Below are positions 1-36,973 of a stretch of DNA of 36,973 nucleotides, one piece after another (positions within the stretch are counted from its first letter, which is position 1; each line of letters opens with the position of its first letter). Where the stretch lies: contig CACYJP010000004.1 in NCBI GenBank assembly GCA_902774725.1, forward strand, positions 1-36,973, in the 5' to 3' direction. The position numbers and the translations under genes were made by a program. This DNA comes from an uncultured Lachnospiraceae bacterium. Lineage in GTDB: Bacteria; Bacillota; Clostridia; Lachnospirales; Lachnospiraceae. The notes beneath the pieces are model-generated. The model had not been told where the DNA came from and ran no database searches. It saw only the letters and a program-made list of their open reading frames with translations.

Positions 1-1
1 C

Positions 2-40
2 ACCTTGGATGTAGTTAAACAGTATATCCAAAATCAATGA
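2..40 (+). CDS. Possible C-terminal tail of an IS200/IS605-type transposase (TnpA), cut by the window edge
   Basis: A frame open from the left edge ends at a TGA at 38-40 and encodes TLDVVKQYIQNQ. IS200/IS605 TnpA proteins commonly end in a closely similar helix (of the type VVKQYIENQ), so this may be the last 12 residues of such a transposase. The following bases, about 45-80, hold a weak hairpin (CCACG at 54-58 against CGTGG at 75-79), and subterminal hairpins are usual at the ends of these elements. Only 12 residues are visible, so this is a suggestion. If right, the element ends just before the ribosome binding site of the next gene. Confidence 0.35.
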   Translation, partial: TLDVVKQYIQNQ

Positions 41-111
41 GCAGGCCATTCACCCACGCCCATTAAATAATGAACGTGGTACTCTGGCTAAAGGATAGAA
101 AGGAGACTTGT

Positions 112-975
112 ATGAAGAGAAGTAAGGTATTTAATCTTCTTATAAGACTCATAGTTGTAAGCATTGCCTCAATTGTTATGGCAATGAATATCAATTCTTT
201 CGTTCACACCGGCGGGCTGCTGCCCGGTGGTGCGAGTGGTCTTACTCTTCTTATTCAGGAAAGCATGAGAAAATTCCTCGGGATCAAGCTTTCCTATACT
301 CTTATCAACCTTTTGATAAATGCAATTCCGGTTTATATAGGCTTTAGATTTATAGGTAAAAAGTTTACGATGCTGTCGTGCTGGGTAATAGTTCTGACGA
401 GCGTGCTTACTGATATGCTTCCTTCAGTCGTTGTGACTGAGGATATAATGCTCATCAGTATATTTGGAGGACTGATAAACGGCTTTGGAATAAGTCTTTG
501 TCTTCTGGCAGACTCGACCAGTGGAGGAACGGATTTTATTGCGATTTATATGTCGGAGAAGCGAGGGGTTGATTCCTTTTATATTCCGCTTGTAATAAAT
601 GGTTTTATTCTTGCTGCTGCCGGACTTATGTTCGACTGGGACAAAGCACTTTATTCAATCATATTCCAGTTTGCTTCGACTATAGTCATCAGAATTATGT
701 ATAGAAAGTATCAGAAGGCTACACTTTTTATTATCACAAACAAGCCAAGAGCGGTCTGCGATGTGATACATGAAATCAGCAATCACAGTGCTACGGTTAT
801 AGACGGAGAAGGTTCATACGAGCATAGTGAGAGAAATGTGGTCTATTCGGTAGTCAATGCCGCAGAAGCAGGCAAGGTTGTGAATAAGATAAAAGAAAAG
901 GATAAGGAAGCATTTGTAAATGTTATCAAATCCGAAAGAATTCTGGGAAGATTTTATCAGAGACCGACGGATTGA
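112..975 (+). CDS. YitT family membrane protein (DUF161/DUF2179)
   Basis: An integral membrane protein of 287 residues. The first ~185 residues form several hydrophobic helices with the family-typical Gly-rich segment GGLLPGGASG near residues 34-43 and the GLINGFGISL and TSGGTDFIA segments further on. The last ~75 residues form a soluble domain of the DUF2179 type (KATLFIITNKP onward). The family is widespread in Firmicutes; its substrate is not established. The ATG at 112 is preferred because AAGGAGA lies just upstream; an in-frame ATG at 70 has no ribosome binding site. It stands alone, followed by a promoter for the next gene. Confidence 0.85.
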   Translation: MKRSKVFNLLIRLIVVSIASIVMAMNINSFVHTGGLLPGGASGLTLLIQESMRKFLGIKLSYTLINLLINAIPVYIGFRFIGKKFTMLSCWVIVLTSVLTDMLPSVVVTEDIMLISIFGGLINGFGISLCLLADSTSGGTDFIAIYMSEKRGVDSFYIPLVINGFILAAAGLMFDWDKALYSIIFQFASTIVIRIMYRKYQKATLFIITNKPRAVCDVIHEISNHSATVIDGEGSYEHSERNVVYSVVNAAEAGKVVNKIKEKDKEAFVNVIKSERILGRFYQRPTD

Positions 976-1040
976 TTTGATACATAAAATTCAATGAGTA
1001 ATAACGAATTTTTATGCTTTAGTTTGTGTACCTTATGTGA

Positions 1041-1046
1041 TATAAT
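1041..1046 (+). promoter_or_regulatory. Probable -10 box for the AAA ATPase gene
   Basis: A perfect TATAAT lies about 70 bases before the ATPase start, in an AT-rich gap after the YitT gene. No good -35 is seen at the right spacing (TTTAGT at 1018-1023 is the best), so the promoter is supported mainly by its -10. Confidence 0.45.
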
Positions 1047-1116
1047 AATCTAGTGCTACGGCGCAGTGCTCTGCACCGTTTGCATACAAATATAATGTAC
1101 GGGCGTGGTGGAAAAA

Positions 1117-2670
1117 ATGGTAATAAAAAATATTCAAAGTATGATTTCAGAGTGTATCTCGTATGCTGATGAGATACAGAACAATCCTAACATTTATCCA
1201 AGTGATTCAAAAATGCAGCTCAAAGATCTCCTGAGATATGACATGATGATTTTTCTTGGATATCTTTATGAACCGGAAAATCCGAATTTCCCAGATCAGA
1301 TGGAGTATATCAAAACCAATCTCCGAATGATCCTGTCTGAGGAAAAATTTCTTGCACTTGTAGAGACCAAGTGTGCAGATCCTAGATTCTTAACTGAGGC
1401 TCCAAAGTCACTTTCTTACTTTATCAATGCTGATCGTGATACGGAGATGAATAAGACTGCAGCAAGTGTTGCAAGATCTAAGTTTATTGTTGATGCATTT
1501 AGAAAACTCGGTGAAGGTTTTATTGCATATGACGATGTAAAGGAAGCAACTAAAGAGATCGGGGATCTGCGCACAGCAACTTTTTCAAATACTGCTAATC
1601 CTGATCTTGAGACAATCACTTCATTTGATGAGAAAACCGGTGAGTTTGTTTCTAAGAAGGCTATCGGTATTTCAGGACGTAATATCCAGAAGAAGGCTGC
1701 TACAGACGTTTCCGAATTCCTGAACTTCAAAAAGGAAGAGGATGATGAAGGTAAGGTCTTCAAGCGTGGTGAAGGACGTGTCGGCGGTAGAAGAGGTCGT
1801 AAGGATGAGGCTGAGGAAATCGAGAAGTCTCTGGATGAGCTTATTCATGAGCTGCAGGCACTTATCGGACTTGGTTCAGTTAAAGAGGACGTTATGCACC
1901 TCATTAACATCATCAAGGTTCGTAAGCTTCGTGAGATGAGAGGCTATAAGAGAGTTGAGATGTCTTTCCACCTTGTATTTACAGGTAACCCTGGTACAGG
2001 TAAGACAACAATTGCTCGTCTCCTTGCAAAGATATATAAGCAGCTTGGACTTGTTAGTAAAGGTCAGTTTATCGAGGTTGACCGTTCCGGACTGGTTGAT
2101 CACTTTGCCGGTGGTACAGCTCTTAAGACAACCAATGTAATTAACCGTGCAATCGGTGGTATCCTCTTTATCGATGAGGCATATACACTGACACATAAAA
2201 AGGATTCAGGAGACTATGGTCAGGAGGCAATCGATACACTCCTCAAGCGTATGGAGGACGATCGTGATGACTTCATCGTAATCGTTGCCGGATATACAAA
2301 TGAGATGACAGAGTTCATCGAGTCAAACCCTGGTCTCAAGTCAAGATTTAATAAGTACATCTACTTCCCTGATTATAACAGTGGAGAGCTGATGGAGATC
2401 TTCAAGTACATGTGTAAGTCAAATGATTATATCCTTACACAGAGTGCTGCGGATGTTGCAGAGACCTATCTGAGAGGTATGTCTGAGCAGAAGAAGGATA
2501 ACTTCGCAAATGCTCGTCTCGTTCGTAACTATTTCGAGCGTTGCGTTGATAGACAGGCAACTCGTATCATCGCTGATGAGAACATTAACGACGATGATCT
2601 TATTACTCTTCTTCGTGAGGATATGGTTGAAGATACTTCAGCAGGTGCACTTACAAAGAATGATGATTAG
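1117..2670 (+). CDS. AAA+ ATPase of the CbbX/SpoVK (CbxX/CfqX) type
   Basis: About 517 residues. The N-terminal ~235 residues are unrecognised and end in a charged, Arg/Gly-rich linker. The C-terminal half is an AAA+ ATPase: Walker A GNPGTGKTT near residues 290-298, Walker B ILFIDEAY near 348-355, a sensor segment VIVAGYTNEM and an arginine-finger region LKSRFNKYI near 408. The layout is that of the CbbX/SpoVK family, whose members remodel protein targets. SpoVK acts in sporulation and CbbX on Rubisco, but neither partner is visible here, so the target is unknown. The ATG at 1117 follows GGTGG; a GTG at 1105 would add four residues. Codon use in the ATPase half leans to CGT and CTC, as in well-expressed genes. 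Confidence 0.85.
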   Translation: MVIKNIQSMISECISYADEIQNNPNIYPSDSKMQLKDLLRYDMMIFLGYLYEPENPNFPDQMEYIKTNLRMILSEEKFLALVETKCADPRFLTEAPKSLSYFINADRDTEMNKTAASVARSKFIVDAFRKLGEGFIAYDDVKEATKEIGDLRTATFSNTANPDLETITSFDEKTGEFVSKKAIGISGRNIQKKAATDVSEFLNFKKEEDDEGKVFKRGEGRVGGRRGRKDEAEEIEKSLDELIHELQALIGLGSVKEDVMHLINIIKVRKLREMRGYKRVEMSFHLVFTGNPGTGKTTIARLLAKIYKQLGLVSKGQFIEVDRSGLVDHFAGGTALKTTNVINRAIGGILFIDEAYTLTHKKDSGDYGQEAIDTLLKRMEDDRDDFIVIVAGYTNEMTEFIESNPGLKSRFNKYIYFPDYNSGELMEIFKYMCKSNDYILTQSAADVAETYLRGMSEQKKDNFANARLVRNYFERCVDRQATRIIADENINDDDLITLLREDMVEDTSAGALTKNDD

Positions 2671-2697
2671 AGAGAATATATGAAAGATCTATGAATA

Positions 2698-2723
2698 GTG
2701 GGGACTGGAATTCCAGTTCCCAC
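2698..2723 (+). promoter_or_regulatory. 26-bp near-perfect palindrome upstream of the dehydrogenase
   Basis: Bases 2698-2723 read GTGGGGACTGGAA and then its reverse complement, with one G.T exception in 13 pairs. As RNA this is an 11-bp stem with a 4-nt loop; as DNA it resembles an operator for a dimeric repressor. No T-run follows, so it is not a classic terminator. It lies between the ATPase stop and the preferred dehydrogenase start. Confidence 0.6.
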
Positions 2724-2750
2724 TTATACGATAAGAATGGAGATGGGGTT

Positions 2751-3869
2751 ATGGGTGAAATAAAAGAAACCAGACCTTTTGTTCCCTGGGATGTGATGAA
2801 CAGCTTTATGATCGATGCCTTTAAGGGGTATGGGGTTCCTGAGGAGGATGCGAAGATCTGTGCTGATGTTCTACTTGAGTCTGATCGTAGAGGAATAGAG
2901 AGTCACGGATGTAACAGATTTAAACCGATATATATAGACAGGATAGTAAAGGGAACTCTGCTTCCTGTTACTGAGATAGAGATAATAAAGGAGACTCCGA
3001 CTACAGTTGTGATGGATGCTCATGATGGAATGGGTATGGTCGCAAGCTATAGAATGATGGAGAAGCTGATTGAAAAGGCTAAGACCTATGGAATGGCCGG
3101 TGGTGCAATAAAGAATTCCACTCATTACGGAATAGCAGGCTACTGGACATCTATGGCGAGCAAGGAAGGACTTGTCGGTGTTACCGGAACCAATGCAAGA
3201 CCTTCGATAGCTCCTACATTTGGAGTGGAAAATATGATGGGTACAAATCCACTTACATTTTCACTTCCTACTGATGAGGAGTTTGATTTCTGCCTTGACT
3301 GTGCTACTTCAATAGTGCAGAGAGGACGAATTGAGTATTATGCGAGAGAAGGTAAGCCTACGCCTGCCGGCACAGTTATTTCGGAAAATGGTGAGGCGCT
3401 TACAGACAGTGCAGAGGTGCTGAAGGCTCTCGTGGATGGAACTGCGGCACTTGCTCCACTTGGTGGTATAGGTGAAGAGCTGGCGGGTTATAAGGGCTAT
3501 GGCTATGCGGCAGTGGTAGAGATTCTGTCGGCTGCTCTTTCGGGCGGAAGATTTATGAAGGCACTCACGGGTGTGAGTGAGGATGGTAAGCCTCAGATGT
3601 ACGGGCTTGGACATTTCTTCTTTGTAGTCGATCCTGATGCATTTGTCGGAAGAGAAGAGTTTAAGAAGATAGCCGGGGACATATGCCGTGAGCTGAGAGC
3701 TTCGAAGAAGGCTCCGGGTGCGGAAAGAATCTATACTGCCGGCGAAAAAGAGTATGATATGTGGTTATTCAGAAAGGACAAGGGTGTTCCGGTAGGAGAG
3801 GCTGTCCAGAAGGATATAATCACTGTAAGGGATGCTCTGGGACTTGATTACAGGTTTGATTTTGAGTGA
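2751..3869 (+). CDS. Malate/L-lactate dehydrogenase family oxidoreductase (Ldh_2)
   Basis: A 372-residue protein of the Ldh_2 family (malate, sulfolactate and ureidoglycolate dehydrogenases), cytoplasmic NAD(P)-dependent enzymes that oxidise 2-hydroxy acids. Family segments are clear: SDRRGIESHG near residue 50, the NSTHYGIAGYW region with the catalytic His, GTNARPSIAPTFG, and MMGTNPLTFSLPT. Later GYKGYGYA and GLGHFFFVVDP match the family C-terminus. The exact substrate cannot be read from sequence. The ATG at 2751 is chosen because GGAGATGGGG lies just before it; a longer frame from 2691 would have to translate through the palindrome and has no good ribosome binding site. Confidence 0.85.
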   Translation: MGEIKETRPFVPWDVMNSFMIDAFKGYGVPEEDAKICADVLLESDRRGIESHGCNRFKPIYIDRIVKGTLLPVTEIEIIKETPTTVVMDAHDGMGMVASYRMMEKLIEKAKTYGMAGGAIKNSTHYGIAGYWTSMASKEGLVGVTGTNARPSIAPTFGVENMMGTNPLTFSLPTDEEFDFCLDCATSIVQRGRIEYYAREGKPTPAGTVISENGEALTDSAEVLKALVDGTAALAPLGGIGEELAGYKGYGYAAVVEILSAALSGGRFMKALTGVSEDGKPQMYGLGHFFFVVDPDAFVGREEFKKIAGDICRELRASKKAPGAERIYTAGEKEYDMWLFRKDKGVPVGEAVQKDIITVRDALGLDYRFDFE

Positions 3870-3965
3870 TTCCGTTGATGATATTTTTTGTAATGATAGG
3901 ATGAGGCTAAAAGAGCAGTTTATAAGTCTGCGGTAAGAGGAATACTTATCGGAGAAAATGAGGAG

Positions 3966-4184
3966 ATGCGCAGATATCAGATGCATAAGTCTCTTTCGGA
4001 AACAACTCTCGATGTTTACAGACAGTTTAAGAACATTGGCGCTTATCCAACTGACAGAAACGGCGAGAGTGATGCGAACAAGATAAATGAGTATGAGGAG
4101 ACTGCTTCGATCAGAGAAAAGCATAAGAAGAAAGAGGATTCTATTCAGGAGATTCCGCTTTTGTTCGCAGATGATGATGAATGA
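3966..4184 (+). CDS. Small charged protein of unknown function
   Basis: A 72-residue hydrophilic protein rich in Lys, Glu and Asp and ending in an acidic tail; I do not recognise the family. Start choice is uncertain: GGAG at 3951-3954 is 11 bases before the ATG at 3966, and a second ATG at 3981 is possible. The same frame stays open and protein-like back to about 3900 (DEAKRAVYK...ILIGENEE) until a TAG at 3897, but has no standard start there. The ATG at 3893 lies in another frame, so an upstream frameshift may have shortened an originally longer gene. Confidence 0.5.
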   Translation: MRRYQMHKSLSETTLDVYRQFKNIGAYPTDRNGESDANKINEYEETASIREKHKKKEDSIQEIPLLFADDDE

Positions 4185-4264
4185 TATCCTTGGAGAATGA
4201 TATCGTTGAATAATGATATCTTATAGTGAATGGTTCGCTAGCTTAGGTATGAAGGGATGGGGAC

Positions 4265-5218
4265 ATGGAAGATAAAAGATATGCGGTTCTTATAGATTCG
4301 GACAATATATCGTCTAAGTATATAGGCAGCATACTTGATGAGATGACGAAGTATGGTGTCGTAACCTATAAGAGAATATATGGAGACTGGACATCTTCGC
4401 AGGCTACTAAGTGGAAGAAGGAGCTGATGGAGAATTCAATAACTCCTATACAGCAGTTCAGAAATACAGTCGGAAAGAATGCGACTGATTCTACACTTAT
4501 AATTGATGCGATGGATATACTTTATACAGACAGTGTGGATGGCTTCTGTATAGTTTCCAGTGACGGAGACTTCACAAGACTTGCAAGCCGACTTCGCGAG
4601 TCAGGTATGCATGTAATCGGAATGGGAGAGAATAAGACACCTCGTTCCTTTAGAGCGGCATGTACAGTATTTACTGATCTTGAGCTTCTGCTTGATCAGA
4701 GTCTGGATGAGGCGGGAGATGATAAGTCTGCTTCAAAGACAAAGCGTAAGAAGAAGGCTGAAAATGTTATATCCCAGAAGGTTATCGAGAATGATATCAT
4801 TGAGATAATCACTGAGAATGATAACAGGGGAAGAGAGACCGGTCTTGGTGAGATAGGAAGCCGACTTCAGAAGAAGTATTCTGACTTTGATGTAAGAAAC
4901 TATGGATATAGTTCTCTGTCTACCTTTATTGATGAAACGTCCGCTTTCGATGTTAAGAAAAAGGACAGTACTGTTTTTGTTGCTCTTCATACTGATAAGG
5001 ATATGAAGAGGAAGGTTAAACACTTTACTATTGATACTGTAGCAGAGGCCGGAACTAAGGGTATAGAGCTTGGACTTCTGGGACAAAAAATTCATGATGA
5101 ATTCCCGAGATTCAATGCAAAAGAGTTTGGATATGCTACTTTGTCCAAGTTTATTTACGGAATAAAAGACCTCAAGGTAGAGAGTTCTGGGTCGAGTAGA
5201 AAGGTATATATAAGATAA
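4265..5218 (+). CDS. NYN-domain (PIN-like) putative RNase with two OST-HTH/LOTUS domains
   Basis: A 317-residue protein. Residues 1-145 form an NYN/PIN-like nuclease fold of the LabA/DUF88 group with the expected acidic residues: D11 and D13 (LIDSDN), D75 and D81 (TDSTLIIDAMD), and D100/D102 (SSDGDF). A Lys-rich linker near 153-165 leads to two OST-HTH (LOTUS) domains at about 170-241 and 250-316; both carry the F-x-x-x-x-F/YGY-x-x-L-x-x-F pattern. OST-HTH domains bind RNA, so an RNA-cleaving or RNA-regulating role is likely but inferred. A purine-rich AAGGGATGGGG precedes the ATG. The gene stands alone. Confidence 0.88.
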   Translation: MEDKRYAVLIDSDNISSKYIGSILDEMTKYGVVTYKRIYGDWTSSQATKWKKELMENSITPIQQFRNTVGKNATDSTLIIDAMDILYTDSVDGFCIVSSDGDFTRLASRLRESGMHVIGMGENKTPRSFRAACTVFTDLELLLDQSLDEAGDDKSASKTKRKKKAENVISQKVIENDIIEIITENDNRGRETGLGEIGSRLQKKYSDFDVRNYGYSSLSTFIDETSAFDVKKKDSTVFVALHTDKDMKRKVKHFTIDTVAEAGTKGIELGLLGQKIHDEFPRFNAKEFGYATLSKFIYGIKDLKVESSGSSRKVYIR

Positions 5219-5260
5219 AACATTTTGCATAAAAAAAATTGCATTTTTATAGATTTTTTG

Positions 5261-5289
5261 TTGTATTTCTATAAAGAGTGTGGTACAAT
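5261..5289 (+). promoter_or_regulatory. Sigma-A-like promoter upstream of murI
   Basis: TTGTAT at 5261-5266 and TACAAT at 5284-5289 are 17 bp apart. Transcription would start near 5296, leaving about 160 bases before murI, with a terminator-like hairpin inside. Confidence 0.5.
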
Positions 5290-5358
5290 AAGAACAGTTA
5301 AACGAGAGATCGTTTTTAAATAAGAATTTTAGTGTTTTATCATAATTTTTCCTCCAAA

Positions 5359-5399
5359 AGTCCAGAAGTCAAGTGGGGTATGACTTCTGGGCTTTTATT
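5359..5399 (+). terminator. Terminator-like hairpin in the murI leader
   Basis: A 13-bp stem (5359-5371 with 5381-5393, one G.U) with a 9-nt loop is followed by TTTTATT. It lies between the promoter at 5261-5289 and murI. It could end a small RNA of about 100 nt, serve as an attenuator for murI-thiG, or be a partial read-through terminator. Confidence 0.6.
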
Positions 5400-5455
5400 G
5401 TAAAGAGATATTTTGAGGCTGAGAAGCTGATGGAGGAGATAAGGAGTAACTATAA

Positions 5456-6262
5456 ATGAAGATAGGCATCTTTGATTCCGGAATAGGCGGATTGTCAGTG
5501 CTTGATGAGGCAGTTCACAGGCTTTCCGGAGTGGACTATATATTTTATGCTGATATAGATCATGTGCCGTATGGACTTAAAACGCCGGAGCAGATAACGG
5601 AGTATGTTGATGATATCGCGAAGTATCTGATAGAAAATGGTGTGGATGCGATAGTCATTGCCTGCAATACGGCAACATCGGTAGCAGCTAAGCGTCTTAG
5701 AAGTATGTACAGCATCCCAATAATTGGTATGGAGCCTGCGGTTAAGCCGGCTGTTCAGTTATCTGAACAAAATGGGAAGCGGGCGTTGGTTATGGCTACA
5801 CCGGTTACGATAAGGGAGAATAAGCTTAAAACTCTTCTTGAAAGGGTTGATAAGAATCATGTGGTTGATCTGCTTCCGATGCCCGGCCTTGTGAGGTTTG
5901 CAGAGAGTGGTGTTTTTTCCGGAAAAGAAGTTGAGGAGTATCTGGATGAACAGCTGGGAGTACTTGATAAATCAAAGTATGGAGCAGTTGTTCTCGGGTG
6001 TACACATTTTAATTATTTCAAGCAGGCGATAAAAAGTGCTTTTGGGGATATAACTCTATTAGACGGTAATGTTGGAACTATAAAGCAGCTGGCAAAGCTT
6101 TTGAATATTCCGATAAAATCAGACGAAGCGATTGAAAAAGAAGAAGCTATAGAAGAAAGCAGTATGACATTTATCGAATCAGGACGCGAGGTGGTGGATA
6201 TGTTTGGTAAGGCTAAGTATGAAGGACTGCTTGACTATCTGTCATCTGTAAGGGATTTATAA
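5456..6262 (+). CDS. murI: Glutamate racemase
   Basis: MurI converts L-glutamate to D-glutamate in the cytoplasm for peptidoglycan synthesis. The 268-residue length is standard. The N-terminus IGIFDSGIGGLSV carries the family Asp/Ser pocket; the two catalytic cysteines are C70 (IACNTAT) and C182 (LGCTHF), and YADIDHVPYG matches the usual YxxDxxxxPYG. An AGGAG-rich stretch precedes the ATG. It is followed after 18 bases by thiG and probably shares its transcript, although the pathways are unrelated. Confidence 0.95.
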   Translation: MKIGIFDSGIGGLSVLDEAVHRLSGVDYIFYADIDHVPYGLKTPEQITEYVDDIAKYLIENGVDAIVIACNTATSVAAKRLRSMYSIPIIGMEPAVKPAVQLSEQNGKRALVMATPVTIRENKLKTLLERVDKNHVVDLLPMPGLVRFAESGVFSGKEVEEYLDEQLGVLDKSKYGAVVLGCTHFNYFKQAIKSAFGDITLLDGNVGTIKQLAKLLNIPIKSDEAIEKEEAIEESSMTFIESGREVVDMFGKAKYEGLLDYLSSVRDL

Positions 6263-6280
6263 TTTGTAGGGGTGTAGTTT

Positions 6281-6997
6281 ATGGAGAAGGATGAACTCAT
6301 TTTAGGGGATTATAGGTTTACTTCCAGATTCTTTCTGGGATCAGGAAAAACTGCAAGGTATTCACAGGAACTGATCAATACTGCGGTTGATATAGCCGGA
6401 GTTCAGATGATATCAGTTGCGATAAAAACACTGGGGGATAAGGATAGTGTGCTTAATCATATCCCGGAGGGGATAGTCGTACTGCCAAATACGCTTGGCG
6501 CAACTTCGGCTGATGAGGCAATAAGCATGGCAAGAAGAGCAAGAGAAAAAGGGCTCGGAACCATGGTTAAAATAGAGATAATGAACGATTCAAAGTATCT
6601 GCTTCCTGACAATAAGGAAACAATCAAGGCAACAGATATTCTTGCAAAGGAAGGCTTTAAGGTTTTGCCTTATATCTATCCATCGCTTTCACTTTGTCGA
6701 AAGCTCGTTGAAGCAGGCGCGATAGGACTTATGCCACTTGCTTCACCAAGTGGTTCAAATAAGGGACTTGCAACGCGCGATTTTATTCAGGCGCTGATTA
6801 AGGAGATGGATGTTCCGATCATAGTGGACGCCGGAATAGGCAGACCATCTCAGGCCTGTGAGGCTATGGAAATGGGGTGTGCGGGAGTAATGGCAAACAC
6901 TGCTCTTGCAACAGCGGGAAACCAGTCACTTATGGCACAGGCATTTAAGAATGCAATAATTGCAGGACGTGAAGGCTATCTGTCAAGTAAGCAGTGA
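6281..6997 (+). CDS. thiG: Thiazole synthase ThiG-like protein, without other thi genes
   Basis: ThiG builds the thiazole phosphate ring of thiamine from 1-deoxyxylulose 5-phosphate, dehydroglycine and ThiS thiocarboxylate. The 238-residue protein has family landmarks in order: LPNTLGATSADEA near residues 68-80, the Schiff-base Lys K97 in MVKIEI, LLPD near 107-110, AIGLMPLASPSGS, and IIVDAGIGRPSQA with ANTALATA near the end. No thiS, thiF, thiH or thiE lies nearby. Some segments are more divergent than usual (SLSLCRKL in place of the usual DP-containing loop), so a related activity is possible. Confidence 0.82.
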   Translation: MEKDELILGDYRFTSRFFLGSGKTARYSQELINTAVDIAGVQMISVAIKTLGDKDSVLNHIPEGIVVLPNTLGATSADEAISMARRAREKGLGTMVKIEIMNDSKYLLPDNKETIKATDILAKEGFKVLPYIYPSLSLCRKLVEAGAIGLMPLASPSGSNKGLATRDFIQALIKEMDVPIIVDAGIGRPSQACEAMEMGCAGVMANTALATAGNQSLMAQAFKNAIIAGREGYLSSKQ

Positions 6998-7082
6998 TAG
7001 TATGCATTGACAGTAAGTAGTGATAGTAAGTAGTGGGGCTTGTAGACAGTAGTAATAGGAATAATCAGAAAAGAGGATAAAA

Positions 7083-7265
7083 ATGGCGACGGCAAATTCG
7101 TGTGAGTATTGTGCATATTTTATGTATGATGATGAGACTGAGGAGTATATCTGCGACATCAATATGGATGAGGATGATTACAGCAGACTTGTATCAAATC
7201 ATTTTAAAGAATGTCCTTATTTCAAGGATGGTGATGAGTACAAGGTTGTAAGACATCAGATGTGA
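7083..7265 (+). CDS. Small four-cysteine protein (DUF6472-like)
   Basis: A 60-residue acidic protein with cysteines at 7, 10, 24 and 44, spaced as if to bind one metal ion. It resembles the small clostridial family I know as DUF6472 (CEYCAYFMYDDETEEYICDINMDEDD then CPYF and DEYKVVR), of unknown function. AAGAGG precedes the ATG. Its stop overlaps the end of the convergent rhomboid gene by 10 bases. Confidence 0.75.
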   Translation: MATANSCEYCAYFMYDDETEEYICDINMDEDDYSRLVSNHFKECPYFKDGDEYKVVRHQM

Positions 7266-7852
7266 TTTTTGTTTTTCTTAAAATAGTAAAATGTATAAGA
7301 CAAAAGAAGTCCCATTAAGAATCCGCCTATATGAGCGTAGAAGTTAATGCTCTTATCAAGTATTCCTGGAATAAACATCAGTGCGATACCGACGATTGCT
7401 CTGTTTATAGGGAAGTAAGCTCTTGTCCTTCTGTCAAGGGCGAAGATTAAGATACATGAAACAATTCCAAAGACTGCACCTGAAGCACCTGCGCTTACTG
7501 TATTAGCGCCGGTGTTTTTTTCTATAAGCAGAGTGAAGAGATTTCCTGCAAGTCCGGATGTGATGTAGATGATAACGAACTTAAGCTTTCCGAAATATTC
7601 TTCTACATATGTGCCGATTGCAAAAAGTGCGACCATATTTCCGAACAGATGTTCGAATCCAAAGTGCAGGAACATGGCCGTAAATAATCGAAACCACTCC
7701 CCCTGTTCTAAAACAAGAGGAGTGGTCTGTGCACCAAACTTAATTGCAACTTCGCTGGAATCTGATCCACCGAATGCTGTTTCGATTAAAAATATAATAA
7801 CATTTATCGCTATAAGCGTATATGTCAGTACTGGTATATTTTTTGTTCTCAA
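7256..7852 (-). CDS. Rhomboid family intramembrane serine protease
   Basis: A six-helix membrane protease of about 198 residues. The catalytic pair is Ser124 in GASGAVFG and His174 in FYAHIGG; HLFGNM carries the helix-2 His and Asn (H68, N72) that form the oxyanion site. The start is inferred: the TTG at 7852 overlaps the pta stop (TTGA), with AGGAAGAG shortly upstream, so translation is probably coupled to pta. The open frame reaches an ATG at 7933, but that would place 27 implausible Cys/His-rich residues inside pta. Substrates are unknown. Confidence 0.85.
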   Translation of the reverse strand: MRTKNIPVLTYTLIAINVIIFLIETAFGGSDSSEVAIKFGAQTTPLVLEQGEWFRLFTAMFLHFGFEHLFGNMVALFAIGTYVEEYFGKLKFVIIYITSGLAGNLFTLLIEKNTGANTVSAGASGAVFGIVSCILIFALDRRTRAYFPINRAIVGIALMFIPGILDKSINFYAHIGGFLMGLLLSYTFYYFKKNKNHI

Positions 7853-8868
7853 CTGTTTGCTTTCTCTTCCTTCTGTGCTGCGGCAAATGCTGCAGTGATT
7901 ATTGCCATTGAGTAAACCTCCTGAGCTGTACATCCACGTGACAGATCATTGATAGGAGAATTAAGTCCGAGAAGAATAGGACCGAATGCTTCGAAGTTAC
8001 CGATTCTCTGAGCAAGCTTGTAACCGATGTTACCGGCGTTGATGTCAGGGAAGATAAATGTATTGGCATGTCCTGCTACTGCTGAACCAGGTGCCTTCTT
8101 TGCTGCTACATTTGGTGAAACAGCAGCGTCGAACTGAAGCTCTCCATCGATAGGAATGTCAGGAAGGAGTGCCTTTGTCTTCTCACATGCGTTACGAACC
8201 TTGTCAACGCTTTCACCCTTACCTGAGCCCTTTGTTGAGTAGCTGAGGAATGCAACCTTTGGCTCCATGCCGAAGATCTTTGCACACTTAATTGTCTCTG
8301 TAGCGATTTCTACAAGATCGTCCTCTGATGGATCGATTGTGATAGCGCAGTCACCCATCGCGATCACTTCGTTATCACCTGTTGCTCTTGGACGAACAAG
8401 AATGAAACATGATGTAACGATGTTGTTGCCCGGCTTTGTTTTTACAAGCTGGAATGCAGGTCTAACTGTATCAGCTGTTGAATATGTAGCTCCTCCAAGG
8501 AGACAATCACCATAGCCCATTTTTACGAGCATAGTTCCGAAATAGTTATTCTGTCCGAGAATCTTTATAGCATCCTCTCTTGTTACTCCCTTTGACTTAC
8601 GAAGTTCTACAAACTCATCAACCATTTTATCAAAGTCTTCAAACTTAGCCGGATCTATTATTTTAGCTCCTCTGATGTTGAAGCCGCTTTCCTCTGCAAC
8701 CTTATGTATCTCATCTTCATTTCCGAGAAGGATTGGCTCCAGGAAGTTGCTTGCAAGGAGTCTTGATGACGCTTCAAGGATACGAGGATCGTTTCCTTCT
8801 GTGAAAACAATCGTCTGATGATGTTCCTTAAGTTTGCCAATAAGTTTTCCAAAACCAAAAACTGCCAT
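7849..8868 (-). CDS. pta: Phosphate acetyltransferase
   Basis: Pta interconverts acetyl-CoA and acetyl phosphate, the first step of acetate formation in fermenting Clostridia. The 339-residue length is that of the short, single-domain form. Diagnostic segments are TEGNDPRIL near residue 23, GGATYSTADTVRPAFQLVKT, MGDCAITIDP, LSYSTKGSG, DGELQFDAAVSP, and the C-terminal GPILLGLNSPINDLSRG. The usual partner ackA is not adjacent; a rhomboid gene overlaps the stop instead. A strong promoter lies just upstream. Confidence 0.95.
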   Translation of the reverse strand: MAVFGFGKLIGKLKEHHQTIVFTEGNDPRILEASSRLLASNFLEPILLGNEDEIHKVAEESGFNIRGAKIIDPAKFEDFDKMVDEFVELRKSKGVTREDAIKILGQNNYFGTMLVKMGYGDCLLGGATYSTADTVRPAFQLVKTKPGNNIVTSCFILVRPRATGDNEVIAMGDCAITIDPSEDDLVEIATETIKCAKIFGMEPKVAFLSYSTKGSGKGESVDKVRNACEKTKALLPDIPIDGELQFDAAVSPNVAAKKAPGSAVAGHANTFIFPDINAGNIGYKLAQRIGNFEAFGPILLGLNSPINDLSRGCTAQEVYSMAIITAAFAAAQKEEKANS

Positions 8869-8930
8869 ATTATTTTACCCCATTCCTTAATATTTTTTTT
8901 GTAGTTCTTAAGCTGAACTATAACATTTCT

Positions 8931-8959
8931 ATTATAGGATTGTTATGTTGATTTTTCAA
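8931..8959 (-). promoter_or_regulatory. Promoter of pta
   Basis: Read on the minus strand, TTGAAA (8959-8954) and TATAAT (8936-8931) are separated by exactly 17 bp, a near-consensus sigma-A promoter 60-90 bases before pta. Confidence 0.8.
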
Positions 8960-9002
8960 GTGTCATCGAACATTTATTATCATATTATATGGGCTTCTTT
9001 TA

Positions 9003-9032
9003 TTGACATACAATTATAGTAGGCATTAAAAT
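9003..9032 (+). promoter_or_regulatory. Promoter of the 5'-nucleotidase gene
   Basis: TTGACA (9003-9008) and TAAAAT (9027-9032) with 18 bp between, about 40 bases before the start codon. It is divergent from, and does not overlap, the pta promoter. Confidence 0.7.
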
Positions 9033-9074
9033 GTTATTACAACTGTAGTTTGGTTGATAGATGGAGTGAGTTTT

Positions 9075-11495
9075 ATGAAGAGGTCTATTAAAAACAAAAA
9101 AAACAGAGGGGTTCTGTTAGGTTTCGGACTTGCATATCTTCTTTTTTGGGCGAGTATCTTCGGGGGTGTCAGGCCGGTTGAAGCGGACGATGACACTATA
9201 TACACGCTGAAAATATTTGAAACCTCGGATGTTCATGGCGCAATCGCGATGGTTCAGGAGGATGGTACTCAGTACAGGATGGCCTTCATTTCAGATAAAA
9301 TTAAGGATGTGCGTGGCTACGGCGATGCTTATCGCAAGGATAAGGCTATTCTTGTTGATACAGGAGATGTGTATCAGGGAACGGTTTTATCTAATCTTCA
9401 AAAAGGTCAGTGTATGGCAGCGGCCTATGAATACATGGATTATGATGCGGTAGGTGTCGGAAACCATGAGTTTGACTGGGGAATTGAAACGGTAATTAAT
9501 GCTGATAAAACTATGCGTGACTACGATTTTGGTGGATATACAGGTGTTAATGATGTACCGATCACAGTTTCCAATATGTACAGGTACGGTGAAAAGCTTG
9601 CCCTGGGAGAGGACTATATAATACTTGATAAGGTTGCAACAGATGCTGATGGAAATGAGATACCTGTTAAGGTTGCTATAATCGGCTTTGCAGATGATTA
9701 TTCATCTTCTGAAAAGTATTCTCAGTATTCCGGTCTGGGCTATGATACCAAGCTGGATTATAACGAGCTCAATGCCTTAGCCAGTAACCTTGAGGATAGT
9801 GGTGCGTGTGATGCGACAGTAGTATTATTCCATGGGGAAGCTAAAATATGTGCTGACTCTTTAGGTTCCGGAAGCAAGGTTGATCTGGTCTTGGGAGGAC
9901 ATACCCATAGGAATGCTAATGGTGTAACAGATTGGGGGCTTCCTTACCTTCAGCCTACAAACGCAGCGGCAGCATATACAACTGCAGATCTCGAGTTTAA
10001 AAAGGTCGGTGATGATACCATATATGTTGATTCTGCAAACAGACGTTATGAGAGAGTTACGAAGGATATACAAAAGCTCTACAATCTTCCGGAAAATGTA
10101 GATGAACTGGATAAGGATATAATTGATATATCAGATGCGGCTATTGCTGATGTAGATGAAGTTCTCAAAACAAATATAGGTTATATAACAGAAAGTGCAA
10201 GTAAAAGTGATTTTATTCCGGAAAGTAGTAATCATTCGACGACTTGTGGAAACTGGATGGCATCGATTTTGCAAAGGGCTGTAAATGCGGATATCGGAAT
10301 CGTAAATACTGGTGCAGTAAGAAGAGGGTGGTTTGTAAAAGACGGCAGCCTTGATATAAATTATTCTGATGTTTATGAGATGTTTCCTTTTGATGATGAA
10401 TTATATGTCTATGAAATCACCTATGAGGATCTTAAGGAGGCGATGGAATATTCGTGCAAAAAAACCGGACGGGGCTTGCTATCCAGAATGGTTGGAATTA
10501 ATGTTTATTTAGATGATACAGATTTTTACGCGCTTGAGACAACAGATGGAAGTGTTATCTATGTCGATGGTAAATGGAAAGGCGACTGGAAGGATAAAAA
10601 GGTTCGTATCGCAGTAACTGAATTTTGTGCCACTACTGAAAGAACAGAAGAAGGTTATTCGAATCCTCTTATTAAATGGAATAATGATGGCAGACTTGTT
10701 TCTCATGATTCTTTTATCAGAGATGGTGCATTTACGGTACTGGAGCAGGAAGCTGCAGAAAATGACGGTCATCTGAATATAGATACACATTCGTACTTTA
10801 TAGAAGAACATAAGAAAGATCCACACTGGTATCTGACTTATGACGGAGTACTCACAATAGAAAAGGAAATAGGTGAGATTCCGGAGAATATGTTTGAAAA
10901 ATATAGCGATCAGAAGACGGTTGTTTTTGAAGGCACAGCAGAAGAGTGGTACGCTATGAAGATAAGCGATAAATGGCTGATCGAAAGTAAGGATGTAAGT
11001 ATTAAATGTAATGATAAGACTATTATCGCTGCAAGCTATATGTGCGTGAATTATAACCGGCATGTATATGATGCTCCTGCCTATAGCTGGAGTGATGATA
11101 ATAGTAAGGTTACAGCCTCACATTTTTGTCCTATATGTGAGAATGAAGAAACTGAAACTGTGGAAAGTACATCGGCAGTAACAAAAGAGGCTACTGAGGC
11201 AGAAGCAGGAGAGAGAACATATACTGCTGAGTTTAAGAATCCGGCATTTGAAAAGCAGACTAAGAAGGTTGAGATTCCAAAGCTTACGCCGAGTGATAAT
11301 CCGGATGATGATAAGCCGGCAGAACCATCAACTGAAAACTCCAATGTGACACCACATGGTAGTGCAGGTAATACTCCTTCGACCGGAGACGAAGCGATGA
11401 TCATACCGTTTATGATAGTATTTATGTTGTCCGCTCTTGCGGTTGTAGTTATAGTTATCGAGAAATCGAGAGGAAAGAAAACTGCCGGAAAATAA
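9075..11495 (+). CDS. Cell-wall anchored 5'-nucleotidase/2',3'-cyclic phosphodiesterase (UshA-like)
   Basis: An exported enzyme of 806 residues that would release phosphate or nucleosides from extracellular nucleotides. A signal peptide (MKRSIKNKKN, hydrophobic core, cleavage near VEA-DDD) leads to a calcineurin-like domain with SDVHGA, VDTGDVYQG, GVGNHEFDWG, VVLFHGE and LGGHTH metal motifs. The 5'-nucleotidase C-terminal domain carries NHSTTCGNWM and GIVNTGAVRRG. A module containing HFCPICENEE, common in clostridial surface proteins, precedes the Pro-rich tail. The end is a sorting signal: TPSTGD, a hydrophobic helix, then KSRGKK. The ATG at 9075 has GGAG eight bases upstream; the TTG at 9054 is rejected. 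Confidence 0.9.
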   Translation: MKRSIKNKKNRGVLLGFGLAYLLFWASIFGGVRPVEADDDTIYTLKIFETSDVHGAIAMVQEDGTQYRMAFISDKIKDVRGYGDAYRKDKAILVDTGDVYQGTVLSNLQKGQCMAAAYEYMDYDAVGVGNHEFDWGIETVINADKTMRDYDFGGYTGVNDVPITVSNMYRYGEKLALGEDYIILDKVATDADGNEIPVKVAIIGFADDYSSSEKYSQYSGLGYDTKLDYNELNALASNLEDSGACDATVVLFHGEAKICADSLGSGSKVDLVLGGHTHRNANGVTDWGLPYLQPTNAAAAYTTADLEFKKVGDDTIYVDSANRRYERVTKDIQKLYNLPENVDELDKDIIDISDAAIADVDEVLKTNIGYITESASKSDFIPESSNHSTTCGNWMASILQRAVNADIGIVNTGAVRRGWFVKDGSLDINYSDVYEMFPFDDELYVYEITYEDLKEAMEYSCKKTGRGLLSRMVGINVYLDDTDFYALETTDGSVIYVDGKWKGDWKDKKVRIAVTEFCATTERTEEGYSNPLIKWNNDGRLVSHDSFIRDGAFTVLEQEAAENDGHLNIDTHSYFIEEHKKDPHWYLTYDGVLTIEKEIGEIPENMFEKYSDQKTVVFEGTAEEWYAMKISDKWLIESKDVSIKCNDKTIIAASYMCVNYNRHVYDAPAYSWSDDNSKVTASHFCPICENEETETVESTSAVTKEATEAEAGERTYTAEFKNPAFEKQTKKVEIPKLTPSDNPDDDKPAEPSTENSNVTPHGSAGNTPSTGDEAMIIPFMIVFMLSALAVVVIVIEKSRGKKTAGK

Positions 11496-11506
11496 GAAAG
11501 TGTATT

Positions 11507-11540
11507 AAAAAAAGCATGTCCCAGTAGACATGCTTTTTTT
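11507..11540. terminator. Bidirectional terminator between the 5'-nucleotidase gene and the RNA array
   Basis: A7, a 7-bp stem GCATGTC/GACATGC with a 6-nt loop, and T7. It works from either side, ending the 5'-nucleotidase transcript and, on the minus strand, the distal array RNA. The terminator at 11865-11894 is its counterpart in the other copy of the 351-bp duplication. Confidence 0.9.
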
Positions 11541-11543
11541 AAT

Positions 11544-11674
11544 AACGACAAGGGAAGGTACTGACCCGATCGGGTTTCCAATATACTCCGTATAACCAGC
11601 CGCCCACAAGGCCATGTAAAGGCTACAGGAATATATTCGTGTGGACATATCGTATAAGATACACCCTTGTTATT
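11544..11674 (-). repeat. Array module 1 (131 bp)
   Basis: On the plus strand it begins AACGACAAGGG and ends CCCTTGTTATT (arms paired with one mismatch and one wobble). The long stem is 11640-11647 with 11601-11608, all pairs formed if U.G pairs are counted on the minus-strand RNA. The pseudoknot is 11628-11637 with 11580-11589, 10 bp with one G.U. The variable segment is about 11555-11579 and contains the self-complementary ACCCGATCGGGT. Confidence 0.85.
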
Positions 11675-11686
11675 ATTTGTATTTAA

Positions 11687-11818
11687 AACGACGAGGGAAG
11701 CGTTTCCCGCCTCTGGGCGCCAAATATATTCCGTACAACCGGCTGTCCGCAAAGCCACATAAATGGTAGCAGGAACATATTCATACGGACGTATCCTAAA
11801 GGATACACCCTCATCATT
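11687..11818 (-). repeat. Array module 2 (132 bp)
   Basis: Arms are AACGACGAGGG and CCCTCATCATT on the plus strand; both differences become G.U pairs in minus-strand RNA. The small hairpin is extended to 6 bp by a paired change (GTATCC/GGATAC). The long stem is 11784-11791 with 11744-11751 (one terminal mismatch). The pseudoknot 11772-11781 with 11723-11732 is fully paired with one G.U. Confidence 0.85.
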
Positions 11819-11827
11819 AGATACTGT

Positions 11828-11855
11828 ATTATATCAGCTTATTCATAAAATGCAA
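11828..11855 (-). promoter_or_regulatory. Promoter of the distal array RNA
   Basis: Minus strand TTGCAT (11855-11850), 16 bp, TATAAT (11833-11828), followed by ACAGT and the module. It is nearly identical to the promoter at 12204-12177 and sits 351 bp from it. Confidence 0.85.
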
Positions 11856-11864
11856 GTAGTAAAT

Positions 11865-11894
11865 AAAAAAGCATATCAATCGATATGCTTTTTT
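11865..11894 (-). terminator. Terminator of the proximal array RNA
   Basis: A6, a 7-bp stem GCATATC/GATATGC (both arms as read on the plus strand: 11871-11877 with 11882-11888), a 4-nt loop and T6. It follows module 3 directly and precedes the promoter of the next RNA copy. Confidence 0.9.
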
Positions 11895-12025
11895 AACGAT
11901 AAGGGATCGGTTTTGATCCCGGGGGAGTTCAAATATACTCCATATAACCAGCCGTCCACAAGGCTATGTAAAGGCTATAGGAATATATTTATGTGGACGT
12001 ATCTAAAAGATACACCCTTATCGTT
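11895..12025 (-). repeat. Array module 3 (131 bp)
   Basis: Arms AACGATAAGGG and CCCTTATCGTT are perfectly complementary. The long stem 11992-11999 with 11953-11960 is perfect and uses a different sequence (CGUCCACA/UGUGGACG) from module 4, a true covariation. The pseudoknot 11980-11990 with 11931-11941 is 11 bp with one G.U. The variable segment, about 11906-11930, holds a GGGATC/GATCCC hairpin. Confidence 0.88.
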
Positions 12026-12037
12026 ATTTTTTATAAA

Positions 12038-12167
12038 AACGATGAGGGAAGCGCCTCCCGCGCGCGGTTCCTAATATACTCCGTACAACCGGCCGTCCGT
12101 AAAGCCATAAAAATGGATGCAGGATTATATTCGTACGGACGTATCTGAAAGATACACCCTCATCGTT
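12038..12167 (-). repeat. Array module 4 (130 bp), nearest the reverse transcriptase
   Basis: Arms AACGATGAGGG and CCCTCATCGTT are perfectly complementary. The small hairpin is GUAUC-UUUCA-GAUAC (12155-12141). The long stem 12134-12141 with 12094-12101 (CGUCCGUA/UACGGACG) is perfect. The pseudoknot 12122-12131 with 12073-12082 pairs 9 of 10 bases. The variable segment, about 12049-12072, is GC-rich. Confidence 0.88.
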
Positions 12168-12176
12168 AGGAACTGT

Positions 12177-12204
12177 ATTATATCAACTTTTTTGTAAAAT
12201 GCAA
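12177..12204 (-). promoter_or_regulatory. Promoter of the proximal array RNA
   Basis: Minus strand TTGCAT (12204-12199), 16 bp, TATAAT (12182-12177), ACAGTTCC, then the first module. It lies between the reverse transcriptase stop and the array. Confidence 0.85.
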
Positions 12205-12230
12205 GTAGTTCTTTATCTGTATTCTAATCT

Positions 12231-13472
12231 TTATCGATCAGCAGGTTTTAAAACGCTTTCATCATCAAAACGGTGATAGTAGCTGTGAACCAAAGGTCTG
12301 AAGCCAAGACGTTTCATATCATCGTAGGTGATTCTGTATTTGGCGTTGGTTTTACGGCCTGTACCTACAAATCTTATGCAGTCCTCTGATACCTTATCTA
12401 TAATATGCAGTCTGTCTGCTGTGGTGATAGTTGGGAATATTCTTTCTATCCAGCTGTATGATTCTTCTTCGGTATCAACATATCTGTATCCATAAAGATA
12501 ACCATCCATGATTCTTGCCATCATTTCAGCGGCTCTTTCTCTTGGATAACGTCCTTTTCTGACTCCTCTGTTCAGGCTGTTTGCACGGTGCTTAAACTTG
12601 TTAGTTACCTTGCTGAAGGTGTTGTCTGCTATATCGACATAACCATTTGCAAACTTTATTCCGAGAAGATCGAGTTCTTCGCCCGGTACAACTATTGCGG
12701 ACTTATCCTCGTTGAATTCAAGATGCAGATCTCCGACCATTTTTACGAGGAGCTTCATATTTTCCTCGGCTTCCTCTTTGGTTTCATTCATGATACAGAT
12801 ATCATCTGCATAGCGGCAGTAGAGGATGCTTCTTTCGGTCATGACCTTATCAACTTCAAGAAGGTTAAGGTTATAAAAGAAGGCTGAGGTCGGATTTCCA
12901 CCCATTACAGAGGTGTATGCTTCAACAACTTCGTCCTTGTAGTAATATTTGCCTCTCCTCATGAGCCACATAATGAATTCTATGAATTCAGGTTCATCTG
13001 AGCAGTACTTCCACAGCTGCTTTTCGAGAATATCTAGATCGATGGACTCGCTGTATCTGTGGATGTCTGACTTAACAGCATAAAGCTTTCTTTCAGGGTC
13101 GAGATTCTTTATTTTGGTAAAGAGATTCCTTGTACGGTTTTCGATTCTTGCAGAATAAAGATTGTCTGAAAAAATGTTGTTGTACTTTCTTATAAGAAGA
13201 TAGTTAAGGAACTGAAGGACTATCTTTTCCTTATCATTAAACTTAAAAACTTTTCTTCTTCTGTTTGAAAGGCTCTTTCTGATCAAAAAGCATGTTGGAA
13301 GATCAAAGTAATAATCCTTGTTTATGAGTCTTTTGATATCGTTATCAAATTCATCAGAGTATATGTAGTTCTGGGTGAATTCGACAAATTCTTTCTCATA
13401 CTTTGTTTTGATCTTTCGCTTTTCCATAAAAGCGTCTTTTTTCTCTTGGGTTATCATTTCCTCAAATAACAT
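12231..13472 (-). CDS. Reverse transcriptase (RNA-directed DNA polymerase) with a downstream RNA array
   Basis: A 413-residue single-gene reverse transcriptase. The palm motifs are present: motif A VKSDIHRYSESI with D136; motif B GGNPTSAFFYNLNLLEVD from residue 191; motif C YCRYADDICI with catalytic D223/D224; motif D HLEFNEDKSAIV; and a LLGIKF grip near 269-274. The N-terminus is basic and the C-terminal 130 residues, ending ITYDDMKRLGFRPLVHSYYHRF, form a thumb-like region I do not recognise. There is no maturase, HNH, nuclease or Cas1 domain. GGGAG precedes the ATG. The gene follows nudix and eda on the same strand after 81 bases, and an RNA array follows it. Motif B has some likeness to diversity-generating retroelement enzymes, but family placement is open. 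Confidence 0.92.
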   Translation of the reverse strand: MLFEEMITQEKKDAFMEKRKIKTKYEKEFVEFTQNYIYSDEFDNDIKRLINKDYYFDLPTCFLIRKSLSNRRRKVFKFNDKEKIVLQFLNYLLIRKYNNIFSDNLYSARIENRTRNLFTKIKNLDPERKLYAVKSDIHRYSESIDLDILEKQLWKYCSDEPEFIEFIMWLMRRGKYYYKDEVVEAYTSVMGGNPTSAFFYNLNLLEVDKVMTERSILYCRYADDICIMNETKEEAEENMKLLVKMVGDLHLEFNEDKSAIVVPGEELDLLGIKFANGYVDIADNTFSKVTNKFKHRANSLNRGVRKGRYPRERAAEMMARIMDGYLYGYRYVDTEEESYSWIERIFPTITTADRLHIIDKVSEDCIRFVGTGRKTNAKYRITYDDMKRLGFRPLVHSYYHRFDDESVLKPADR

Positions 13473-13553
13473 AATTTCTCTCCCTTAATATGTGGAAATC
13501 TTAGCACACATATCATCACATAATTGTCACACATTCTAACGCGGTGTACATAA

Positions 13554-14207
13554 CTATGCAAGTGTATTTTTAACCAGCTCGGCGGCTTCTGCAACCTTTT
13601 GTTTAATTATGTCAAAGCTGCCTGCGGCAATCATATCCTTTTTAACCATCCAGCTTCCTCCACAGCAGAAGATCTTGTCAGATTTGAGGTAGTCAACAAC
13701 ATTTTCAGCATTTATTCCGCCGGTTGGCATAAACTTTACCTTTGGAAATGCTGCTCCGATAGCCTTGATGGTTTTAAGTCCGCCTGCATTTTCTGCAGGG
13801 AAGAACTTCACATGATCGAGTCCCAGGTTTACTGCCTGGATGAGCTCGGTCGGTGTCATAATTCCCGGACATACCGGGATATCTATATCGATACAGTGTT
13901 TAACAACGTCTGCGTCAAAGCCCGGTGATACGATGAATTTTGCACCGGCATTTACAGCTCTGTCTACCTGCTCAACTGATAAAACGGTTCCGGCACCTAC
14001 AAGCAGCTCAGGATACTTTTCTGACATAATCCTTATCGATTCTTCAGCAGCATCTGTTCTGAAGGTTACCTCTGCAGCCGGAAGACCTCCCTTTATGAGA
14101 GCATCTCCAAGTGGTGCAGCATCCTTTGCATCGTCAAGTACGACTACAGGAATGATTCCTATCTCGGAAAGCTTCTTTAACATTTCCTCTGTTTTTGCAC
14201 TGTTCAT
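13554..14207 (-). CDS. eda: 2-dehydro-3-deoxy-phosphogluconate / 4-hydroxy-2-oxoglutarate aldolase
   Basis: A class I aldolase of 217 residues that splits KDPG to pyruvate and glyceraldehyde 3-phosphate (Entner-Doudoroff and hexuronate catabolism). E46 in AEVTFRT and the Schiff-base K134 in DHVKFFPAE are in place, with GAGTVL, FIVSPGF, PVCPGIMTPTE and MPTGGI as usual. The ATG at 14207 is preferred because GGAGGTAAAGGT precedes it; an upstream in-frame start at 14240 lacks a site. It is 36 bases downstream of the nudix gene and probably in its operon. No edd or kdgK lies nearby. Confidence 0.93.
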   Translation of the reverse strand: MNSAKTEEMLKKLSEIGIIPVVVLDDAKDAAPLGDALIKGGLPAAEVTFRTDAAEESIRIMSEKYPELLVGAGTVLSVEQVDRAVNAGAKFIVSPGFDADVVKHCIDIDIPVCPGIMTPTELIQAVNLGLDHVKFFPAENAGGLKTIKAIGAAFPKVKFMPTGGINAENVVDYLKSDKIFCCGGSWMVKKDMIAAGSFDIIKQKVAEAAELVKNTLA

Positions 14208-14243
14208 ACCTTTACCTCCGTTTGTAATTGATAAAATCACGGT

Positions 14244-14786
14244 TTATTTGTTTTTGGTTGGATCCTTGTGTGTGAATGCTCCATTATGATTTCTCAGGAA
14301 ATACAGAAGAGAAATGAAGGAAGTTTTATATAGTACAAATTCCTTTTTGTGAAGCATGTCGAGTATCTCTTCTTCGGTAGCCCATGCAACCTTTTCGACC
14401 TCGGTTTTCTGAAGCTCAAGTGAGTCGATATCTACATCCATATTTATGGTATAGATATCATTGAAGCCGCCGTCGAAGTATATGGTCATAGCGGGACGTA
14501 TACCGGTCAGATCATAATCAATTCCAACCTCTTCCTTTAGTTCACGTGATGCTGCCTGCTGGCTCGTGTCACCTGCCAGGGCGCTACCGCCTGCGGTTAT
14601 ATCCCACATACCGGACCAACCACTCTTAAATGGTTGCCTCTTCTGGATCAGCATTCTTCCGTCGCTTCCGAAGATGCATACGTGTACAACAAGTCTGTAG
14701 TAACCTTCAGGAACCTTATTGCCCCTTTCCAGGGTTTTCCCGGTTCTGTTTCTGTTAACATCATAAAGATCAAAACTTTCTGCCAT
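14244..14786 (-). CDS. Nudix hydrolase
   Basis: A 180-residue cytoplasmic Nudix enzyme that would hydrolyse a nucleoside diphosphate-linked compound. The Nudix box runs from the Gly in GGSALAGD to RELKEEVGI near residues 66-89, with Asp in place of the first conserved Glu. The preceding WSGMWDITAGG and the opening FDLYDVNRNRTG resemble the isopentenyl-diphosphate isomerase-like/YfcD branch. AAGGGGG precedes the ATG. It heads a minus-strand set nudix-eda-reverse transcriptase. Confidence 0.85.
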   Translation of the reverse strand: MAESFDLYDVNRNRTGKTLERGNKVPEGYYRLVVHVCIFGSDGRMLIQKRQPFKSGWSGMWDITAGGSALAGDTSQQAASRELKEEVGIDYDLTGIRPAMTIYFDGGFNDIYTINMDVDIDSLELQKTEVEKVAWATEEEILDMLHKKEFVLYKTSFISLLYFLRNHNGAFTHKDPTKNK

Positions 14787-14809
14787 ATTTTTGCCCCCTT
14801 ACTTTTTCT

Positions 14810-14839
14810 ATTTTACCCTATAAATATATGACTTGACAA
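14810..14839 (-). promoter_or_regulatory. Promoter of the nudix-eda operon
   Basis: Minus strand TTGTCA (14839-14834), 18 bp, TAAAAT (14815-14810). Its -35 shares bases with the -35 of the divergent promoter at 14833-14861. Confidence 0.6.
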
Positions 14840-14861
14840 GCTTAGATGCATGTGATAAATT
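14833..14861 (+). promoter_or_regulatory. Promoter of the solute-binding lipoprotein gene
   Basis: TTGACA (14833-14838), 17 bp, TAAATT (14856-14861) with TGTGA just before it. The near-palindromic CTTGACAAG is used in both directions. Confidence 0.65.
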
Positions 14862-14916
14862 ATTTTGGTTTTGCAAAAAACTATTACAAATGTTTATAGA
14901 TGAAGGGAGTGTTTTT

Positions 14917-17214
14917 ATGAGATTTTTAAAGAAAGTTTTATGTGCCTCGCTCGCGGTATCGATGTCACTTAGTCTTATGGCATGTGGTGATGACAAGAAA
15001 TCCGGAAGCGATAATAAAGAGAGTATGGTTGAGGAAGCGAAAGAAAATGTTTCCGACAGTATCTATCAAGAGGATGGTGGATTTAAAATCTCTGGAATAA
15101 CAGGGGAAGAGAGAGAGTTTGTAGCATCAAATGGAAATATCTACATATCTGCACTTGAAACTGAAGCTCCTACAGCGACAGACGCTGATTCTGAATTTGA
15201 TGGTGTAAACATGGATGGCGCAGTAAGCAGGATTTATAAGGTTTCATCAGATGGCGGAAACGCTGAGGTAATTCACGAAAGCACTAAGGGTGAATTTGAA
15301 TATATAGAAAAGCTTGGTGTAGGAGCTGATGGAGTGGTTTATGCTCTTATCAATACCGGTGATAATTACAAGATGTGTAAGTATGATGAAAACGGAGAAA
15401 GCGAAGTTGGTGATGCTACAAGCTTTATGGACGATGAGGGCGGATCAGCAGAGGCTTTTGTTGTAGATAAGGATGGAAACTTTATCTTTAAGTATGCGGA
15501 AAGCTTGAAAGTGGCAGATAGCTCATTAAATGAAAAGTCCAGCTGTAACTCTGAGGATATGATTGAGAGTATAGGACTTGATTCAAATGGTGATGTTGTT
15601 GTAGCAACAATTGAACATTCAGAGGATTATGAAAGCACTGAAATATCTGCAAGAAAGGTTGATGTAAATACAGGTAAGCTTACAGATAAACATAAAATGG
15701 ATACCTCTTCACTGTCCTGGGAGGCTCAGCTTATCATGGGTGATGGAGGCTACGATTTCTTCTTTGTGACAGGCTCTGCTTTATATGGATACAATTTCGA
15801 TGGTGATAAGACTACGAAGGTTGCTGATTTTAATGCTTCAAGCATAAATGGTTCATATATACATTTATGCTGGATGGATGGTATTAACACATTTTATGTA
15901 AGTGAATATGATCCTACAACATATGATTATCTTCCTGGAGTAAAAAAATTCAACAAGGTTGATCCTTCAGAGTATGAGAAAAAAAATGTTCTTACACTTG
16001 TTACGATTTATGGAAGTGCTAACCTGTCTCAGGCAGCAATTGATTATAACAACTCTCAGACAGAGAATATGGTTCAGGTAATTGATTATACTGATTCAAG
16101 TGATCCGGAGGGTAAGTTCAGTGCTGATATAGCTGCAGGAGTTAAGCCTGATTTCCTCGATGTTACTCCGGGAATCAGTGATATCTCAATAAATCAATAT
16201 ATATCTAAGGGTATGCTCGAAGACCTGACTCCATATATTGAAAAAGATGAGGATGTTTCAGCTTCAGATATTCTTCCTACAGCTTATGAAGCAATGAAGA
16301 TTGATGGTAAGGTATACTTCGTATCACCTTCAGCATACATTCATACGCTTGTAGGTAAGAGTTCAGAAATAGGTTCTGAATATGGATGGTCATATGGAGA
16401 GTTTAAGGATTATATAACCTCTAAGCCGGAAGGAACAAGACTTTTTGACTCATCAAATAAGATGGATAATCTTAGCAGCTTCTATGGTCCTATCTGCTCT
16501 GATTTTATTGACTGGAAAAAGGGCGAATGTCATTTTGATTCTCAGGAATTTAAGGACCTGCTTGAGGTTTGTAATATAGGTTCAAATGAGGAGATGGATT
16601 GGGAGAATACCAGTTCAAGAGAAGAGGGCATAGCTAAGGGTGAGCAGCTGTTTGTTCAGGGTTCACTTACAGCTGAAGAGGTTGCATGGGACAATCAGGT
16701 ATTTGGAAATGACGCATCATACAAGGGCTTCCCAAGTATGGATCAGTCAGGTGGAAGATTTGAGTTCAGTAGTGCAATCGCAATGACCAGCGATTGCTCA
16801 GATAAAGAAGCAGCGTGGGATTTCATGAAGTATTTAATATCAGAAGAATATCAGGGTAAATATCTTCAGAACCTTTATGGAGTACCTACAAGAAGTGATG
16901 TATTCGAAGAGTATCTTAACCGTCTTACAGCAACCAAGGATGGAACTGATAAGTATGGAAATAAGATCAAGGTTCGTAATAACAGTATGGACTTCGATGG
17001 AGTAAGTATCAAAATAAAGCCTCTTACAAACGAGGAGATTGATACATACAAAAAGATGATCGAAAACTCAAAGGGTATATGGGAGCCGGATCAAAAGGTA
17101 CTTGATATCGTAAAAGAAGAGGCTGCTGCTTACTTCGCCGGAGATAAATCCGTGGACGATGTCTGCAAGGTTATCCAGGACCGTGTAACTACATACGTAA
17201 ACGAAAGCAAATAA
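14917..17214 (+). CDS. Extracellular solute-binding lipoprotein with an N-terminal beta-propeller-like domain
   Basis: A 765-residue lipoprotein. The signal peptide ends in the lipobox LMAC, with Cys23 as the lipid anchor. Residues ~60-370 are repeated, blade-like segments (IYISALE, VVYALIN, NFIFKYA, YDFFFVTG) suggesting a beta-propeller. From about residue 375 (NVLTLVTIYGS) it is a family 1 carbohydrate ABC solute-binding domain, including KPDFLDVTPG, WSYGEFKDYI, KEAAWDFMKYLISEEYQ and LYGVPTRSDVFEEY. GAAGGGAG precedes the ATG at 14917; the frame is open to 14833. No permease genes are adjacent, so its transporter partners are elsewhere or it works as a sensor. Confidence 0.85.
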   Translation: MRFLKKVLCASLAVSMSLSLMACGDDKKSGSDNKESMVEEAKENVSDSIYQEDGGFKISGITGEEREFVASNGNIYISALETEAPTATDADSEFDGVNMDGAVSRIYKVSSDGGNAEVIHESTKGEFEYIEKLGVGADGVVYALINTGDNYKMCKYDENGESEVGDATSFMDDEGGSAEAFVVDKDGNFIFKYAESLKVADSSLNEKSSCNSEDMIESIGLDSNGDVVVATIEHSEDYESTEISARKVDVNTGKLTDKHKMDTSSLSWEAQLIMGDGGYDFFFVTGSALYGYNFDGDKTTKVADFNASSINGSYIHLCWMDGINTFYVSEYDPTTYDYLPGVKKFNKVDPSEYEKKNVLTLVTIYGSANLSQAAIDYNNSQTENMVQVIDYTDSSDPEGKFSADIAAGVKPDFLDVTPGISDISINQYISKGMLEDLTPYIEKDEDVSASDILPTAYEAMKIDGKVYFVSPSAYIHTLVGKSSEIGSEYGWSYGEFKDYITSKPEGTRLFDSSNKMDNLSSFYGPICSDFIDWKKGECHFDSQEFKDLLEVCNIGSNEEMDWENTSSREEGIAKGEQLFVQGSLTAEEVAWDNQVFGNDASYKGFPSMDQSGGRFEFSSAIAMTSDCSDKEAAWDFMKYLISEEYQGKYLQNLYGVPTRSDVFEEYLNRLTATKDGTDKYGNKIKVRNNSMDFDGVSIKIKPLTNEEIDTYKKMIENSKGIWEPDQKVLDIVKEEAAAYFAGDKSVDDVCKVIQDRVTTYVNESK

Positions 17215-17243
17215 CACTTCAATCGATAGGTTGATCGAGAGAT

Positions 17244-17294
17244 AATGGGATGATAAGTCAAAGGGGACGATTCTTCTTGACTTATTGTCCCGTT
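17244..17294 (+). repeat. Imperfect palindrome of the GGGACGATTCTT...TTGACTT type, terminator-like
   Basis: Arms 17244-17261 and 17277-17294 pair over 18 positions, with ATAAGTCAA/TTGACTTAT perfect and three wobbles further out; a TTTT follows. The loop repeats the GGGGACGATTCTT motif. It follows the lipoprotein gene and may end its transcript. A related shorter copy lies at 21309-21336. Two GTGACACATT repeats follow at about 17304 and 17322. Confidence 0.6.
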
Positions 17295-17493
17295 TTGCAT
17301 TATGTGACACATTTGCTTTTTTGTGACACATTGTCCGTTTTACTTTTTATTGACAATATATAAGTAGTAAGTTACACTTAACCGTTGTAGAAATTCATAT
17401 ATTTATAAGGGATTAACATATTATATAAGAAGTTCTAATATCATAAATATATGATAAAAATAAATAACTAAAAGAATAACAGAGGATAAAGCA

Positions 17494-18369
17494 GTGGCTA
17501 AGAAGATTGGAAGAAATGATCCGTGCTGGTGCGGCAGCGGAAAAAAGTACAAGGCTTGTCATGAAGCATTTGACCGTAAGATAGAAATGCTTGCGAATCA
17601 GGGACACAAGGTTCCTACTCAGAACATGATCAAAACTCCTGAGCAGATCGCCCTTATAAAGGAGAGTGCGAAGGTAAATGTAGAGTGTCTCGACGTGGTT
17701 GCCGACAAGATATGTGTCGGAATGAGTACCGAGGACATAAACAGAATAATAAATGAGGTGTGCGAGAAGCATGGTGCGATTCCTGCACCACTTAATTATG
17801 AAGGCTTCCCGAAGAGCGTCTGCACATCAGTGAATGATGCGGTATGCCACGGTATCCCTGACGAAAACGAAATACTTCAGGACGGAGATATAATCAACGT
17901 CGATTGTTCAACCATACTGAACGGATATTTCTCCGATTCATCACGTATGTTTATGCTTGGAAATGTATCTGACGAAGACAGAAAGCTGGTTGAGACTGTT
18001 AAAGAAAGCATATATCTCGGACTTGAAGAGGTTAAGCCTTGGGGCTTCCTTGGAGATATGGGACAGGCAATAAATGATCACTGTAAGGCTGCAGGCTACA
18101 GCGTAGTAAGAGAAATCGGCGGTCACGGAGTCGGAATCGAATTCCACGAAGAGCCGTGGGTAAGCTACGTAACCAGAAGAGGTACAGACATGGTCATGGC
18201 ACCGGGTATGATGTTTACCATCGAGCCTATGGTGAACGCAGGCATGCCTGACGTATTTGTAGACGAAGAAAACAACTGGACCGTTTATACAGAAGACGGC
18301 TCACAGTCAGCTCAGTGGGAGATACAGGTTCTCGTAACTGAGGACGGACACGAAATCATATCATGGTAG
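17494..18369 (+). CDS. map: Methionine aminopeptidase with N-terminal SEC-C zinc motif
   Basis: Removes the initiator Met from new proteins. The 291-residue protein opens with a SEC-C motif (CWCGSGKKYKACH, ligands C11, C13, C22, H23), a ribosome- or SecA-type tag seen on clostridial type I enzymes. The dinuclear metal site is complete: D137, D148, H211, E244 and E276. Translation starts at GTG 17494 after AGAGGATAAAGCA. It is followed after 35 bases by the lysA-like gene. Confidence 0.95.
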   Translation: MAKKIGRNDPCWCGSGKKYKACHEAFDRKIEMLANQGHKVPTQNMIKTPEQIALIKESAKVNVECLDVVADKICVGMSTEDINRIINEVCEKHGAIPAPLNYEGFPKSVCTSVNDAVCHGIPDENEILQDGDIINVDCSTILNGYFSDSSRMFMLGNVSDEDRKLVETVKESIYLGLEEVKPWGFLGDMGQAINDHCKAAGYSVVREIGGHGVGIEFHEEPWVSYVTRRGTDMVMAPGMMFTIEPMVNAGMPDVFVDEENNWTVYTEDGSQSAQWEIQVLVTEDGHEIISW

Positions 18370-18404
18370 TAAGCTAGTGGGAAGTCAAAGAAAAGAGGAA
18401 TATT

Positions 18405-19736
18405 ATGAGTAAGATACCATTTGTTACAAAAGAACAGGTCGAGGAAATAGTTAAGACCTACCCAACCCCATTTCATATATATGATGAAAAAGGAATCAGA
18501 GAAAATGCACGAGCAATGAATAAGGCCTTTTCATGGAACAAGGGCTTCAAGGAGTACTTCGCAGTAAAGGCTACCCCAAATCCAACTATCCTGAAGATAC
18601 TTCACGAGGAAGGCTGCGGAACTGACTGTTCATCTATGGCAGAGCTCGTTATTTCAGAAAAGTGCAAAATCACAGGTACAGACGTAATGTTTTCGTCAAA
18701 TGAAACGCCTGCTGAGGAGTTTGTAAAATGTGCAGAAATCGGAGGCATCATCAACCTGGATGATATAACACATATAGACTTTGTACTCAGTGCTTTAGAC
18801 GAGGCTGTAAAGAGCGGTCGTCTCTCACAGGAAGCTCTGGGTGGTGAAGGAAGACGCCTTCCAAAGCGTATGTCATGCCGCTTCAATCCGGGTGGAGTTT
18901 TCAGACTTGGTGAAAGTACAGAGGCTGTTCAGGTTATGGATAACCCAGGCGAAGCAAAGTACGGAATGACCAAGGATCAGATCATTGAGGCTTACAAGAG
19001 ACTGAGTGAGCTCGGTGTTGAGGAGCTTGGAATCCACAGCTTCCTTGCAAGTAACACACTTTCAAATGAGTATTATCCTGCACTCGCAAAGATACTTTTC
19101 GAGCTTGCAGTTGAGATTAAGGAGAAGACCGGTGTAGCACTCAGCTTCATCAATCTGTCAGGTGGTGTCGGAATCGCTTACGAGCCGGATAAGCCTGCAA
19201 ATGATATAGCAGCTATCGGAGCCGGAGTACATAAGGTATTTGATGAGGTTCTCGTTCCTGCAGGAATGGGCGACACAGCAATCTTCACAGAGCTTGGAAG
19301 ATTCATGCTTGCACCTTACGGACACCTCATCACAAAGGCAGTTCACGAGAAGCATACCTATAAAGAGTATATCGGTGTAGATGCCTGCGCAGCAAACCTG
19401 ATGAGACCTGCGATGTATGGCTCATATCATCATCTGACAGTTCTCGGAAAAGAGGATGCACCGGCAACAGAAACCTATGATGTGGTTGGATCACTTTGCG
19501 AGAATAACGATAAGTTTGCAATCGACAGAAAATTACCGAAGATAGATATCGGTGATTATCTCTGCATCCATGACACAGGAGCACACGGCTTCTCAATGGG
19601 CTATAACTATAACGGCCGCCTCTGGTCTGCAGAGCTTCTTCTCCGCGAGGATAACTCAGTTATCTGCATCAGACGTCCTGAGACTCTCGATGATTACTTT
19701 GCAACACTCGATGGCTTCTGGGATGTGGAAGTGTAA
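18405..19736 (+). CDS. lysA: Diaminopimelate decarboxylase-like PLP enzyme (fold type III)
   Basis: A 443-residue alanine-racemase-fold decarboxylase that would make lysine from meso-diaminopimelate. K55 in YFAVKATPNP binds PLP, H211 is in GIHSFLAS, the Gly-rich phosphate loop is LSGGVGI near 251, and C365 in GSLCENND supplies the active-site Cys from the partner subunit. AHGFSMGYNYNGRL matches the C-terminal tyrosine region. It is somewhat longer than, and divergent from, standard LysA, so a related substrate is possible. AGAGG precedes the ATG, and a strong terminator lies downstream. Confidence 0.85.
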   Translation: MSKIPFVTKEQVEEIVKTYPTPFHIYDEKGIRENARAMNKAFSWNKGFKEYFAVKATPNPTILKILHEEGCGTDCSSMAELVISEKCKITGTDVMFSSNETPAEEFVKCAEIGGIINLDDITHIDFVLSALDEAVKSGRLSQEALGGEGRRLPKRMSCRFNPGGVFRLGESTEAVQVMDNPGEAKYGMTKDQIIEAYKRLSELGVEELGIHSFLASNTLSNEYYPALAKILFELAVEIKEKTGVALSFINLSGGVGIAYEPDKPANDIAAIGAGVHKVFDEVLVPAGMGDTAIFTELGRFMLAPYGHLITKAVHEKHTYKEYIGVDACAANLMRPAMYGSYHHLTVLGKEDAPATETYDVVGSLCENNDKFAIDRKLPKIDIGDYLCIHDTGAHGFSMGYNYNGRLWSAELLLREDNSVICIRRPETLDDYFATLDGFWDVEV

Positions 19737-19789
19737 ATGTAAATGCAAATGTAAATGGAGCTAATAATTGTATAAATAAAAAAACTTAG

Positions 19790-19839
19790 AAAACAGTTCC
19801 TGGCCTGGGTATACACCTTAGGAGGGGCTGTTTTTTTTT
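19790..19839 (+). terminator. Terminator after the lysA-like gene
   Basis: A 12-bp stem AAAACAGTTCCT (19790-19801) with AGGGGCTGTTTT (19823-19834), including two G.U pairs, runs into nine Ts. Confidence 0.85.
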
Positions 19840-19846
19840 GCTTTGA

Positions 19847-19993
19847 AGTTGGAAAAGTTGCAAAAAATGGCCTAAAAATAGTTGGAAAAGTTGCAAAAAT
19901 GACCTAAAAATAGTTGGAAAAGTTGCAAAGTGGTACATCGATGCTGATAATAATCTGCCAAAACGCCGAACAAAAAACTGCCAAAACGCCGAA
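19847..19993 (+). repeat. Two sets of short direct repeats in the gap before the asparaginase gene
   Basis: Three identical copies of AGTTGGAAAAGTTGCAAA begin at 19847, 19880 and 19912 (periods 33 and 32), with similar spacers containing CCTAAAAAT. Two copies of CTGCCAAAACGCCGAA follow at 19955 and 19978, and a partial third (AAACGGCAAAAA) near 20005. No frame is shared, so they are not coding. They resemble a repeat cluster or multi-site operator; function unknown. This accounts for most of the 19,737-20,129 gap. Confidence 0.8.
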
Positions 19994-20045
19994 AAATCGT
20001 TGACAAACGGCAAAAATACTCTATTCGCACTTATCTTGAAGTAGC

Positions 20046-20075
20046 TTGACCAAACTAGTAAAAAAACTGTAAAAT
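20046..20075 (+). promoter_or_regulatory. Promoter of the asparaginase gene
   Basis: TTGACC (20046-20051), 18 bp, TAAAAT (20070-20075), about 55 bases before the preferred start codon. Confidence 0.6.
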
Positions 20076-20129
20076 AATTTTCAAAATCAGTAAAAGATTT
20101 TGGAAATGGTATATAAAAAAGGAATCAAA

Positions 20130-21185
20130 ATGAAAATATTAATTGTGCTAACAGGCGGAACTATCTGTTCCGCAAAAAATGAATCTGGGCTAAATGCGCT
20201 GAACACTGAGGCAGCTTCGCTGTCTCTTGTTTCGATGTATCGGGAGAGTACAGCTGCCGGAGAACGTCAAGGGATAGAATGCGATGTGGCTGGAAGTGAT
20301 GTGGAGTTCGAATCCATCTCTCCTATAAATACTCTCAGCGAAAATATGACAATAGATAAGTGGAATCAGTTAATTGAAGCACTTAAAAAGGTTGATTACA
20401 GTCAGTACGGCGGAATCATGATTCTACACGGAACGGATACTCTTCATCTTACAGCTGCACTTATGGGTGTATTGATGAAGGATGTTGGATGCCCTGTGAT
20501 GATGGTAAGTGCGCACAGAATCCTGTCTGATCCGGAGAGTAACGGTGTCGACAATTTTGCCAAGTCAGTTTCTCTGATTAAACGTTTGAACGAAGAAGGC
20601 AGAAGAGGTGTCTATGTGGTCTTCAGAAATATGAATGGAGTATCCTACGTGCATCATGCAACACATCTCGAAGAGTGTGGGGATTATTCGGAAGAATTCT
20701 ACAGTAGCGATATGATAGAGTATTCTAAATTGATATCTGAGTGGGACAAGGAGCAAAGTGATGAGTGGCTGGCTCTTGGCTCGGAAAGCAAACTGAATCT
20801 CGATAAAGATAGCGGTAAAACAAGTAGTGGATATTCTCGCGGCGAAAGAACAAGCATCTTAAATGTAGGTACACTCACTGACTGCGTCCTCTACATCCGT
20901 CCATACGTTGGAATAAACTACGACAGGATAAATCTGGATGGAGTGAAGGCGGTGCTTCATGGCATGTATCACTCAAGCACTGTAAATACTGAGGGTGACG
21001 GACCAACATCTGCCATGTCGCTGCTTAGAAGATGTAATGAAAAGGGGATTGCATTTTATATCTTCCCGTGCAAAGACGGGGAGTATAGATATAGTACAAC
21101 CAAGCCGCTTATAGACGCAGGCGCGAAGTGCCTGTACGGTGGTACGTGGGAAGAAGCATATGTGAGACTGCTCTTGGAACAATAA
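20130..21185 (+). CDS. Asparaginase-type amidohydrolase
   Basis: A 351-residue cytoplasmic type I asparaginase-like protein hydrolysing L-asparagine or a related amide. The first catalytic Thr is in LTGGTIC (residues 7-13) and the second motif is HGTDTL near residue 103, with PVMMVSAHRILSDPESNG following. No signal peptide. The ATG at 20130 has AGGAA upstream; the TTG at 20100 is less likely. A clean terminator follows. Confidence 0.88.
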   Translation: MKILIVLTGGTICSAKNESGLNALNTEAASLSLVSMYRESTAAGERQGIECDVAGSDVEFESISPINTLSENMTIDKWNQLIEALKKVDYSQYGGIMILHGTDTLHLTAALMGVLMKDVGCPVMMVSAHRILSDPESNGVDNFAKSVSLIKRLNEEGRRGVYVVFRNMNGVSYVHHATHLEECGDYSEEFYSSDMIEYSKLISEWDKEQSDEWLALGSESKLNLDKDSGKTSSGYSRGERTSILNVGTLTDCVLYIRPYVGINYDRINLDGVKAVLHGMYHSSTVNTEGDGPTSAMSLLRRCNEKGIAFYIFPCKDGEYRYSTTKPLIDAGAKCLYGGTWEEAYVRLLLEQ

Positions 21186-21192
21186 GTTGAGT

Positions 21193-21222
21193 AGGGACGG
21201 AAACAAAATGCCGTCCCTTTTT
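21193..21222 (+). terminator. Terminator after the asparaginase gene
   Basis: GGGACGG and CCGTCCC, a 7-bp GC-rich stem with a 10-nt A-rich loop, followed by TTTTT. Confidence 0.85.
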
Positions 21223-21308
21223 GTTGAAGTTGGACAGTGTTGAATGATATACTTAGTGATGGTATTTGACACCTTTTGGCAAAAAGGTAACGTGTACCAA
21301 AATGAATA

Positions 21309-21336
21309 GGGATGGTAAGTCAAAAAGAACCGTCCC
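21309..21336 (+). repeat. Second copy of the GGGACGGTTCTT...GACTT palindrome
   Basis: GGGATGGT pairs with ACCGTCCC (one G.U), and the loop contains AAGTCAAAAAGA, matching the element at 17244-17294 in its conserved words. It lies 33 bases before the GH3 gene. Confidence 0.55.
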
Positions 21337-21368
21337 GTTGCCATGTTGTATTAGAATAAGGAGGACTT

Positions 21369-23714
21369 ATGGAGATAGAGAAGATTATAGGTGAGATGAC
21401 GCTTGAGGAGAAGGCGTATCTTGTGTCGGGACATGATATGTGGACGACGGAGGAGATTGAGAGGGTTGGTATTCCATCGATTTTTATGTGTGATGGGCCT
21501 CACGGACTGAGAAAGCAGGAGCTTGACAGATCAAGTGCGGCTGATGTAAATGATTCGATTGATGCAGTTTGTTTTCCGACTGCATGCGCGACGTCGGCTT
21601 CTTTTGACAGGGAGCTGATGTATAGAATGGGAGTTGAGCTTGGAAAAGAATGTCAGGCGGTTGATGTATCGACTATTCTTGGCCCTGCGATCAATATCAA
21701 GAGGTCTCCGCTTTGCGGAAGAAATTTTGAGTACATATCAGAGGATCCATATGTTGCAGGTGAGCTTTCCGCTTCATATATAAACGGAGTTCAGTCTCAG
21801 GATGTAGGTACCTCGCTTAAACATTTTGCAGCGAATTCTCAGGAGACTGAGAGAATGTATGCATCCAGTGAGATGGATGAGAGAACTCTGAGAGAGATAT
21901 ATCTTCCGGCTTTTGAAAATGCGGTTAAGAATGCTCAGCCTTGGACGATAATGGCTTCTTATAACAGGATAAACGGAGTGTATAGCTCAGAGAATGATAT
22001 GCTGCTTAATAAAATTCTGAGAGATGAGTGGGGGTACGACGGCCTTGTTATGTCTGACTGGGGAGCTGTTTCTAATCGAGTTAAGGGTATCGCTGCCGGC
22101 ATGGATCTTGAGATGCCGGGAAGCAGACATGTAAATGATAAGGCAATTGTTGAGGCTGTTAAGTCAGGTGAGCTTCCTGAGGAGAAGCTTGATACAGCAG
22201 TTAGAAATATACTTAAGTGGATAGAGAAGTTTGTAGAGCATAGACATGAGGAGGTCTTTGACAGAGACGAGGATCATATCAAGGCTGTCCGTGCTGCAGA
22301 GGAGTGCATCGTACTTCTTGCTAACGATGTAATAGTAGAGGGAGCAACTGAGGTTAATGAGGATGGAGAGCTTGTTGGCGAGAACATCAAGGAGACTCCT
22401 GTTCTTCCTCTCAGCAAGAGTGAGAAGGTTGCGCTCATAGGTGGCTTTGCAGAGCATCCGCGATTTCAGGGTGGTGGAAGCAGTCATATAAATGCACATA
22501 ACATCGTTTCTGCAGTTTCAGTTATGAAGAATTACTCTGAATTTGTTTCATACGCTGAGGGATTCCCTTTTGATAAGGATGAGTCGGATGAGAAGAAGTT
22601 TGAAGAGGCGATAAATGTAGCAAAGAACGCTGATAAAATAGTTGTCTTTGCCGGACTGCCGGATATATTTGAGTCTGAGGCTTATGACAGGAAGCATATG
22701 AGACTTCCTGACTGTCAGAATGAGCTTATCGACAGACTCCTTGACCTTGGAAAACCTGTTGTGGTTGTGCTTCATAATGGTTCTCCTGTTGAGATGCCTT
22801 GGGCTGATTATGTTGCAGGAATCGTGGAAGCGTACTTAGGTGGTGAAGGTATCGGTGAGGCTGTAATGAATGTCCTTTACGGCGTTGTGAATCCTTCCGG
22901 AAAGCTTGCGGAATCCTTCCCTGTCAAGCTGGAGGATAATCCAAGCTTCCTGAACTTCCCTGTTGCTAATCACAAGGTTAATTATGCTGAGGGAGTTTTC
23001 GTCGGATACAGGTATTATGATACAAAGAAAATGGATGTTCTGTTCCCGTTCGGACATGGACTTTCGTATACAGAGTTTGAATACAGCAATATGCAGGTTA
23101 AGCCGAACGAAGGCTTTGATGATTCAGAGTTTGATGTGGTAGGAATCAACAGTGGAGCGACCGTAACAGTTGATGTAAAGAATATAGGCTCGAGAGCTGG
23201 TAAGGAAATCGTTCAGCTTTATATCTCAGATAAGACAGGCGTAACAAACAGGCCTGTGCATGAACTGAAAGGCTTCGAGAAGGTAAGTCTTGAACCGGGT
23301 GAAACAAAGACGGTCAGCTTCGAACTGGATAAGAGAAGCTTTGCATGGTACTGTACTGAAATAGGTGACTGGTATGCAGCAAATGGAAGATATACTATTG
23401 AAATCGGAAAGTCTTCAAGGGATATAGTTCTTGAGCAGGATATCGAGCTTGCGGGCAGCTTCCAGCTTCCTCCTAAGATTGATATGGATGTTCAGCTGGG
23501 TGAGCTTGTTGCTTATGATAAAACAAGGAAGCTGACAAAACTTCTTTTTGCAGATGCAACTACGCAGTTCTCCGGAGGTGACAGTGAAGAAGAAATGGAT
23601 GCGATGATCAAGGCGATGCTTGAGTACATGCCTATCAGAACGCTCAAATCATTCGGTGAACTTGATGACGAGAAGATAGAAGAAATACTGAAACAGTATC
23701 GTGATATTATGTAA
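21369..23714 (+). CDS. GH3 family beta-glucosidase
   Basis: A 781-residue glycoside hydrolase 3 enzyme, cytoplasmic (no signal peptide), probably hydrolysing imported beta-linked oligosaccharides. Domain 1 is a TIM barrel with CDGPHGLRKQ near 41-50, KHFAANSQE at 151-159 and the nucleophile D230 in VMSDWG. Domain 2 carries GGGSSH near residue 370 and GSPVEMPW. The C-terminal third includes the GYRYYD and FPFGHGLSYTEF segments and a fibronectin type III-like domain, about 600-690. AAGGAGG precedes the ATG. Confidence 0.95.
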   Translation: MEIEKIIGEMTLEEKAYLVSGHDMWTTEEIERVGIPSIFMCDGPHGLRKQELDRSSAADVNDSIDAVCFPTACATSASFDRELMYRMGVELGKECQAVDVSTILGPAINIKRSPLCGRNFEYISEDPYVAGELSASYINGVQSQDVGTSLKHFAANSQETERMYASSEMDERTLREIYLPAFENAVKNAQPWTIMASYNRINGVYSSENDMLLNKILRDEWGYDGLVMSDWGAVSNRVKGIAAGMDLEMPGSRHVNDKAIVEAVKSGELPEEKLDTAVRNILKWIEKFVEHRHEEVFDRDEDHIKAVRAAEECIVLLANDVIVEGATEVNEDGELVGENIKETPVLPLSKSEKVALIGGFAEHPRFQGGGSSHINAHNIVSAVSVMKNYSEFVSYAEGFPFDKDESDEKKFEEAINVAKNADKIVVFAGLPDIFESEAYDRKHMRLPDCQNELIDRLLDLGKPVVVVLHNGSPVEMPWADYVAGIVEAYLGGEGIGEAVMNVLYGVVNPSGKLAESFPVKLEDNPSFLNFPVANHKVNYAEGVFVGYRYYDTKKMDVLFPFGHGLSYTEFEYSNMQVKPNEGFDDSEFDVVGINSGATVTVDVKNIGSRAGKEIVQLYISDKTGVTNRPVHELKGFEKVSLEPGETKTVSFELDKRSFAWYCTEIGDWYAANGRYTIEIGKSSRDIVLEQDIELAGSFQLPPKIDMDVQLGELVAYDKTRKLTKLLFADATTQFSGGDSEEEMDAMIKAMLEYMPIRTLKSFGELDDEKIEEILKQYRDIM

Positions 23715-23804
23715 ACTAACCACAATCAGATAATACATAATAATAAAGCGAGAATATTAATATAGAACTAATTAGAAGAAGTGAGATGGATAAGGGGAAG
23801 CAAA

Positions 23805-25067
23805 ATGTCTGAATTATCAAGCTACAAATGTACAGCCTGCGGTGGCAGCCTGAAGTTTGGCAGTGACAAGCAGAAGCTTGTTTGTGAAAGCTGCGGAGCT
23901 GAGTTTGATGTTGCGGAGTACGAGGCTGCGATTGCGGCAGGTGGTGCTGAGCAGTATGAGGCAAAGCAGGATGAATGGGATGTACATGCTGAAGGTCTTG
24001 TGGTTTATGAATGCAAGAATTGCGGCGGAGAGGTTGTCGGCGATGAAACTATGGCATCGACAAAGTGCCCATACTGTGAGAATCCGATAGTTATATCTAG
24101 TAAATTTGAGGGCAGTCTTAAGCCGGATCTAGTGATTCCGTTTAAGCTGGATAAAAAGGCAGCCAAGTCTAAGCTTACAGAGCATGTAAATAAGATAAAG
24201 CTTGCGCCTATGGCATTTAAGGTTGGAAATCATATCGATGAGGTGAAGGGCATATATGTTCCGTTTTGGCTCTTTGATGCGGACGTCCACGCCAGCGGTA
24301 AGTACGAGGCTACCAAGGTAAAGACGCATAAGGATTCGAAGTATGAGTACAAGGAAACCAGCTATTTCGATGTATATCGTGAGGGCGATATGAGATTTGA
24401 AAATGTACCGGCTGACGCTTCAAAGCAGATGGATGATAAGCTGATGGACTCGATCGAGCCTTATGATGTAAGTGCTGCAGTTCCTTATAGTTCAGCCTAT
24501 ATGGCGGGCTTTCTTGCTAACAGATATGATGTTTCTCCTGAAGAGTGCAAGCCTCGTGCTGAGGAGAGGATGAAGCATACTGCAAAGGATATGATCCGTG
24601 GGCAGGTAAAGGATTATAATACAGTAACAAGCAAAAATGATACATTTGAAAAAAGAAGTGATACACATAAGTATGCTCTTTATCCGGTATGGATACTTAA
24701 TACTATCTGGAATGGTAACAAATACGTATTTGCAATGAATGGCCAGACCGGAAAGCTTGTCGGCGATGTTCCATACAGCAAGGGTAAATTCTGGGGCGTG
24801 CTCTTGGGTGTGCTTGCAGCTATCTGGGGAATACTTTTCGCAATACTTGCTATCAAGGGTAACATAGCGCCGAAGGGAATAGTAGGAACCGGTGTGATCG
24901 CTATCATTATTGCACTGATAGTTGCTTTCTCAATGAAGGGAAAGACCAAGTCGGTTCGTAAGAAAACTGTGGCTGCCGATTATGTTAAGAACGGTAGCTT
25001 CAGGATTACGAATCAGTATGATAACTTCGTAAAGAAAGTGGAAGAGAAGAAAGCGTTGAATCGGTAG
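23805..25067 (+). CDS. Zinc-ribbon membrane protein of unknown function
   Basis: About 420 residues. The N-terminus holds two zinc ribbons: CTACGG...CESCG (residues 9-31) and CKNCGG...CPYC (about 70-92), of the TFIIB/rubredoxin-like kind. A central beta-rich domain carries GIYVPFWLFDADV and LYPVWILNTIW, and two transmembrane helices lie near 326-375. A basic tail follows. The family is common in Firmicutes as a zinc-ribbon containing protein with no assigned role. GGGGAAGC precedes the ATG at 23805. Confidence 0.75.
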   Translation: MSELSSYKCTACGGSLKFGSDKQKLVCESCGAEFDVAEYEAAIAAGGAEQYEAKQDEWDVHAEGLVVYECKNCGGEVVGDETMASTKCPYCENPIVISSKFEGSLKPDLVIPFKLDKKAAKSKLTEHVNKIKLAPMAFKVGNHIDEVKGIYVPFWLFDADVHASGKYEATKVKTHKDSKYEYKETSYFDVYREGDMRFENVPADASKQMDDKLMDSIEPYDVSAAVPYSSAYMAGFLANRYDVSPEECKPRAEERMKHTAKDMIRGQVKDYNTVTSKNDTFEKRSDTHKYALYPVWILNTIWNGNKYVFAMNGQTGKLVGDVPYSKGKFWGVLLGVLAAIWGILFAILAIKGNIAPKGIVGTGVIAIIIALIVAFSMKGKTKSVRKKTVAADYVKNGSFRITNQYDNFVKKVEEKKALNR

Positions 25068-25177
25068 ATTGTAACTGACTTTGATGCAGTAAAGCGTTGA
25101 CGCAAAAAAGAAAATAAACTATAATCGTGTCTATCTGAACGAAGTAAATATCATAGACAAATTTGGGAGGACTAAAA

Positions 25178-26821
25178 ATGCCAATCACAAATCTTCTGGA
25201 GAGAAATGCCAGAGAGTACACAAATGATATAGCATTAGTAGAAGTAAACCCTGCGATCACTGAGGTGAGAAGGGTGACATGGAGAGAGTATGAGCTTATG
25301 GAGCCAAATCCAAAGGAGCCATACAGAAGAGAGATAACATGGGGCGTATTTGATGAGAAGGCAAATCGTTTTGCCAATCTGCTTCTCAGCAGAGGAATCA
25401 AGAAGGGTGACAAGGTCGGAATACTGCTTATGAACTGCCTGGAATGGCTGCCGATATATTTCGGTATTCTTAAGACAGGTGCACTTGCAGTCCCGCTTAA
25501 CTTCCGTTACGATTCCAGCGAGATAGAATACTGCGTTGATCTCGCAGATGTAGATATACTCGTGTTTGGACCTGAATTTATAGGTCGTATCGAGGAAATA
25601 GCTGACAAGATAAGCAGAAACAGACTTCTGTTCTATGTAGGAGAGAACTGTCCTACATTTGCTGAGGATTATAATCAGATGGTTTCAAACTCCAGCTCAG
25701 TTAAGCCTGAGATAGAGATAACAGATGAGGATTATGGTGCTATCTACTTCTCATCAGGAACTACAGGATTCCCGAAGGCTATTCTGCACAAGCATCAGTC
25801 GCTTATGCACAGTGCAAAGGTTGAGCAGGCGCATCATGGACAGCAGAAGGATGATGTATTCCTCTGTATCCCACCGCTTTATCACACAGGTGCAAAGATG
25901 CACTGGTTTGGTTCGCTCTATTCCGGAGGAAAGGCTGTACTTCTGAAGGGTACAAAGCCTGAATATATACTTGATACTGTAAGTCGTGAGGGCTGTACGA
26001 TTGTATGGCTGCTTGTTCCATGGGCACAGGATCTTCTGATCGCACTTGAGAGCGGCAAGCTAAATCGTGATGATTACAAGCTCGATCAGTGGAGACTAAT
26101 GCATATCGGTGCTCAGCCGGTTCCTGCAAGTCTTATCACCAGATGGAAGAGCTTATTCCCGAACCATCAGTACGATACAAACTATGGTCTTTCAGAGTCT
26201 ATAGGTCCCGGATGTGTACATCTTGGTGTTGAAAATATCGACCATGTCGGAGCAATCGGTGTACCGGGCTACGGCTGGGAGTGCAAGATAGTAACAGAGG
26301 AAGGCAGCATAGTTGATAAGTCTGACAGCGACTCAGTTGGCGAGCTTTGTGTAAAGGGTCCTGGTGTCATGACCTGCTATTATAAGAATGAAGAAGCAAC
26401 CAGGGAGAGCATCAAGGACGGATGGCTTTACACAGGTGATATGGCAAAGTACGATGAGGATGGCTTCATCTGGCTCGTTGACCGTAAGAAGGATGTCATC
26501 ATCAGTGGTGGTGAGAATATATATCCTGTTCAGATTGAGAGTTTCATTATGAAGAACAGCAAGGTGCAGGATGTAGCGGTTATCGGAGTGGGCGATGAGA
26601 GACTCGGAGAGATCTCACTTGCTATAATCCAGCTGAAGGAGGGCGAGAGCTGTACAGAGGAGGAAATGAACAATTTCTGCCTTGAGCTGCCTCGTTACAA
26701 GAGACCTCGTCAGATAATTTTTGCTGATGTTCCTCGTAATGCAACAGGTAAAATCGAGAAGCCTCTCCTTAGAGAAATGTATGGAGCAACCAACCTCGTA
26801 GATAAGGAAAATCGTAAATAA
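25178..26821 (+). CDS. Acyl-CoA synthetase (AMP-binding, class I adenylate-forming)
   Basis: A 547-residue enzyme that activates a carboxylic acid as acyl-AMP and transfers it to CoA. The P-loop is IYFSSGTTGFPKAILHKH near residue 190. YGLSESIGPG binds adenine, and YTGDMAKYDEDGFIWLVDRKKDVIISGGENIYP is the hinge and A8 motif. The C-terminal catalytic Lys is in PRNATGKIEK. The substrate is most likely a fatty or aromatic acid, but cannot be read. GGGAGGA precedes the ATG. Codon use leans to frequent codons, suggesting good expression. A terminator hairpin follows. Confidence 0.9.
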   Translation: MPITNLLERNAREYTNDIALVEVNPAITEVRRVTWREYELMEPNPKEPYRREITWGVFDEKANRFANLLLSRGIKKGDKVGILLMNCLEWLPIYFGILKTGALAVPLNFRYDSSEIEYCVDLADVDILVFGPEFIGRIEEIADKISRNRLLFYVGENCPTFAEDYNQMVSNSSSVKPEIEITDEDYGAIYFSSGTTGFPKAILHKHQSLMHSAKVEQAHHGQQKDDVFLCIPPLYHTGAKMHWFGSLYSGGKAVLLKGTKPEYILDTVSREGCTIVWLLVPWAQDLLIALESGKLNRDDYKLDQWRLMHIGAQPVPASLITRWKSLFPNHQYDTNYGLSESIGPGCVHLGVENIDHVGAIGVPGYGWECKIVTEEGSIVDKSDSDSVGELCVKGPGVMTCYYKNEEATRESIKDGWLYTGDMAKYDEDGFIWLVDRKKDVIISGGENIYPVQIESFIMKNSKVQDVAVIGVGDERLGEISLAIIQLKEGESCTEEEMNNFCLELPRYKRPRQIIFADVPRNATGKIEKPLLREMYGATNLVDKENRK

Positions 26822-26841
26822 TTGTGCAATTTTAAGTATAT

Positions 26842-26876
26842 TGTCCCGTGAAGCTACTGTTTTACGGGACATTCTT
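26842..26876 (+). terminator. Terminator after the acyl-CoA synthetase gene
   Basis: TGTCCCGT (26842-26849) pairs perfectly with ACGGGACA (26864-26871), then TTCTTT. Confidence 0.75.
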
Positions 26877-26882
26877 TAATTA

Positions 26883-26948
26883 TTTTGTGAAAATGTTACA
26901 AAATTTATATATGTTGCACAAAAACGCTTTTCATTTTTGTGAAAATGT
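26883..26948 (+). repeat. Pair of 14-bp direct repeats just upstream of a candidate small RNA
   Basis: TTTTGTGAAAATGT occurs at 26883-26896 and again at 26935-26948, 52 bp apart (about five helical turns). The second ends two bases before the TAGAAT -10-like box. The spacing suits a pair of regulator sites. Confidence 0.65.
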
Positions 26949-26950
26949 GC

Positions 26951-27058
26951 TAGAATAAAACACAGTTAGAGAAGGTATTGTGGGTGTGCCCTAAATAGAT
27001 CGGCTTGAAAAAGTCTGTGAGACCTGATTGGGGAAGTAGGTCTCACAGGCTTTTTCTC
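26951..27058 (+). ncRNA. Candidate small RNA or leader with a very strong terminator
   Basis: A TAGAAT box at 26951-26956 is followed by about 50 bases without an open frame (including a GGG-TGTG-CCC mini-hairpin) and an 18-bp stem, 27008-27025 with 27038-27055 (one G.U), running into a T-rich tail. It lies 320 bases before the next start codon and after a separate terminator, so an independent small RNA is the simplest reading. It matches no riboswitch class I can recall. Confidence 0.55.
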
Positions 27059-27189
27059 TTTAGTGGTGTCTGTTCAGCGATTGCATGATTTTGATTGCAG
27101 GCTATGAATAGATACCTTTTTTGTTTTGATATATGTTATACTACTATTACGTGAGTCGAGAATCTGTATACAAATTGAAGTGTATTGAT

Positions 27190-27330
27190 AAAAACTGAGG
27201 CATATACTGAAAAAAACTGAGGCATATACTGATAAATACTGAGGTATATACTGAAAAAAACTGAGGCATATACTGATAAATACTGAGGTATATTGAGATA
27301 TATTGAGATATACTTAGATATACTGAGAAA
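27190..27330 (+). repeat. 22-bp tandem repeats upstream of the ABC exporter operon
   Basis: ACTGAGGYATATACTGA-type units begin at 27194, 27216, 27238, 27260 and 27282, exactly 22 bp apart, with alternating ends (AAAAAA or TAAAT). They decay into 10-bp TATTGAGATA repeats to about 27330. No coding frame is kept. It is probably a slippage-prone minisatellite that could alter promoter spacing for the operon. Confidence 0.9.
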
Positions 27331-27380
27331 TAGGTTAGGAAAAATAATTAGTTAGTAATAGAGATACATGAGGTAAGAAG

Positions 27381-28190
27381 ATGCTGGTTGCTGATAACCT
27401 GGTAAAAAGCTTTATTAGAAATGAGAAAAAAGGAAAAAAGACAGAGTTCAACGCAGTGGATGGTATAAGTCTCACTGCCGAGAAGGGTGAGATAGTTGGA
27501 ATACTCGGACCAAACGGTGCAGGAAAGACAACTCTGCTTCGTATGCTTGCGAGTCTGCTTAAGCCAACCTCCGGTGAGGTTTATCTATCAGAGAGCAGCA
27601 TAGAAAGTGGCAGTGAGGAATCGTCTGACAAGAACGATGATAATGCGGTTACAGATACACTTGAAATAAAGAAAAAAGTGGGCTATCTATCCGGCAATAC
27701 CAAGCTTTACGGAAGACTCTCTGTAAGAGAGCTGCTTCAGGTTTTTGCCGGTGTTTACGGGATAGATAAATCAAAAATACCTGAGCGGATAGAGGAGATA
27801 GAAAAGCTTCTCAATATGTCAGAGTTTATAGATAACAGAATCGAAAAGCTTTCGACAGGTCAGACGCAGCGTGCTTCTATTGCAAGGTGTCTGGTGCATG
27901 ATCCTGATATATATATCTTTGATGAGCCGACTCTCGGACTGGATATCATCAGTAGTTCGGCAATAATCGAGTTTATGAAAAAAGAAAAGGAAAGAGGAAA
28001 AACAGTCATTTATTCCACACATTACATGGAAGAGGCTGAGTATCTCTGCGACAGAATAATTATGCTGAACAAGGGAAAGGCTATAACAAACGATAGTCCG
28101 GAGGAATTAAAGAAGAAAACAGGCGCCTCAAATATGCGTGATGCTTTCTATGCAATAATAAAAGCGGAGGGCATGGGATATGAGGAGTAA
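27381..28190 (+). CDS. ABC transporter ATP-binding protein, NatA-like
   Basis: A 269-residue ABC ATPase powering the membrane protein encoded next. Walker A is GPNGAGKT (43-50), the signature is LSTGQ (157-161), Walker B is IYIFDEP (177-183) and the switch His is in YSTHYMEE. An unusual acidic insert (about residues 70-95) separates the Walker A region from the Q-loop. Its stop overlaps the permease start by 11 bases, indicating translational coupling. It heads the ABC-GH25 operon and is preceded by the 22-bp repeats. Confidence 0.92.
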   Translation: MLVADNLVKSFIRNEKKGKKTEFNAVDGISLTAEKGEIVGILGPNGAGKTTLLRMLASLLKPTSGEVYLSESSIESGSEESSDKNDDNAVTDTLEIKKKVGYLSGNTKLYGRLSVRELLQVFAGVYGIDKSKIPERIEEIEKLLNMSEFIDNRIEKLSTGQTQRASIARCLVHDPDIYIFDEPTLGLDIISSSAIIEFMKKEKERGKTVIYSTHYMEEAEYLCDRIIMLNKGKAITNDSPEELKKKTGASNMRDAFYAIIKAEGMGYEE

Positions 28191-30279
28191 GGTGATAAAA
28201 ATTCTTTTCAAAAAAGAGCTGCTTGATGTCATAAGGGATAGGAAAGCGATGCTGATGCTGATACTTGTTCCACTCCTTATATATCCTCTTATTTTCTTTG
28301 GATCCTTTGCAATGATGAGCATGATCCAGTCGGGTATGGAGCAGAGAGAATACAGAGTAGTTGCTGATGTGGACGACAATGGAGAGTTTGCTTTAGCATT
28401 AAATGAGCATAATGCGAAAAATATCGAAAAAGCATCAAGCACAGATGCGTCGTCTAATAAGTCTGTAGATAGGTTGAGGATAGTTGAGCTTGAAGATAGT
28501 GACAAGTCAGATGAGGCTATTAATAAGGCACTTCAGGAAGAGAGGATAGATGTATATATCACATCTGAAAGATCCTCGGATGGAAGGATAAGATATAAGA
28601 CCAGGTTTGTCTCATCTATTACCAATTCCAATTATGCAGAGAATCTGGTTAAAAGCGTTCTGGACAGCTTATCACAAAAACAGATGGAAAAGTCTATCGA
28701 AGAAGCCGGACTTGATGTAGAGTCGGTAATACATCCGTTTTCTCTGGAGAGAAAGGATATAGCGACGAAGGAACAGTCTGCCGGAAGTCTTTTGGGAACG
28801 ATTCTTCCGTTTATGCTTGTGATAAGTCTTCTGATGGGAACTATGTATCCTGCTATTGATACGACTGCCGGAGAAAAGGAGAGGGGTACGCTTGAAACGC
28901 TCCTTACACTCCCTGTCAGAAATCGTGACATTATTATAGCCAAGTTCCTTACAGTTGCCCTTGTCGGTATTATTTCTGCACTCCTGAATATACTGTCGAT
29001 GGGTATTATGATCTTCTATATGGTGAAGCTCATTTCCTCCAGTAGTATGGTTGGCGTCGGACTTGATATGAGTGATTTTCATATAGGAAGCTTTATACTT
29101 CCGATGATAGTCACGATACTTGCGGTTTTTGCATTTTCACTTTTTATCTCAGCTGTTACGATGTGTATAACAGCGCTGGCGAAGTCCTACAAGGAGGCAA
29201 ACAATTATATAACACCGCTCACCCTTGTAGTTATGCTGACAGGCTATATAGGCTTTATTCCGAATATCGAGCTCACTGAAAAGGTGGCTCTTATTCCTGT
29301 TGCCAATATCTGCCTTCTTATAAAGAATCTTCTGCTTTTCAAGGCTGAGATGAGCACAATTGCAATAGTACTTATCAGCAATGTGATATATGCAAATCTT
29401 GCAATCCTGCTTCTCGGAAAGATATATGACAGTGAAAATATCCTCTTCGATGATGGAAAGGGAAATATCCAGATATTCCAGAAGAGGAAAAATATGAAGA
29501 AGGGTGGAACTCCGACAACAGGAGATACATGGTTCATCCTCTGTTTCACATTTATCCTTTATCTATATATCGGTTCGATAATACAGATGAAGTACCGTAT
29601 AGGCGGAATCTTTGGAAGCCAGATACTTATCGTGGCTATTCCGATTCAATATGCGATTTATACCAGAAAGAATCTTAGAAAAACGTTCAGCCTGAAACTT
29701 TGCAGGGTGTCGAAGCTAGCTTTTTCGTTTGTGTTCTTTATCGGAGTTTTCCTGATGGAAAATACGGTATCGACAGTGCTTTATTATTTCTTCCCGCAGG
29801 AGTTTGATTCCACAAGTTCGGGGCTGGAAAGTGTACTTCTGGGCGGCGGAAAGCTGGTAACCTATCTGGTTGTTGCATTTACGCCTGCCATATGCGAGGA
29901 GTTCTTGTTCAGAGGCTTTGTTTTCTCCGGCTTCAAGAGTCGTTACAAGGCATGGACTGCGATTATACTTTCGGCTGTGATGTTTGGTGCGTACCATACA
30001 AGCGTGATAAGGTTCCTGCCGACCACTATTCTTGGAATTAGCTTCGCATTTATGTTATACTATAGTGGCAGTATTATACCATCGATGATATGTCACTGCT
30101 TTAATAATGCTTTATATGTTTTTGAAATGTATCATCCGGGTGCACTTGAGAAGAATCTCTCATTCCTGTTCTCGACGGATCAAAGTCCGGTGAGGATGGT
30201 TATTATATTTGTGATTGGGCTTATGCTGGCAGTCATAGGCGGAAGGTTTTTGAGTAATGGACAGAATAAGAAGGATTAG
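28180..30279 (+). CDS. ABC permease (NatB-like) fused to a CPBP/CAAX-type intramembrane protease
   Basis: A 699-residue membrane protein. Residues 1-420 are an ABC-2/NatB permease: a first helix near 25-45, a long extracytoplasmic domain to about 205, then several helices with the conserved AGEKERGTLETLLTLP segment. The C-terminal ~230 residues are a CPBP (Abi/CAAX) protease with motifs EEFLFRG (from residue 573), FGAYH (H606) and HCFNN (from H639). The fusion recurs in Clostridia; whether the protease part cleaves or only scaffolds is unknown. The stop overlaps the GH25 gene by 23 bases. Confidence 0.9.
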   Translation: MRSKVIKILFKKELLDVIRDRKAMLMLILVPLLIYPLIFFGSFAMMSMIQSGMEQREYRVVADVDDNGEFALALNEHNAKNIEKASSTDASSNKSVDRLRIVELEDSDKSDEAINKALQEERIDVYITSERSSDGRIRYKTRFVSSITNSNYAENLVKSVLDSLSQKQMEKSIEEAGLDVESVIHPFSLERKDIATKEQSAGSLLGTILPFMLVISLLMGTMYPAIDTTAGEKERGTLETLLTLPVRNRDIIIAKFLTVALVGIISALLNILSMGIMIFYMVKLISSSSMVGVGLDMSDFHIGSFILPMIVTILAVFAFSLFISAVTMCITALAKSYKEANNYITPLTLVVMLTGYIGFIPNIELTEKVALIPVANICLLIKNLLLFKAEMSTIAIVLISNVIYANLAILLLGKIYDSENILFDDGKGNIQIFQKRKNMKKGGTPTTGDTWFILCFTFILYLYIGSIIQMKYRIGGIFGSQILIVAIPIQYAIYTRKNLRKTFSLKLCRVSKLAFSFVFFIGVFLMENTVSTVLYYFFPQEFDSTSSGLESVLLGGGKLVTYLVVAFTPAICEEFLFRGFVFSGFKSRYKAWTAIILSAVMFGAYHTSVIRFLPTTILGISFAFMLYYSGSIIPSMICHCFNNALYVFEMYHPGALEKNLSFLFSTDQSPVRMVIIFVIGLMLAVIGGRFLSNGQNKKD

Positions 30280-31249
30280 GAAGGTCTGGCTTTTTGTAGG
30301 CGGACTTATTGCAGGTTTATTGATCGGAGTTCTGGTAAAGGTTATGATGCATCATAATCCGGGACTTCCGATTCAGACAAGTAAAATAGTAAGTGAAAAG
30401 ATATATTTTAACGTAGATAAAATAGAGGGACTCGGAGAACAGTTCCCTGATATGAATAGCTTCGTTCATGAGAACATCAGGAAGTATCTTAATAAAGCAT
30501 ATATTGTTTTTGGAGATTATCTGGATCCGAATTGTGAGATGTTTAAGATAAGTCCAAATGTTGCCAGGAACGATATTGATTGGGGAACAGAGTTCTATAA
30601 TGCAGAAAATGAACTCTATTTCAGAAGATTTAAGGATGGTCAGCCTATAGGTAAAATAGGAATTGATGTATCTGAATTTCAGAAGAACATCGACTGGGAA
30701 AGGGTAAAGGGAGCCGGAGTAGAGGTTGCGATTGTACGTGTTGGTTATCGCGGCTACGGAGAATCAGCGAAGATGGTTGAAGATCCGACGATGGACGCCA
30801 ATCTGAACGGAGCAAATTCGGTTGGTATTGAAACCGGAGTATATTTCTTCTCATCTGCGATTAACAGAGATGAAGGAGTGGAAGAGGCTCAGTTTGTTCT
30901 GGATAGAATAGGCGGCTACAATATCACCCAGCCGATAATCATTGATACAGAGCGTATCGGTGAAGGAAGTGGCGCAAGAGCTGATGAAATCAGCGTTGAG
31001 GATAGAACTGCTGCAGTAGTCGGCTTCTGTGAAACAATAGAAGCAGCAGGTTATACACCGATGATATATGCCAGTCGTGACCAGTTTGTTAAATATCTGG
31101 ATATAGACAAAATCGGAAAGTGGGAATTCTGGCTTGCAGCCTATGATACACCGGTTTTCCCATATCATACAGAAGCCTATCAATATACACCATACGGTCT
31201 TGTCGATGGAATTGAAGGTAACGTTGACTTAGATGTATGGATGAGATAA
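30257..31249 (+). CDS. Membrane-anchored GH25 lysozyme-like muramidase
   Basis: A 330-residue protein with a cytoplasmic Arg-rich start, one transmembrane helix (about residues 10-30), a spacer to 130 and a GH25 domain. Active-site residues are D137 (GIDVSEFQ) and D230/E232 (IIIDTE); FWLAAYD and YQYTPYGLVDGIEGNVDLD match the family end. It would cut cell-wall glycan outside the membrane. The 23-base overlap with the permease places it in the ABC operon, suggesting envelope remodelling or wall defence. Confidence 0.9.
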   Translation: MDRIRRIRKVWLFVGGLIAGLLIGVLVKVMMHHNPGLPIQTSKIVSEKIYFNVDKIEGLGEQFPDMNSFVHENIRKYLNKAYIVFGDYLDPNCEMFKISPNVARNDIDWGTEFYNAENELYFRRFKDGQPIGKIGIDVSEFQKNIDWERVKGAGVEVAIVRVGYRGYGESAKMVEDPTMDANLNGANSVGIETGVYFFSSAINRDEGVEEAQFVLDRIGGYNITQPIIIDTERIGEGSGARADEISVEDRTAAVVGFCETIEAAGYTPMIYASRDQFVKYLDIDKIGKWEFWLAAYDTPVFPYHTEAYQYTPYGLVDGIEGNVDLDVWMR

Positions 31250-31268
31250 CAACAGGGAGGACATTAAA

Positions 31269-32579
31269 ATGTGGTATGAAGAATCAGTGTTCTATCAGAT
31301 ATATCCGCTCGGATTCTGTGGAGCACCATTTGAAAATGACGGAGTAGAGGAGTCCAGAATTCTGAAGGTTATTAACTGGATACCTCATATCAAAAAGCTT
31401 GGTGCGAATGCGATATATTTCTCGCCGGTTTTTGAGTCGGATACTCACGGATATAATACTAGAGACTATGGTCTTATAGATAAAAGACTTGGAACAAATG
31501 AAGACTTTAAGAAGGTGGTTGATGAGCTTCATGCGGCCGGAATCAAGGTTGTTCTGGATGGAGTTTTCAATCATGTAGGAAGAGGCTTCTGGGCATTTAA
31601 GGATGTTCAGGAGAAGAAGTGGGACAGCCCATACAAAGACTGGTTCCATTTATCCTTTGATGGTAATTCGAATTATAATGACGGCTTCTGGTACGAGGGC
31701 TGGGAAGGAAACTATGATCTGGTAAAGCTCAACCTTCAGAATCCTGCGGTCGTTGATCATATATTTGACAAGGTTAAATACTGGGTAGATTATTTCGATA
31801 TAGATGGACTCAGACTTGATGTGGCTTATTGTCTTGATAAGGGATTTATTCATAATCTGAGGGAATATACGAATGGCCTTAAGGATGAATTCCTTCTTGT
31901 AGGTGAGCTGATGTTCGGAGACTATGCTCAGTTTGTCGGAGAGGGAATGCTTGACAGCTGTACAAATTATGCATGCTATAAAGGTCTTTACTCAAGCTTT
32001 AATTCCATGAATATGTTTGAGATAATTCATTCTCTTATGCAGCAGTTCGGTCCTGAGGACTGGTGCCGTTATAAGAATATGCATCTCATGAGCTTCGTTG
32101 ATAATCATGATGTAAGTCGTATAGCGAGTATGCTGACAAATAAAAAGCATCTTCCGCTTATTTATGCACTTTCTTTTGGAATGCCGGGATATCCTTGTGT
32201 ATATTACGGAAGTGAGTGGGGAGCTGAGGCTCGTAAGGAAGAAGGGGATCCTGCACTCAGAGTCAGCTTTGATAAGCCGGAGTGGAATGAGCTTACAGAG
32301 TTTATTTCAAAGCTGGCTGAGATAAAGAAGGAAAGCAAAGCATTAAACTATGGTTCGTTCAGAAGCGTAGTGCTTACGAACCATCAGTGTATATTTGAAA
32401 GAAAAACAGAGGGTGAGAGAGTTCTTGTTGCAATCAACGCATCAGATCAACCGTTTACGGCACATTTTGATGCGGGCTGCGGACAGGCGGACGAGCTTAT
32501 AACAGGAACGCTTCATGACTTCGGAGGTGGCTCCGAGCTCGCTCCATATTCGGCAGAGATTTGGCGTATGGAGAGATAA
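31269..32579 (+). CDS. GH13 alpha-glucosidase/cyclomaltodextrinase-like enzyme
   Basis: A 436-residue cytoplasmic alpha-amylase family enzyme without a signal peptide, acting on imported maltodextrins. The conserved regions are DGVFNH (97-102), GLRLDVA with nucleophile D184, GELMF with acid/base E213, and FVDNHD with D281. It lacks the N-terminal beta domain of neopullulanases. GGGAGGA precedes the ATG; it begins 19 bases after the GH25 stop and may be the last gene of that operon. Confidence 0.9.
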   Translation: MWYEESVFYQIYPLGFCGAPFENDGVEESRILKVINWIPHIKKLGANAIYFSPVFESDTHGYNTRDYGLIDKRLGTNEDFKKVVDELHAAGIKVVLDGVFNHVGRGFWAFKDVQEKKWDSPYKDWFHLSFDGNSNYNDGFWYEGWEGNYDLVKLNLQNPAVVDHIFDKVKYWVDYFDIDGLRLDVAYCLDKGFIHNLREYTNGLKDEFLLVGELMFGDYAQFVGEGMLDSCTNYACYKGLYSSFNSMNMFEIIHSLMQQFGPEDWCRYKNMHLMSFVDNHDVSRIASMLTNKKHLPLIYALSFGMPGYPCVYYGSEWGAEARKEEGDPALRVSFDKPEWNELTEFISKLAEIKKESKALNYGSFRSVVLTNHQCIFERKTEGERVLVAINASDQPFTAHFDAGCGQADELITGTLHDFGGGSELAPYSAEIWRMER

Positions 32580-32627
32580 TAGTATTATGAGTATGTAGTT
32601 CACAAAAGGGTATTGTTGGGGGTGCTT

Positions 32628-33050
32628 ATGGAGACTGATAGTAAAAAGCATATTACATTTGCAGAGATAGCACTTGCACTTGCGGCTGATTATGAAAGTA
32701 TTTATGTTATAGATGCAGATGATGATAGCTATATTGAATATCTGGCTCAGGGAGCGGATAATGAGCTGATAGTAAGATCATCAGGAGAAAGCTTTTATAC
32801 TGATACTATAAAGAATTGTCGTGTTCTGGTTTATCCGGATGATCAGGATTATTTCCTTGAGTCCTTTAAAAAAGAAAATGTAATAGAGATCCTGACGTCA
32901 GGAAAGTCTTTTTCTCTTAATTATCGTCTTATGGTGGATGGTAAGCCACTGTTTTATTACCTTAAAACTATTAGGGGAGTCGGTAATAAAGTAATAATCG
33001 GTGTAAGAAATGTTGATGAGCAGAAGAGAAAAGAGCTTGCTGCGGATCTT
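32628..33050 (+). pseudogene. N-terminal PAS-like fragment of a Lachnospiraceae sensory protein, cut at a contig join
   Basis: About 140 residues with the Lachnospiraceae bias. It begins at the ATG 32628 after TTGGGGGTG. The segment has a PAS-like pattern (AADYESIYVIDADDDSYIEY, FKKENV, FSLNYRL, YYLKTI, VIIGVRNVDEQKRK). In Lachnospiraceae such heads normally lead to more PAS units and a GGDEF/EAL or histidine kinase domain. Here the frame runs directly into unrelated SMC sequence, so the rest of the gene is missing from the window. Confidence 0.7.
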
Positions 33051-33066
33051 GAGGAGACTCTCGCGA
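33040..33066. other. Probable chimeric assembly join between two genomes
   Basis: Base composition and codon use change abruptly here: AT-rich codons on the left (AATGTT, AAAAGAG), GC-rich on the right (GCGAAGCGCGACGCG). Both flanking genes are truncated at the same point in one open frame. Low-complexity Glu/Leu coiled-coil codons (GATCTTGAGGAG) are a likely source of a short shared overlap. Confidence 0.85.
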
Positions 33067-34319
33067 AGCGCGACGCGCTCATGGACCGCGTGGCCGGAGA
33101 GCAGGACGAGCTTCAGCGGCTCGAGGTGGAGCACGGCGAGGACAGCCGCCGCCTCACCGAGCGCCGCATCACGGCCGCTCAGATGGAGAACGAGCTGCAG
33201 CTCACCGCCCAGCAGAATGCCGATGCCGAGCGTCGGCGCGAGGAGCTGCAGAAGATGATAGCCGGCCGCGAGGCGGGAATCCGCGGATACGAAGACTCCA
33301 TCCAGCGCCTGCGCGACGAGACGGCCGAGCTCATGGCCTCTCTCGACGACCTGAAGCAGGCGGCGGTTGACATCCACGGTCAGGTGGAGGAGGCCCGCAT
33401 GGAGCGTGGCGAGCTGCAGACGCGCCTTTCGCAGAGCGAGGGTGGACTCGGCGCCAAGCGCGCCTCGCTCGACGAGGCGAGGTCCTACAAGGGACGTCTT
33501 GAAGTCGCCGCAACAGAGGCGACGATGCGCAGGCAGAACGTTTACGACCATCTGAGCCAGGAGTACGGCCTTGACGCGAACGCGGTGCTGCGCGAGCCCG
33601 ATCCGGACTGGAAGGGCGGCGAACCGCCGCCGAACGACGTCCTCGAAGAGCGCGTCAACGCCCTCAACGCCCAGATCGCGGCCCTCGGCCCGGTGAACAT
33701 GGTGGCTATCGAGGAGTTCCGCGAGCTTGAGGAACGCTACACGAAGGAAAAGGCGCAGGAGGCCGATCTCCTTGCGGCGAAGGAGCAGATACGCGCGCTC
33801 ATCGCGAACCTGAACGAGAAGAGCGGCGACATGTTCCGCACAACCTTCGAGCAGGCGAACCAGAACTTCCAGAAGATGTTCACGAAGCTCTTCAACGGCG
33901 GCGAGGCGCGCCTCGTGCTGCTGGAGAACGCCGAGGACCCGCTCGAGTGCGGCATCGACATCATCGCGCGTCCTCCCGGGAAGCGTCCGCAGAGCGTCAC
34001 GCTTCTTTCCGGCGGCGAGCGCACGATGACGGCCGTGGCGCTGCTCTTCGCGATCTTCATGATCAAGCCCGCGCCGTTCTGCATGCTCGACGAGCTGGAC
34101 GCCGCTCTTGACGACGCGAACATCGGCCGCTTCGTGGAGGCTCTGAAGGAGTTCCTCGACCGCAGCCAGTTCCTGATCATCACGCACAACCAGCACACCA
34201 TCGCGGGATCTGACCTTGTTTACGGCGTGAGCCAGCAGGAGAAGGGCATCTCGCGCATCATCTCGATGCGCCTGGCCGACATAGGCGTGAAGCCCGTGCC
34301 GGAGGACGAGACGAAATGA
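33055..34319 (+). pseudogene. smc: C-terminal half of chromosome partition protein SMC, 5' end missing
   Basis: About 420 residues of SMC, the chromosome-condensing ATPase: the returning coiled coil, the NMVAIEEF segment, then the C-terminal ATPase head with the signature LSGGERTMTAVALLFAIF and the Walker B/D-loop PFCMLDELDAALDDANI, ending ITHNQHTIAGSDLVYGV. The N-terminal head and hinge are missing because of the join. The sequence is GC-rich, unlike everything to its left. Its stop overlaps the next start (ATGA), so in its own genome smc and the GH43-like gene are adjacent. Confidence 0.92.
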
Positions 34320-35320
34320 AGCTTCGCGTGCGCCTTGCGGCCGTTGCCATTTCAGCCGCACTCATGGCTGCGGGCGCGCCGTCCGCCGTGCCGCGCAATC
34401 CCGTGTATCCGCGCAGCACGCCGGATCCAACTTGCTGGCGCGCGCCCGACGGCACGTGGCGCCTTTCGTCCACGCAACAGAGGATTCTGCGCAGCTCGGA
34501 CTTCTTCACATGGACCGACACGGGGCGGCGCCTCTTCACGCGCGAGGAGGAGCGGCGCATCCGCAGCAGATGGAAGAACATCTGGGCTCCGGACGTCTTC
34601 AAGTACCGCGGCGAGTATCTGCTCTACGTCACCCACATCAACTCGGCGGAGGACAGCGCGATCTACGTGTATTCGTCCACGAGTCCCGATGGTCCATTCA
34701 CCAACGGCCGCATGCTCACGTACGGACGCGACACCGGCATTATCGACACGATCGATCCGGAGGTGGTGCGCGACCCGGCGTCAGGCCGCCTGTGGCTCTA
34801 CTTCGGCTCGACGGGGAAAGTCCACCGCGTGCCCCTTTCGTCCGACGGCAAGTCCATTCCGAAGGGTGCGAAATACGAGCACGTGGCCGGCCGTCACGTT
34901 CACGACAATCCCGGCCGCATGCACGTTCTCGAGGGTACGTATCTGCACTGGCGCAAGGGGTGGTGGTATCTCTTCGCGAGCAGGGGGCGCTACTTCGACT
35001 GGTCGTATGCGATCGTGGTGGGCCGCTCGAAGAAGCTCACGGGAGAGTTCGTTGACCGCGAGGGACGTCCGTTGAAGGAGGGATACGGAACGGTGATTCT
35101 CTCTTCCAAGAAGGGCGACGAGTTCTTCGGTCCAGGGCACAACGGCGAGATATTCACGGTGCGCGGGCATGACTACATGCCGTTCCACTGCCATGTGGAG
35201 GGACCGACGCCGCAGGCGCGTCCGCTCTTCGTGCAGGAGGTGCTGTGGGACCGCGACGGCTGGCCGCACTTTGCAGGTCCAAAGCCCAGTGCGGAGACTG
35301 GTCAAGTTACTAGTCACTAG
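34316..35320 (+). CDS. Exported GH43-like glycosidase
   Basis: A 334-residue protein with a signal peptide (MKLRVRLAAVAISAALMAAG, cleavage near APSA) and a five-bladed-propeller fold of the GH43/GH117 type. Likely catalytic residues are D37 (STPDPT), D147 (DTIDPEV) and E206 (HVLEGTY). It would cleave arabinan, xylan side chains or another plant or algal glycan outside the cytoplasm. It overlaps the smc stop by four bases. No operon of related enzymes is visible apart from the SGNH hydrolase. Confidence 0.75.
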   Translation: MKLRVRLAAVAISAALMAAGAPSAVPRNPVYPRSTPDPTCWRAPDGTWRLSSTQQRILRSSDFFTWTDTGRRLFTREEERRIRSRWKNIWAPDVFKYRGEYLLYVTHINSAEDSAIYVYSSTSPDGPFTNGRMLTYGRDTGIIDTIDPEVVRDPASGRLWLYFGSTGKVHRVPLSSDGKSIPKGAKYEHVAGRHVHDNPGRMHVLEGTYLHWRKGWWYLFASRGRYFDWSYAIVVGRSKKLTGEFVDREGRPLKEGYGTVILSSKKGDEFFGPGHNGEIFTVRGHDYMPFHCHVEGPTPQARPLFVQEVLWDRDGWPHFAGPKPSAETGQVTSH

Positions 35321-35331
35321 GCACTACATTG

Positions 35332-35340
35332 TGGTATAAT
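35332..35340 (+). promoter_or_regulatory. Extended -10 promoter of the SGNH hydrolase gene
   Basis: TGGTATAAT, an extended -10 (TGn plus consensus TATAAT), lies in a short AT-rich gap 39 bases before the start codon; no clear -35. Confidence 0.55.
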
Positions 35341-35378
35341 TGTTTTTATTTCCAACAGAAAAGCAGAGGAGTATTTAG

Positions 35379-36524
35379 ATGAGCAAAGGAACTACGCTGA
35401 TCGCGCTGGCGGTCATGATTGGAATGTGCGCTGCGGCTCAGCAGAGCGAGATCGCGAAGTGGGATCCCCGCATGGCGCAGCAGAATGCCGTTGTGGACGA
35501 GAAGGGCGTGAAGTGGATCGACGGCAAGTTTCTGCCGATCGAGGGACGCGCCTTCGACGATGTGGAGCACTACTACGACCGCCTGCCCTCAAACGTCACC
35601 GCGAAGGTCAACGGCGGCGTGAGGTCTATGAAGCACCATACGTCTGGAATGCTCTTCCGCTTCAGAACCGACTCGCGCAATCTCAGGTTCAAGTGGACGC
35701 CGTATAACGGCAATCTGTCGATGGACCACATGCCTTCCACAGGAGTGAGCGGCATCGACGTGTACCGCTTCGACGAGAAGGCCGGCCGCTGGTTCTACGT
35801 GAGGACGGGCCGCATCACCAGTCCAAAGGGCGCCACGATGTCCATTCCCTGGAAACCCGGCGACGCGTGTCTCGTGAATCTGCCGCTTTACAACGGTGTG
35901 AAAAGTTTCTCGCTTGGAATAGACAAGGGCGCGAAGGTGGAGGCGCTTGGACCGCGCAGGAGCGGAGTGGACAAGCCAGTGGTGTTCTATGGCACGTCCA
36001 TAACCCACGGCGGCTGCTGTTCGCGTCCGGGCCTCGCCTTCGTGAACCGCGTGGGGCGTAACCTCGACGTGCCGGTTGTGGGGCTAGGCTTCTCAGGATC
36101 CGGCGTGATGGAGTTCGAGATGAGCGAGCATCTCGCGCGCATCGATGCGAGCTGCTACGTGCTCGACTGCTTGTGGAACATGGGCTCTGTGAATGGACAG
36201 AACCGTCGTGGACGCAATGTGGAGGAGAACTACGAGCCCTTCATCCGCAATCTGCGCGCGAAGCGTCCGAACGTGCCGATCATAATGGCCGAGCAGTGCG
36301 ACGTGTTCTGCGGCGCGCCGAACGCCAAGGACCTCTACATGCGCTCCCTCTATGAAAAGCTAGTGAAGGAGGGCTGGAAGAATCTCGTCTATCTGCCGAA
36401 GACTCGCATGTACCCGGGCGACTGCGAAGGCACGGTTGACGGCTGCCATCCGAACGATCTCGGGATGGCCTCGATGGCGGAGGCGTTCGGCGGCGCGGTG
36501 AAGGAGGCGCTGGGCCTCAAGTGA
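35379..36524 (+). CDS. Exported SGNH/GDSL hydrolase (esterase-like)
   Basis: A 381-residue protein with a short signal peptide (MSKGTTLIALAVMIGMCAAA). Residues ~25-190 are a beta-sandwich N-domain that often precedes this esterase type. The SGNH domain starts at VFYGTSITHGG (nucleophile Ser in block I), continues with GLGFSGSGVME (block II Gly) and LDCLWNMGSVNGQNR (block III position), and ends with the Asp/His pair in DGCHPNDLG. Such enzymes de-acetylate or de-esterify plant polysaccharides, which fits the neighbouring GH43-like gene. AGAGGAG precedes the ATG. Confidence 0.85.
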   Translation: MSKGTTLIALAVMIGMCAAAQQSEIAKWDPRMAQQNAVVDEKGVKWIDGKFLPIEGRAFDDVEHYYDRLPSNVTAKVNGGVRSMKHHTSGMLFRFRTDSRNLRFKWTPYNGNLSMDHMPSTGVSGIDVYRFDEKAGRWFYVRTGRITSPKGATMSIPWKPGDACLVNLPLYNGVKSFSLGIDKGAKVEALGPRRSGVDKPVVFYGTSITHGGCCSRPGLAFVNRVGRNLDVPVVGLGFSGSGVMEFEMSEHLARIDASCYVLDCLWNMGSVNGQNRRGRNVEENYEPFIRNLRAKRPNVPIIMAEQCDVFCGAPNAKDLYMRSLYEKLVKEGWKNLVYLPKTRMYPGDCEGTVDGCHPNDLGMASMAEAFGGAVKEALGLK

Positions 36525-36541
36525 TGGGATCTATGGTCAGG

Positions 36542-36973
36542 ATGAAAATGAATAAGACGATCATGTTTCTGGCGCTCGCGGCCGCGGGCGCCGTCTTCGG
36601 GCAGATGCGCGTTCGCATTCCTCTTGCGCGCGAGGAGTACGACATCGGCGTAGAATTCGACAAGGCGGAGGCGTGGAAGCAGAAGGGCGAGGAGTTCGTG
36701 AAGGCCCACGAGCGGAACTACTTCAGATTCCTGGAGGAGACGAAGAAGAACTCCGCGAACGCCATACGCGAGGGCAACGTGAAGTATCACGGCCTCGAGG
36801 TGTACGAGACGCGGATATGGTTCTCGGACGACGGCGTGTCGCGCATGGAGCTTTCGCTCTACAACAAGGGCGACGCCTCGCGCGAGCTTACGCAGACGGG
36901 ACTTCTCGACATCCTAAAGACCGCGCGCGAGAAGCTGACGGATGAAGGGGCGAAGCCACCGCAGCCGACAACC
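36542..36973 (+). CDS. Exported protein of unknown function, 3' end beyond the window
   Basis: An open frame from ATG 36542 (or 36533) runs to the window edge, 144 codons without a stop. It opens with a signal peptide (MKMNKTIMFLALAAAGAVFG) and continues as a charged, helical mature protein (EEYDIGVEF, KAEAWKQKGEEFVKAHERN, TRIWFSDDGVSRMELSLYN). Codon use matches the other GC-rich genes. I do not recognise the family. It begins 17 bases after the SGNH hydrolase stop. Confidence 0.75.
   Translation, partial: MKMNKTIMFLALAAAGAVFGQMRVRIPLAREEYDIGVEFDKAEAWKQKGEEFVKAHERNYFRFLEETKKNSANAIREGNVKYHGLEVYETRIWFSDDGVSRMELSLYNKGDASRELTQTGLLDILKTAREKLTDEGAKPPQPTT

What the first reader, a model, noticed from the sequence alone, without database searches (positions are those of the whole stretch)
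11507..13472. Reverse transcriptase followed by a tandem array of structured RNA genes: candidate new system
A lone 413-residue YADD reverse transcriptase is followed on the same strand by two tandem copies of a ~300-nt RNA gene, four structured modules in all. Retrons place their RNA before the enzyme, diversity-generating retroelements have template/variable repeats and an accessory gene, group II introns enclose the enzyme, and CRISPR-linked enzymes sit with cas1. None fits. The conserved RNA folding, dedicated promoters and linkage suggest the RNAs are templates, primers or guides for the enzyme.
Basis: partly seen in the sequence, partly recalled or inferred. Interest (0 to 1): 0.95.

Follow-up and report, generated by a model that had tools for sequence, protein, structure and literature searches.

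The report
Reverse transcriptase with pseudoknotted partner-RNA array
A little-studied bacterial reverse transcriptase (group UG26) travels with its own knotted RNA, and in this bacterium that RNA has multiplied into four copies sharing one scaffold but each carrying a different short segment that may be the template the enzyme copies into DNA.

Summary
A 413-aa YADD reverse transcriptase (RT; 12231-13472, minus strand) is followed on the same strand by two ~350-nt units, each with two ~130-nt structured RNA modules. The RT is classifiable: PADLOC RT_UG26, 307 bits (next UG profile 69), a defence-type group with no functional study in the papers searched. A related RNA accompanies UG26 RTs widely: 109 of 118 distinct loci by covariance model, and all 19 RNA-positive of 299 family genomes have the RT (p 7e-22). 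Its core is a covarying H-type pseudoknot. The commonest order is RTasCOG2852 gene, RNA, RT. The window lies in a deep side clade without RTasCOG2852 (0 of 12 genomes), with the RNA downstream, antisense or elsewhere, and with recurrent RNA arrays (four here, three in a relative, away from its RT). Between copies one ~25-nt segment (hairpin P4 plus linker) is hypervariable, and it tends to hold an A-B-A' repeat like the DRT10 template; that test was post hoc and failed in mainstream RNAs. Best explanation: a Class-2-like UG ribonucleoprotein copying a short RNA template into DNA. Binding, templating and defence are inferred. New variant of a known kind.

The parts
12231..13472 (-). UG26-type reverse transcriptase, 413 aa, YADD
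12177..12204 (-). promoter-like start of RNA unit 1 (TTGCAT-16-TATAAT, TGA before the -10)
   Evidence: sequence; not listed by the consensus scan
12038..12167 (-). RNA module M1 (P1, P2, pseudoknot, P3, P4, linker)
12134..12140 (-). M1 pseudoknot strand s1 (GTCCGTA)
   Evidence: 7 pairs, 5 with changes on both sides, 100% of cells paired in 15 RNAs
12095..12101 (-). M1 pseudoknot strand s2 (TACGGAC)
12049..12072 (-). M1 variable segment (P4 hairpin + linker), candidate template
11895..12025 (-). RNA module M2
11906..11931 (-). M2 variable segment, candidate template
11865..11894 (-). terminator-like hairpin and T-run of unit 1
   Evidence: sequence; not listed by the scan
11828..11855 (-). 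promoter-like start of RNA unit 2
   Evidence: sequence; not listed by the consensus scan
11687..11818 (-). RNA module M3
11698..11722 (-). M3 variable segment, candidate template (A-A' match of 2 nt only)
11544..11674 (-). RNA module M4
11555..11579 (-). M4 variable segment, candidate template (A-A' match of 2 nt only)
11503..11544 (-). terminator-like hairpin of unit 2

Best explanation
This is a UG26 reverse transcriptase and its partner RNA. The RNA is made from its own promoter, folds into a closing stem (P1), a small hairpin (P2), an H-type pseudoknot (s1/s2 around the long stem P3) and a hairpin (P4), and acts in trans as a ribonucleoprotein with the enzyme. The pseudoknot and P1-P3 are the constant scaffold that the enzyme holds; the segment P4 plus the linker to P1' is the template region, copied into short, probably repetitive, cDNA in the manner of Class 2 UG systems (DRT9, DRT10, DRT3a). 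In the window's clade the RNA gene has multiplied and the template segment has diversified. Shown here: RT identity, RNA structure with pseudoknot, RT-RNA linkage, multiplication, hypervariability of one segment. Inferred: transcription, RNP formation, template use, repetitive product, antiphage role.
For: RT: PADLOC RT_UG26 2.9e-92, next UG profiles UG17 (DRT10), UG4, UG27, UG21; fold neighbours include DRT9 and DRT2 RTs besides group II RTs. Linkage: 19 of 19 RNA-positive of 299 family genomes are among the 32 RT-positive (hypergeometric 7e-22); 109 of 118 distinct RT loci have an RNA match by model R1 or R2, three of them weak, 94 upstream in sense within ~225 nt. Structure: 17 mainstream RNAs 97.0% of cells paired vs 86.5 shuffled, 84 vs 22.8 double-change cells; 15 window-clade RNAs 92.3 vs 79.9 and 73 vs 22.6, pseudoknot 7 pairs with 5 changed on both sides and 100% paired. 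Trans: RNA away from the RT in G371 and G331 and in the genomes of L083 and L098. Template region: in 10 of 10 pairs of related RNAs (6 of them among the window's four) the least conserved 26-column window falls on P4+linker; A and A' agree within RNAs more than across them, n=13, p 0.003-0.011 by summed repeat length. Literature: Class 2 UG RTs copy ncRNAs encoded nearby into tandem-repeat cDNA (PMC13174585 passages; PMC12632851 sections 6, 8, 9).
Against: No expression, binding or cDNA data. In the 60 mainstream RNAs tested A and A' do not covary (p 0.28; repeats of 3 or more were fewer than in permutations, p 0.95): the UUU...UUU pattern there may be only motif conservation. The window-clade test was made after the pattern had been seen, on 13 of 15 RNAs, which are related; for repeats of 3 nt or more it is not significant (p 0.17, 0.05-0.16). 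M3 and M4 have only 2-nt A-A' matches. A often overlaps the loop or 3' arm of P4, whereas the DRT10 template lies downstream of its stem-loop. 13 of the 32 RT-positive family genomes, the window's own among them, gave no match to R2 under strict filters, and one RT (L002) has no RNA by either model genome-wide. The RT model is closest to group II and G2L4 RTs, so the fold does not single out Class 2. The ten neighbours scanned are not defence genes.
Confidence: 0.6

Rival explanations
1. The RNA is a protein-bound scaffold or regulator, not a template: it holds the RT inactive or controls its oligomerisation, and the DNA made (if any) is untemplated or templated by something else. The variable segment is simply unconstrained.
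For: P4 stays a hairpin though its sequence changes (10 of 15 have at least 4 pairs vs 2.7 expected), as expected of a spacer that needs only shape; mainstream A-A' does not covary.
Against: A-A' agreement within RNAs in the window clade; the characterised Class 2 systems use a template loop, in DRT10 just 3' of a stem-loop (PMC12632851 section 8).
Confidence: 0.25
2. A and A' are two competing partners for the 5' arm of P4: the segment is a two-state RNA switch and the repeat has nothing to do with templating.
For: A lies in the loop or 3' arm of P4 in several RNAs (M1, L037, L140; my reading of the sequences), so A' could pair with the same 5' arm.
Against: In M2 the repeat extends beyond P4, where alternative pairing would not require it (my reading).
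Confidence: 0.12
3. The variable segments act as guides or antisense against other nucleic acids (a guide array on a constant scaffold).
For: Constant scaffold with a different ~25-nt segment in each tandem copy; arrays of four and three.
Against: Most segments keep a hairpin, odd for guides; no target search was made.
Confidence: 0.05
4. The modules are a non-functional or selfish repeat that merely amplified next to the RT, for instance a small mobile element.
For: Copies differ in number and place between relatives; one copy lies near a contig end beside an IS66-like ORF (L122, by eye); L128 has a truncated copy (by eye).
Against: Compensatory changes throughout, restriction to RT-bearing genomes, promoter- and terminator-like flanks.
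Confidence: 0.04

Closest known systems
UG26 'unknown group' RT with RTasCOG2852 (PADLOC RT_UG26, PDLC03764; RTasCOG2852, PDLC03793)
   Same: The window RT matches the RT_UG26 profile over residues 3-401 of 413 and sits beside the mainstream group in the tree; both have the pseudoknotted RNA.
   Different: The window clade (13 of 115 RTs) is split off by a long branch, has no upstream sense RNA (0 of 13 vs 96 of 102) and no RTasCOG2852 gene (0 of 12 genomes vs 7 of 8 chosen mainstream ones).
DRT10 (UG17), PMC12632851
   Same: RT plus ncRNA with a variable segment 3' of a stem-loop; A-B-A' pattern.
   Different: DRT10 has a SLATT protein and the RNA upstream of it (paper, section 6); UG17 scores 69 bits here against 307 for UG26; no SLATT among the ten window neighbours scanned, not searched further.
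DRT9 (UG28) and DRT3a (UG3)
   Same: UG RTs with a nearby ncRNA template; DRT3 also has its RNA downstream (figure legend in PMC13174585); DRT9 structures are fold neighbours.
   Different: Conserved poly-U (DRT9) or ACACAC (DRT3) templates rather than a diversified segment; no RNA arrays in the passages that I saw.
DRT2 (UG2), PMC12039810
   Same: RT beside a pseudoknotted ncRNA (abstract and passages).
   Different: 280-nt RNA with a 120-nt template that yields a repetitive coding DNA; here ~130 nt in all.
Telomerase RNA
   Same: Pseudoknot, and a stem-bounded short template with alignment repeat, by analogy only.
   Different: In telomerase RNA the template is 5' of the pseudoknot (passage in PMC12039810); here the candidate template is 3' of it. 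No homology tested.

Membership tests
UG26 RT | RT protein best matched by the UG26 profile | tested here: met
   RT_UG26 307.5 bits; generic RT profile 87.1; next UG profiles 69 or less
UG26 RT | RTasCOG2852 gene in the system (PADLOC lists it under DRT; that it belongs to UG26 is what I found here) | tested here: not met
   no match in the window's genome and 11 other window-clade genomes; match in 7 of 8 mainstream genomes. A diverged form could be missed
UG26 RT | pseudoknotted RNA linked to the RT (feature found here) | tested here: met
DRT10 (UG17) | UG17 RT | tested here: not met
   UG17 69 bits vs UG26 307.5
DRT10 (UG17) | A-B-A' template downstream of a stem-loop | tested here: inconclusive
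   window-clade set p about 0.003 (post hoc), mainstream p 0.28
DRT10 (UG17) | SLATT partner | not tested
   none among the ten window neighbours scanned with Pfam; not searched genome-wide
Class 2 UG / DRT system | ncRNA-templated tandem-repeat cDNA and antiphage activity | not testable with these tools
   needs cDNA sequencing and phage assays
Retron | retron RT profile | tested here: not met
   retron_St85_RT 37 bits, cut-off 235 (the one retron model listed)
Retron | msr/msd RNA before the RT | tested here: not met
   all four modules are 3' of the RT; no Rfam match
Group II intron | maturase profile and intron RNA | tested here: not met
   86 bits, cut-off 300; no Rfam match
Diversity-generating retroelement | template/variable repeats and accessory gene | tested here: inconclusive
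   within 10000-15500 only the modules and four 20-22-nt two-copy matches; no DGR-specific scan
CRISPR-associated RT | cas1 neighbour | tested here: not met
   none among the ten neighbours scanned

The most novel reading that the evidence does not exclude
An array of telomerase-RNA-like genes: one enzyme is served by several pseudoknotted RNAs with a constant scaffold and different A-B-A' templates, so that a single cell makes several different tandem-repeat DNAs, and the template segment evolves fast, perhaps under pressure from phages that counter a given product.
Probability: 0.28. Interest if true: 0.92.

Novelty: new variant of a known kind. Interest (0 to 1): 0.74.

Why it matters
UG26 has no described mechanism in the papers I could search. 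The RNA family, its pseudoknot, its link to the enzyme in Bacillota and Bacteroidota, and a side clade without RTasCOG2852 that multiplied its RNAs make it directly testable. If the variable segments are templates, one RT would be served by several different templates, and the telomerase-like repeat synthesis reported for DRT10 would extend to another UG group.

Tried and rejected
Retron, group II intron, CRISPR RT: profile scores far below cut-offs, no Rfam match, no cas1 among ten neighbours. The 14 Rfam rows at E up to 10 (OrzO-P, mir-1302 and others) are all below their gathering scores. DRT2-like coded product: the modules are too short. Mobile context: tblastn in phages found 4 records, none covering 80% of the query; in plasmids 506 records, 2 of them covering 80%, both annotated ltrA, and the 15 rows listed are at most 28% identical, 10 of them annotated ltrA; of two viral-contig scans one found nothing and one gave two partial relatives at 26-28% that I did not examine. 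Fold search: closest are group II and G2L4 RTs, then DRT9 and DRT2, so it does not decide the class. A mainstream A-A' covariation test failed. One annotated region was fetched and not used.

Rows dropped: 5 duplicate loci before the tally of 118, in which L128 and L130 (99% alike) both still count; 6 duplicates or near-duplicates and 2 rows with a stop in my translation before the tree of 115; in the A-B-A' tests 13 of 15 window-clade RNAs were used and 62, then 60, of 76 mainstream RNAs (14 set aside as poor stem calls or duplicates, then 2 for want of an anchor). The descriptor counts include the duplicates. Weak matches counted as RNA: L068 (E 0.0055), L109 (0.011), L128 (0.072, truncated). 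L025 and L131 count as 'none' there although the descriptor and my eye find the RNA. The L003 and L082 RNAs, found in their loci, are not significant at genome scale with R1.
Full report
What is there. The minus strand carries a 413-residue RT (12231-13472, YADD) followed by two units at a spacing of 349-352 nt. Each unit starts with a promoter-like sequence (TTGCAT, 16 nt ending in TGA, TATAAT), ends in a hairpin with a T-run and holds two modules (M1-M2, M3-M4); this is my reading of the sequence, and the consensus scan lists only the second unit's end hairpin. A covariance model of the four modules finds these four in the genome, an antisense shadow of M2 and one row at E 4.2. Rfam has no match at gathering score.

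The enzyme. PADLOC's RT_UG26 profile matches residues 3-401 at 2.9e-92; a generic RT profile follows at 87 bits and the next UG profiles (UG17, UG4, UG27, UG21) at 65-69. Group II and retron profiles score far below their cut-offs. The AlphaFold model (mean pLDDT 89.8) is closest to group II and G2L4 RTs, then DRT9 and DRT2 RTs. Searches for 'UG26', 'DRT11' and RTasCOG2852 or COG2852 showed no functional study among the papers held; the one listing that joins UG26 with prokaryotic RTs is a cold-seep virus survey (PMC10504277, search listing only). Mestre et al. 2022, the source of the UG scheme according to the papers seen, is not held, so an earlier report of a UG26 RNA cannot be excluded; a passage in PMC12039810 says that Class 2 UG RT genes are frequently associated with an adjacent ncRNA, without naming UG26.

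The RNA family. With the model of the four modules (R1) I found matches beside UG26 RTs only ~30% identical. A pseudoknot descriptor then hit the sense upstream flank of 82 of 120 loci at score 36 or more, against 10 of 120 shuffled flanks; the other three flank/strand classes gave 28 of 120, 22 of 122 and 24 of 122 against 13, 14 and 11 in shuffles. The mainstream RNA is P1 5' - P2 - s1 - P3 5' - loop - s2 - P3 3' - P4 hairpin - linker - P1', usually with a T-run. On 17 mainstream RNAs the structure with pseudoknot has 97.0% of cells paired (shuffled 86.5), 23 pairs changed on both sides (12.8) and 84 double-change cells (22.8); 0 of 500 shuffles as high on four measures, 2 of 500 on the fifth. 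There the pseudoknot itself hardly varies (1 of 7 pairs changed on both sides). On 15 RNAs of the window's clade it does vary: 5 of 7 pairs change on both sides and 100% of cells pair; whole structure 92.3% vs 79.9%, 73 vs 22.6 double-change cells, 0 of 500 on four measures, but 112 of 500 for further pair types.

Linkage. A second model (R2, from 17 mainstream RNAs) found the RNA in 19 of 299 family genomes; all 19 are among the 32 with the RT at E 1e-30 (same handles and totals in both), hypergeometric p 7e-22. One search used strict filters and R2 misses the window's own divergent RNA, so 13 of the 32 RT genomes have no match there; several of them do have one in the locus search. In 37 same-genus genomes seen in both searches all 5 RNA-positive ones (R1) are among the 8 RT-positive. 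Of 118 distinct RT loci 109 have an RNA match: 98 upstream in sense (94 within about 225 nt), 2 upstream antisense, 7 downstream in sense, 1 downstream antisense, 1 truncated and overlapping the RT end. Of the 9 others, L025 has the descriptor match and L131 shows it antisense by eye only (not confirmed by R1 or R2); L011 and L072 lie at contig ends (the L011 genome, G089, has RNA on another contig; that of L072 was not searched); the genomes of L124 and L129 have it elsewhere, and so do those of L083 (another contig) and L098 (another contig or at least 13 kb away). L002 has none by either model.

A third part and its absence. A gene of ~175 aa recurs in 66 of 117 RT loci examined; in 62 of the 66 it lies 147-395 nt before the RT in sense, that is, before the RNA. 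All 4 members scanned match PADLOC RTasCOG2852 (1.3e-58 for L009; 7e-6 to 3e-5 for the other three, one of which scores slightly better against another profile); Pfam gives nothing significant. That COG2852 is a nuclease-like family is recollection, not tested. In L050, L075 and three genomes with displaced RNA (G382, G383, G089) the gene lies beside the RNA, not the RT; in L030 the RNA precedes it and in L043 it follows the RT. In the tree of 115 RTs the window lies in a 13-row clade (SH-aLRT 100) on a long branch. That clade has upstream sense RNA in 0 of 13 rows (mainstream 96 of 102) and an RTasCOG2852 match in 0 of 12 genomes (7 of 8 mainstream genomes, which I chose, some because the gene had been seen there; the profile is made of mainstream members).

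Arrays in cis and trans. The window has four modules. G371 (RT 70% identical, no RNA beside that RT) has three tandem modules on another contig, each followed by a terminator-like hairpin and two of the three preceded by a TATACT box. G361 has one behind the RT and one behind what look by eye like smpB and the tmRNA gene. L082 has two antisense behind its RT. So the RNA, if active, can work in trans, and multiplication is recurrent in this clade.

The variable segment. In all 10 pairs of paralogous or closely related RNAs compared (6 of them among M1-M4), the least conserved 26-column window falls on P4 plus linker (identity 0.36-0.54 vs medians 0.69-0.88). In G371 two modules are 94-96% identical in P1-P3 except the P3 loop (50% of 10 columns), and 40% here. 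P4 remains a hairpin of at least 4 pairs in 10 of 15 (2.7 expected in shuffles). Of 13 segments 7 hold A-B-A' repeats of 4 or more nt (3.1 expected, p 0.0095), while for 3 or more p is 0.17. Dealing the 3' halves among RNAs gives p 0.003-0.011 for the sum, 0.001-0.004 for repeats of 4 or more and 0.05-0.16 for 3 or more, over four ways of cutting. This was tested after the pattern was noticed, on related RNAs. Mainstream RNAs mostly have (A/C)UUUAA or UUCAAA there, with repeats above shuffles (p 0.002-0.008, n 62) but no covariation of A with A' (p 0.28, n 60).

How it most likely works. Papers seen in part (PMC12632851: outline, sections 6, 8, 9; passages of PMC13174585, PMC12039810 and PMC12483538) say that Class 2 UG RTs use a nearby ncRNA and copy a short template loop into repetitive cDNA (A-B-A' just 3' of a stem-loop in DRT10, poly-U in DRT9, ACACAC in DRT3 at an analogous place). 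The UG26 linker lies in a like place, 3' of hairpin P4. I therefore propose that the scaffold with pseudoknot is bound by the RT and the P4-linker segment is the template. Shown: sequence, structure, linkage, variability. Inferred: binding (about 0.9 likely), template in this segment (about 0.5), repeat synthesis by A-B-A' (about 0.4), antiphage role (about 0.6).

Verdict. A real, well-supported RT-RNA system; a new variant (array-bearing side clade without RTasCOG2852) of a known kind (UG26 among UG/DRT RTs) whose RNA I did not find described in the papers held.

Noticed in passing
L009 2848-3372(-) and 65 further loci: RTasCOG2852-like gene, in most cases directly upstream of the RNA in mainstream UG26 loci; N-terminus often MGLF/MSLL-like, C-terminal WWNxRxYV in many. 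No significant Pfam match in 6 scanned.
   Followed up: partly
L130 (RT), L128 (RNA): Two 99% alike systems of the window's genus look to be decaying in different ways: one RT has an internal TGA, the other's RNA lacks its 5' half (by eye).
   Followed up: no
L122 1501-1652: In G331 the RNA lies near a contig end beside what looks like an IS66-type ORF (by eye), on another contig than the RT.
   Followed up: no
L141 1501-1649: A second RNA copy in G361, away from its RT, behind what looks by eye like smpB and the tmRNA gene.
   Followed up: no
L138 about 950-1250: Short tandem repeats (CCCTTTGATAGGTAAATGTTG) and a palindrome beside the three-module array, possibly a small mobile repeat.
   Followed up: no
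L002 (G193): RT of the side clade in a much longer open frame (1281 aa) and no RNA found; possibly a fusion or a frame artefact.
   Followed up: no
window 5456-19736: The ten neighbours scanned include a 5'-nucleotidase, KDPG aldolase, NUDIX, rhomboid, phosphotransacetylase and ThiG gene; none is a defence gene by Pfam.
   Followed up: yes
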